DNA of 64,000 bases from Halichondria panicea (Eukaryota > Porifera > Demospongiae > Suberitida > Halichondriidae): positions 6,330,066 to 6,394,065 of the forward strand of contig NC_087386.1 in NCBI RefSeq assembly GCF_963675165.1, in the 5' to 3' direction. The first letter of the stretch is position 1. Every line of letters begins with the position of its first letter. Both the position numbers and the translations under genes were made by a program. Shown piece after piece: positions 1-64,000 of this stretch. The notes below the pieces were generated by a model. The model was not told where the DNA came from. It worked only from the letters and a program-made list of their open reading frames with translations, and did not search any database.

Positions 1-89
1 TAGTGCACGATTACCATGCGCACTAACACCCAAGCAATGGACACCAGGCCTTTTCCCCTTTCGAAAAAAGCGGCCTAGGAACGAGGCTA
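1..89. repeat. Right end of a Mutator-like MITE (truncated by window edge)
   Basis: The sequence ends in the terminal motif GGCCTAGGAACGAGGCTA, followed by ACACAGAGG. It matches the right ends of two full elements at 17651-18211 and 34895-35455. The 34895 copy has ACACAGAGG on both sides, so this 9-mer is the target-site duplication. The left end lies outside the window. Confidence 0.7.
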
Positions 90-165
90 ACACAGAGGTG
101 ACAGTACACACACTCAACCATGGAATCAGCAGAGTACACAAACACCACCATGCAGCGTGACTCAC

Positions 166-3100
166 ATTAGTCTTGTTGTGAACGTCAGCCTTGGCCTCCA
201 ACAACATTCTAACAACTCCACAGTGACCATTCTGACTGGCCATGTACAATGCGGTGGTTCCATTCTGTACAGAGTCAAGATAGTACAGATCCACTCATTA
301 CACAATATCACTCATACAATATCACATGACTATCTACACTAATGTCAGGGCAGAGGAGGTACGACACTTATTTAATTGAAATCTTCATTTGTGATGACGT
401 TTGTTTAGCTGGTAGTTAAGGTTACGGTATACTGTTCCATCCACGCTCAAATCTGCGTGGGTGTTCAATGTAGTTCAGCTAGAAAAATGGCTCTCATCTG
501 GCAATGGTTATTCTGCGTTAATTCCAGGCACCAGGAAATCCCTCCTTACCGTATACTCTGCTGTTTCTTATTATACGAATAAAGGGGCAGGGTGACTCGA
601 AGAGTTTTTCCCAAGAGAGTAAGTTACAACAAAGTTACGGCTATTTTTCTAGCTGTTTTTGTAGGCTAATATGGCGACTGTAGAGTAGTAACAAGGATAT
701 ATTTTTTGCTGTAAGGTCTCTATGAACAAGATCTCTTCGAGTCGCCCTCCAGTAAGTCTTCAGGCATCGAATACTGGTCAGAAAGACAACCTAGAAGCTA
801 TGCAGTCAACAAAATTTGACGACAAAATACTTGTTTTTCCAGCTGACCTCAGACCACTTCATTGGATTACAAGACATATAAACTCTGAGTTATTATTGTA
901 GCTAGCATTGTTCCATGTTCTCTTTCCATTGATAACCATTGCAAGTTACAAAAATAACGTTGTGATGAGAAATAAATATCTTATGAATCATTCATGAGCA
1001 ATTAGTATACTGTAACCTTAACCGCGACAAACTCTATAGGCCTGTAGAACGCTTGTAACTAGCTGTTTAGCTAGCTCTGTACGTTGCTCAAGGTCTCTAT
1101 GGCTAGCTATAGTGTTTCTCCAGCTGAGGTCCTGGTTAGAACTTGTCCAGATGTATTTGTAGCAAGCATATCTCCTAACTGAATAGGGTTCACTGGGGTT
1201 CAGCGACGGAAACAGTTAGATCTATGTCTAAACTATACTACCCTTGACCCTTAGTCACAGAATAACAGAGTTATTGTAGGGAACACACTACATTGAAAAC
1301 CAATGTAAAAAAGATTGGAATGCAATTAAAAGAGAGATCACGATGCTGTTGTTACTGGCTACATGCATACAGAGCTGTCTGGTTGTCCTGTGTTATATAG
1401 ACCATAAACCATAATTATAATTATGTATAGCAGCAACTGGAGGGTTAGTGTAAAAGCTGGAATGCAGATATAGAACGGAACATGTAGCTGGCTGTAATCG
1501 TCACATGACACCTGTTATTGGAAAGAGGATCAACAACTTACACACACTGTTGCACAGTGGTAGATATTGAGATAACAGTTTCATTGTTGAGAGTATAAAT
1601 GTGGAATTTGCTGACTCCACAACCCAATGTGTGTGGAAATCAATGGCAAAAGGCTTGGTCAGTGTGTCTCTTCAACACACATAAATCGTTTAAAGTTTCA
1701 CCGAGGGTCAAAACTTTGCAGGCATGCAGATAGAAGAAAGGTATAGCTTTGGAGTGTCCTGTATAGCTATAGACTTCACACTCCACCTTACTTTGGGCAC
1801 AACATAATTACTTCGCTAAGTCTATAGACACGTATAATTATGTGTATTTGTAATGTTCAATGTTGCTACTATAATTATACTCAGTCTACTTTTTTACATA
1901 ATAGTCTTCTAAAATTAGCTTTGTGTCTATAAAAGGATTCTGTAGCACTTTTTACAAGTATTTAAGTCATACTACACTAAAAAAATACAGAGCACCATCA
2001 GCAGCTCTCTTTTTAGCCATTCCATATTCCGTTCTATTCCGCATTCCAGCTTTACACTAACCCGCAACTGGACCAGCTAATCCACTACTCAATACACTAC
2101 TCTAGTAAATCTGACCTCATTTTGAATGTCAACTCTAGCTTTAGCAGCAATCAATAATTCCACTGCCCTCACATGACCATAACAAGCAGCTACATACAAT
2201 GCTGTCGTTCCATCCTGTACACAGTCAAGATAGTACAGATCCACTCATTACACAATATCACTCATACAATATCACATGACTATCTACACTAATATCAGGG
2301 CAGAGGAGGTACGACATTGTTTTTTAATTGAATATTTCATTGTGATGACGTTTACGGGTTCAGCGACATAAACAGTTAGATCTAGGTCTAAACTATACTA
2401 CCCTTGAGCCTTAGTCACAGAATAACAGAGTTATTGTTGGGAACACATTATATCGAAAACAACGTAAAAATTGTTTGAATATATCATGAGATGCGTGTCG
2501 TACCTCGATACACCAACTACCAGTGCTCTCTACACAAACATGACTAGCTCTGGTGTCTAATAATGGACCAGGTCAACAGAACATGGGGAGGCTCTGTGGC
2601 TAGTGGCCTTTGAGATGTGTGTACAGCTACTTACACTCACCTCTTTGGGTACATCAACATTGGCCCCAGCATCGATTAGGAGCTCCATACATTTCTGGTG
2701 ACCATAGAAACTGGCTACCCAAAGAGGGGTCTGTCCCGACTGTACATAGGAGGAAAACAATGTAAACAGCATGTTGTGGGAAATGTGTTTGTACAACAAA
2801 ACCAACCTTTGTCTGAGTGTTGACTGTAGCCTTGGCTGCTAAGAGGACCCTCACTATCTCATCATGTCCATTCCTACTGGCCCAGTAAAGAGCAGTAGCA
2901 CCATTCTGAGGAACAGAGATCAACCAACGGACATATTGCAGTATTCCCGTGGCCTCGTCTGCCTGATTGGGATCAGCCCCACACTCCAGTAGCTCCAGAA
3001 CCACACCCACATCACCCGTCTTACAAGCTTCCAGAAATGCCTGGGAGAAAATACATTATCAGTAAAATACACCCAAAAGATGGAATGACAAAAATTGTAT

Positions 3101-4218
3101 GTACATGTTATATACTGTTCAAGATTCTATAGCCACCCACACAGAAGTACCAGCATACAGTCGACACTAACACTATATAAGCTGACAATGCACATTTGAT
3201 ACCTCCACCCACTCACTCACGTACCATCCTGGGCTGCTGTAGACACAGCTTTCTGAGTGAGACAATCACTTCGTCAACTGATGGTCTCTGTTGAGGTCGG
3301 TCATGGAGGCAGCTAACAACAAGAGGATAAAGAGCGTGTTTCTCCCCCATTTTGTCACCATGGACAGCAGTGCTTCGACGCATGAGCTCCACCTTTCCAT
3401 CATCCACGTACTTAATAGCATCGTGAGTTAAGTACGAGACTTTAGGGAAATCACCGATAACAGTGTGAATTATGAGATGACCGAATGAGAAGATGTCCAG
3501 CTTGGTAGTGTAGGTGGGCTGTTCGTCATGACACTCGGGAGGCATGTATTTTGGATTTCCTGGGACGCTTGTCAGTATATGAGTCAATCTGTCTAGGTCA
3601 ACATACCTGCAAATGAATATTAGGTTTTACATGCCTGCCTTTATTTTCCCACATGTATCGAACTCATTTAAAAAATCCTTTGTTGCAAAAAAATACGTAC
3701 CTGGAGACACCCAGGTCTCCGATCTTGGCAGTGAGGTCCTCAGTGAGCAAGATGTTGGGAGCAGTGAGGTCACGATGGATGAGGGGAGGGGTCAGAGAGT
3801 GGAGATAGCGAAGGCCTTTGGATACATCATACAGGATATGGATTCTAGTGGCGATATTCGTGTCTCGATGGGTTTCAAGGAATTTAGCCAAGTCGGAATG
3901 AAGCCTCTCCATTATTAGACTGATGTCGTTCTTATCGCGGCCGTAATGGACTCCAACGAAACCGACTATGTTGGGGTGATGTAAAACACTCAGAATACGA
4001 CATTCATTTCTGAACTTGGTCACAATCCTCTCCCTCTGTCCAAGGGATTGCTCTTGGAGCAATATGTGATGCAGCTTCTTAGCAATGCAGTCTCTTCCAT
4101 TCACCGTCACTCTAAAGACACAGCCATAAGCCCCTGAGCCAGCTTTGTTCTCCTCTAGATTCAATCCTTCCACCTGGACCACCAGAGCATCAAGGTCACT
4201 TCTTGATTTTGTAGCCAT
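166..4218 (-). CDS. TKL-type protein kinase with C-terminal ankyrin repeats, copy 1 (3' end outside window)
   Basis: Minus-strand exons are 4218-3701, 3606-3225, 3040-2954, 2905-2807, 2739-2641, 2214-2116 and 264-166. The first two encode a protein kinase domain of about 300 residues: glycine loop GSGAYGCVF, ATP-binding lysine in CIAKK, catalytic loop HRDLTAPN, metal-binding DLG in place of DFG, and PPE in place of APE. The others encode ankyrin repeats, for example TPLWVASFYGHQKCMELLID. The 99-bp exons each hold one 33-residue repeat in phase 0/0. ATG 4218 is the first in-frame methionine and lies 243 bp from the divergent GT25 start. Probable role: cytoplasmic kinase with an ankyrin binding surface; partner unknown. 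Oddity: the donor after exon 3 reads GC instead of GT, but the 48-nt intron there is open and in frame, so retention would add 16 residues. The 264-2116 stretch is intron with no supported gene. Confidence 0.85.
2305..2508. repeat. Short inverted-repeat element with GAGGTACGACA ends
   Basis: The left end GAGGTACGACA is mirrored by TGTCGTACCTC at the right end, about 0.2 kb apart. The same arrangement recurs at about 16447, 20611-20789 and 40271-40465, always in ankyrin-gene introns. It may be a small MITE carried along by the segmental duplications. No clear target-site duplication was found. Confidence 0.4.
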
Positions 4219-4461
4219 TTGCACAGTTTACATATAAGGGGCATGACACGTGCTTACTGCGCATGCTCAGATGTCCAAGAATGGCAGTTAGCAATAACAT
4301 CCTTCTCTTGTCAAGATAAAGAAGCACAGTTCTCCATCAAAGAAGCGAGGCTGCCACACAGACTCTGAGAGCGTAGATTAAGGAAGGAGTAAGGCTCCAG
4401 AAGCAGTGAAATAATTACCAGTCAGAAATATCCATTAAATTCCCAGCTCCACGGATCATCT
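4219..4461. promoter_or_regulatory. Divergent intergenic region between kinase-ankyrin and GT25 genes
   Basis: Only 243 bp separate the kinase ATG (minus, 4218) and the GT25 ATG (plus, 4462), so promoters for both must lie here or within the genes. A related region in the fourth block (55831-56652) has been split by a 605-bp transposon. No TATA box was confidently identified. A bidirectional promoter is inferred from geometry only. Confidence 0.45.
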
Positions 4462-5727
4462 ATGAATAGTCTCTCGATACACTGGATTGCACTTGCTGTG
4501 TGCATAGCTCTCCTAGTGACTGCCATACCGTCTGTATACATGTTGGACAATGGAGACTCCTCGTTAGAAGCAGCTGAAGATCTGCCAAGTGTCTTCCTTG
4601 CTATTCTGGCTAGAAATTCAGCTCACATGCTACCCAACTTTCTCGGTTATCTGGAGAACTTGGACTATCCTAAAGACAGGATTTCATTGTGGTAAGTTGC
4701 ACCTGCCACTATGCATCATAATTAGATGTTACTCTATATCAGATGCAATAGTTTGCAGAATTTCTATTTCTGTTTCTTGCATGCAAACAAAACCCTATTA
4801 TGTTTGTACCAGCCCCACCCACCTATGAATATCATTAACTACACTGTAGGATCAGAACAGACCATAACGGTGACAACACCACGGCAATACTTGCTGAGTG
4901 GGCAGAAAACGTTCAGCTCTTGTACAAATCGGTGGACTTGAAGTCATCAGACGAGTGGCTGTATCCGAACCTTGACCCCTTCGAGGAGCATGACGAGAGG
5001 TTCGTCCATGTTGCCCAGCTGAGACAGAAAGGTCTGGAGGCGGCCAGGCGTTCAGGGGCAGACTACCTCTTTGTGAGTTATCAGTGTGACCATCTCTAGC
5101 CTCGTTCCCGGCCCATCTATTGTAACGACCTAGCTAGGCTATCTCTAGACGTACCATTATGATACAGTGAAACCTGTCTATAGTGGTCACCCTGTAAGCA
5201 GGTCACCCTCTATAATACAGCCAGGTTAATGAGTCCCAAAGTCTCCATAGCATGTGTTTGGACCTGTGTTAGCAGGCCACCTCTTTATTTCAACCACTGT
5301 TAGTCTGCCCAAGACAGTAGTAGATACAGTTTTAGTTATTGCAATTTTGGTATCCACAGTATCTAGCTCAGATTAACTATACAATTGTTGTTTATCCAGC
5401 GGCTAGACTGTGACAACTTTCTGGTGAACAACAGGACACTACGGATTCTGATGGATCAGCAAAGGTAAGTCAGTGCATGTACAGTCCATAGGGAGGGGAT
5501 AACTTGTCTATATGTACGAGGCTTGCACTGAATACATTATTTGCTGACCTGTGCACTTTATTATGGTACATGTATGTACATGTAGAACAAGTTTGAATTG
5601 TCCCCTTCCCTCCACTGTAGATCTGCCCATGCACATTCTGAACACCGAGGTGTTTGGGTTCATGGTCAAACCAGAGGACTATGAGAGCCTGGACCACGCT
5701 GCCTCCACTTTAAGCTGGACAACCTTG
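4462..5727 (+). pseudogene. GT25 procollagen galactosyltransferase-like, copy A, 5' exons
   Basis: Exons are 4462-4691, 4850-5072, 5400-5464 and 5621-5727. Exon 1 begins with a hydrophobic N-terminus (IALAVCIALLVTAIPSVY), a likely signal peptide or anchor for ER entry. It continues into the GT25 N-terminal domain (VFLAILARNSAHMLPNFLGYL, then RTDHNGDNT). Exon 3 carries LDCDN, which fits the DxD metal/nucleotide-sugar motif. The family galactosylates hydroxylysine of collagen in the ER lumen. The exons matching 48823-48898 and 49141-49345 of copy C are missing. The last exon is 107 bp instead of 117 bp; the 10-bp deletion shifts the frame. With array A and the exons from 12000 it forms one disrupted gene. 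Intron 2 holds an old MITE. Confidence 0.8.
5164..5335. repeat. Degenerate pogo/Tigger-like MITE in GT25 intron
   Basis: It begins TA-CAGTGAAACCTGTCTATAG and contains blocks GGTCACCCT and CCACTGTTAGTCTGCCCAAG. These match the better-preserved element at 12753-13127. Copies occupy the same intron near 27129, 48109 and 57338, so the insertion predates the gene duplications. The right terminus is eroded. Confidence 0.55.
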
Positions 5728-5965
5728 GTAAGCCTCTACTTGCCCACTAGACACTCTCTGTATCACTAATGTTTTGCGAGTATTAAACATGATTATGTGA
5801 ACTTGCCGAGGGTTGATCAATTCTCAACAATAAAATTGCAAAACCTAAATTATTACTAGTAAATACACACGATCCTCGCCAGAACCCGATAGTTAGATCT
5901 AGCAAAAGGTCTGCTCATTTGCTAAGGTTTTTCACCAACAAAATAATTATTCTAGTAATAGGCTC
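5728..5965 (+). other. GT25 intron upstream of array A
   Basis: This is AT-rich intron sequence following the copy A exon-6 donor. It contains a weak inverted repeat (TTTTGCGAG near 5773 and TTGCAAAACC near 5835), probably another decayed small element. The stretch is related to 24735-24910. I see no gene. Confidence 0.5.
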
Positions 5966-8900
5966 CCTATACTGCACTAGTGTGTGTGTTGTCTCCCCCC
6001 CACACAGTGGACCACCCCCCTATACTGCATTAGTGTGTGTGTTGTCTCCCCCCACACGGTGGACCACCCCCCTATACTGCATTAGTGTGTGTGTTGTCTC
6101 CCCCCCACACGGTGGACCACCCCCCTATACTGCATTAGTGTGTGTGTTGTCTTCCCCCCACACGGTGGACCACCCCCCTATACTGCATTAGTGTGTGTGT
6201 TGTCTCCCCCCACACGGTGGACCACCCCCCTATACTGCATTAGTGTGTGTATTGTCTCCCCCCACACAGTGGACCACCCCCCTATACTGCATTAGTGTGT
6301 GTGTTGTCTCCCCCCACACAAGAGACCACCCCCCTATACTGCATTAGTGTGTGTGTTGTCTCCCCCCACACAGTGGACCACCCCCTATACTGCATTAGTG
6401 TGTGTCTTGTCTCCCCCCACACAGTGGACCACCCCCCTATACTGCATTAGTGTGTGTGTTGTCTCCCCCCACACAGTGGACCACCCCCTATACTGCATTA
6501 GTGTGTGTCTTGTCTCCTCCCACACAGTGGACCACCCCCCTATACTGCATTAGTGTGTGTGTTGTCTCCCCCCACACAGTGGACCACCCCCCTGTAATCC
6601 ATTAGTGTGTGTGTTGTCTCCCCCACACAGTGGACCACCCCCCTGTACTCCATTAGTGTGTGTGTTTTCTTCCCCACACAGTGGACCACCCCCCTGTACT
6701 CCATTAGTGTGTGTGTTGTCTCCCCCACACAGTGGACCACCCCCCTGTACTGCATTAGTGTGTGACAGTGGGCCACCCCCCTATACTGCACTAGTGTGTG
6801 TGTTGTCTCCCCCCACACAGTGGACCACCCCCCTATACTGCACTAGTGTGTGTATTGTCTCCCCCCACACAGTGGACCACCCCCCTATACTGCACTAGTG
6901 TGTGTATTGTCTCCCCCCACACGGTGGACCACCCCCCTATACTGCATTAGTGTGTGTGTTGTCTCCCCCCACACGGTGGACCACCCCCCTATACTGCATT
7001 AGTGTGTGTGTTGTCTCCCCCCCACACGGTGGACCACCCCCCTATACTGCATTAGTGTGTGTGTTGTCTTCCCCCCACACGGTGGACCACCCCCCTATAC
7101 TGCATTAGTGTGTGTGTTGTCTTCCCCCCACACGGTGGACCACCCCCCTATACTGCATTAGTGTGTGTGTTGTCTCCCCCCCACATGGTGGACCACCCCC
7201 CTATACTGCATTAGTGTGTGTGTTGTCTCCCCCCACACAGTGGACCACCCCCCTATACTGCATTAGTGTGCGCGTTGTCTCCCCCCACACAGTGGACCAC
7301 CCCCCTATACTGCATTAGTGTGTGTGTTGTCTCCCCCCACACAGTGGACCACCCCCCTATACTGCATTAGTGTGTGAGTTTTCTCCCCCCACACGGTGGA
7401 CCACCCCCCTATACTGCATTAGTGTGTGTGTTGTCTCCCCCCACACAGTGGACCACCCCCTATACTGCATTAGTGTGTGTCTTGTCTCCCCCCACACAGT
7501 GGACCACCCCCCTATACTGCATTAGTGTGTGTGTTGTCTCCCCCCACACAGTGGACCACCCCCCTGTAATCCATTAGTGTGTGTTGTCTCCCCCACACAG
7601 TGGACCACCCCCCTGTACTCCATTAGTGTGTGTGTTTTCTTCCCCACACAGTGGACCACCCCCCTGTACTCCATTAGTGTGTGTGTTGTCTCCCCCACAC
7701 AGTGGACCACCCCCCTGTACTGCATTAGTGTGTGACAGTGGGCCACCCCCCTATACTGCACTAGTGTGTGTGTTGTCTCCCCCCACACAGTGGACCACCC
7801 CCCTATACTGCACTAGTGTGTGTGTTGTCTCCCCCCACACAGTGGACCACCCCCCTATACTGCACTAGTGTGTGTATTGTCTCCCCCCACACAGTGGACC
7901 ACCCCCCTATACTGCATTAGTGTGTGTGTTGTCTCCCCCCACACAGTGGACCACCCCCCTATACTGCACTAGTGTGTGTGTTGTCTCCCCCCACACAGTG
8001 GACCACCCCCCTGTACTGCATTAGTGTGTGTATTGTCTCCCCACACACAGTGGACCACCCCCCTATACTGCATTAGTGTATGTGTTGTCTCCCCCCACAC
8101 AGTGGACCACCCCCCTATACTGCACTAGTGTGTGTGTTGTCTCCCCCCACACAGTGGACCACCCCCCTGTACTGCATTAGTGTGTGTATTGTCTCCCCAC
8201 ACACAGTGGACCACCCCCTATACTGCATTAGTGTATGTGTTGTCTCCCCCCACACAGTGGACCACCCCCCTATACTGCATTAGTGTGTGTATTGTCTCCC
8301 CCCACACAGTGGACCACCCCCCTATACTGCACTAGTGTGTGTATTGTCTCCCCCCACACAGTGGACCACCCCCCTATACTGCATTAGTGTGTGTGTTGTC
8401 TCCCCCCACACAGTGGACCACCCCCCTATACTGCATTAGTGTGTGTGTTGTCTCCCCCCACACAGTGGACCACCCCCCTATACTGCACTAGTGTGTGTAT
8501 TGTCTCCCCCCACACAGTGGACCACCCCTATACTGCATTTTGTGTGCGTTGTCTCCCCCCACACAGTGGACCACCCCCCTATACTGCACTAGTGTGTGTA
8601 TTGTCTCCCCCCACACAGTGGACCACCCCCCTATACTGCACTAGTGTGTGTATTGTCTCCCCCCACACAGTGGACCACCCCCCTGTACTGCATTAGTGTG
8701 TGTATTGTCTCCCCCCACACAGTGGACCACCCCCCTATACTGCACTAGTGTGTGTATTGTCTCCCCCCACACAGTGGACCACCTCCCTATACTGCATTAG
8801 TGTGTGTGTTGTCTCCCCCCACACAGTGGACCACCCCCCTATACTGCATTAGTGTGCGTGTTGTCTCCCCCCACACAGTGGACCACCTCCCTATACTGCA

Positions 8901-11900
8901 TTAGTGTGTGTGTTGTCTCCCCCCACACAGTGGACCACCCCCCTATACTGCATTAGTGTGCGTGTTGTCTCCCCCCACACAGTGGACCACCTCCCTATAC
9001 TGCATTAGTGTGTGTGTTGTCTCCCCCCACACAGTGGACCACCCCCCTATACTGCACTAGTGTGCGTGTTGTCTCCCCCCACACAGTGGACCACCCCCCT
9101 ATACTGCATTAGTGTGCGTGTTGTCTCCCCCCACACAGTGGACCACCCCCCTATACTGCATTAGTGTGCGTGTTGTCTCCCCCCACACAGTGGACCACCT
9201 CCCTATACTGCATTAGTGTGCGTGTTGTCTCCCCCCACACAGTGGACCACCTCCCTATACTGCATTAGTGTGCGTGTTGTCTCCCCCCACACAGTGGACC
9301 ACCCCCTACATGTATACTGCATTAGTGTGTGTATTGTCTCCCCCCACACAGTGGACCACCCCCTATACTGCATTAGTGTGCGTGTTGTCTCCCCCCACAC
9401 AGTGGACCACCCCCCTATACTGCATTAGTGTGCGTGTTGTCTCCCCCCACACAGTGGACCACCCCCCCTATACTGCACTAGTGTGTGTGTTGTCTCCCCC
9501 CACACAGTGGACCACCCCCCCTATACTGCATTAGTGTGCGTGTTGTCTCCCCCCACACAGTGGACCACCCCCCCTATACTGCATTAGTGTGTGTGTTGTC
9601 TCCCCCCACACAGTGGACCACCCCCCTATACTGCATTAGTGTGTGTGTTGTCTCCCCCCACACAGTGGACCACCCCCCTATACTGCATTAGTGTGCGTAT
9701 TGTCTCCCCCCACACAGTGGACCACCCCCCTATACTGCATTAGTGTGCGTATTGTCTCCCCCCACACAGTGGACCACCCCCCTATACTGCATTAGTGTGC
9801 GTATTGTCTCCCCCCACACAGTGGACCACCCCCCTATACTGCATTAGTGTGTGTATTGTCTCCCCCCACACAGTGGACCACCCCCCTATACTGCATTAGT
9901 GTGTGTGTTGTCTCCCCCCACACCGTGGACCACCCCCCTATACTGCATTAGTGTGCGTGTTGTCTCCCCCCACACGGTGGACCACCCCCTATACTGCATT
10001 AGTGTGTGTGTTGTCTCCCCCCACACGGTGGACCACCCCCCTATACTGCATTAGTGTGCGTGTTGTCTCCCCCCACACGGTGGACCACCCCCCTATACTG
10101 CATTAGTGTGTGTGTTGTCTCCCCCCACACGGTGGACCACCCCCCTATACTGCATTAGTGTGCGTGTTGTCTCCCCCCACACAGTGGACCACCCCCCCTA
10201 TACTGCATTAGTGTGCGTATTGTCTCCCCCCACACAGTGGACCACCCCCCTGTACTGCATTAGTGTGCGTGTTGTCTCCCCCCACACAGTGGACCACCCC
10301 CCTATACTGCATTAGTGTGCGTATTGTCTCCCCCCACACAGTGGACCACCCCCCTATACTGCATTAGTGTGTGTATTGTCTCCCCCCACACAGTGGACCA
10401 CCCCCCTATACTGCATTAGTGTGTGTATTGTCTCCCCCCACACAGTGGACCACCCCCCTATACTGCATTAGTGTGTGTGTTGTCTCCCCCCACACAGTGG
10501 ACCACCCCCCTATACTGCATTAGTGTGTGTGTTGTCTCCCCCCACACAGTGGACCACCCCCCTATACTGCATTAGTGTGTGTATTGTCTCCCCCCACACA
10601 GTGGACCACCCCCCTATACTGCATTAGTGTGTGTATTGTCTCCCCCCACACAGTGGACCACCCCCCTATACTGCATTAGTGTGTGTATTGTCTCCCCCCA
10701 CACAGTGGACCACCCCCCTATACTGCATTAGTGTGTGTGTTGTCTCCCCCCACACAGTGGACCACCCCCCTATACTGCATTAGTGTGTGTATTGTCTCCC
10801 CCCACACAGTGGACCACCCCCCTATACTGCATTAGTGTGTGTATTGTCTCCCCCCACACAGTGGACCACCCCCCTATACTGCATTAGTGTGCGTGTTGTC
10901 TCCCCCCACACGGTGGACCACCCCCTATACTGCATTAGTGTGTGTGTTGTCTCCCCCCACACAGTGGACCACCCCCCTATACTGCATTAGTGTGCGTGTT
11001 GTCTCCCCCCACACAGTGGACCACCCCCCTATACTGCATTAGTGTGCGTGTTGTCTCCCCCCACACGGTGGACCACCCCCCTATACTGCATTAGTGTGTG
11101 TGTTGTCTCCCCCCACACGGTGGACCACCCCCCTATACTGCATTAGTGTGCGTGTTGTCTCCCCCCACACAGTGGACCACCCCCCTATACTGCATTAGTG
11201 TGCGTGTTGTCTCCCCCCACACAGTAGACCACCCCCCCTATACTGCACTAGTGTGTGTATTGTCTCCCCCCACACAGTGGACCACCCCCCTATACTGCAT
11301 TAGTGTGCGTGTTGTCTCCCCCCACACAGTGGACCACCCCCCTATACTGCATTAGTGTGCGTGTTGTCTCCCCCCACACAGTGGACCACCCCCCTATACT
11401 GCATTAGTGTGCGTGTTGTCTCCCCCCACACAGTGGACCACCCCCCTATACTGCATTAGTGTGCGTGTTGTCTCCCCCCACACAGTGGACCACCCCCTAT
11501 ACTGCATTAGTGTGCGTGTTGTCTCCCCCCACACAGTGGACCACCCCCCTATACTGCATTAGTGTGCGTGTTGTCTCCCCCCACACAGTGGACCACCCCC
11601 CTATACTGCATTAGTGTGCGTGTTGTCTCCCCCCACACAGTGGACCACCCCCTATACTGCATTAGTGTGTGTGTTGTCTCCCCCCACACAGTGGACCACC
11701 CCCCTATACTGCACTAGTGTGTGTGGTCTCCCCCCACACAGTAGACCACCCCCCTATACTGCATTAGTGTGCGTGTTGTCTCCCCCCACACAGTGGACCA
11801 CCCCCTATACTGCATTAGTGTGTGTGTTGTCTCCCCCCACACAGTAGACCACCCCCCTATACTGCATTAGTGTGCGTGTTGTCTCCCTCCACACAGTGGA

Positions 11901-11999
11901 CCACCCCCCTATACTGCATTAGTGTGCGTGTTGTCTCCCTCCACACAGTGGACCACCCCCCTATACTGCATTAGTGCGCGTATTGTCTCCCCCCCACAG
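5966..11999 (+). repeat. Minisatellite array A, ~52-bp unit derived from GT25 intron/exon-7 boundary
   Basis: About 116 head-to-tail units of 52 bp. A unit comprises TGGACCACCCCCCTATACTG, then CA(T/C)TAG, a TG-rich run, TTGTCTCCCCCC and ACACAG. Variants alternate at fixed positions (CACAG/CACGG, ATACTG/GTACTG, CATTAG/CACTAG, five to seven C). A higher-order repeat is visible: the rare TGTGACAGTGGGCCACC unit recurs at about 6761 and 7731, a 970-bp offset. The final unit is continuous with GT25 exon 7 at 12000. Open frames inside are repeat artefacts: 52 is not a multiple of 3, so they cycle through frames. Confidence 0.97.
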
Positions 12000-12315
12000 T
12001 GGACCACCCCCCTATACTGTACAGTCAGTACATCTCCAGACCACCCCCTGTCAAGAACAACTTGGGGTTGGACGCGGTAAGCTGTCTCTACTATTACAGT
12101 TATGTTGTATGTGTACGGAAATCATAAAAGTTCACTGATAATTTCCAAACAATATTTGGTAGGTGTTCATGATTGGGCTAGTACGGAGGCCAGAAAGAAG
12201 GAACCGGATGATTTTAAGCCTGGACAAGCTCAACTTCAACTACACCCTCTTTGATGCTGTCAATGGAAGGTGAGAGAAAATTAATAAGTATACATCGTAT
12301 GGAGTAAGGTTTTAG

Positions 12316-12475
12316 ATAGTGGCTTATCACGTCCAACCCCAAATTGTCATTGAGAGAGGGTAGTCTTGAGATGTACTGCATGGTGTAGAGTATAGGTTCA
12401 CTGTGTGTGAGGGGAGACATAACTGGCTGTACAATACAGAGGGATGGGGGAGGAGACAATACACACTAATTGATA
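12316..12475 (-). repeat. Diverged inverted copy of GT25 exon 7 and its acceptor inside intron 8
   Basis: Read on the minus strand, this stretch encodes QYISRLPSLNDNLGLDV, closely resembling exon 7 (QYISRPPPVKNNLGLDA). It is preceded by TGTCTCCCCTCACACACAG and by a second partial unit (ATTAGTGTGTATTGTCTCC). Acceptor, exon and part of the array have thus been duplicated in inverted orientation about 0.3 kb downstream. The transcript could fold exon 7 back onto this copy. The same structure is present in copy C (53405-53570) and tripled in copy B (32141-32446). Confidence 0.75.
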
Positions 12476-12752
12476 CACAAGGATGTGGCGGGGAACTCAT
12501 ATTTAAAAGAACCTCTTTTGTTTATTTTATCTTTGGCCACTACAGACAGTTGAATCAGAGCTACCTGGACAGTATGGGTATCAAGTACCTACCTGGCTGG
12601 AAGGACCCTTGGAGAGAACGACCTATGACCTTTGGAGAGGTCGGCTGTTTCCTTAGTCTCCACACGATATGGCAGCAGGTGAGTGGGCGTTAGTGGACAC
12701 TTGTTGATGTGTACAGAAAGTATTGCTACCTGTTGCATTGTGGGCACTTGTA

Positions 12753-13127
12753 ACTGTGTGAAACCTGTCTAATGTGGTCACCCTCTATAATAGTACAGCC
12801 AGGTTAATGTGCTCCTAAGTCTCCTGTGTGCGGACACAAACATTAGCTGTTTGAGTGAACTAGACACTTTCATGAACTGCTTTAACTGCCAATGAGGCGG
12901 TGGTTGAAGAATAATAAACTACTTGTCTTCGAAGGCGACAAAAAACACTGTTTTCTAATCGATCCAATCGTTGCTTTGTAGAATCCCCATAATGTTAAAG
13001 TCATTATGGTAAAAAGTTGATTGCGTGTCCGTTATGTCAACGCACGGATGAATGCTCTACTGAGCATCTTGTTATAATAGCCACTGTTGGTCTGTCCAAG
13101 GGTGACCAGTATAGACACGTCTTACTG
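12753..13127. repeat. pogo/Tigger-like MITE in GT25 intron 9
   Basis: The left end (CTGTGTGAAACCTGTCTAAT, then GTGGTCACC) mirrors the right end (GGTGACCAGTATAGACACG, then TCTTACTG). TA flanks both sides. The interior has no coding sequence. An almost identical copy lies at 53844-54218. Confidence 0.6.
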
Positions 13128-13528
13128 TACCTCTCTTGCCCCCCAGATGATGACGGAGGGTCTGGATCAAATCCTGATTCTGGAGGATGATGTCGTGTTT
13201 GAGCCCTAGCTACTTCCGACATGACCTAACTAGAGTGCTGGAAGAGTCCAATCGGATCACACCAAACTGGGACCTCATGTGAGAGCTCTGGAGATATACA
13301 GTCTATTATTATACGCAATGTCCGTATCTCGTTAGTCCAATCTTTGCTTACAAGTAGTTCAGTGCAACACCATAAATAAGGCACACCTTATAATCAGCTG
13401 ACAGTAGTCTAGAAGTAAGAAAATTGCTGTCTAATTTCCTTGAACTATAACCATGCTAGTTTGGATTGTCCAACTTACAACAAATTAACGCTAGATTGTT
13501 GTATATAGAGATGCATTTCATGATACAG

Positions 13529-14058
13529 GGGATCAGTGGGTCTTCTTCACTGGGCCTGTGACCGTGGCAACCTGAACAGTGAAACTACTTGTGAAGTGAA
13601 GAGGGGAGCAGATGTTAATATTGAGGACACAGACAATCAGACACCTCTTCATTATGGTGAGAGATGGAGTATTCCTTTACAGAGGGTGCTTGTGTGTTAA
13701 TACATGTTGAAGCTAGCTGTCTGTTTGTAGATCTTTGTTTGAGTCCAATGCTCCCTCTACTGAATAGTGAGGGAAGTCAGTTTGGCTGTGTATCTATGGT
13801 AACCTTGGAGATCTTTTTGTATTTGCATTAATGATAGTGATCGAGGAAACATATTATACCCTATAGCTGTAGAAGTTGAGCTGGTTATTAGATTTATTTG
13901 CGGTAATAATTATTGTCTTTTTTTGAATTCCTTATAATTATATTCGTGATTGTATTTCCTCTACAGCTGTGTCATGTGATCATCATGCTGTCATCTCTTA
14001 TCTACTACAAGTGGGATTCCTATCTCAAGATGTGATTGAGAATCAAGCACCTATATAA
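13529..14058 (+). pseudogene. ACBD6-like ankyrin tail, copy A
   Basis: Two exons, 13529-13656 and 13977-14058. The first matches the intact 54617-54736 exon (LHWACDRGNLN...VNIEDTDNQTPLHY) but has a 5-bp insertion near its start and further small changes in the middle that break the frame. The second reads AVSCDHHAVISYLLQVGF and stops at 14058. The LHWACDRG motif and the order of the repeats resemble the C-terminal ankyrin repeats of acyl-CoA-binding protein ACBD6. No acyl-CoA-binding domain is present. It lies just downstream of GT25 exon 10 on the same strand, but the phases do not join. Confidence 0.65.
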
Positions 14059-14322
14059 TTATATAGCCTCGATTCCAGGCCGCACCTTTAGACAAACAAT
14101 TCAATCTAGTTTCAGGTTATTAATTTTGCACATTTCCCATTATTGACCAATTAACTTTCAAGTTTTACATGATCAGAATGTAACTTGGTCAAATACATGA
14201 GAAACCGTATATAGAAAAAAAAATTAATTATAAGACAAAATGATGTAGTGTATAAATTTGCAATCAACGTATCTATCAGAGGCTAGCTGCCATGGTAACA
14301 GTACAGTTAATAAGGTACAGAG

Positions 14323-17022
14323 TCAGTGTAGTAGTTCACACACTTGAGTGTGTCCATTCCTACTAGCCACATCATAGGCAGTACGTCCGTTCTGTATAGT
14401 GGGTATGTGAGCAGTTAGTGATGAAGGGAAATAAGGAATTTATCACAAAACCACTGGATTTAATGTTGCCATGGTGATATACAGTATCATAATTATATAC
14501 AATCATGCAGCGTGACTCACATTAGTTTTGATTTTAACGTCAGCTTTGGCCTCCAACAACATTCTAACAACTCCACAACGACCATTCAGACTGGCCATGT
14601 GCAATGCTGTGGCTCCGTTCTGTGTACAGATCCAAATAATTACTAACAGACAAAATAATAGTAAATCTCACCTTCGCTTGAATGTCAACTTGAGCCTCTG
14701 CAGCAATTAATAATTCCACTGCCCTCACATGACCATTCTGAGCAGCTGCAAACAACGCAGTGGCTCCATCCTGTACAGAGTCAAGATAGTGTGAGCAGGT
14801 GAACCATTATTCAGAGGAGTGCGAGGGTCAAAAGGTCATTTATTAAAATACCGGCTATAGATGTAAAAGTGAGTTCACCCTCGCGCCCCTGAGTTTATAC
14901 ATCACCAATTAATACAACAGAAATCAGCTGATCCAGACAAACTAACTTGAGAGGACTTAATTGCAACCTTTGACCTTTTATTTGAAACCAGAAACTTAAC
15001 CTTCTGTGACTAGGGTATGCATTTTGATGTACTGGTGTTTGTTGCGTGGATAGATCTAGATAATAAGCTTTTCAAGCAGGCAAATAAACGATTAAACAGA
15101 AGCGTTAGCTGCTATATGCAGCAAATTAAGGTCAAGAACCCAGAACAAAAATATTAATTTTCATAATCCCCTTAAGAAAGCGACGCTATTCCTCTTCTGA
15201 CCATCACTCACCACAGACCCACTCATTATACAATATCACATGACTATCTACACTAATGTCAGGGGATACACTAGCCTCGATCCCAGGCCGCACTTCCTCT
15301 GAGAGACAGATACCGGCTAACACAGGATAACAACGTGTATGCTCAGTAAAACAATGATGTCACATATCGTAAGCGCAAAATGTTCCCAGGCACTTATATT
15401 TCGTGGAATGGCCTCTAAAACCATTTCGTTGCACAATGTTTGTGCTTATCGGAAGACACGCCTTTAATTTTAATCTTTGTTATAGCAGATAATTCTAACA
15501 ATTTTCGTCCACTTAATTTTTGTGTAGGATTGCTAACCCACGAAATCCGCGCGCTATACGGTATAGAAAGTTTGATTGAAGGTTTCTAGCCCATCAGATA
15601 GCATTCGGATAGCTACCCTTAGCCTGCTATGTTAACAAAAGACTCATAACTAGCAACAGTGTGGATGACAATCGTCTGAACGGAGTGAAGGCTGACAATA
15701 GCCTATATGGACAGGCCACGCCAATCTAATACTAACTTCGATGAAAGTCTACTATACTACTGCTACTGAAAGAAAATAGCTGTACAACAAGCCTATAGCT
15801 CTGTCTCTAGCTAGCTAGCTATATATAGCTCTGTGTATGACTTTCAATAAGAATTTGTATTCTTTGTCAGGATATTTTCACTGATAAAATAGGAATTTTA
15901 CACGAAAAATATCCATGCGCAAGCAGTCAGTAGCAGGCCTTATTTTATAGAAGCTGAGGTTCAGTGACGGAAACAGTTAGATCTAGGTCTAAACTATACT
16001 ACCCTTGATTCTTTGTCAAAGTTATTACATTGTAAAAGAGAGATCACGAGATGCGTGTCGTACCTCGGTACACCAACTACCAGTGCTCTCTACACAAACA
16101 TGACTAGCTCTGGTGTGTAATGGACCAGGTCAACAGAACATGGGGAGGCTCTGTGGCTAGTGGCCTCTGAGATGTGTGTACAGCTACTTACACTCACCTC
16201 TTTGGGTACATCAACATTGACCCCAGCATCGATTAGAAGCTCCATACATTTCTGGTGACCATGGAAACTGGCTGTCCAAAGAGGAGTCTCTCCCTCCTGT
16301 ACATAAGAGGAAAACAATGTAAACAGCATGTTGTGGGAAATGTGTACAACAAAACTAACAACAGTCAAGATATAGTACAGATCCACTCATTACACAATAT
16401 CACTCATACAATATCACATGACTATCTACACTAATGTCAGGGCAGAGGAGGTACGACATTGTTTTTTAATTGAATATTCCATTGTGATGACGTTTACGGG
16501 TTCAGCGACGGATCTATGCCTAAACTATACTACCCTTGAGCCTTAGTCACAGAATAACAGAGTTATTGTGGGGAACACACTACATTGAAAACCGAATAAA
16601 TGAAAGCACCGCAGGTGGAGGTGCCAAAGCTACATAACATAAAGCTACTAATAGCTAGCTTTTATACACACATTGATTATAATTTATATCATGATGAACA
16701 TTTTTAATTTTGCTGCATGCAATCGCAGGGAAACTCAAATAGTGGGTAATGATCGACCATGATTGTTGTTAAAAACGATCGATACCAAAAGTTCAAGTCT
16801 AAAATTAATGGCTGCCATCAGTAGAGCCTTGTAGCTCTCTTCTCACGCTTGCAGCTACAAATAGCTAGTGTTCTAGTGCAGAGCTAACTACTATAAGTAG
16901 AGTAGTAACACTCGGTAAACAAGCTTTGCTATGTGCTCTTCTGGAAAAGCTGTAATGGCATTCCAAATAAGCAAAACTAAAGCATAACTCGAGAACGAAG
17001 CTTTATTTTGCAGCTGAAATAG

Positions 17023-17087
<65 letters not shown>

Positions 17088-20000
17088 CCGTATACCTCGC
17101 TTGCGCATGCGCACCGAGCCTTAATTAAAGAAAGATAACGAGATGCGTGTCGTACCTCGGTACACCAACTACCAGTGCTCTCTACACAAACATGACTAGC
17201 TCTGGTGTCTAATGGACCAGGTCAACAGAACATGAGGAGGCTCTGTGGCTAGTGGCCTCTGAGATGTGTGTACAGCTACTTACACTCACCTCTTCGGGTA
17301 CATCAACATTGGCCCCAGCATCGATTAGGAGCTCCATACATTTCTGGTGACCATGGAAACTGGCTGTCCAAAGAGGGGTCTCTCCCAACTGTACATAGGA
17401 GGAAAACAATGTAAACAGCATATGTTGTAGGAAATGTGTTTTTACAACAAAACCAACCTTGGTCTGAGTGTTGACTGTAGCCTTGGCTGCTAAGAGGACC
17501 CTCACTATCTCATCATGTCCATTCATACTGGCTATAAACAGAGCTGTCTGGTTGTTCTGTTATAGACCATAAACCATATAATTATATATCACAGCAACTG
17601 GACCAGCTAATTGTACACTCTCCACTACTCAGTCCACTCATACACAAAGGTAGCCTCGTTCCCAGGCCAATTCTTTTGTATGGAATGGAAGGGAGGAAAA
17701 TGCGGCCTGGTGTCTACTGATAGTGCACATGCGCTTAGTTATGCTGTAAAATATGGGGAATCCCCTTCTTTTCCCCCTATCTACCATGCTGTGCTTCTAT
17801 TGTGTTGATCAAGAAGGCTTGCACACTAGTCTGAAGCCAGAAGAGGCTCTCGCCTACTTCACGACAGTCGTATGGTCGGAATGTCTGAGCTTGGAAGAAC
17901 TGGCTATAGCAAGTCTTTGTGCATGCTTCCTATGGTACTTCTAACTGCTGCTTGAGAAGACAACTATACGACCATCGTAGAACTAGAGACTACTGGCCTC
18001 AGACTAAGTGTACCAGCTTTCTTGGACAACGCAATAGAGGGCATAAGCCATAGCTTCAGTATGGAAGTACGTATTACGGAACATATTCCTAGTAAACGGA
18101 CTAGTTTGCAAAAGTTTTACATTAGTGCACGATTACCATGCGCACTAACACCCAAGCAATGGACACCACGCCTTTTCCCCCTTCGAAAAAAGCGGCCTAG
18201 GAACGAGGCTAACACAGAGGTGACAGTACACACACTCAACCATGGAATCAGCAGAGTACACAAACACCACCATGCAGCGTGACTCACATTAGTCTTGTTG
18301 TGAACGTCAGCCTTGGCCTCCAACAACATTCTAACAACTCCAAAGTGACCCTCCTGACTGGCCATGTACAATGCTGTGCCTCCATCCTGTACAGAGTCAA
18401 GATAGTACAGATCCACTCATTACACAATATCACTCATACAATATCACATGACTATCTACACTAATGTCAGGGCAGAGGAGGTACGACACTTATTTAATTG
18501 AATCTTCATTTGTGATGACGTTTGTTTAGCTGGTAGTTAAGGTTACGGTATACTGTTCCACCCACGCTCAAATCTGCGTGGGTGTTCAATGTAGTTCAGC
18601 TAGTAAAATGGCTCTCATCTGGCAATGGTTACTCTGCGTTAATTCCAGGCACCAGGAAACCCCTCCTTACCGTATACTCTGCTGTTTCTTATTATACGAA
18701 TAAAGGGGCAGAGTGACTCGAAGAGTTTTTCCCAAGAGAGTAAGTTACAACAAAGTTACGGCCATTTTTCTAGCTGTTTTTGTAGGCTAATATAGCGACT
18801 GTAGAGTAGTAACAAGGATATATTTTTTGCTGTAAGGTCTCTATGAACAAGATCTCTCTGAGTCGCCCTCCAGTAAGTCTTCAGGCATCGAATACTGGTC
18901 AGAAAGACAACCTAGAAGCTATGCAGTCAACAAAATTTGACGACAAAATACTCAGTTTTTCCAGCTGACCTCAGACCACTTCATTGGATTACAAGACATA
19001 TAAACTCTGAGTTATTATTGTAGCTAGCATTGTTCCATGTTCTCTTTCCATTGATAATCGTTGCAAATTACAAAAATAACGTTGTGATGAGAAATAAATA
19101 TCTTATGAATCATTCATGAGCAATTAGTATACTATAACCTTAACCGCGACCTTGTCACGACAAACTCTATAGGCCTGTAGAACGCTTGTAACTAGCTGTT
19201 TAGCTAGCTCTGTACGTTGCTCAAGGTCTCTATGGCTAGCTATAGTGTTTCTCCAGCTGAAGTCCTGGTTAGAACTTGTCCAGATGTATATGAAAGGTGC
19301 AGTGCTCTCAACATTTGTAGCAAGCATATCTCCTAACTGAATAGGGTTCACTGGGGTTCAGCGACGGAAACAGTTAGATCTATGTCTAAACTATACTACC
19401 CTTGAGCCTTAGTCACAGAATAACATAGTTATTGTAGGGAACACACTACACTGAAAACCAATGTAAAAAAGATTGGAATGCAATTAAAAGAGAGATCACG
19501 ATGCTGTTGTTACTGGCTACATGCATACAGAGTTGTCTGGTTGTCCTGTGTTATATAGACCATAAACCATAATTATAATTATGTATAACAGCAACTGGAG
19601 GGTTAGTGTAAAAGCTGGAATGCAGATATGGAACAGAACATGTAGCTGGCTGTAATCATCACATGACACCTGTTATTGGAAAGAGGATCAACAACTTACA
19701 CACACTGTTGCACAGTGGTAGATATTGAGATAACAGTTTCATTGTTGAGAGTATAAATGTGGAATTTGCTGACTCCACAACCCAATGTGTGTGGAAATGG
19801 CAAAAGGCTTGGTCAGTGTGTCTCTTCAACACACACAAATCGTTTAAAGTTTCACCGAGGGTCAAAACTTTGCAGGCATGCAGATAGAAGAAAGGTATAG
19901 CTTTGGAGTGTCCTGTATAGCTATAGACTTCACACTCCACCTTACTTTGGGCACAACATAATTACTTCGCTAAGTCTATAGACACGTATAATTATGTGTA

Positions 20001-23000
20001 TTTGTAATGTTCAATGTTGCTACTATAATTATACTCAGTCTACTTTTTTACATAATAGTCTTCTAAAATTAGCTTTGTGTCTATAAAAGGATTCTGTAGC
20101 ACTTTTTACAAGTATTTAAGTCATACTACACTAAAAAAATACAGAGCACCATCAGCAGCTCTCTTTTTAGCCATTCCATATTCCGTTCCATTCCGCATTC
20201 CAGCTTTTACACTAACCCGCAACTGGACCAGCTAATCCACTACTCAATCCACTACTCTAGTAAATCTCACCTTATTTTGAATGTCAACTCCAGCCTTGGC
20301 AGCAATCAATAATTCCACTGCCCTCACATGACCATTCTGAGCAGCTACCCACAACGCTGTGGTTCCAGTCTGTACAGAATCAAGATAGTACAGATCCACT
20401 CATTACACAATATCACTCATACAATATCACATGACTATCTACACTAATATCAGGGTACGACATGTGTGCCTCGATTAGGCTAATTGCCTCTGCAATACCG
20501 TTGAGCGTGGGTGGATAATCGAGGCGTGGTTACACCCACGCTCAACGGTATTGCAGAAGCAATTAGCCTAATTGAGGCACGCTAGTCGTACCTCCTCTGA
20601 TGTCAGGGCAGAGGAGGTACGACATTGTTTTTTAATTGAATATTCCATTGTGATGACGTTTACAGGTTCAGTGACGGAAACAGTTAGATCTAGGTCTAAA
20701 CTATACTACCCTTGAGCCTTAGTCAAAGTTATTGTGCATTACATTGGAATGCAATTAAAAGAGAGATCACGAGATGCGTGTCGTACCTCGGTACACCAAC
20801 TACCAGTGCTCTCTACACAAACATGACTAGCTCTGGTGTCTAATGGACCAGGTCAACAGAACATGGGGAGGCTCTGTGGCTAGTGGCCTCTGAGATGTGT
20901 GTATAGTAGCCTCGATTCCAGTTCGCATTAAAATACAGCCTGGTACCTTCAGAATATGGGTAATCGTACTACGAATGTAAAACCTTAGTACCCATAATTT
21001 AGTCCCTTTACTAAGATCCGTAATATTTTATCTCCATACTGAGTTCCGTGAAGCTGTATTTATTGCTTAGAAGGCTTGAACACTAGTTTGGAGGCTCTCA
21101 TCTACATCTACGTCTACGATGGTCCTATAGCCAGGTTGTCTTCGCAAGAAGCAGTCAAGAGGCACCATACACTTCCCATAGCCTGTACAGATCCAAGCTA
21201 AGATATCCTGACCATACAGCCGTCATAGAGGTGGATGAGAACCTATTTTGGCATCAGACTAGTGTGAAAGCCTTCTGGAACAACGCAATAGAGAGCTAAG
21301 CTGATGTACATAGATAGAAAGAAAGAAAAGAGGGGATCCCCAGATTCTGGAGAATAAACTATCACATGCTCACTATCACCATGCAATAAGTACCAGGCCA
21401 TACTTTAATTGGCCTGGAATCGAGGCTATGTGTATATAGCTACTTACACTCACCTCTTTGGGTACATCAACATAGGCCCCAGCATCGATTAGGAGCTCCA
21501 TACATTTCTGGTGACCATAGAAACTGGCTGCCCAAAGAGGAGTCGCTCCCGACTGTACATAGGAGGAAAACAATGTAAACAGCATGTTGTGGGAAATGTA
21601 TTTGTACAACAAAACCAACATTGGTCTGAGTGTTGACTGTAACCTTGGCTGCTAAGAGGACCCTCACTATCTCATCATGTCCATTCCTACTGGCCCAGTA
21701 AAGAGCAGTCCAACCATTCTGTAGAGACAATATCATCAACCAACGGACATATTGGCACTGTAGACAGTATTCCCTCACCTTGTCTGCCTGGTTGGGATCA
21801 GCCCCACACTCCAGTAGCTCCAGAACCACACCCACATCACCAGTCTTACAAGCCTCCAAAAATTCCTGGGAGAAAATACACTCTCAGTAAACACACCCAA
21901 AAGACGGAATGACACAAATTGTATGTACATGTTATATACTGTTCAAGATTCTATAGCCACCCACACAGAAGTACCAGCATACAGTCGACACTAACACTAT
22001 ATAAGCTGACAATGCACATTTGATACCTCCACCCACTCACTCACGTACCATCCTGGGGTGCTGTAGACACAGCTTTCTGAGTGAGACAATCACTTCGTCA
22101 ACTGATGGTCTCTGTTGAGGTCGGTCATGGAGGCAGCTAACAACAAGAGGATAAAGAGCGTGTTTCTCCCCCATTTTGTCACCATGAACAGCAGTGCTTC
22201 GACGCATGAGCTCCATATTCCCATCATCCACGTGCTTGATAACCTCAGGAGTAAAGTAAGAGACTTTAGGGAAGTCACCGATAACAGTGTGAATGATGAG
22301 ATGACCGAATGAGAAGATGTCCAGCTTGGTAGTGTAGATGGGCGGCTCCACATGACACTCGGGAGGCATATAGCTTGGATTTCCCGGGATATTTGTCAGA
22401 ACATGAGTCAATCTCTCCAGATCAACATACCTGCAAATGAATATTAGGTTTTACATGTCTGCCTTTATTTTCCCACATGTATCGAACTCATTTAAAAAAT
22501 CCTTTGTTGCAAAAAAATACGTACCTGGAGACACCCAGGTCTCCGATCTTGGCAGTGAGGTCCTCAGTGAGCAGGATGTTGGGAGCAGTGAGGTCACGAT
22601 GGATGAGGGGAGGGGTCAAAGAGTGGAGATAGTGAAGGCCCTTGGATACATCATACAGGATATGGATTCTAGTGGCGATATTCATGTCTCGATGGGTTTT
22701 AAGGAATTTGGCCAAGTCGGAATGAAGCCTCTCCATTATTAGACTGATGTCGTTCTTATCGCGGCCGTAATGGACTCCAACGAAACCGACTATGTTGGGG
22801 TGATCCAGACCGCTCAGAATATGACACTCATGACGGAAATTTGTTAAAATCCTCTCCCTCTGTCCAAGGGATTCCTCTTGGAGCAATAGGTGGTGTACCT
22901 TCTTAGCAATGCAGTCTCTTCCATTCACCGTCACTCTAAAGACACAGCCATAAGCCCCTGAGCCAGCTTGGTTCTCCTCTAGACCCAATCCTTCCACCTG

Positions 23001-23036
23001 GACCACCAGAGCATCAAGGTCACTTCTTGCAGCCAT
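14323..23036 (-). CDS. TKL-type protein kinase with ankyrin repeats, copy 2 (complete)
   Basis: Thirteen exons: 23036-22525, 22430-22049, 21865-21779, 21718-21620, 21552-21454, 20369-20271, 18386-18288, 17556-17458, 17388-17290, 16296-16198, 14770-14672, 14619-14521 and 14391-14323 (stop TGA). They predict about 646 residues: a ~298-residue kinase domain, a 29-residue linker repeat, nine 33-residue ankyrin repeats and a short final repeat ending CELLH. Kinase motifs GSGAYGCVF, CIAKK, HRDLTAPN, DLG and YMPPEC are all present. Every exon after the kinase is a multiple of three, in phase 0/0. The 60-nt intron at 21719-21778 is itself open and in frame. Introns hold several MITEs and a CA microsatellite. 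Probably an active cytoplasmic kinase with an ankyrin binding array; ligand unknown. Orientation is head-to-head with the chimera at 23.2 kb. Confidence 0.87.
15366..15566. repeat. Degenerate TACCGTATAGCG-type MITE
   Basis: This is the eroded counterpart of the well-preserved element at 33667-33880. The right end GCGCGCTATACGGTA is clear, while the left end has drifted (ATCGTAAGCGCAAAATGTTC). It sits at the equivalent position of the ankyrin gene intron. Confidence 0.5.
17025..17086. repeat. (CA)n microsatellite
   Basis: An uninterrupted CA dinucleotide run of about 30 units lies in an intron of kinase-ankyrin copy 2. The equivalent intron of copy 3 has no such run. Confidence 0.95.
17651..18211. 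mobile_element. Mutator-like MITE with TAGCCTCGTTCCCAGGCC ends
   Basis: The 561-bp element starts TAGCCTCGTTCCCAGGCC and ends GGCCTAGGAACGAGGCTA, an 18-bp imperfect terminal inverted repeat. It is flanked by ACACAAAGG and ACACAGAGG, a 9-bp target duplication with one mismatch. Nine-base duplications are typical of Mutator-like elements. Internal open frames at 17611-17944 and 18022-18282 resemble no known transposase, so it is probably non-autonomous. An ortholog is at 34895-35455. Confidence 0.7.
19124..19351 (-). other. Unrecognised 75-codon open frame in ankyrin gene intron
   Basis: The open frame (includes APFIYIWTSSNQD and ELAKQLVTSVLQAYRVC) recurs at 36380-36607, 38351-38578 and, shortened, at 39752-39934. 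Copy 1 has an internal deletion near 1150. I do not recognise the protein. Differences among copies are mostly amino-acid-changing (F/L, R/C, A/T), so selection on protein is not apparent. It may be a dead exon carried by duplication. Confidence 0.3.
20464..20582. repeat. Near-perfect hairpin insertion (two ~50-bp arms)
   Basis: Arms 20464-20513 and 20533-20582 are inverted copies with only a few mismatches and enclose a 19-nt loop. The core is GCAATACCGTTGAGCGTGGG and its complement. Paralogous introns (for example near 2293) lack it, so it is a later insertion. A fold-back transposable element is the likely identity. Confidence 0.8.
20611..20789. repeat. Short inverted-repeat element with GAGGTACGACA ends
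   Basis: The same element type as at 2305-2508, with ends GAGGTACGACA and TGTCGTACCTC. It follows directly after the hairpin insertion. Confidence 0.4.
20907..21428. mobile_element. Mutator-like MITE with TAGCCTCGATTCCAG ends
   Basis: The 522-bp element begins TAGCCTCGATTCCAG and ends GGCCTGGAATCGAGGCTA. Flanks TGTGTATAG and TGTGTATAT support a 9-bp target duplication. The uninterrupted site is visible near 2613-2625 (GATGTGTGTACAGCTAC). The ortholog at 40582-41105 shows that insertion preceded duplication of blocks 2 and 3. No transposase frame is present. Confidence 0.7.
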
Positions 23037-23266
23037 TTTGGACTTTTGCAGAAAAAGGGGAGTATTTCTTTGTGTTCATTGGTCATATGACACATATTCC
23101 TACTGCGCATGCCCAAATAATTCGTATTCAGTAACCGCGGTGTATTTCAGAGGCTTAATGATCTTTACCAAATCAGACACATAAATACTAAATTCAAGGA
23201 CTTGCATCAGAGGACTTGCATGATGTGTCTTGGACCATGGCGAATGGAGAATCTAAAGACCTTTTG

Positions 23267-24692
23267 GGATTGCCGGAGGAGTGACTGACAGTGACTGTGT
23301 GTACTCTGTCCTGCCCCTCTACCATTCCCACGGCCTCGCACACAGTGGAGGGCCTATGATCTACACAGGAGCCACTCTCGTCATTAGGAAAAAGTTCTCT
23401 GCCAAACACATTTTGGACCGATAGTGCAAAGTACAAATGCACTGTGAGTTGGCTAATTGACTGGGGCTGACCCACTTACATTAATGTCTTAGATAGACAG
23501 TACGTGTTGTTATGCTTTCAACTATTCTTGCCTTTGCTTTCACTACACAACTTGAGCTATGTATCATTGTGTACGGGTGACATCACTTCATTTATATCCA
23601 CTTACTCCCCCACTGTGCAGATGGTGTGCACGATTGGGGAGTTGAATCGCTATGTGTTGGTCCAACCCCCTGGCTGTATCCGAACCTTAACCCCTTCGAG
23701 GAGCATGACGAGAGGTTCGTCCATGTTGCCCAGCTGAGACAGGAAGGTCTGGAGGGGGCCAGGCGTTTAGGGGCAGACTACCTCTTTGTGAGTTATCAGT
23801 GTCGCCATCTCTAGCCTCGTTCCCGGCCCATCTATTGTAACGACCTATAGTGCATCCAGCTTAGAGAGTAGATTACCACAAATTTGTGAGTAGCTGTACT
23901 TAAATGTAAATATCTTTTGATCGGAACATTTCTAAGAAATGGTGTTGATACCAATGTGTAGGTGAATGACCATGAAAACAGTAATCTTGTACAGCTAAGG
24001 TCCTAGACTTCATCACATAATTGTTCAATGGTTTAGGTATCCTGACCATCCCTTTATGGGTGTTACATTATGTTCATAGTGTTTATAATTCATGATTTAC
24101 TGGTTTTCAGGTACACTTTTGGTTAGAGTAATAACTTCTGACAAATTAATAGCTTAGCTTTAAAATTTCTGTAGTAAGTTAACAGATAAATGGGCTACAT
24201 TTTGATACCAAGAACATCCTATATCCCATTGTTGAGATAACACTGAAAAGCTACATAATTACTATTTTCTACTGTTTTGATGACATCAGCAGCTGCAAAC
24301 CACAAACCAATGCCGCTTTATCAATCACTATAACATTTGTTGTTGTTCTATTAATCACCACAAACCCACCACCTTATGTTTCCATGGAAAAATTTTTGAG
24401 TATGTTGTAGCTTGGTCATTCACCTACACATTAATATCAGCACAATTTCTTAGAAAGGTTCCAATCAAAAGAGATTTACATTTAGCTTTGCACTGAATAC
24501 ATTATTTGCTGACCTATGCACTTTATTATGGTACATGTATGTACATGTAGAACAAGTTTGAATTGTCCCCTTCCCTCCACTGTAGATCTGCCTATGCACA
24601 TTCTGAACACCGAGGTGTTGGGGTTCATGGTCAAACCAGAGGACTATGAGAGCCTGGACCACCCTGCCTGCACTTTAAGCTGGACAACCTTG
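23267..24692 (+). pseudogene. SLC27A/GT25 chimera, copy B1
   Basis: The segment 23267-23443 encodes SLC27A-like (fatty-acid transport protein / very-long-chain acyl-CoA synthetase) sequence: VYSVLPLYHSHGLAHSGG and TGATLVIRKKFSAKH. A small insertion then shifts it to a stop (DR followed by TAG). The exon at 23621-23787 starts as SLC27A (MVCTIGELNRYVLVQPP) and switches without an intron to the second half of GT25 exon 2 (LYPNLDPFEEHDERF), in a different reading frame. A GT25 exon 6 with the 10-bp deletion follows at 24586-24692. It lies head-to-head with kinase copy 2. It is not expected to make a functional enzyme. Confidence 0.75.
23849..24484. mobile_element. DNA transposon remnant with long inverted ends, right arm truncated
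   Basis: The left arm starts AGTGCATCCAGCTTAGAGAG. The right arm matches as far as the GATTTACATTTA block and then joins GT25 intron sequence just before exon 6. The complete form is at 26437-27115. The deletion at the truncated arm also removed GT25 exon 3 from this copy. Confidence 0.7.
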
Positions 24693-24734
24693 GTAAGCCA
24701 CTACTTGCCCACTAGACACTCTCTGTATCACTAA

Positions 24735-25096
24735 GGTTTTGCGAGCATCAAACATAATTATGCGAACTTGGCGAGGGTTTATCAATTCGCAACAATAAAA
24801 TCGCAAAACCTAAGTAAATACACACTATCTTTGCCAGAATGCAATAGTTAGCAAAGGGTATGTTCATTTGTAAAGGCCAACAAAATATTCTAGTAATACG
24901 GATCCCCCTTTCTTTTTAGCTCTACTTTCTTTGCTGTACCACATAGTCACGAAATTTTCCCGCTGTACGGTATCTATTGTGTTAAATTAGATCAGTGATT
25001 ACCATACTGTTGCACCCGAAGATGTCAGATTTGTCATCTTCTGTTTTGGTACAACACATGCACAACTCTCTAACTGTTTTGCTTCCATGCATACAG
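24735..25096 (+). other. Intron-like region after B1 exon 6
   Basis: AT-rich sequence with the inverted repeat AGGTTTTGCGAG / TCGCAAAACCT at about 24734-24810. It is related to 5770-5940 but is not followed by a minisatellite array. No gene is seen. Confidence 0.5.
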
Positions 25097-25421
25097 GCTA
25101 ATGAAGGAGACTGCTGTAACCAGAGACCAGATGGATGGTGTCACTTCACTGGGAAAGCAGAATGGTAATCACACATGGTTTAGTGGGGAGGGGGAATGTG
25201 TAATCCACCGGGTCCTCTTCCGGTAAATTTAATTTTGTACTTACATAATTATAATTTCAGAAGGAATTTTGGTTGATTGATTGTATTTCCTCTACAGCTG
25301 TGTCATGTGATCATCATGCTGTCATCTCTTATCTACTGCAAGTGGCCAAAGCAAGAACAGACATTGCAGATTGTGATGGCAACCTACCTCAAGATGTGAC
25401 TGAGAATCAACAACAATCTAG
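25097..25421 (+). CDS. ACBD6-like exons, copy B (partial)
   Basis: Exon 25097-25164 encodes LMKETAVTRDQMDGVTSLGK followed by QN(G) and ends in phase 1, which fits the start of the DGLLHWACDRG exon found elsewhere in the window. That middle exon is absent here. The last exon, 25298-25421, reads AVSCDHHAVISYLLQVAKAR followed by TDIADCDGNLPQDVTENQ. This is the longest form of the ankyrin tail and matches the ACBD6 C-terminal pattern (repeat, then a DxDGxLPxxV-type end). No acyl-CoA-binding domain lies nearby. It may be a relic exon set or part of a gene mostly outside this block. Confidence 0.5.
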
Positions 25422-25448
25422 GTATTCAGTAACCACGGTGTATTTCAG

Positions 25449-25536
25449 AGGCTTAATGATCTTTACCGCATGATGTGTCTTGGACCATGGCGAATGGAGA
25501 ATCTAAAGACCTACTGTATAGGCAACACAGTTCATG
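25449..25536 (+). other. Possible short exon of unknown origin
   Basis: Flanked by TTTCAG and GTAAGT, it reads RLNDLYRMMCLGPWRMENLK followed by TYCIGNTVHG in one frame. A partial copy occurs at about 23150-23260, broken by an insertion. I do not recognise it. Confidence 0.25.
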
Positions 25537-25829
25537 GTAAGTGTGAGTACCCTCCCACCCTACAATAGATACCTCCATCAGCTGGCTAAGATATCATTGT
25601 CACTACTCTCATGTGTCTGGATCTGAGAGGCGTCAGATCTTCTAAGTCACGTACCTTTCAACGACCATCTAGCTAGCTAGCTGCATATATCTGTGGATTT
25701 TATCATTTTAGTCTGTTATTATTGTGTACAGAATTGTACCTTATTATCTCAGCTACCCCACCACTAGGTACCTCACACACACACACCTTGAGTATCAGAG
25801 TGTACTAATCCCGTCCCTCTCTCTCACAG

Positions 25830-26375
25830 ATTGTTTCGTTCTCCTACTTTCTTTGTGATTGCCGGAGGAGTGACTGACAGTGACTGTGTGTACTCTGTCC
25901 TGCCCCTCTACCATTCCCACGGCCTCGCACACAGTGGAGGGCCTATGATCTACACAGGAGCCACTCTCGTCATTAGGAAAAAGTTCTCTGCCAAACACTT
26001 TTGGACCGATAGTGCAAAGTACAACTGCACTGTGAGTTGGCTAATTGACTGGGGCTGACCCACTTACATTAATGTCTTAGATAGACAGTACGTGTTGTTA
26101 TGATTTCAGCTATTCTTGCCTTTGCTTTCACTACACAACTTGAGCTATGTATCACTGTGTACGGGTGACATCACTTCATTTATATCCACTTACTCCCCCA
26201 CTGTGCAGATGGTGTGCACGATTGGGGAGTTGAATCGCTACGTGTTGGCCCAACCCCCTGGCTGTATCCGAACCTTGACCCTTTCGAGGAGCATGACGAG
26301 AGGTTCGTCCATGTTGCCCTGCTGAGACAGGAAGGTCTGGAGGCGGCCAGGCGTTCAGGGGCAGACTACCTCTTT
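25830..26375 (+). pseudogene. SLC27A/GT25 chimera, copy B2
   Basis: Exon 25830-26031 is open: FVIAGGVTDSDCVYSVLPLY, HSHGLAHSGGPMIYTGATLV and KKFSAKHFWTDSAKYNCT. It resembles the part of the SLC27A acyl-CoA synthetase domain just after the AMP-binding signature, which activates long-chain fatty acids. The next exon, 26209-26375, begins MVCTIGELNRYVLAQPP, then fuses at TGGCTGTATCCG to GT25 exon 2. The GT25 part is out of frame, giving an early stop. Introns and splice signals are intact, so it could be transcribed and spliced. Confidence 0.75.
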
Positions 26376-26436
26376 GTGAGTTATCAGTGTCGCCATCTCT
26401 AGCCTCGTTCCTGGCCCATCTATTGTAACGACCTAT

Positions 26437-27115
26437 AGTGCATCCAGCTTAGAGAGTAGATTACCACAAATTTGTGAGTAGCTGTACTTAAATGTAAATA
26501 TCTTTTGATCGGAACATTTCTAAGAAATGGTGTTGATACCAATGTGTAGGTGAATGACCATGAAAACAGTAATCTTGTACAGCTAAGGTCCTAGACTTCA
26601 TCACATAATTGTTCAATGGTTTAGGTATCCTGGCCATCCCTTTATGGGTGTTACATTATGTTCATAGTGTTTATAATTCATGATTTACTGGTTTTCAGGT
26701 ACACTTTTGGTTAGAGTAATAACTTCTGACAAATTAATAGCTTAGCTTTCAAATTTCTGTAGTAAGTTAACAGATAAATGGGCTACATTTTGATACCAAG
26801 AACATCCTATATCCCATTGTTGAGATAACACTGAAAGCTACATAATTACTATTTTCTACTGTTTTGATGACATCAGCAGCTGAAAACCACAAACCAATGC
26901 CCTTTATCAACCACTATAACAATTTGTTGTTGTTCTATTAATCACCACAAACCCACCACCTTATGTTTCCATGGAAACATTTTTGAGTATGTTGTAGCTT
27001 GGTCATTCACCTACACATTAGTATCAGCACAATTTCTTAGAAAGGTTCCGAGATTTACATTTAAGTACAGCTACTCACAAATTTGTGGTAATCTACTCTC
27101 TAAGCTGGATGCACT
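26437..27115. mobile_element. 679-bp non-autonomous DNA transposon with ~130-bp terminal inverted repeats
   Basis: It starts AGTGCATCCAGCTTAGAGAG and ends with the reverse complement, CTCTCTAAGCTGGATGCACT. Complementarity extends about 130 bp on each side (through TGTAGGTGAATGACC). There is no transposase frame inside. GT25 copies A, C and D lack it, but host sequence at the site is also missing here, so the target duplication is unclear. Confidence 0.75.
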
Positions 27116-27128
27116 GTGCCATTATGAT

Positions 27129-27300
27129 ACAGTGAAACCTGTCTACAGTGGTCACCCTGTAAGCAGGTCACCCTCTATAATACAGCCAGGTTAATGAGGC
27201 CCAAAGTCTCCATAGCATGTGTTTGGACCTGTGTTAGCAGGCCACCTCTTTATTTCAACCACTGTTAGTCTGCCCAAGACAGTAGTAGATACAGTTTTAG
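27129..27300. repeat. Degenerate pogo/Tigger-like MITE in GT25 intron (B2)
   Basis: Begins TA-CAGTGAAACCTGTCTACAG and corresponds to 5164-5335 of copy A. Its right end is eroded as in the other copies. Confidence 0.5.
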
Positions 27301-27364
27301 TTATTGCAATTTTGGTATCCACAGTATCTAGCTCAGATTAACTATACAATTGTTGTTTATCCAG

Positions 27365-27701
27365 CGGCTAGACTGTGACAACTTTCTGGTGAACAACAAG
27401 ACACTACGGATTCTGATGGATCAGCAAAGGTAAGTCAGTGCATGTACAGTCCATAGGGAGGGGATAACTTGTCTATATGTACGAGGCTTGCACTGAATAC
27501 ATTATTTGCTGACCTGTGCACTTTATTATGGTACAGGTATGTACAGTAGAACAAGTTTGAAATGTCCCCTTCCCTCCACTGTAGATCTGCCTATGCACAT
27601 TCTGAACACCGAGGTGTTGGGGTTCATGGTCAAACCAGAGGACTATGAGAGCCTGGACCACGCTGCTCAGGACTTCCTCAACTTTAAGCTGGAAAACCTT
27701 G
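27365..27701 (+). CDS. GT25 exons 3 and 6, copy B2 (partial)
   Basis: Exon 3 (27365-27429) carries the LDCDN DxD motif. Exon 6 (27585-27701) is the full 117-bp form (MHILNTEVLGFMVKPEDYES, ending LENLG). Exons 4 and 5 are absent. Upstream it would follow the out-of-frame SLC27A/GT25 chimera, and downstream array B and a frameshifted exon 7. A functional product is unlikely. Confidence 0.7.
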
Positions 27702-27890
27702 GTAAGCCTCTCCCCCTTAAGGCTGCGGTGTCATCTGCTCTTTGTTAGTATAGCCAGTAGCCATCTCAGTGTGTGCTGATGTAGCTCCATTGTTGCTGTG
27801 AACAATGTGTGTGGGCGGGTATAATTAGTGCAGGTCATAATAGAGGGGCTCTTTTAATAGTGTTCCCACAACATCCTTGACTGTGTATCC
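27702..27890 (+). other. Intron between exon 6 and array B
   Basis: Conserved flank shared with 49517-49617 (partly) and with 57878-58367 apart from a MITE there. It contains the empty target site TTAGTATAGCC (about 27745). No gene. Confidence 0.6.
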
Positions 27891-30800
27891 ATTAGTGTGT
27901 GTGTTGTCTCCCCCCACACAGTGGACCACCACCCTATACTGCTGTGTTGTCTCCCCCCACACAGTGGACCACCCCCCTATACTGCATTAGTGTGCGTGTT
28001 GTCTCCCCCCACACAGTGGACCACCTCCCTATACTGCATTAGTGTGTGTATTGTCTCCCCCCACACAGTGGACCACCCCCCTGTACTGCATTAGTGTGTG
28101 TGTTGTCTCCCCCCACACAGTGGATCACCCCCCTATACTGCATTAGTGTGTGTATTGTCTCCCCCCACACAGTGGATCACCCCCCTATACTGCATTAGTG
28201 TGTGTATTGTCTCCCCCCACACAGTGGACCACCCCCCTGTACTGCATTAGTGTGTGTGTTGTCTCCCCCCACACAGTGGACCACCCCCCTATACTGCATT
28301 AGTGTGCGTGTTGTCTCCCCCCACACAGTGGACCACCCCCCTATACTGCATTAGTGTGTGTATTGTCTCCCCCCACACAGTGGATCACCCCCCTATACTG
28401 CATTAGTGTGTGTATTGTCTCCCCCCACACAGTGGACCACCCCCCTGTACTGCATTAGTGTGTGTGTTGTCTCCCCCCACACGGTGGACCGCCCCCCTAT
28501 ACTGCATTAGTGTGCGTGGTGTCTCCCCCCACATGGTGGACCACCCCCCTATACTGCGTTAGTGTGCGTGTTGTCTCCCCCCACACAATGGACCGCCCCC
28601 CTATACTGCATTAGTGTGCGTGTTGTCTCCCCCCACACAGTGGGCCCACCCCCCTATACTGCATTAGTGTGCGTGTTGTCTCCCCCCACACAGTGGACCA
28701 CCCCCCTATACTGCACTAGTGTGCATGTTGTCTCCCCCCACACAGTGGACCACCCCCTATACTGCATTAGTGTGTGTGTTGTCTCCCCCCACACAGTGGA
28801 CCACCCCCTATACTGCATTAGTGTGTGTTGTCTCCCCCCACACAGTGGACCACCCCCCTATACTGCATTAGTGTGTGTTGTCTCCCCCCACACAGTGGAC
28901 CACCCCCCTATACTGCATTAGTGTGCGTGTTGTCTCCCCCCACACAGTGGACCACCCCCCTATACTGCATTAGTGTGTGTTGTCTCCCCCCACACAGTGG
29001 ACCACCCCCCTATACTGCACTAGTGTGTGTGTTGTCTCCCCCCACACAGTGGACCACCCCCCTATACTGCATTAGTGTGCATGTTGTCTCCCCCCACACA
29101 GTGGACCACCCCCCTATACTGCATTAGTGTGTGTTGTCTCCCCCCACACAGTGGACCACCCCCCTATACTGCATTAGTGTGCATGTTGTCTCCCCCCACA
29201 CAGTGGACCACCCCCCTATACTGCATTAGTGTGTGTTGTCTCCCCCCACACAGTGGACCACCCCCCTATACTGCATTAGTGTGCGTATTGTCTCCCCCCA
29301 CACAGTGGACCACCCCCCTGTACTGCACTAGTGTGCGTGTTGTCTCCCCCCACACAGTGGACCACTCCCCCTATACTGCATTAGTGTGCATGTTGTCTCC
29401 CCCCACACAGTGGACCACCCCCCTATACTGCACTAGTGTGCGTGTTGTCTCCCCCCACACAGTGGGCCCACCCCCCTATACTGCATTAGTGTGCGTGTTG
29501 TCTCCCCCCACACAGTGGACCACCCCCCTATACTGCACTAGTGTGCATGTTGTCTCCCCCCACACAGTGGACCACCCCCTATACTGCATTAGTGTGTGTG
29601 TTGTCTCCCCCCACACAGTGGACCACCCCCTATACTGCATTAGTGTGTGTTGTCTCCCCCCACACAGTGGACCACCCCCCTATACTGCATTAGTGTGCGT
29701 GTTGTCTCCCCCCACACAGTGGACCACCCCCCTATACTGCATTAGTGTGTGTTGTCTCCCCCCACACAGTGGACCACCCCCCTATACTGCACTAGTGTGT
29801 GTGTTGTCTCCCCCCACACAGTGGACCACCCCCCTATACTGCATTAGTGTGCATGTTGTCTCCCCCCACACAGTGGACCACCCCCCTATACTGCATTAGT
29901 GTGTGTTGTCTCCCCCCACACAGTGGACCACCCCCCTATACTGCATTAGTGTGCATGTTGTCTCCCCCCACACAGTGGACCACCCCCCTATACTGCATTA
30001 GTGTGTGTTGTCTCCCCCCACACAGTGGACCACCCCCCTATACTGCATTAGTGTGCGTATTGTCTCCCCCCACACAGTGGACCACCCCCCTGTACTGCAC
30101 TAGTGTGCGTGTTGTCTCCCCCCACACAGTGGACCACTCCCCCTATACTGCATTAGTGTGTGTGTTGTCTCCCCCCACACAGTGGACCACCCCCCTATAC
30201 TGCATTAGTGTGCATGTTGTCTCCCCCCACACAGTGGACCACCCCCCTATACTGCACTAGTGTGTGTGTTGTCTCCCCCCACACAGTGGACCACCCCCCT
30301 ATACTGCATTAGTGTGCGTATTGTCTCCCCCCACACAGTGGACCACCCCCCTATACTGCACTAGTGTGCATGTTGTCTCCCCCCACACAGTGGACCACTC
30401 CCCTACACTGCATTAGTGTGTGTATTGTCTCCCCCCACACAGTGGACCACCCCCCTATACTGCACTAGTGTGTGTGTTGTCTCCCCCCACACAGTGGACC
30501 ACCCCCCTATACTGCATTAGTGTGCGTGTTGTCTCCCCCCACACAGTGGACCACCCCCCTATACTGCATTAGTGTGTGTGTTGTCTCCCCCCACACAGTG
30601 GACCACCCCCCTATACTGCATTAGTGTGTGTATTGTCTCCCCCCACACAGTGGACCACCCCCCTATACTGCATTAGTGTGTGTGTTGTCTCCCCCCACAC
30701 AGTGGACCACCCCCCTATACTGCATTAGTGTGTGTGTGTTGTCTCCCCCCACACAGTGGACCACCCCCCTATACTGCATTAGTGTGCGTGTTGTCTCCCC

Positions 30801-31829
30801 CCACACAGTGGACCACCCCCCTATACTGCATTAGTGTGTGTGTGTTGTCTCCCCCCACACAGTGGACCACCCCCCTATACTGCATTAGTGTGTGTGTGTT
30901 GTCTCCCCCCACACAGTGGACCACCCCCCTATACTGCATTAGTGTGTGTGTTGTCTCCCCTCACACAGTGGACCACCCCCCTATACTGCATTAGTGTGTG
31001 TGTGTTGTCTCCCCCCACACAGTGGACCACCCCCCTATACTGCATTAGTGTGTGTGTTGTCTCCCCTCACACAGTGGACCACCCCCCTATACTGCATTAG
31101 TGTGTGTGTTGTCTCCCCCCACACAGTGGACCACCCCCTATACTGCACTAGAGTGTGTGTATTGTCTCCCCCCACACAGTGGACCACCCCCCTACACTGC
31201 ATTAGTGTGTGTGTTGTCTCCCCCACACAGTGGACCACCCCCTATACTGCACTAGAGTGTGTGTATTGTCTCCCCCACACAGTGGACCACCCCCCTACAC
31301 TGCATTAGTGTGTGTGTTGTTTCCCCCACACAGTGGACCACCCCCTATACTGCATTAGTGTGTGTATTGTCTCCCCCCACACAGTGGACCACCCCCCTAT
31401 ACTGCATTAGTGTGCGTGTTGTCTCCCCCCACACGGTGGACCACCCCCCTATACTGCATTAGTGTGTGTATTGTCTCCCCTCACACAGTGGACCACCCCC
31501 CTATACTGCATTAGTGTGTGTGTTGTCCCTCCCCACACAGTGGACCACCCCCCTATACTGCACTAGTGTACCACCCCCCTATACTGCACTAGTGTGTGTG
31601 TATTGTCTCCCCCCACACAGTGGACCACCCCCCTATACTGCATTAGTGTGTGTGTTGTCTCCCCCCACACGGTGGACCACCCCCCTATACTGCATTAGTG
31701 TGTGTATTGTCTCCCCACACACAGTGGACCACCCCCCTACACTGCATTAGTGTGCGTGTTGTCTCCCCCCACACAGTGGACCACCCCCCTATACTGCATT
31801 AGTGTGCGTGTTGTCTCCCCCCCACACAG
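27891..31829 (+). repeat. Minisatellite array B, ~52-bp unit
   Basis: About 76 units of the array-A type, starting after TGTATCCATTAGTG. A higher-order repeat is marked by the rare AGTGGGCCCACC unit at 28639 and 29461 (about 822 bp apart). Near 30700-31050 some units have an extra TG, and some units lack one C, so frames drift. The longest open frame, 290 codons at 29027-29899, is a repeat artefact. Confidence 0.97.
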
Positions 31830-32098
31830 TGGACCACCCCCTATACTGTACAGTCAGTACATCTCCAGACCACCCCCTGTCAAGAACAACTTGGGGTTGG
31901 ACGCGGTAAGCTGTCTCTACTATTACAGTTATGTTGTATGTGTACGGAAATCATAAAAGTTCACTGATAATTTCCAAACAATATTTGGTAGGTGTTCATG
32001 ATTGGGCTAGTACGGAGGCCAGAAAGAAGGAACCGGATGATTTTAAGCCTGGACGAGCTCAACTTCAACTACACCCTCTTGGATGCTGTCGATGGAAG
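31830..32098 (+). pseudogene. GT25 exons 7-8, copy B (frameshifted)
   Basis: Exon 7 (31830-31905) begins at the AG of the last minisatellite unit. It has five C instead of six, so it is 76 bp rather than 77 and the frame is lost, with a stop early in exon 8 (31992-32098). Exons 9 and 10 are missing. A tandem repeat of the inverted exon-7 copy follows instead. Confidence 0.8.
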
Positions 32099-32140
32099 GT
32101 GAGAGAAAATTAATAATTATACATCGTATGGAGTAAGGTT

Positions 32141-32446
32141 TTAGATAGTGGCTTATCACGTCCAACCCCAAATTGTCATTGAGAGAGGGTAGTCTTGAGA
32201 TGTACTGCATGGTGTAGAGTATAGGTTCAGTGTGTGTGAGGGGAGACATAACTGGCTGTACAATACATATCTACATTTAGATAGTGGCTTATCATGTCCA
32301 ACCCCAAATTGTGATTGAGAGAGGGTAGTCTTGAGATGTACTGCATGGTGTAGAGTATAGGTTCACTGTGTGTGAGGGGAGACATAACTGGCTGTACAAT
32401 ACATATCTACATTTAGATATTGGCTTATCACGTCCAACCCCAAATT
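32141..32446. repeat. 136-bp tandem repeat of the inverted exon-7 copy
   Basis: The phrase TTAGATAGTGGCTTATCACG recurs, with small changes, at 32141, 32277 and 32413, a period of 136 bp and about 2.2 copies. The unit equals the inverted exon-7-like segment that is single copy at 12316 and 53405. Confidence 0.85.
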
Positions 32447-32666
32447 GTTTGAGTCCAATGCTCCCTCTACAGGGAAGTCAGTTTGGCTGTGTATCTATGG
32501 TAACCTTGGAGATCTTGTATTTGCATTAATGATGGTGATCGAGGAAACATACCCTATAGCTATAGAAGTTGAGCTGGTTGATGAATTAGATTTAAATTAT
32601 TCGTGGTAATAATTATTTTTTTTTGAATTCCTTGATTTATTGATTTATTGTATATTTCCTCTACAG

Positions 32667-32750
32667 CTGTGTCATGTGATCATCATGCTGTCATCTCTTA
32701 TCTACTACAAGTGGAGACATTGCAGATTCCTATAGCTACCTCAAGATGTG
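32667..32750 (+). pseudogene. ACBD6-like last exon, fragment
   Basis: Begins AVSCDHHAVISYLLQV as in the other copies, then loses the consensus through deletions and reaches a stop. The preceding exon (DGLLHWACDRG) is absent. Confidence 0.55.
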
Positions 32751-33002
32751 ATTGAGAATCTAACACTTATAGCTATAGCTAGCAGACATATTTTTTAATC
32801 GAACAATCTATTAATTTTGCACATCGCTCCCATTATTGACCAAATTTCAAGTTTTACATGATCAAAGAAAATTCAAATGTAACTGTAAAAAAATATGGTG
32901 AAACTGTAGACAAAAAAGACAAAATGATGTAGTGTAAAAGCAATCTACGTATCTATCAGAGGCTAGCTGCCATGGTAACAGTACAGTTAATAAGGTACAG
33001 AG

Positions 33003-36000
33003 TCAGTGTAGTAGTTCACACACTTGAGTGTGTCCATTCCTACTAGCCACATCATAGGCAGTACGTCCGTCCTGTATAGTGGGTATGTGAGCAGTTAGTG
33101 ATGAAGGGAAATAAGGAGTGGAGACAGAAACACAATTACATAACCAGTGGACACACTGTTGCCATGGTGATGAACACACGCTATACAGACGAGTACAATT
33201 ATGCACTGTGACTCACATTATCCTTCATTCTGACGTCAGCCTTGGCCTCCAACAACATTCTAACAACTCCACAGTGACCCTCCTGACTGGCCATGTGCAA
33301 TGCCGTAAAACCATTCTGTGCACATCAAATTAATTACTAACAGACAAGCAGTAATTTAAATCTCACCTTGTTTTGAATTTCAACTTGAGCATTCGCAGCA
33401 ATCAACAATTCCACTGCCCTCACATGACCATTCTGAGCAGCTGCATACAACGCAGTGGCTCCATCCTGTACGGAGTCAAGATAGTGTGAGCAGGTGAACC
33501 ATCACTCATCATAGACCCACTCATTATACAATATCACATGACTATCTACACTAATGTCAGGAGACACACTAGCCTCGATCCCAGGCCGCACTTCCTCTGA
33601 GAGCCAGATACCGGCTAACACAGGATAACAACGTGTATGTTCGGTAAAGCAATTAATGATGTCACATACCGTATAGCGCGAAATTTTCGAGGCACTTATA
33701 TTTCGTGGAATGGCCTCTAAAACCATTTCGTTGCACAATGTTCGTGGAATGCCTGCTTACAGGAAGACACGTTTTTTAATCTTTGCACGTTATAGTAATT
33801 AATGAACAATTTTCGTGGACTTAATTTTCGTGTAGGATCGCTAACCACCGAAATTTGCGAAAATTTCGCGCTATACGGTATAGAAAGTTCGATTGAAGGT
33901 TGTCATCTGATAGCATTCTGATAGCTACCCTTAGCCTGCTATGTTAACAAAAGACTCATAACCAGCAACAGTGTGGATAACAATCGTCTGAAAGGAGTGA
34001 GGGCTGACAATAGCCTATATGGACAGGCCACGCCCATCTAATACTAACTTCGATGAAAGTCTACTATACTACTGCTACTGAAAGAAAATAGCTGTACAAC
34101 AAGCCTATAGCTCTGTCTCTAGCTAGCTAGCTATATATAGCTCTGTGTAGGACTTTCAATAAGAATTTGTATTCTTTGTCAGGATATTTTCACTGATAAA
34201 AATAGGGATTTACAGGAATAATATCCATGCGCAAACAGTCAGTAGCAGGCCTTATCTTTAATTTAATGGCTGAGGTTCAGCGACGGAAACAGTTAGATCT
34301 AGGTCTAAACTATACTACCCTTGAGCCTTAGTCAAAGTTATTGTGCATTACATTGGAATGCAATTAAAAGAGAGATCATGAGATGCGTGTCGTACCTCGG
34401 TACACCAACTACCAGTGCTCTCTACACAAACATGACTAGCTCTGGTGTCTAATGGACCAGGTCAACAGAACATGGGGAGGCTCTGTGGCTAGTGACCTCT
34501 GAGATGTGTGTAGAGCTACTTACACTCACCTCTTTGGGTACATCAACATTGGCCCCAGCATCAATTAGGAGCTCCATACATTTCTGGTGACCATGGAAAC
34601 TGGCTTCCCAAAGAGGGGTCGCTCCCGACTGTACATAGGAGGAAAACAATGTAAACAGCATGTTGTGGGAAATGTGTTTGTACAACAAAACCAACCTTCT
34701 CCTGAGTGTTGACTAGTACTGTAGCCTTGGTTGCTAAGAGGACCCTCACTATCTCATCATGTCCATTGCTACTGGCTACAAACAGAGCTGTCTGGTTGTT
34801 CTGTTATAGACCATAAACCATATAATTATATATCACAGCAACTGGACTAGCTAATTGTACACTCTCCACTACTCAGTCCACTCATACACAGAGGTAGCCT
34901 CGTTCCCAGGCCAATTCTTTTGTATGGAATGGAAGGGAGGAAAATGCGGCCTGGTGTCTACTGATAGTGCGCATGCGCTTAGTTATGCTGTAAAATATGG
35001 GGAATCCCCTTCTTTTCCCCCTATCTACCATGCTGTGCTTCTATTGTGTTGATCAAGAAGGCTTGCACACTAGTCTGAAGCCAGAAGAGGCTCTCGTCTA
35101 CTTCACGACAGTCGTATGGTCGGAATGTCTGAGCTTGGAAGGACTGGCTATAGCAAGTCATTGTGCATGCTTCCTATGGTACTTCTAACTGCTGCTTGAG
35201 AAGACAACTATACGACCATTGTAGAACTAGAGACTACTGGCCTCAGACTAAGTGTACCAGCTTTCTTGGCCAACGCAATAGAGGGCATAAGCCATAGCTT
35301 CAGTATGGAAGTACGTATTACGGAACATATTCCTAGTAAACGGACTAGTTTGCAAAAGTTTTACATTAGTGCACGATTACCATGCGCACTAACACCCAAG
35401 CAATGGACACCAGGCCTTTTCCCCCTTCGAAAAAAGCGGCCTAGGAACGAGACTAACACAGAGGTGACAGTACACACACTCAACCATGGAATCAGCAGAG
35501 TACACAAACACCACCATGCAGTGTGACTCACATTATTCTTGTTGTGAACGTCAGCCTTGGCCTCCAACAACATTGTAACAACTCCACAGTGACCCATCCT
35601 ACTGGCCATGTACAATGCGGTGGTTCCATTCTGTACAGAGTCAAGATAGTACAGATCCACTCATTACACAATATCACTCATACAATATCACATGACTATC
35701 TACACTAATGTCAGGGCAGAGGAGGTACGACACTTATTTAATTGAAATCTTCATTTGTGATGACGTTTGTTTAGCTGGTAGTTAAGGTTATGGTATACTG
35801 TTCCACTCACGCTCAAATCTGCGTGGGTGTTCAATGTAGTTCAGCTAGTAAAATGGCTCTCACCTGGCAATGGTTATTCTGCGTTAATTCCAGGCACCAG
35901 GAAATCCCTCCTTACCGTATACTCTGCTGTTTCTTATTATACGAATAAAGGGGCAGTGTGACTAGAAGAGTTTTTCCCAAGAGAGTAAGTAAGTTACAAC

Positions 36001-39000
36001 AAAGTTACGGCTATTTTTCTAGCTGTTTTTGTAGGCAAATATAGCGACTGTAGAGTAGTAACAAGGATATATTTTTTGCTGTAAGGTCTCTATGAACAAG
36101 ATCTCTTTGAGTCGTCCTCCAGTAAGTCTTCAGGCATCGAATACTGGTCAGAAAGACAACCTAGAAGCTATGCAGTCAACAAAATTTGACGACAAAATAC
36201 TCAGTTTTTCCAGCTGACCTCAGACCACTTCATTGGATTACAAGACATATAAACTCTGAGTTATTATTGTAGCTAGCATTGTTCCATGTTCTCTTTCCAT
36301 TGATAATCGTTGCAACTTACAAAAATAACGTTGTGATGAGAAATAAAAAATAAATATCTTATGAATCATTCATGAGCAATTAGTATACTGTAACCTTAAC
36401 CGCGACCTTGTCACGACAAACTCTATAGGCCTGTAGAACGCTAGTAACTAGCTGTTTAGCTAGCTCTGTACATTGCTCAAGGTCTCTATGGCTAGCTATA
36501 GTGTTTCTCCAGCTGAGGTCCTGGTTAGAACTCGTCCAGATGTATATGAAAGGTGCAGTGCTCTCAACATTTGTAGCAAGCATATCTCCTAACTGAATAG
36601 GGTTCACCGGGGTTCAGCGACGGAAACAGTTAGATCTATGTCTAAACTATACTACCCTTGAGCCTTAGTCACAGAATAACAGAGTTATTTTAGGGAACAC
36701 ACTACATTGAAAACCAATGTAAAAAATATTGGAATGCAATTAAAAGAGAGATCACGATGCTGTTGTTACTGGCTACATGCATACAGAGCTGTCTGGTTGT
36801 CCTGTGTTATATAGACCATAAACCATAATTATAATTATGTATAACAGCAACTGGAGGGTTAGTGTAAAAGCTAGAATGCAGATATGGAACGGAACATGTA
36901 GCTGGCTGTAATCATCACATGACACCTGTTATTGGAAAGAGGATCAACAACTTACACACACTGTTGCACAGTGGTAGATATTGAGATAACAATTTCATTG
37001 TTGAGAGTATAAATGTGGAATTTGCTGACTCCACAACCCAATGTGTGTGGAAATCAATGGCAAAATGCTTGGTCAGTGTGTCTTCAACACGCACAAATCG
37101 TTTAAAGTTTCACCAAGGGCCAAAACTTTGCAGGCATGCAGATAGAAGAAAGGTATAGCTTTGGAGTGTCCTGTATAGCTATAGACTTCACACTCCACCT
37201 TACTTTGGGCACAACATAATTACTTCGCTAAGTCTATAGACACGTATAATTATGTGTATTTGTAATGTTCAATGTTGCTACTATAATTATACTTAGTCTA
37301 CTTTTTTTACATAACAGTCTTCTAAAATTAGCTTTGTGTCTATAAAAGGATTCTGTAGCACTTTAACAAGTATTTAAGTCATACTACACTAAAAAAATAC
37401 AGAGCACCATCAGCAGTTCTCTTTTCAGTCATTCCATTTTCCGTTCTATTCCGCATTCCAGCTTTACACTAACCCGCAACTGGACCAGCTAATCCACTAC
37501 TCTAGTAAATCTCACCTTCTTTTGAATGTCAACTCCAGCCTTAGCAGCAATCAATAATTCCACTGCCCTCACATGACCATTCTGAGCAGCTACAATCAGC
37601 GCAGTGGCTCCATCCTGTACAGAGTCAAGATAGTACAGATCCACTCATTACACAATATCACTCATACAATATCACATGACTATCTACACTAATGTCAGGG
37701 CAGAGGAGGTACGACACTTATTTAATTGAATCTTCATTTGTGATGACGTTTGTTTAGCTGGTAGTTAAGGTTACGGTATACTGTTCCACCCACGCTCAAA
37801 TCTGCGTGGGTGTTCAATGTAGTTCAGCTAGTAAAATGGCTCTCATCTGGCAATGGTTACTCTGCGTTAATTCCAGACACCAGGAAACCCCTCCTTACCG
37901 TATACTCTGCTGTTTCTTATTATACGAATAAAGGGGCAGGGTGACTCAAAGAGTTTTCCCAAGAGAGCAAGTTACAACAAAGTTACGGCTATTTTTCTAG
38001 CTGTTTGTGTAGGCTAATATAGCGACTGTAGAGTAGTAACAAGGATATATTTTTTGCTGTAAGGTCTCTATGAACAAGATCTCTTCGAGTCGCCCTCCAG
38101 TAAGTCTTCAGGCATCGAATACTGGTCAGAAAGACAACCTAGAAGCTATGCAGTCAACAAAATTTGACGACAAGATACTCAGTTTTTCCAGCTGACCTCA
38201 GACCACTTCATTGGATTACAAGACATATAAACTCTGAGTTATTATTGTAGCTAGCATTGTTCCATGTTCTCTTTCCATTGATAATCATTGCAAGTTACAA
38301 AAATAACGTTGTGATGAGAAATAAATATCTTATGAATCATTCATGAGCAATTAGTATACTGTAACCTTAACCGTGACCTTGTCACAACAAACTCTATAGG
38401 CCTGTAGAACGCTTGTAACTAGCTGTTTAGCTAGCTCTGTACGTTGCTCAAGGTCTCTATGGCTAGCTATAGTGTTTCTCCAGCTGAGGTCCTGGTTAGA
38501 ACTCGTCCAGATGTATATGAAAGGTGCAGTGCTCTCAACATTTGTAGCAAGCATATCTCCTAACTGAATAGGGTTCACTGGGGTTCAGCGACGGAAACAG
38601 TTAGATCTATGTCTAACCTTGAGCCTTAGTCACAGAATAATAGAGTTATTGTTGGGAACACACTACATTGAAAACCAATGTAAAAAAGATTGGAATGCAA
38701 TTAAAAGAGAGATCACGATGCTGTTGTTACTGGCTACATGCATACAGAGTTGTCTGGTTGTCCTGTGTTATATAGACCATAAACCATAATTATAATTATG
38801 TATAACAGCAACTGGAGGGTTAGTGTAAAAGCTGGAATGCAGATATGGAACGGAACATGTAGCTGGCTGTAATCATCACATGACACCTGTTATTGGAAAG
38901 AGGATCAACAACTTACACACACTGTTGCACAGTGGTAGATATTGAGATAACAGTTTCATTGTTGAGATTATAAATGTGGAATTTGCTGACTCCACAACCC

Positions 39001-41537
39001 AATGTGTGTGGAAATCAATGGCAAAATGCTTGGTCAGTGTGTCTCTTCAACACGCACAAATCGTTTAAAGTTTCACCAAGGGCCAAAACTTTGCAGGCAT
39101 GCAGAATGAAGAAAGGTATAGCTTTGGAGTGTCCTGTATAGCTACAGACTTCACACTCCACCTTACTTTGGGCACAACATAATTACTTCGCTAAGTCTAT
39201 AGACACGTATAATTATGTGTATTTGTAATGTTCAATGTTGCTACTATAATTATACTCAGTCTACTTTTTACTCCTATAATAATAGTCTTCTAAAATTAGC
39301 TTTGTGTCTATAAAAGGATTCTGTAGCACTTTTTACAAGTATTTAAGTCATACTACACTAAAAAAATACAGAGCACCATCAGCAGCTCTCTTTTTAGTCA
39401 TTCCATATTCCGTTCCATTCCGCATTCCAGCTTTACACTAACCGGCAACTGGACCAGCTAATCCACTACTCAATCCACTACTCTAGTAAATCTCACCTTA
39501 TCTTGAATGTCAACTCTAGCTTTGGCAGCAATCAATAATTCCACTGCCCTCACATGACCATTCTGAGCAGCTACCATCAACGCAGTGGCTCCATCCTGTA
39601 CAGAGTCAAGATAGTACAGATCCACTCATTACACAATATCACTCATACAATATCACATGACTATCTACACTAATGTCAGGGCAGAGGACACTTTTTTAAT
39701 TGATGACGTTTGCTTAGCTGGCAGTTTATCGTGACCTTGCTACGACAAACTCTAGGCTTGTACAACACTTGTAACTGACAATTTAGCTGGCTCTGTACAT
39801 TGCTCAAGGTCTCTATGGCTAGCTATAGTGTTTCTCCAGCTGAGGTCCTGGTTAGAACTCGTCCAGATGTATATGAAAGGTGCAGTGCTCTCAACATTTG
39901 TAGCAAGCATATCTCCTAACTGAATAGGGTTCACTGGGGTTCAGCAACGGAAACAGTTACATCTATGTCTAAACTATACTACCCTTGAGCCTTAGTCACA
40001 GAATAACAGAGTTATTGTTGGGAACACACTACATTGAAAACCAATGTAAAAAAGATTGGAATGCAATTAAAAGTATGTCAGTCAGTAGCAGGCCTTATCT
40101 TTAATGGAAGCTGACGTTCAGTGATGGAAACAGTTAGATCTAGGTCTAAACTATACTACCCTTGAGCCTTAGTCAAAGTTATTGTGCATTACATTGGAAT
40201 GCAATTAAAAGAGAGATCACGAGATGCGTGTCGTACCTCGGTACACCAACTACCTAATGTCAGGGCAGAGGAGGTATGACACAGTTTTTACTTGAATATT
40301 CCATTGTGATGACGTTTACAGGTTCAGCGACGGAAACAGTTAGATCTAGGTCTAAACTATATATACTATACTTGAGCTTTAGTAAGAATTATTGTGGGGA
40401 ACACACTACATTGAAAACAACGTAAAAATTATTTGAATAGATCACGAAATGCGTGTCGTACCTCGGTACACCAACTACCAGTGCTCTCTACACAAATATG
40501 ACTAGCTCTGGTGTCTAATGGACCAGGTCAACAGAACATGGGGAGGTTCTGTGGCTAGTGGCCTCTGAGATGTGTGTATAGTAGCCTCGATTCCAGGCCG
40601 CATTAAAATACTGCCTGGTACCTTCAGAATAAGGGTAATTGTACTACGAACGTAAAACCTTAGTACCCGTAATTTACTAAGAATATGTTCCGTAATATTT
40701 TATCTCCATACTGAGTTCCGTGAAGCTGTATCTATTGCTTAGAAGGCTTGAACACTAGTTTGGAGGCTCTCATCTACGTCTACGATGGTCCTATAGCCAG
40801 GTTGTCTTCGCAAGAAGCAGTCAAGAGGCACCATACACTTCCCATAGCCTGTACAGATCTAAGCGAAGACATCCTGACCATACAGCCGTCATAGAGGTGG
40901 ATGAGAGCCTCTTCTGGCTTCAGACTAGTGTGAAAGCCTTTTGGAACAACGCAATAGAGAGCTAAGCTGATGTACATAGATAGAAAATATATGAAAGAAA
41001 GAAAAGAGGGGATTCCCCAGATTCTGGAGAATAAACTATCACATGCTCACTATCACCATGCAATAAGTACCAGGCCGTACTTTAATTGGCCTGGAATCGA
41101 GGCTATGTGTATATAGCTACTTACACTCACCTTATTGGGTACATCAACATTGGCCCCAGCATCAATTAGGAGCTCCATACATTTCTGACGACCATAGAAA
41201 CTGGCTGCCCAAAGAGGAGTCGCTCCCGACTGTACATAAGAGGAAAACAATGTAAACAGCATGTTGTGGGAAATGCAACAAACCAACCTTGATCTGAGTG
41301 TTGACTGTAGCCTTGGCTGCTAAGAGGACCCTCACTATCTCATCATGTCCATTCCTACTGGCCCAGTAAAGAGCAGTCCAACCATTCTGTAGAGACAATA
41401 TCATCAACCAACGGACATATTGGCACTGTAGACAGTATTCCCCTCACCTTGTCTGCCTGGTTGGGATCAGCCCCACACTCCAGTAGCTCCAGAACCACAC
41501 CCACATTTCCCGTCTTACAGGCATCCAGAAATGCGGC
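33003..41537 (-). CDS. Ankyrin-repeat exon array, copy 3 (kinase exons missing)
   Basis: Exons are 41537-41448, 41386-41288, 41229-41131, 39595-39497, 37614-37516, 35630-35532, 34800-34696, 34628-34530, 33465-33367, 33315-33217 and 33071-33003 (stop). All are multiples of three and open. The two repeats at 39595-39497 and 37614-37516 arose by a ~1.97-kb tandem duplication. The exon equivalent to 16296-16198 is missing, and 34800-34696 has a 6-bp insertion. Homology to copies 1 and 2 stops at about 41655, in the intron before the kinase exons. CARD and TIR exons on the same strand now lie 1.07 kb upstream. It is either a truncated gene or the 3' part of a CARD-TIR-ankyrin gene. The TIR gene's last recognised exon ends in phase 1 and this array begins in phase 0, so at least one more exon would be needed. 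Confidence 0.8.
33667..33880. mobile_element. MITE with TACCGTATAGCGCGAAA ends
   Basis: The 214-bp element has ends TACCGTATAGCGCGAAATTT and AAATTTCGCGCTATACGGTA, terminal inverted repeats of about 20 bp, with TA at the borders. The interior is non-coding. The decayed counterpart is at 15366-15566. Confidence 0.75.
34895..35455. mobile_element. Mutator-like MITE with perfect 9-bp target duplication
   Basis: The 561-bp element has ends TAGCCTCGTTCCCAGGCC and GGCCTAGGAACGAGACTA. It is flanked on both sides by ACACAGAGG (34886-34894 and 35456-35464). It is orthologous to 17651-18211. Confidence 0.8.
35640..39600. repeat. ~1.97-kb tandem duplication adding an ankyrin exon
   Basis: Landmarks recur at offsets of 1971-1981 bp: the intronic open frame (36380 and 38351) and the ankyrin exon (37516 and 39497). 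Copy 2 has a single unit here (about 18400-20370). A third, partial trace of the unit lies at 39690-40070. Confidence 0.85.
40582..41105. mobile_element. Mutator-like MITE with TAGCCTCGATTCCAGGCC ends
   Basis: The 524-bp ortholog of 20907-21428, with ends TAGCCTCGATTCCAGGCC and GGCCTGGAATCGAGGCTA. Flanks TGTGTATAG and TGTGTATAT are those of the 20907 copy. Confidence 0.7.
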
Positions 41538-41655
41538 CTAGGAGAAAATACACTATCAATAAACACACCCAAAAGATGGAATGACAAAAATTGTATGTAC
41601 ATGTTATATACTGTTCAAGATTCTATAGCCACCCACACAGAAGTACCAGCATACA

Positions 41656-42604
41656 GTTTACACAACTACACAGATAAAAGAGGTGTGCTGTTTTAGACCC
41701 TGAGCGTGTGCTATATTAGCATCGTGGTGTGCTAAACAGTTTGTAGGCATAATTATAATAACATGCAGTTGACTTTTTTTATATTCCCCCCTCTGCTTTA
41801 AAATCCTGTATGACCCCCCGTAATAACTCTACAATATAATATGCAGGAAGGACAAGCAAGTAAAAGATTGAATGGGGCTCAAACAAAGTGCAAGTGGAGA
41901 CCAATTAAAGCCTATATTGCCCCAAGTTTCATAGCACAATAAGTGAGTTATTTAATTACAGCGCCACTCTAATTGAAGGGCCAAGTTCAATAACAATTAA
42001 GCGCCAAGTTGCTAGCGCTTACATAATTAGAAATAACGCATCCTTAATTCGAGGCTACATGTACAATTGATCTGATAGCCTCGTGGAAACAGCTATACTA
42101 TAGTACTGCTAAACACCACTCTAAATAATATTATAAGTGCCAAACTGGAATTATGGTTTTTTCTTGTTCTATTTGTGCGCCACTGAAAATCTTTAGCGGC
42201 GCTGTAAAAACTCAGTGGAGAGGGGGGGAGGGAACCTTACTTTGTTCATGCTATGAATGGATGAAAAAACGTTAGTGATGTCTTATTTCGTCCCATAATA
42301 ATTATAAGTTTCATTGCAAAGCTGTGAATAACCCCACCTCCTGTCAACAGACTAGTGAATGCTATCAGTGGAGAGGGGGGGGGGGTGGAACAACCTTACT
42401 TTGTTCATGCTATGACTGATGTTATGTACCTAATCTTAATTATTCTCATACTTGGTTATAATTCTACTGATCACTCACTCCAGTCTCCTTACACACATCT
42501 TGCATTACAGAGGATGATTTGCCTGAGGAGGGATAAACGGATAATACAATACAAACATTTTACACAACAAATAAACTGCTAATCAAGTATATAGCACATC
42601 TTAC
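41656..42604. other. Unique spacer between ankyrin copy 3 and CARD-TIR gene
   Basis: There is no similarity to the duplicated blocks. It contains a ~50-bp imperfect direct repeat (AGTGGAGAGGGGGG...CCTTACTTTGTTCATGCTATGA) at about 42211 and 42367. No minus-strand exon is convincing, though a short linking exon cannot be excluded. Confidence 0.5.
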
Positions 42605-43573
42605 CAGCCTGGTCAGTGGGTAGACTAGACGAGCCTGGAGCTACTGCAACAGGTGATAAAGATGTCACAGTTTCTGCAAAATGATTACTCAATATAAGCT
42701 CAATATCATCAAGGTACTTGCTACGTGGAGACAGTAACACTGTGAGAATGCACTGACTGACCTTTGATCCTTTGGAACAGTCTTTCCAGGTCCGTCTCCC
42801 TGTCCAGTGAGACATACTGAACCTCATTCACTATCTCCGTCACAGGAGCACCTCCAGGCACACCTTCCCATCCCTTCTCGCACACCACTGGGAACATACT
42901 CTTGCGAAGAGCTTCTGCTTCGTACAACTCTCCATTGCAGTACAAGGACCTTATATAGCGTTTAGTGAGCACACAGATAAAGGCTTTGCAAGTTTTGATA
43001 GCGGAGGCAATCTCAGATCGCCATCTGCCCCCAGGACGAACGCCATCTCTGTCTACAAACACGGTGAGGCCTTTTTGTTCCAGTGGAGGACGCAAAAGAG
43101 TGTCGACTGTGCGCATAGTGTCAGCCTCACGGCTGTAGCTGATGAAGACGTCATATTCCTGAGATGCCACGAAACCTGTGAACATGGGAAAATTCAATGA
43201 TCACCATTAATAACTATTTATATCACATACTTGGTGGAACTGTGAGCAATTCCCTATAGAACTCTTTTCGTTTCTCTTCAATCACATCCTTGACAAATGT
43301 AAGGAAGTGCTTGTTCCCACTGTTTTTTATTGCTGTGACTAAGTCGGTAAAAGCATCCAATGTGGTTTTTGGCTCTTTGACGTCGACAATGATCATATCC
43401 ATGAGCTTCTCAGCACCGTCTTCATGGCAGACGATTGTCTGGCATTGGCTGTTAGTCAGTTCTCCACTCTGACGTAAGTATTTAGCTACATCTTGGATGC
43501 ATGCAGAGAGCTTCTCTGTCAGCTCCACTCTGCAGCTACAGATGGCTTTGTATTCAGGGGTACCAGTAGTCAT
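42605..43573 (-). CDS. CARD-TIR adaptor or receptor-like protein
   Basis: Exons are 43573-43231, 43175-42762 and 42673-42605, with matching phases (1, 1, 1). The first, starting at ATG 43573, is a helical death-fold domain best matching CARD (LTEKLSACIQDVAKYL, ELTNSQCQTI, then FTDLVTAIKNSGNKHFLTFV). The second is a TIR domain: YDVFISYS box 1, VDRDGVRPGGRW box 2/BB loop, and SLYCNGELYEAE, where the glutamate after SxxCxxE sits like the catalytic glutamate of NAD-cleaving TIR domains. The third exon is a short Ser/Pro linker ending in an open phase-1 donor, so the coding sequence continues. TIR and CARD are innate-immunity or cell-death signalling modules that act in the cytoplasm by homotypic assembly. 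The next recognisable minus-strand exons are the ankyrin repeats of copy 3. NADase activity is speculative. Confidence 0.8.
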
Positions 43574-43636
43574 CTGCTGTGAGGGGGGATATTGAAATGT
43601 GTAATGCTGACTCTGTGCACTTCAACACACCTTAGC

Positions 43637-43987
43637 CAGTGGCGTAGGCAGGGGGTGGCAAAGGGGCCCCCCCTTTTTCTGGATCTCTACTACTCAGCTC
43701 AGGTTAGTGTAGCTGATTATCTTGCTGAGCACTCCCTTTCTTCCCAATCTTGCTGCAGTTAGCTAGCTAGTAGGCAAGCAAAACGATTTAGTCCCTAAAC
43801 TGTGAGCTATTCTGGTCTAGACAGTTCTTGTTCTTTGCTAAACCTAAATATCAGGCCACACCCAACTAAATAGAGAAATCAATTATGACGTCATAATTAA
43901 GAGGCGTGGCTTCCGGTCAACATTTCGGCGCTGCGCGGCTGATAGGTTTTGCCCCCTCTTCCAAAAAATCCTGGCTCTACGCTCCTG
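43637..43987. mobile_element. hAT-like MITE with CAGTGGCGTAGGCAG end
   Basis: The left end CAGTGGCGTAGGCAGGGGG mirrors the right end CCTGGCTCTACGCTCCTG imperfectly, with C-rich and G-rich subterminal stretches. TTAGC flanks both sides, perhaps the remains of an 8-bp duplication. CAGTGGCGTAG-type ends are common in animal hAT elements. The interior has no coding sequence. Confidence 0.6.
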
Positions 43988-44708
43988 TTAGCTAACACAC
44001 AAAGCTAAACATTCTTGCATTGGTTCTTGTTTGTGGCTTTCAACAAGCTGAGCTCAGCAGGGAAAAACCCCTACATGCCCCAACCATTTCCCCAAACTCA
44101 CTTCCACCCCCATCCCACAATGATGACATGTACATGCAGAGACATGTCTAGCCTGGAATCCAGGCCCCTCATACTTCTAAGTTGCATACGCATGCCCAGT
44201 TGCTCTGCCATCTGACAGCTCACGTGAATATATTTGCAACCGTGACGTCATCAACAGCAACAAAAATCACAAAGAAGCTCTGCTTGATAGTGTGTAGGTT
44301 AGTGGCAATAGCTGAAGATACAGTCCTATAACTCAAGCTATAACGTCTGATACTGGCTGCATAGGTGTTGTAGCAACTACCAAGCCTTAAATAATGCCAT
44401 GCCTCTTATTTTTGAAAGAGGTTGCACTGTTTTTGTTACAAAAAGCTACCACCAGCCCCCCTGGAATTTTTACTGAGACGGCGCTTATGGAATAACGGTG
44501 AGCGAGTACAAGCCAGTTTTAGCTGGTAGCTGTTGTACAAGCCTTTAGCTACAGTGTATGCTAAGTAAGGAACAGATTCGTTGTTACCAAAATTTTTTGT
44601 CACTTGTTTTAGCATGCCTAGTAAAGCCACACATAATTTGAGTACAAGTAAAAACATAAACAATATTTTAAGCATAACAAACAATATCTTAAACATAACA
44701 ATTTAATC

Positions 44709-45443
44709 TTAGTCTAACTCAGGCTCTGATTCGGACTGACTGGTTTGACTGTCACTCCCTGTATTTTGTCCGAACACCCAGTCGACGATGTCTTCCCCTT
44801 CTCTGTCTGTCAATCTGCCTGCCTCCACATCTTCTTCCAGAGATATAATGTGAGTTTCCTTCTGTTTTGACCCTGCTATGTTATTACCACAATTTAAACA
44901 CTCACAGCCAATTGAACAATGCTTCCCCCTTTTCTTGCAGCCACACCGTCCAGTCAAACAACCTGTCGAACACTTGCATCCTTTAAGGAGTGAGTCGACT
45001 CGATCACGGACAGCCTGTACGTTGGTGGCAGTATCCCATTTAATGGTGAGCTCATTGTCTGTGATACTCCAACCGTAGTTTTCTAATGGCTCTAATGTCA
45101 TAATGGGTTGATCAGATTGTTGCCACATGTGTAGAACCCAACACGATCACTTCCAATGAAGCAAAAGTGCATCATCAGATGGTATCATCTCGTTTTCAAA
45201 TTTGACCCTGTCCCAGATATTTTGCCTTATATTGTCTAGCCAAATAGAGTGTTGTTCTTTAACTGTTAAATTTTGTTCAGACAATGAATGGTAATATGTA
45301 GCTGGTGAGTTAGTGTCAAATCCTGTTGCATGTTGTTTAAAGTAAGCTGTTCCCACCAGACCTACAAATGCTAAAAAACCCAATTCGTACTCTTGATTTG
45401 AAAGTCTTACATTTGCTAGGGTGCCTGGGGTCGAGCTTTCCAA
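44709..45443 (-). pseudogene. Transposon-associated protein with CXC-type cysteine cluster, one in-frame stop
   Basis: One frame runs 45443 to 44709, broken only by TGA at 45147-45149 (context LLLHWK-stop-SCWVLHMW). The C-terminal half has ENYGWSITDNELTIKWDTAT, RVDSLLKGCKCSTGCLTGRC and GCKKRGKHCSIGCECLNCGN. This resembles the tesmin/TSO1-like (CXC) cysteine-rich zinc domain, here in a combination I associate with repetitive mobile-element proteins of invertebrates. An acidic Ser-rich tail ends at TAA 44709. The stop replaces what is probably an arginine codon, so one C-to-T change killed it. The function is probably DNA binding in a mobile element. Confidence 0.6.
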
Positions 45444-45499
45444 TCCTGAAGATATAAACTTAGCGTTCTGGTAAAAATATCGTAAAAATGTTGTTTTTC

Positions 45500-45814
45500 C
45501 TATTTTGCTAAAAAAGGATATGTAGTCACATCCACTTTAGCGCGTCGAAATGCATCTTCTATGAGATCTTTGGGTTTACTGAGTGACGCTAGTATAGCAT
45601 CTGTACATTCCAATACACTACATATGCTTTTTTTGTTAGGTTTGTCCCATCGTGGTGCGTATGTATCATCCCCTAAACAGCGTGTTATATCTTTTCTACA
45701 TTTAGGACAAACCTGACGAGTGAAATCAATGTTCAAGGAGGCTGCAAGGGTACGTGCTGGCTCACTTCGCCAGTTGCTTGGACTACTCATATTCCCACTG
45801 ACGCCATGGCACAA
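45500..45814 (-). pseudogene. Upstream part of the same transposon-type gene
   Basis: The 104-codon frame includes CHGVSGN, QVCPKCRKDITRC and SVLECTDAILASLSKPKDLI. The CPxC...CxxC spacing suggests zinc binding. It is in a different frame from 45443-44709, 56 bp away, so a frameshift or small deletion separates them unless a short intron is present. I do not recognise the family by this part alone. Confidence 0.5.
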
Positions 45815-46604
45815 CTCACATACTCCGTTGTCTGCAACACTGTCACTGACTTCCCCAAAAGAAAGCTGCCTTCTAGTTTTTCGCTTACTAGCTAGACACT
45901 ATTTTACATTAATTTTTTATATCATTATTGTGTGACACAACAAACCTGGAATGTCTATGATGTGCCATAGTCTGTGTGGTGCACTCCATCTTGTGGGACT
46001 CCATGTGGTTTGACATGGAAATTGTGGTCAAGTTTTGCAAGCTCATAATTTTTGCTTCAAAGCTGGGTACAAGCAAAATGTTTTTGCAAAGTAATGCTCA
46101 AAGCTTACAAATTTTGTTAATACCCATCACGTAGCTTCACTTTGTTAGCAAAATTTTTTGTCACTTGTTCTAGAGGAGTACTATCATATGACATAGAGTG
46201 CTATTTGAGCTCGTGGAGCCAAACTTATAAAAGCTTAACAACTATTTTCGTGTATGCATGTAGACTAGGAACAGTTCTACGTGCCTGAGCTCGTTCGTGA
46301 GTGTATGTACAATACTTCGTAGAATATAAGTGTGTGAATATTTAATTACTTTTAGTATTAGCTTCATTTTGATAGCGGAAGTTGAACTTCCGTTGCAAAT
46401 AAATTTGTGTACTTATATAGTACTTCCGGAATCTTGGCGGAACAACTGTGCCAACCATTCCCACAATTTCTGGGAATCAGGATATTTTAGTAAAATATCA
46501 GTAAAATTATTACATAACAGTTCCGCACCACTTACAGTATTCTGAAACCACATTGTCCGTTTTATATTTATGTGCAAGCTCAGCTAGCTAGTGCCTGTTT
46601 TGTG

Positions 46605-47057
46605 ATGGCTAGTAGTCAGTCAAGTTTCTCTGGTGCTGTGAAGCACGCTCTGGCGTGTATCGGCAACAAAGACCTTGTTCTTAAGCCAAAGCAAGTGGAA
46701 GTGTTGGAGGCAGTCTACAATGGCAGCGACACTTTCGTATGGTTCCCTACTGGATATGGCAAAAGCCTTTGCTATCAACTGCTGCCATTCATGTTGGACT
46801 TCAGGCGTGGCAGTACCGAAGCCCAAGACACACATCGGTATTGTGTAATTGTAATATCACCTCTACTCGCTCTCATGGTGGACCAGGTCTCCTCCTTACG
46901 CAGTCGAGGTGTGTCTGCTGCCATATTGTCTGGCAATGCTGGTGTAGACAAGCAATATCTTGCTAGTGAGGCTGACTTTCTTACAGAGAGCTGCACACTC
47001 ATCGTTGAGGATGTTGACGACCTTCTCAATGATGCACGCTTTCAAGGATGGCTCTGA
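46605..47057 (+). pseudogene. RecQ-like DEAD-box helicase, N-terminal fragment
   Basis: The frame has the Q-motif-like LKPKQVEVLEAV, Walker A in FPTGYGKSLCYQLLPFM, and motif Ia in VISPLLALMVDQVSSLRSRG, as in RecQ 3'-5' DNA helicases. It stops after about 150 residues, before a DEAH box. Thus motifs II-VI are missing and ATPase activity is not expected. ATG 46605 (MASSQSS) is the first in-frame ATG. It lies downstream of the transposon-type gene on the opposite strand, and could be a retrogene or an element-borne helicase. The 47058-47740 stretch downstream has no recognised coding sequence. Confidence 0.7.
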
Positions 47058-47796
47058 AAACACTGCCCTAGCGATAGAGGGAGGGTGACCACCAGCCAGC
47101 GCTCGTGCAACCTTGCTGAAACTCTCTCTGATCTCCTTGGTTACTGCTTCAGGCTTGGAAGGGGAGCTGACAGTTATCTGCCAATTTCAATAATTAGGTG
47201 AGTCCAAATCTACATACATGTACCGCAAATTCAACATTACCTTCACAGTTGTGCTGCTTCTGCAATTTTCAGCTTCTATAGAAGTACGTACGTGTATAAA
47301 TACTCACTTTTTAAATCAAAGTTTTATTAATACCTAGGTGATTAGGCAAGTCATCTGGTTGAGTTTGGGTGGCTCCACAGACAGACGCCTGCCTCAAGTC
47401 ACAAGGTGGTGCTCTCGCAGGATCCTTAGGTCTGCCATCAAGTGAGTCATTCTGTACTATATTTTTATATGATTGAAACAGTGTATCTCATTATTATTAT
47501 TTTCTTACAGATTGTGAAGGCTAGCCTCCTTCCCGGCAAACCACCTGTACACCGCTTCGACAAGGGCTGGGACTGGAAGGTACCTGGTGACACTTCGGGC
47601 CCACTTGTGTTTTTCACCCTCTTCCGACCACTATAAACTGTGGACTTAACCAAGCCTATGGAAGACGCACTAGGACCAACAACATGCCTACTATCGTAAC
47701 AAAGCTTCACAGAGGCAACAAACTTCTCTGCAAACAAAACCATATTGTGTTCGTACCAGCCCCACCCACCTATGAATATCATTAACTACACTGTAG

Positions 47797-49516
47797 GATC
47801 AGAACAGACCATAAAGGTGACAACACCACGGCAATACTTGCTGAGTGGGCAGAAAACGTTAAGCTCGTGTACAAATCGGTGGACTTGAAGTCATCAGACG
47901 AGTGGCTGTATCCGAACCTTGACCCCTTCGAGGAGCATGACGAGAGGTTTGTCCATGTTGCCCAGTTGAGACAGGAAGGTCTGGAGGCGGCCAGGCGTTC
48001 AGGGGCAGACTACCTCTTTGTGAGTTATCAGTGTGACCATCTCTAGCCTCGTTCCCGGCCCATCTATTGTAAGGACCTAGCTAGGCTATCTCTAGACGTA
48101 CCATTATGATACAGTGAAACCTGTCTATAGTGGTCACCCTCTATAATACAGCCAGGTTAATGGGGCCCAAAGTCTCCATAGCATGTGTTTGGACCTGTGT
48201 TAGCAGGCCACCCTCTATAATACAGCCAGGTTAATGAGGCCCAAAGTCTCCACAGCATGTGTTTGGACCTGTGTTAGCAGGCCACCTCTTTATTACAACC
48301 ACTGTTAGTCTGCCCAAGACAGTAGTAGATACAGTTTTAGTTATTGCAATTTTGGTATCCACAGTATCTAGCTCAGATTAACTATACAATTGTTGTTTAT
48401 CCAGCGGCTAGACTGTGACAACTTTCTGGTGAACAACAGGACACTACGGATTCTGATGGATCAGCAAAGGTAAGTCAGTGCGTGTACAGTCCATAGGGAG
48501 GGGATCCCCCTTGGGCAGTAACACAGGTTGATTGAAACACATGCTATGGAGACTTTGGGGCTTTTTAACCTGTCTGTATTAGAGTCAGACAACGTACTCT
48601 GAGAGTCAGCTGACCTTTTCCTGTGTGTTGCTATAGCGATAGATACAGCATGTAGGCTAAAGCCATTGTCTCAAAAAATGCTCTTATTATCTTAAGAAAT
48701 AGACACACAGCATTTAGTCACTATTACCATTCATCAACACTCTCACATTGATTACATAGTCAACATTGTATGGTCCCCCCCACACCCACACACTGCACAC
48801 ATCACACACACACCACACACAGGGCAATAGTGGCTCCGATGCTAAAGTCGGGCAAGGATGCTGCTTACTCCAACTTCTGGTGTGGAATAGACAGCCGGGT
48901 GAGTTGAGCTAAGGAGGTCTAGATCTAGTGGAGTGGAGGGCACTCCATTTCATGGATTATACCATACTGTCGCACTGTACTTTTGTGTAAAGTCTGCCTC
49001 TCTATCATGAACATGCCCACAAGCTGTACTGTGCCAATGCACTGTGTACGAATTAAGTCATTCCCAATGTCAAGTGTCAATCAAGTGTGACCTGTGTCTG
49101 ACAACTTATGCGTTTTCATCTTTTGACTGTTTCCCCTCAGGGCTACTACAAACGTACCCCTGACTATATCCCTATCCTCCAAGGGACGCAGGTGGGCTGT
49201 ATCCCAGTCCCTGTGGTTCACTCCGCCCTCCTCGTTGACCTGAGGTGGGCGGGGTCAGAGAGGCTCCAACACTGGCCGGCACTGGACGGGTTCACTGGAC
49301 CCATGGATGAGGTCACACACTTGGCATACTCGGCAAAAATGGCAGGTACTGTGTTGGACAGACTCTTCAGTTTGAATTGTCCCCTTCCCTCCACTGTAGA
49401 TCTGCCTATGCACATTCTGAACACCGAGGTGTTGGGGTTCATGGTCAAACCAGAGGACTATGAGAGCCTGGACCACGCTGCTCAGGACTTCCTCAACTTT
49501 AAGCTGGAGAACCTTG
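47797..49516 (+). CDS. GT25 procollagen galactosyltransferase-like, copy C, exons 2-6 (open)
   Basis: Exons are 47797-48019, 48405-48469, 48823-48898, 49141-49345 and 49400-49516. All phases agree and no stops occur. It is the only copy with exon 4 (VAPMLKSGKDAAYSNFWCGI) and exon 5 (GYYKRTPDYIPI, VGCIPVPVVHSALLVDLRW, GPMDEVTHLAYSAKMAG), which together follow the standard order of collagen galactosyltransferases. LDCDN in exon 3 is the probable DxD motif. RTDHKGDNT differs from RTDHNGDNT in copy A. Exon 1 with the signal sequence is absent: similarity to intron 1 starts near 47728, just after unrelated sequence behind the helicase fragment. Without a new first exon the product could not enter the ER. 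The exon-4 acceptor is itself CA-rich. Confidence 0.85.
48109..48330. repeat. Degenerate pogo/Tigger-like MITE with internal duplication (copy C intron)
   Basis: Starts TA-CAGTGAAACCTGTCTATAG as in the other copies. Here the block from CCCTCTATAATACAGCCAGG to GTTAGCAGGCCA is repeated in tandem (about 80 bp). Confidence 0.5.
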
Positions 49517-49617
49517 GTAAGCCCTTCCCCCTTAAGGCTGCGGTGTCATCTGCTCTTTGTTAGTATAGCCAGTAGCCATCTCAGTGTGTGCTGATGTAGC
49601 TCCATTGTTGCTGTGAA
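49517..49617 (+). other. Intron flank before array C
   Basis: Same flank as 27702-27805, with the empty target site TTAGTATAGCC near 49560. It is joined to the array at GCTGTGAAC, so the 3' part of the flank seen in block 2 is missing. No gene. Confidence 0.6.
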
Positions 49618-52600
49618 CACAGTGGACCACTCCCCTATACTGCACTAGTGTGCGTGTTGTCTCCCCCCACACAGTGGACCTCCCCCCTATACTGCACTAG
49701 TGTGTGTGTTGTCTCCCCCCACACGGTGGACCACCCCCCTACACTGCACTAGTGTGCGTGTTGTCTCCCCCCACACGGTGGACCACCCCCCTACACTGCA
49801 CTAGTGTGCGTGTTGTCTCCCCCCACACGGTGGACCACCCCTCTAAACTGCACTAGTGTGCGTGTTGTCTCCCCCCACACGGTGGACCACCCCCCTACAC
49901 TGCACTAGTGTGCGTGTTGTCTCCCCCCACACGGTGGACCACCCCCCTACACTGCACTAGTGTGCGGGTTGTCTCCCCCCACACAGTGGACCACCCCCCC
50001 TATACTGCACTAGTGTGTGCGTGTTGTCACCCTATACTGCATTAGTGTGCGTCTTGTCTCCCCCCACACAGTGGACCACCCCCTATACTGCATTAGTGTG
50101 TGTGTTGTCTCCCCCCACACAGTGGACCACCCCCCTATACTGCATTAGTGTGTGTATTGTCTCCCCTCACACAGTGGACCACCCCCCTATACTGCATTAG
50201 TGTGCGTGTTGTCTCCCCCCACACAGTGGACCACCCCCCTATACTGCATTAGTGTGTGTGTTGTCTCCCCCCACACAGTGGACCACCCCCTATACTGCAT
50301 TAGTGTGTGTGTATTGTCTCCCCCCACACAGTGGACCACCCCCTATACTGCATTAGTGTGTGTGTTGTCTCCCCCCACACAGTGGACCACCCCCCTATAC
50401 TGCATTAGTGTGTGTGTTGTCTCCCCCCACACAGTGGACCACCCCCCTATACTGCATTAGTGTGTGTGTTGTCTCCCCCCACACAGTGGACCACCCCCCT
50501 ATACTGCATTAGTGTATGTGTTGTCTCCCCCCACACAGTGGACCACCCCCTATACTGCATTAGTGTGTGTGTATTGTCTCCCCCACACAGTGGACCACCC
50601 CCCTATACTGCATTAGTGTGCGTGTTGTCTCCCCCCACACAGTGGACCACCCCCCTATACTGCATTAGTGTGCGTATTGTCTCCCCCCACACAGTGGACC
50701 ACCCCCTATACTGCATTAGTGTGTGTATTGTCTCCCCCCACACAATGGACCACCCCCCTATACTGCATTAGTGTGCGTGTTGTCTCCCCCCACACAGTGG
50801 ACCACCCCCCTATACTGCATTAGTGTGCGTGTTGTCTCCCCCCACACAGTGGACCACCCCCCTATACTGCATTAGTGTGTGTGTTGTCTCCCCCCACACA
50901 GTGGACCACCCCCCTATACTGCATTAGTGTGTGTATTGTCTCCCCCCACACAGTGGACCACCCCCTATACTGCATTAGTGTGTGTATTGTCTCCCCCCAC
51001 ACAGTGGACCACCCCCTATACTGCATTAGTGTGCGTGGACCACCCCCCACACAGTGGACCACCCCCCTATACTGCATTAGTGTGCGTGTTGTCTCCCCCC
51101 ACACAGTGGACCACCCCCCTATACTGCATTAGTGTGTGCGTTGTCTCCCCCCACACAGTGGACCACCCCCTATACTGCACTAGTGTGTGTGTTGTCTCCC
51201 CCCACACGGTGGACCACCCCCCTGTACTGCATTAGTGTGCGGTTTGTCTCCCCCCACACGGTGGACCACCCCCTATACTGCAATAGTGTGCGTGTTGTCT
51301 CCCCCCACACGGTGGACCACCCCCCTATACTGCATTAGTGTGTGTTGTCTCCCCCCACACAGTGGACCACCTCCCTGTACTGCACTAGTGTGTGTGTTGT
51401 CTCCCCCCACACGGTGGACCACCCCCCTGTACTGCACTAGTGTGCGTGTTGTCTCCCCCCACACGGTGGACCACCCCCCTGTACTGCACTAGTGTGCGTG
51501 TTGTCTCCCCCCACACGGTGGACCACCCCCCTGTACTGCACTAGTGTGCGTGTTGTCTCCCCCCACACAGTGGACCACCCCCCTGTACTGCACTAGTGTG
51601 CGTGTTGTCTCCCCCCACACAGTGGACCACCCCCCTGTACTGCACTAGTGTGCGTGTTGTCTCCCCCCACACAGTGGACCACCCCCTGTACTGCACTACT
51701 GTGCGTGTTGTCTCCCCCCACACAGTGGACCACCCCCCTGTACTGCACTAGTGTGCGTGTTGTCTCCCCCCACACAGTGGACCACCCCCCTGTACTGCAC
51801 TAGTGTGCGTGTTGTCTCCCCCCACACAGTGGACCACCCCCCTGTACTGCACTAGTGTGCGTGTTGTCTCCCCCCACACAGTGGACCACCCCCCTGTACT
51901 GCACTAGTGTGCGTGTTGTCTCCCCCCACACAGTGGACCACCCCCCTGTACTGCACTAGTGTGCGTGTTGTCTCCCCCCACACAGTGGACCACCCCCCTA
52001 TACTGCACTAGTGTGCGTGTTGTCTCCCCCCACACAGTGGACCACCCCCCTATACTGCACTAGTGTGCGTGTTGTCTCCCCCCACACAGTGGACCACCCC
52101 CCCTATACTGCACTAGTGTGCGTGTTGTCTCCCCCCACACAGTGGACCACCCCCCCCTATACTGCACTAGTGTGCGTGTTGTCTCCCCCCACACAGTGGA
52201 CCTAGTGTGCGTGTTGTCTCCCCCCACACAGTGGACCACCCCCCTATACTGCACTAGTGTGCGTGTTGTCTCCCCCACACAGTGGACCACCCCCCTATAC
52301 TGCACTAGTGTGCGTGTTGTCTCCCCCCACACAGTGGACCACCCCCCTATACTGCACTAGTGTGCGTGTTGTCTCCCCCCACACAGTGGACCACCCCCCT
52401 ATACTGCACTAGTGTGCGTGTTGTCTCCCCCCACACAGTGGACCTAGTGTGCGTGTTGTCTCCCCCCACACAGTGGACCACCCCCCTGTACTGCACTAGT
52501 GTGCGTGTTGTCTCCCCCACACAGTGGACCACCCCCCTATACTGCACTAGTGTGCGTGTTGTCTCCCCCCACACAGTGGACCACCCCCCTATACTGCACT

Positions 52601-53096
52601 AGTGTGCGTGTTGTCTCCCCCCACACAGTGGACCACCCCCCTATACTGCACTAGTGTGCGTGTTGTGTCCCCCCACACAGTGGACCACCCCCCTATACTG
52701 CATTAGTGTGTGCGTTGTGTCCCCCCACATAGTGGACCACCCCCCTATACTACATTAGTGTGCGTGTTGTCTCCCCCCACACAGTGGACCACCCCCCTAT
52801 ACTGCACTAGTGTGCGTGTTGTCTCCCCCCACACAGTGGACCACCCCCCTATACTGCACTAGTGTGCGTGTTGTCTCCTCCCACACAGTGGACCACCCCC
52901 CTATACTGCATTACTGTGTGTATTGTCGCCCCCACACAGTGGACCACCCCCCCTATACTGCATTAGTGTGTGTGTTGTCTCCCCCCCACACAGTGGACCA
53001 CCCCCCTATACTGCATTAGTGTGTGTATTGTCTCCCCCCACACAGTGGACCACCCCCTATACTGCATTAGTGTGCGTGTTGTCTCCCCCCACACAG
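49618..53096 (+). repeat. Minisatellite array C, ~52-bp unit
   Basis: About 67 units. A run of nearly identical GTACTGCACTAGTGTGCG units spans about 51370-51960, which suggests recent homogenisation. A truncated junction GTGGACCTAGTG occurs at about 52196 and 52437, a ~241-bp higher-order repeat. The last acceptor feeds exon 7 of the open GT25 copy. Confidence 0.97.
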
Positions 53097-54365
53097 TGGA
53101 CCACCCCCCTATACTGTACAGTCAGTACATCTCCAGACCACCCCCTGTCAGAAACAACTTGGGGTTGGACGCGGTAAGCTGTCTCTACTATTACAGTTAT
53201 GTTGTATGTGTACGGAAATCATAAAAGTTCACTGATAATTTCCAAACAATATTTGGTAGGTGGTCATGATTGGGCTAGTACGGAGGCCAGAAAGAAGGAA
53301 CCGGATGATTTTAAGCCTGGACGAGCTCAACTTCAACTACACCCTCTTTGATGCTGTCGATGGAAGGTGAGAGAAAATTAATACATCGTATGGAGTAAGG
53401 TTTTAGATAGTGGCTTATCACGTCCAACCCCAAATTGTCATTGAGAGAGGGTAGTCTTGAGATGTACTGCATGGTGTAGAGTATAGGTTCAGTGTGTGTG
53501 AGGGGAGACATAACTGGCTGTACAATACAGAGGGATGGGGGAGGAGACAATACACACTAATTGATACACAAGGATGTGGCGGGGAACTCATATTTAAAAG
53601 AACCTCTTTTGTTTATTTTATCTTTGGCCACTACAGACAGTTGAATCAGAGCTACCTGGACAGTATGGGTATCAAGTACCTACCTGGCTGGAAGGACCCT
53701 TGGAGAGAACGACCTATGACCTTTGGAGAGGTCGGCTGTTTCCTTAGTCTCCACACGATATGGCAGCAGGTGAGTGGGCGTTAGTGGACACTTGTTGATG
53801 TGTACAGAAAGTATTGCTACCTGTTGCATTGTGGGCACTTGTAACTGTGTGAAACCTGTCTAATGTGGTCACCCTCTATAATAGTACAGCCAGGTTAATG
53901 TGCTCCTAAGTCTCCTGTGTGCGGACACAAACATTAGCTGTTTGAGTGAACTAGACACTTTCATGAACTGCTTTAACTGCCAATGAGGCGGTGGTTGAAA
54001 AATAATAAACTACTTGTCTTCGAAGGCGACAAAAAACACTGTTTTCTAATCGATCCAATCGTTGCTTTGTAGAATCCCCATAATGTTAAAGTCATTATGG
54101 TAAAAAGTTGATTGCGTGTCCGTTATGTCAACGCACGGATGAATGCTCTACTGAGCATCTTGTTATAATAGCCACTGTTGGTCTGTCCAAGGGTGACCAG
54201 TATAGACAAGTCTTACTGTACCTCTCTTGCCCCCCAGATGATGACGGAGGGTCTGGATCAAATCCTGATTCTGGAGGATGACGTCGTGTTTGAGCCCTAC
54301 TTCCGACATGACCTCACTAGAGTGCTGGAAGAGTCCAATCGGATCACACCAAACTGGGACCTCAT
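53097..54365 (+). CDS. GT25 procollagen galactosyltransferase-like, copy C, exons 7-10 (open)
   Basis: Exons are 53097-53173, 53260-53366, 53637-53769 and 54238-54365, continuing the frame of exon 6. They encode the C-terminal GT25 domain: VDHPPILYSQYISRPPPV from the minisatellite-derived acceptor, MIGLVRRPERRNRM, LPGWKDPWRERPMTFGEVGC, then ILILEDDVVFEPYFRHDLTR and VLEESNRITPNWDL. The last donor leaves phase 2 and the family's next segment is missing; an ACBD6-like ankyrin exon follows, in an incompatible phase. With exons 2-6 this is the least damaged GT25 copy, but it is truncated at both ends. Confidence 0.85.
53405..53570 (-). repeat. Inverted diverged copy of GT25 exon 7 in intron 8 (copy C)
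   Basis: Minus-strand reading gives QYISRLPSLNDNLGLDV with an upstream CTCCCCTCACACACAG acceptor, as at 12316-12475. It lies about 0.25 kb downstream of the exon it mirrors. Confidence 0.75.
53844..54218. repeat. pogo/Tigger-like MITE in GT25 intron 9 (copy C)
   Basis: Near-identical to 12753-13127, with the right end GGTGACCAGTATAGACAAG, then TCTTACTG-TA. Confidence 0.6.
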
Positions 54366-54616
54366 GTGAGAGTTCTGGAGATATACAGTCTATTATTATA
54401 CGCAATGTCCGTATCTCGTTAGTCCAATCTTTGCTTACAAGTAGTTCAGTGCAACACCATAAATAAGGCACACCTTATAATCAGCTGACAGTAGTCTAGA
54501 AGTAAGAAAATTGCTGTCTAATTTCCTTGAACTATAACCATGTTAGTTTGGATTGTCCGAACTTACAACAAATTAACGCTACATTGTTGTATATAGAGAT
54601 GCATTTCATGATACAG

Positions 54617-55148
54617 GGGATGGTCTTCTTCACTGGGCCTGTGACCGTGGTAACCTGAACATGGTGAAACTACTTGTGAAGAGGGGAGCAGATGTTAATA
54701 TTGAGGACACAGACAATCAGACACCTCTTCATTATGGTGAGAGATGGAGTATTCCTTTACAGAGGGTGCTTGTGTGTTAATACATGTTGAAGCTAGCTGT
54801 CTGTTTGTAGATCTTTGTTTGAGTACAATGCTCCCTCTACTGAATAGTGAGGGAAGTCAGTTAGCTGTGTATCTATGGTAACCCCTGTGAGATCTTTTTG
54901 TATTTGCATTAATGATGGTGATCGAGGAAACATATTATACCCTATAGCTATAGTAGCTATAGAAGTTGAGCTGGTTATTAGATTTATTCGCGGTAATAAT
55001 TATTGTCTTTTTTTGAATTCCTTATAATTATATTCATGATTGTATTTCCTCTACAGCTGTGTCATGTGATCATCATGCTGTCATCTCTTATCTACTACAA
55101 GTGGGATTCCTATCTCAAGATGTGATTGAGAATCAAGCACCTATATAA
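54617..55148 (+). CDS. ACBD6-like ankyrin tail, copy C (partial, open)
   Basis: Exon 54617-54736 reads DGLLHWACDRGNLNMVKLLV followed by KRGADVNIEDTDNQTPLHY. Exon 55057-55148 reads AVSCDHHAVISYLLQVGFLS then QDVIENQAPI and stop. The first begins in phase 1, matching the phase-1 end of the exon at 25097-25164. Two ankyrin repeats with LHWACDRG resemble the C-terminus of ACBD6, an acyl-CoA-binding protein. The second exon has an internal in-frame deletion relative to 25298-25421. No acyl-CoA-binding domain exon is in the window. Confidence 0.6.
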
Positions 55149-55411
55149 TTATATAGCCTCGATTCCAGGCCGCACCTTTAGACAAACAATTCAATCTAGT
55201 TTCAGGTTATTAATTTTGCACATTTCCCATTATTGACCAATTAACTTTCAAGTTTTACATGATCAGAATGTAACTTGGTGAAATACATGAGAAACCGTAT
55301 ATAGAAAAAAAATTAATTATAAGACAAAATGATGTAGTGTATAAATTTGCAATCAACGTATCTATCAGAGGCTAGCTGCCATGGTAACAGTACAGTTAAT
55401 AAGGTACAGAG

Positions 55412-55830
55412 TCAGTGTAGTAGTTCACACACTTGAGTGTCCATTCCCACTAGCCACATCATAGGCAGTACGTCCGCTCTGTATAGTGGGTATGTGAGCC
55501 AGAGTCAGAATGAAGCCTCTCCATTATTAGACTGATGTCGTTCTTATTGCGGCCGTAATGGACTCCAATAAAACCAACTATGTTGGGGTGATGTAAAACA
55601 CTCAGAATATGACATTCATTTCTGAACTTTGTTACAATGCTCTCCCTCTGTCCAAGGGATTGCTCTTGGAGCAATATGTGATGAAGCTTCTTAGCAATGC
55701 AGTCTCTTCCATTCACCGTCACTCTAAAGATACAGCCATAAGCCCCTGAGCCAGCTTTGTTCTCCTCTAGATTCAATCCTTCCACTTGGACCACCAGAGT
55801 ATCAAGGTCACTTCTTGATCTTGTAGCCAT
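55412..55830 (-). pseudogene. Collapsed kinase-ankyrin gene, copy 4
   Basis: Starts at ATG 55830 with the kinase N-lobe (GSGAYGCIF, CIAKK, HHPNIVGFIGVHYGR, LIMERLHSD). At about 55501 it jumps into the intron next to the last ankyrin exon, giving SGSHTHYTERTYCL and stop. The HRD and DLG motifs and all but the last ankyrin exon (55412-55480, with a 2-bp deletion) are gone. A single deletion of the intervening ~8 kb explains it. No kinase activity is possible. Confidence 0.85.
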
Positions 55831-55841
55831 TTGCACAGTTA

Positions 55842-56446
55842 CAGTGGATTGCAGTGCACTTGCACCAAACAGCAAAACCACCAGATATGAATTTCATTAC
55901 CAATAGTAATTCTAAGCTCAGCTTGCATTTTTATTACAATTAGCAGAATCTCATTGAACATCTGCTTATTCCTAAACATATACAGGTATGAGCAAATTGA
56001 ATCTACAAGCTGGGCCCAGGGGATTAATCCTAAAAAGGTGCTCAGTCATACACCTCCATGCGATTATATAGATATTCTCAGGGCACTCCTATTCATAGAT
56101 ACCTACAGAATGGATACTTTATGATAGCACTCTTGAAAAGCTTAAGTAGACTAGAAATGCATGAAATACATTTCAAGAATGCTTGACTGACTATACAGTG
56201 TACAAATGTCATGCATGTTAAATCGTTCTTGGGGGGGAGGGGGCATGCCTAGAGAGGTTCAATGAGTGTCTGCTGAAAATTGGTTACTTTCAGTTGGCTC
56301 TATGCTTTCTACCTGTAATGTAGTACAGTACTCTTGGAAAAGTTCAAGTAAACTCCAGAAAACTGATAATGATATTCATAATAATTTATCTGATTGTGGT
56401 TTTGCTGTTTGGCAATTCTCTGTTGCAAGTGCACTGCAATCCACTG
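55842..56446. mobile_element. 605-bp TA-flanked DNA transposon (non-autonomous) in the divergent promoter
   Basis: The ends CAGTGGATTGCAGTGCACTT and AAGTGCACTGCAATCCACTG form terminal inverted repeats, with further inner complementarity (CAAACAGCAAAACCAC). TA is duplicated at 55840-55841 and 56447-56448. The empty site is seen in block 1 near 4227 (GCACAGTTTACATATAAGG). No transposase is present. A pogo/Tc1-mariner-type origin is likely from the TA target. Confidence 0.85.
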
Positions 56447-56652
56447 TACATATAAGGGGCATGACACGTGCTTACTGCGCATGCTCAGATGTCAATAGGG
56501 ACATCCTCCTCTTGTCAAGATATTAAAAGAAGCACAGTTCTCCATCAAAGAAATGAGGCTGTCACACAGAGTAAGGCTCGAGAAGCAGTGAAATAATCAC
56601 CAGTCAGATGTTAAGATAAACTCCATCAAATTCCCAGCTCCACGGATCATCT

Positions 56653-57877
56653 ATGAATAGTCTCTCGATACACTGGATTGCACTTGCTGTGTGCATAGCT
56701 CTCCTAGTGAGTGCCATACCGTCTGTATACACGTTGGACAATGGAGACTCCTCGTTAGAAGCAGCTGAAGATCTGCCGAGTGTCTTCCTTGCTATTCTGG
56801 CTAGAAATTCAGCTCTCGGTTATCTGGAGAACTTGGACTATCCTAAAGACAGGATTTCATTGTGGTAAGTTGCACCTGCCACTATGCATCATAATTAGAG
56901 GTTGTTACTCTATATCAGATGCATTGTATGTAATAGTTTGCAGAATTTCTATTTCTGTTTCTTGCATGCAACAAAACCCTATTGTGTTTGTACCAGCCCC
57001 ACCCACCTATGAATATCATTAACTACACTGTAGGATCAGAACAGACCATAACGGTGACAACACCACGACAATACTTGCTGAGTGGGCAGAAAACGTTAAG
57101 CTCTTGACTTGAAGTTATCAGACAAGTGGCTGTATCCAAACCTTGACCCTTTCGAGGAGCATGACAAGAGGTTCGTCCATGTTGCCCAGTTGAGACAGGA
57201 AGGTCTGGAGGGGGCCAGGCGTTCAGGGGCAGACTACCTCTTTGTGAGTTATCAGTGTGACCATCTCTAGCCTCGTTCCCGGCCCATCTATTGTAAGGAC
57301 CTAGCTAGGCTATCTCTAGACGTACCATTATGATACAGTGAAACCTGTCTATAGTGGTCACCCTGTAAGCAGGTCACCCTCTATAATACAGCCAGGTTAA
57401 TGGGCCCAAAGTCTCCATAGCATGTGTTTGGACCTGTGTTAACAGGCCATCTCTTTATTTCAACCACTGTTAGTCTGCCCAAGACAGTAGTAGATACAGT
57501 TTTAGTTATTGCAATTTTGGTATCCACAGTATCTAGCTCAGATTAACTATACAATTGTTGTTTATCCAGCGGCTAGACTGTGACAACTTTCTGGTGAACA
57601 ACAGGACACTACGGATTCTGATGGATCAGCAAAGGTAAGTCAGTGCATGTACAGTCCATAGGGAGGGGATAACTTGTCTATATGTACGAGGCTTGCACTG
57701 AATACATTATTTGCTGACCTGTGCACTTTATTATGGTACATGTATGTACATGTAGAACAAGTTTGAATTGTCCCCTTCCCTCCACTGTAGATCTGCCTAT
57801 GCACATTCTGAACACCGAGGTGTTGGGGTTCATGGTCAAACCAGAGGACTATGAGAGCCTGGACCACGAAAACCTTG
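56653..57877 (+). pseudogene. GT25 procollagen galactosyltransferase-like, copy D, 5' exons
   Basis: Exons are 56653-56864, 57034-57243, 57570-57634 and 57791-57877. Exon 1 has the hydrophobic leader (IALAVCIALLVSAIPSVY) and an in-frame 18-bp deletion (loss of HMLPNF). Exon 2 lacks 13 bp after the codons for KLL, which brings a TGA almost at once. Exon 6 has lost 30 bp in frame (SLDHENLG). Exons 4 and 5 are absent as in copy A. Array D follows. The 3' exons would lie beyond the window. Confidence 0.8.
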
Positions 57878-57926
57878 GTAAGCCTCTCCCCCTTAAGGCT
57901 GCGGTGTCATCTGCTTTTTGTTAGTA

Positions 57927-58225
57927 CAGTAGAACCTCGATTATCCGGCCCTCCATTATCCGGAACCTCGATTATCCGGCTTGGCAGTTTTCTTGTTATC
58001 AGATCAGAAAATGGGGGTGTCCCTCAAACGCGCATGTGCGTTGTAGCTGTTACCATGGAGACATGCCTGCTTATCTTTTGCGCATGCGCAGACAACCATG
58101 TGGCACTGTTGTTTATCAATAAAGTGGGTGGATCAAGGCGTGGTTTATCTATTCGATTATCCGGCGTATTCACTTATCCGGCCTGCTTCTGGAACCAAGG
58201 TGTCCGGATAATCGAGGTTCTACTG
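57927..58225. mobile_element. pogo/Tigger-like MITE with perfect TA duplication and documented empty sites
   Basis: The 299-bp element has ends CAGTAGAACCTCGATTATCC and GGATAATCGAGGTTCTACTG, with extra TTATCCGG repeats inside each end. TA flanks at 57925-57926 and 58226-58227. The paralogous introns at about 27745 and 49560 read TTAGTATAGCC without it. Insertion therefore happened after the duplications and is young relative to the cluster. Confidence 0.92.
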
Positions 58226-58367
58226 TATAGCCAGTAGCCATCTCAGTGTGTGCTGATGTAGCTCCATTGTTGCTGTGAACAATGTGTGTGGGCGGGTATA
58301 ATTAGTGCAGGTCATAATAGAGGGGCTCTTTTAATAGTGTTCCCACAACATCCTTGACTATGTATCC

Positions 58368-61300
58368 ATTAGTGTGTGTGTATTGTCTCCCCCCACACGG
58401 TGGACCACCCCCCTATACTGCATTAGTGTGTCCCCCCACACAGTGGACCACCCCCTATACTGCATTAGTGTGCGTATTGTCTCCCCCCACACAGTGGACC
58501 ACCCCCCTATACTGCATTAGTGTGCGTATTGTCTCCCCCCACACAGTGGACCACCCCCCTATACTGCATTAGTGTGTGTATTGTCTCCCCCCACACAGTG
58601 GACCACCCCCCTATACTGCATTAGTGTGCGTATTGTCTCCCCTCACACAGTGGACCACCCCCCTCTGCTGCATTAGTGTGTGTATTTTCTTCCCTCAAAT
58701 AGTGGACGACCCCCCTATACTGCATTAGTGTGCGTATTGTCTCCCCCCACACGGTGGACCACCCCCCTATACTGCACTAGTGTGCGTGTTGTCTCCCCCC
58801 ACACGGTGGACCACCCCCCTATATTGCATTAGTGTGCGTGTTGTCTCCCCCCACACGGTGGACCACCCCCTATACTGCATTAGTGTGCGTGTTGTCTCCC
58901 CCCACACGGTGGACCACCCCCCTATACTGCATTAGTGTGCGTGTTGTCTCCCCCCACACGGTGGACCACCCCCCTATACTGCATTAGTGTGCGTGTTGTT
59001 TCCCCCCACACGGTGGACCACCCCCCTATACTGCATTAGTGTGTGGGTTGTCTCCCCCCACACGGTGGACCACCCCCCTGTACTGCATTAGTGTGCGTAT
59101 TGTCTCCCCCCACACGGTGGACCACCCCCTATACTGCATTAGTGTGCGTGTTGTCTCCCCCCACACGGTGGACCACCCCCCTGTACTGCATTAGTGTGTG
59201 TATTGTCTCCCCCCACACAGTGGACCACCCCCTATACTGCATCAGTGTGCGTATTGTCTCCCCCCACACGGTGGACCACCCCCCTATGCTGCATTAGTTG
59301 TTCGTGTTGTCTCCCCCCACACGGTGGACCACCCCCCTATGCTGCATTAGTGTGTGTCTTGTCTCCCCCCACACGGTGGACCACCCCCCTATGCTGCATT
59401 AGTGTGTGTGTTGTCTCCCCCCACACGGTGGATCACCCCCCTCTATGCTGCATTAGTGTGTGTGTTGTCTCCCCCCACACGGTGGACCACCCCCCTATAC
59501 TGCATTAGTGTGCGTGTTGTCTCCCCCCACACGGTGGACCACCCCCCTATACTGCATTAGTGTGCGTGTTGTCTCCTCACACACGGTGGACCACCCCCCC
59601 TGTACTGCATTAGTGTGTGTATTGTCTCCCCACACACAGTGGACCACCCCCCTATACTGCATTAGTGTGTGTATTGTCTCCCCCACACAGTGGACCACCC
59701 CCCTATACTGCATTAGTGTGTGTTGTCTCCCCCCACACGGTGGACCACCCCCCTATACTGCATTAGTGTGTGTTGTCTCCCCCCACACGGTGGACCACCC
59801 CCCTATACTGCATTAGTGTGTGTTGTCTCCCCCCACACAGTGGACCACCCCCCTATACTGCATTAGTGTGTGTTGTCTCCCCCCACACGGTGGACCACCC
59901 CCCTATACTGCATTAGTGTGCGTGTTGTCTCCCCCCACACGGTGGACCACCCCCCTATACTGCATTAGTGTGCGTGTTGTCTCCTCACACACGGTGGACC
60001 ACCCCCCCTGTACTGCATTAGTGTGCGTGTTGTCTTCCCCCACACAGTGGACCACCCCCCTATACTGCATTAGTGTGTGTTGTCTCACCCCACACAGTGG
60101 ACCACCCCCCTACACTGCATTAGTGTGTGTATTGTCTCCCCACACACAGTGGACCACCCCCCTACACTGCATTAGTGTGTGTATTGTCTCCCCCACACAG
60201 TGGACCACCCCCCTATACTGCATTAGTGTGTGTTGTCTCCCCCCACACAGTGGACCACCCCCCTATACTGCATTAGTGTGTGTTGTCTCCCCCCACACGG
60301 TGGACCACCCCCCTATACTGCATTAGTGTGTGTATTGTCTCCCCACACACAGTGGACCACCCCCCTATACTGCATTAGTGTGCGTTGTCTCCCCCCACAC
60401 GGTGGACCACCCCCCTATACTGCATTAGTGTGCGTGTTGTCTCCCCCCACACAGTGGACCACCCCCCTATACTGCATTAGTGTGCGTGTTGTCTCCCCCC
60501 ACACAGTGGACCACCCCCCTATACTGCATTAGTGTGCGTGTTGTCTCCCCCCACACAGTGGACCACCCCCCTATACTGCATTAGTGTGAGTGTTGTCTCC
60601 CCCCCACAGTGGACCACCCCCCTATACTGCATTAGTGTGTGTTGTCTCACCCCACACAGTGGACCACCCCCTATACTGCATTAGTGTGCGTGTTGTCTCC
60701 CCCCACACAGTGGACCACCCCCCTATACTGCATTAGTGTGTGTTGTCTCACCCCACACAGTGGACCACCCCCCTATACTGCATTAGTGTGCGTGTTGTCT
60801 CCCCCCACACAGTGGACCACCCCCCTATACTGCATTAGTGTGCGTATTGTCTCCCCCCACACAGTGGACCACCCCCCTATACTGCATTAGTGTGTGTATT
60901 GTCTCCCCCCACACGGTGGACCACCCCCCTATACTGCATTAGTGTGTGTATTGTCTCCCCACACACGGTGGACCACCCCCCTATACTGCATTAGTGTGCG
61001 TGTTGTCTCCCCCCACACGGTGGACCACCCCCCTATACTGCATTAGTGTGCGTGTTGTCTCCCCCCACACGGTGGACCACCCCCCTATACTGCATTAGTG
61101 TGCGTGTTGTCTCCCCCCACACGGTGGACCACCCCCCTATACTGCATTAGTGTGCGTGTTGTCTCCCCCCACACGGTGGACCACCCCCCTATACTGCATT
61201 AGTGTGTGTGTTGTCTCCCCCCACACAGTGGACCACCCCCCTATACTGCATTAGTGTGTGTATTGTCTCCCCCCACACAGTGGACCACCCCCTATACTGC

Positions 61301-64000
61301 ATTAGTGTGTGTTGTCTTCCCCCACACAGTGGACCACCCCCCTATACTGCATTAGTGTGTGTATTGTCTCCCCCCACACAGTGGACCACCCCCCTATACT
61401 GCATTAGTGTGTTTATTGTCTCCCCCCACACGGTGGACCACCCCCCTATACTGCACTAGTGTGTGCGTTGTCTCCCCCCACACAGTGGACCACCCCCCTA
61501 TACTGCACTAGTGTGTGCGTTGTCTCCCCCCACACAGTGGACCACCCCCCTATACTGCACTAGTGTGCGTGTTGTCTCCCCTCACACAGTGGACCACCCC
61601 CCTATACTGCACTAGTGTGTGTGTTGTCTCCCCCCACACAGTGGACCACCCCCCTATACTGCACTAGTGTGTGCGTTGTCTCCCCCCACACAGTGGACCA
61701 CCCCCCTATACTGCACTAGTGTGCGTGTTGTCTCCCCTCACACAGTGGACCACCCCCCTATACTGCACTAGTGTGTGTGTTGTCTCCCCCCACACAGTGG
61801 ACCACCCCCCTATACTGCACTAGTGTGTGCGTTGTCTCCCCCCACACAGTGGACCACCCCCCTATACTGCACTAGTGTGCGTGTTGTCTCCCCTCACACA
61901 GTGGACCACCCCCCTATACTGCACTAGTGTGTGTGTTGTCTCCCCCCCACACAGTGGACCACCCCCCTATACTGCACTAGTGTGTGCGTTGTCTCCCCCC
62001 ACACAGTGGACCACCCCCCTATACTGCACTAGTGTGCGTGTTGTCTCCCCTCACACAGTGGACCACCCCCCTATACTGCACTAGTGTGTGTGTTGTCTCC
62101 CCCCACACAGTGGACCACCCCCCTATACTGCACTAGTGTGTGTGTTGTCTCCCCCCACACAGTGGACCACCCCCTATACTGCATTAGTGTGTATTGTCTC
62201 CCCCCACACGGTGGACCACCCCCCTATACTGCATTAGTGTGTGTGTTGTCTCCCCCCACACAGTGGACCACCCCCCTATACTGCATTAGTGTGCGTGTTG
62301 TCTCCCCCCACACAGTGGACCACCCCCCTATACTGCATTAGTGTGCGTGTTGTCTCCCCCCACACAGTGGACCACCCCCCTATACTGCATTAGCGTGCGT
62401 GTTGTCTCCCCCCACACAGTGGACCACCCCCCTATACTACATTAGCGTGCACTGCACTAGTGCGTGTGTTGTCTCCCCCCACACGGTGGACCACCCCCCT
62501 GTACTGCACTAGTGGGTGTGTTGTCTCCCCCCACACGGTGGACCACCCCCCTGTACTGCACTAGTGGGTGTGTTGTCTCCCCCCACACGGTGGACCACCC
62601 CCCTGTATTGCACTAGTGTGTGTGTTGTCTCCCCCCACACGGTGGACCACCCCCCTGTACTGCACTAGTGTGCGTGTTGTCTCCCCCCACACGGTGGACC
62701 ACCCCCCTGTACTGCACTAGTGTGCGTGTTGTCTCCCCCCACACGGTGGACCACCCCCCTGTACTGCACTAGTGTGCGTGTTGTCTCCCCCCACACGGTG
62801 GACCACCCCCCTATACTGCACTAGTGTGCGTGTTGTCTCCCCCCACACGGTGGACCACCCCCCTATACTGCACTAGTGTGCGTGTTGTCTCCCCCCACAC
62901 GGTGGACCACCCCCCTATACTGCACTAGTGTGCGTGTTGTCTCCCCCCACACTGTGGACCACCCCCCTATACTGCACTAGTGTGCGTGTTGTCTCCCCCC
63001 ACACGGTGGACCACCCCCCTATACTGCACTAGTGTGCGTGTTGTCTCCCCCCACACGGTGGACCACCCCCCTATATTGCATTAGTGTGCGTGTTGTCTCC
63101 CCCCACACGGTGGACCACCCCCTATACTGCATTAGTGTGCGTGTTGTCTCCCCCCACACGGTGGACCACCCCCCTATACTGCATTAGTGTGCGTGTTGTC
63201 TCCCCCCACACGGTGGACCACCCCCCTATACTGCATTAGTGTGCGTGTTGTTTCCCCCCACACGGTGGACCACCCCCCTATACTGCATTAGTGTGTGGGT
63301 TGTCTCCCCCCACACGGTGGACCACCCCCCTGTACTGCATTAGTGTGCGTATTGTCTCCCCCCACACGGTGGACCACCCCCTATACTGCATTAGTGTGCG
63401 TGTTGTCTCCCCCCACACGGTGGACCACCCCCCTGTACTGCATTAGTGTGTGTATTGTCTCCCCCCACACAGTGGACCACCCCCTATACTGCATCAGTGT
63501 GCGTATTGTCTCCCCCCACACGGTGGACCACCCCCCTATGCTGCATTAGTTGTTCGTGTTGTCTCCCCCCACACGGTGGACCACCCCCCTATGCTGCATT
63601 AGTGTGTGTGTTGTCTCCCCCCACACGGTGGACCACCCCCCTATGCTGCATTAGTGTGTGTGTTGTCTCCCCCCACACGGTGGACCACCCCCCTATACTG
63701 CATTAGTGTGCGTGTTGTCTCCCCCCACACGGTGGACCACCCCCCTATACTGCATTAGTGTGCGTGTTGTCTCCTCACACACGGTGGACCACCCCCCCTG
63801 TACTGCATTAGTGTGTGTATTGTCTCCCCACACACAGTGGACCACCCCCTATACTGCATTAGTGTGTGTGTATTGTCTCCCCCCACACAGTGGACCACCC
63901 CCCTATACTGCATTAGTGTGTGTATTGTCTCCCCCACACAGTGGACCACCCCCCTATACTGCATTAGTGTGTGTTGTCTCCCCCCACACGGTGGACCACC
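58368..64000 (+). repeat. Minisatellite array D, ~52-bp unit (continues past window)
   Basis: About 108 units to the window end. The stretch 58800-59700 is repeated, almost unchanged, at about 63050-63950 (offset 4252 bp; marker units GTGTGGGTTGTC and GTTGTTCGTGTTGTC). Between them is a ~208-bp higher-order pattern at 61460-62100. CACGG units, which lack the AG acceptor, are frequent here. Confidence 0.97.

Follow-up and report, generated by a model that had tools for sequence, protein, structure and literature searches.

Features of the locus

The window analysed here is a 64 000-nucleotide stretch of the Halichondria panicea genome (C10:6330066-6394065 of a 131-Mb genome), and the whole genome was searched for related copies. 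The window holds copies A to D of a single gene, and with each of them an array of a 52-bp tandem repeat (Table 1). The arrangement seen in copy A, with the array ahead of exon 7, is also found with arrays B, C and D.

Table 1. Positions of gene copies, exons and repeat arrays (window coordinates unless given as C10)
Feature	Position	Strand	Basis	Remark
Copy A exon 1	4462..4691	+	Comparison with intact gene	97% to L002
Copy A exon 2	4850..5072	+	Comparison with intact gene	
Copy A exon 3	5400..5464	+	Comparison with intact gene	
Copy A exon 6	5621..5727	+	Comparison with intact gene	10-bp deletion
Array A	5965..12019	+	Unit anchoring	~117 copies of 52-bp unit
Copy A exon 7	12000..12076	+	Homology	Begins inside last unit (CACAG/TGGACC...); donor GTAAGC
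Copy A exon 8	12163..12269	+	Comparison with intact gene	
Inverted partial exon 7, copy A intron 8	12330..12396 (12322-12396 in self-comparison)	-		~80% identity
Copy A exon 9	12546..12678	+	Comparison with intact gene	
Copy A exon 10	13147..13278	+	Comparison with intact gene	4-base insertion
Array B	27943..31848	+		52-bp unit as in array A
Copy B exon 7	31830-31905	+	Comparison with intact gene	1-base deletion
Array C	49617..53116	+		52-bp unit as in array A
Copy C exon 7	53097-53173	+	Comparison with intact gene	
Copy D exon 6	57781-57921 (C10:6387846-6387986)			
Array D	58367..64000	+		52-bp unit as in array A; passes window end
L015	C10:6397919	+		Next exon 7 on the strand after array D; CACGG where acceptor belongs
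L002	C10:5667500-5675500 (~5.670 Mb)	minus	Genome search and exon assembly	Sole complete gene found
L001	C10, 4.578 Mb		81% to the 309-base query (positions 6-309)	Most diverged copy; one boundary

The unit of array A consists of the tail of intron 6 (a C-rich pyrimidine tract), CACAG and bases 1-20 of exon 7; i.e. what is repeated is a 3' splice site together with the opening codons of a COLGALT/GT25 exon. Within the array, 117 TGGACC-type boundaries were anchored. The acceptor reads CACAG in 95 of these, CACGG in 17, GACAG in two, and CACAA, CATGG and CACCG in one each, with AG kept in 97/117 units and absent from 20/117. There are consequently 96 AG-bearing decoys and one true acceptor, the units other than the last having an intronic position. 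A sequence-only reading of the same DNA had proposed more than 100 decoy acceptors; the count is lower because 20 of the units are without AG.

That reading had also proposed that the decoys encode VDHPPILH followed by a stop and that only the last unit stays open. Both proposals agree with the counts. When read in the gene's phase, every AG-bearing decoy of array A (96/96) leads to a stop, 62 of them with exactly VDHPPILH before it, and just the last of the 97 AG-bearing boundaries is open to the donor.

The intact gene and the start of exon 7

L002 has 13 exons, 12 GT-AG introns and an open frame of 616 amino acids. Its residues 37-594 align with human COLGALT1 (E 2e-159), and it contains the GT25 domain PF01755 (E 5e-32). 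Judged by this homology, the host gene is COLGALT1-like, a predicted procollagen galactosyltransferase. The exon 6-7 junction of L002, LENL/VDHPPILYSQYISRP (the slash marks the boundary, here and below), aligns with LEVMVKHPPAEPSRFISAP of human COLGALT1, and in the same alignment the peptide at the start of exon 7, LENLVDHPPILYSQYISRP, lies on human LEVMVKHPPAEPSRFISAP. Because LENLVDHPPILYSQYISRP aligns there, exon 7 begins at CACAG/TGG of the last unit. These results match two earlier suggestions: that the last unit of array A is the exon 7 boundary, and that the 52-bp minisatellite was built from a 3' splice site and the start of a GT25 exon.

Intron 6 of L002 is 316 bases long and holds three units. 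Both decoys lie ahead of the true acceptor and read VDHPPILH-stop. The last unit, alone of the three, has a 4-bp insertion, which creates a branch-point-like TTAAT.

Decay of the window copies

No match to exons 4 and 5 was found between exons 3 and 6 of copy A, and exons 11-13 had no match in this copy. Joining exons 1-2-3-6 gives a stop within exon 6. With its exons in their present state, copy A is unable to encode the enzyme, and its decoys would have no coding consequence, given the upstream stop in the joined exons and the absence of essential exons. The proposal that a decoy splices in phase from exon 6 is correct for the phase of the gene but does not carry over to a copy A protein, given the 10-bp deletion, the missing exons 4-5 and the stop.

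Copy B has a partial exon 2, and its exon 1 is unmatched. In copy D, exon 1 carries a change of -18, exon 2 one of -13, and exon 6 is shortened. Disabling changes were seen in copies A, B and D. Copy C has an open frame over exons 2-10, with exon 1 and exons 11-13 missing, and might on this evidence be expressed in a truncated form.

Copies across contig C10

We found 20 exon-7 copies genome-wide, all of them on C10, where they are spread over ~1.8 Mb from 4.58 to 6.41 Mb; the DNA searches scored the best candidates only, and further or weakly matching copies may exist. One of the 20 has a single unit (L001), one has three units (L002) and 18 are array copies, by which we mean at least four boundaries within 274-346 bases upstream of exon 7. 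Unit number thus differs between paralogues of one assembly, from one (L001) through three (L002) to many elsewhere. Pairing each exon 7 with the nearest exon 6 on the same strand gave an exon 6-7 distance for 19/20 copies, ranging from ~0.23 kb (L002) to 9.9 kb (copy D); L001 was left unpaired, with no exon 6 match upstream. The distance from copy D exon 6 to exon 7 at L015 is the longest among the paired copies, and was retained because the paired exon 6 belongs to copy D.

Exons 4-5 were matched at eight genome places, L002 included, and exon 10 at 17, whilst exons 11-13 had one genome match, at L002. Because exons 11-13 matched there alone, none of the copies found other than L002 has the whole gene, although weak exon matches could have escaped the search.

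We also considered whether expansion was driven by the inverted exon 7 of intron 8. Among the five copies compared, it is present in L001, A, B and C and had no match in L002. It therefore does not follow unit number, and the candidate was rejected: the element occurs in a single-unit copy and has no match in the three-unit one.

Constraint and turnover of the units

We compared the last units of the 18 array copies with the internal units of arrays A-D, a comparison of low power at n=18. AG was retained in 16/18 last units (89%) versus 248/331 internal units (75%), a difference that is not significant (Fisher p=0.26). Retention of the six-C frame was likewise not significantly different (14/18 versus 278/331, Fisher p=0.51). 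Selection on the last acceptor and on its reading frame was on these values (p=0.26 and p=0.51) rejected as not significant.

Site variability was scored in the 244 units of exactly 52 bases among the 368 that were cut. Five of the 52 sites (3, 11, 14, 31 and 47) vary in >10% of these units. Site 31 is the A of the acceptor; it is lost in 27% of units and is the third most variable of the 52. Loss of the acceptor AG is clustered in runs along the arrays, and 4 to 12 unit types are common to the two arrays of each pair. In arrays A, C and D, though not in array B, adjacent units are identical more frequently than after shuffling. Such patterns are expected from slippage or unequal exchange, and we infer turnover by these routes without strong selection.

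Branch-point motifs

YTNAY motifs 15-58 nt before the exon start are rare in the AG-bearing units of the window arrays (A, 0/97; B, 1/69; C, 1/56; D, 0/51; 2/273 in total), and the one in array B is a TTGAC in the flank ahead of the first unit. The unit of single-unit L001 is also without YTNAY. In the true unit of L002, the TTAAT (TATTAATTG) produced by the insertion lies 19 nt before the exon. TTAAY in the last unit occurs in L002 only (1/20), with 0/19 in the other copies; introns 1 and 2 of L002 contain TTAAC.

As a control, we used 39 other acceptors: 11 of L002 and 28 from CCT introns, the latter predicted from chaperonin profile hits in eight stretches, neighbouring hits beyond the joining limits being dropped. 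YTNAY precedes 28/39 of them versus 26.9 in shuffles, which is no enrichment, and 11/39 have none. Because the motif is not enriched before control acceptors, its absence from the units is not evidence of weak decoys, and a missing branch point as proof of silent decoys was rejected.

The single-unit copy and the proposed origin of the unit

The boundary of L001 reads ...CTTGACTGTGTATCCATTAGTGTGTGTATTGTCTCCCCCCCACACACAG/TGGACCACCCCCCTATACTGTACAGTCAG, and its exon 7 reads TATACTG followed directly by TACAGTCAG. CATTAG is present in this copy as part of continuous intron sequence, beginning 35 bases before the exon. L001 is a fragment, exon 8 of which aligns with +1 and -1 changes. Since L001 keeps CATTAG in the intron, TACAGTCAG would be the old exon sequence and not an altered CATTAG; the earlier suggestion that CATTAG became TACAGTCAG in the last unit is thus probably the reverse of what happened. 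TACTGCATTAG looks like the duplication junction. The single unit of L001 is probably the starting state, which is favoured by the divergence of this copy, although L001 could instead have contracted to one unit and not be ancestral.

The anatomy of the units, the homology to COLGALT1, the series of one, three and many units, the decay of copies A, B and D and the lack of significant constraint are direct observations. The order of events, the part taken by slippage or unequal exchange, and an absence of function are what we infer, as follows. An ordinary COLGALT1-like gene with a single intron 6/exon 7 boundary would have undergone a tandem duplication across that boundary, in which TATACTG (ending at exon base 20) was joined to CATTAG, ~32 bases before the exon. 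The product of this join would be the 52-bp unit, with its C-rich pyrimidine tract, CACAG and 20 exon bases, and further slippage or unequal exchange would have lengthened the repeat. Segmental duplication may then have spread gene parts together with the repeat over ~1.8 Mb of C10, no duplicate found extending beyond exon 10. In these duplicates the arrays would have grown to several kilobases, with constraint undetected by the tests applied. Splicing to a decoy in the gene's phase would yield VDHPPILH-stop. Taken as a whole, we regard this account, a mirage-type minisatellite born of a boundary duplication and expanded in decayed duplicates, as very probable.

Alternative explanations

The array could instead be a regulatory device: its decoys would compete with the true acceptor, and nonsense-mediated decay would then hold down the output of enzyme. 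Premature stops like those of the decoys would be expected to trigger such decay. Most decoys share the tract and AG of the true site, and decoy use in the gene's phase is predicted to give a premature stop throughout, for 96/96 decoys of array A and 2/2 of L002. A poison acceptor also calls for a host able to encode a protein, an ability that copy A lacks and that L002 alone has among the examined copies. Moreover, the long arrays of the window sit in copies without essential exons, L002 has just two decoys, and the last units of the 18 array copies show no significant constraint. We consider a regulatory role very unlikely, and the earlier proposal that decoys tune expression is not supported for copy A, which cannot be expected to encode the enzyme. 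It is scarcely credible that the repeat came from outside the gene, as an independent satellite or mobile element that inserted at the boundary and brought the acceptor with it. The same unit is present many times over, a query containing one unit gave 1059 matches, and most among the matches listed were unit-sized, as such an element might give; but all among the matches listed are on C10, the exonic part of the unit codes for residues that match human COLGALT1 in the alignment, and the boundary is already there in single-unit L001. Ordinary repeat turnover in decayed duplicates remains the best account of copy A, and the array more probably records a past gene duplication than acts as a switch.

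A cost of the repeat in the intact gene can also be considered. It may be, though we think it rather unlikely, that the three-unit repeat of L002 is costly and that the cost is offset by a new branch point, TATTAATTG, brought into the last unit by the 4-bp insertion. A companion proposal, equally tentative, is that the older candidate branch point is the TTGAC that sits outside the unit, ~42 nt upstream of where the first decoy exon would begin; lying outside, it would have been moved farther from the true acceptor by each duplication. The restriction of last-unit TTAAY to L002 (1/20), the TTAAC of its introns 1 and 2 and the rarity of YTNAY in the units of A-D (2/273, one being the outside TTGAC of B) are consistent with this. 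However, the 273 units, as copies of a single sequence, are not independent, a single 4-bp insertion is one event, L001 likewise has no YTNAY in its unit, and the motif shows no enrichment before the 39 control acceptors (28/39 versus 26.9 shuffled; 11/39 with none). The general form of the idea, that duplications copy the acceptor and not the branch point, such that array growth poisons the gene and L002 escaped via TATTAATTG with three units, is decidedly unlikely. If true, it would be a natural evolutionary experiment on spliceosome choice among near-identical 3' splice sites.

Relation to known repeats and significance

Mirage minisatellites are known from amphioxus, in Adh3 and in the globin genes BflGb6 and BflGb9 (PMC3087553). 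As described in the available part of that report, they are tandem repeats across an intron-exon boundary, with splice signals in many units and varying unit number. Here too the tandem repeats cross an exon-intron boundary, and splice signals occur in many units but not all (97/117 with AG). The array is a further case of this kind, notable for its paralogue series. Unit sizes and numbers differ: BflGb6 has 3-6 units of 150-160 bp and Adh3 has units of 10-72 bp (PMC3087553), whereas the unit here is 52 bp and is present 1, 3 or >100 times. In the amphioxus host genes, mRNA splicing was undisturbed by RT-PCR according to the same portion; here, the long window arrays are in truncated paralogues. 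The intronic VNTR of human ABCA7, of ~12 to 427 units, starts with a splice donor, and one isoform retains a unit and gains a premature stop (PMC5954066, in the part available). It can be viewed as the 5' counterpart, a tandem repeat within an intron that opens with the splice site of an exon. In ABCA7, however, the donor is repeated in a functional gene with measured splicing effects (PMC5954066), whereas here it is the 3' site that is repeated. Intron gain by tandem genomic duplication, as set out in the accessible part of PMC4974935, similarly involves tandem duplication within a gene and introns, but here an old intron was lengthened and no new intron is shown. In the literature searched, of which coverage was partial, no description of this array was found.

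Annotation of the array copies carries a hazard, since exon 7 can easily be put thousands of bases away from its true position. The part that deserves experiment is the intact three-unit L002, to which the regulatory idea may still apply. Close paralogues of a single genome carry 1, 3 and >100 tandem copies of one 3' splice site. As one of these paralogues is an intact gene, it is a clean natural series in which to study the choice among similar acceptors, and also the growth of splice-junction minisatellites after the removal of selection.

Inverted copies of exon 7 within intron 8

Intron 8 of the COLGALT1-like copies A, B and C, and of the diverged gene fragment L001, contains inverted matches to the intron 6 tail and exon 7, with 76-86% identity for the main matches. 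When the same inverted region was sought by sequence comparison in L002, the intact 13-exon gene, no match was found.

Exon 7 and the inverted copy could pair in RNA, as modelled from duplex energies. The computed energy was -113 kcal/mol for copy A (shuffle mean, -49) and -207 kcal/mol for L001 (shuffle mean, -71); for L002 it was -45 kcal/mol, against -42 kcal/mol for shuffles.

Features located in the gene copies and upstream
Feature	Position	Strand	Evidence
Inverted copy, intron 8 of A	window 12330-12396	-	self-comparison
Inverted copies, intron 8 of B	window 32159-32225, 32296-32361	-	sequence comparison
Inverted copy, intron 8 of C	window 53421-53487	-	sequence comparison
Inverted copy, intron 8 of L001	L001 about 5056-5164		sequence comparison
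Kinase-/ankyrin-like frames upstream of gene copies	window 2654-4227, 21467-23075, 55459-55893	-	translation reading
Helicase-like frame, copy C	window 46518-47057, 47797 onward		translation reading
Tandem repeat, intron 2 of C	window 48135-48301

Sequences flanking the gene copies

The minus-strand kinase- and ankyrin-like open frames, whose domain labels come from reading the translations, seem to have been duplicated together with the gene. In copy C, a helicase-like open frame (labelled likewise) occupies the expected place of exon 1; the 5' end of this copy has possibly been fused with, or replaced by, that frame.

Repeats within and at the ends of introns

Intron 2 of copy C holds another tandem repeat, with a 74-bp unit, whose sequence is also repeated within intron 2 of L002. 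Among 40 intron ends (28 predicted in CCT chaperonin genes from eight stretches of the same genome, L018-L025, and 12 of L002), 13 had a run of at least six C or at least five CA within the last 60 bases. With such runs at intron ends, splice junctions of this genome may be liable to repeat growth.
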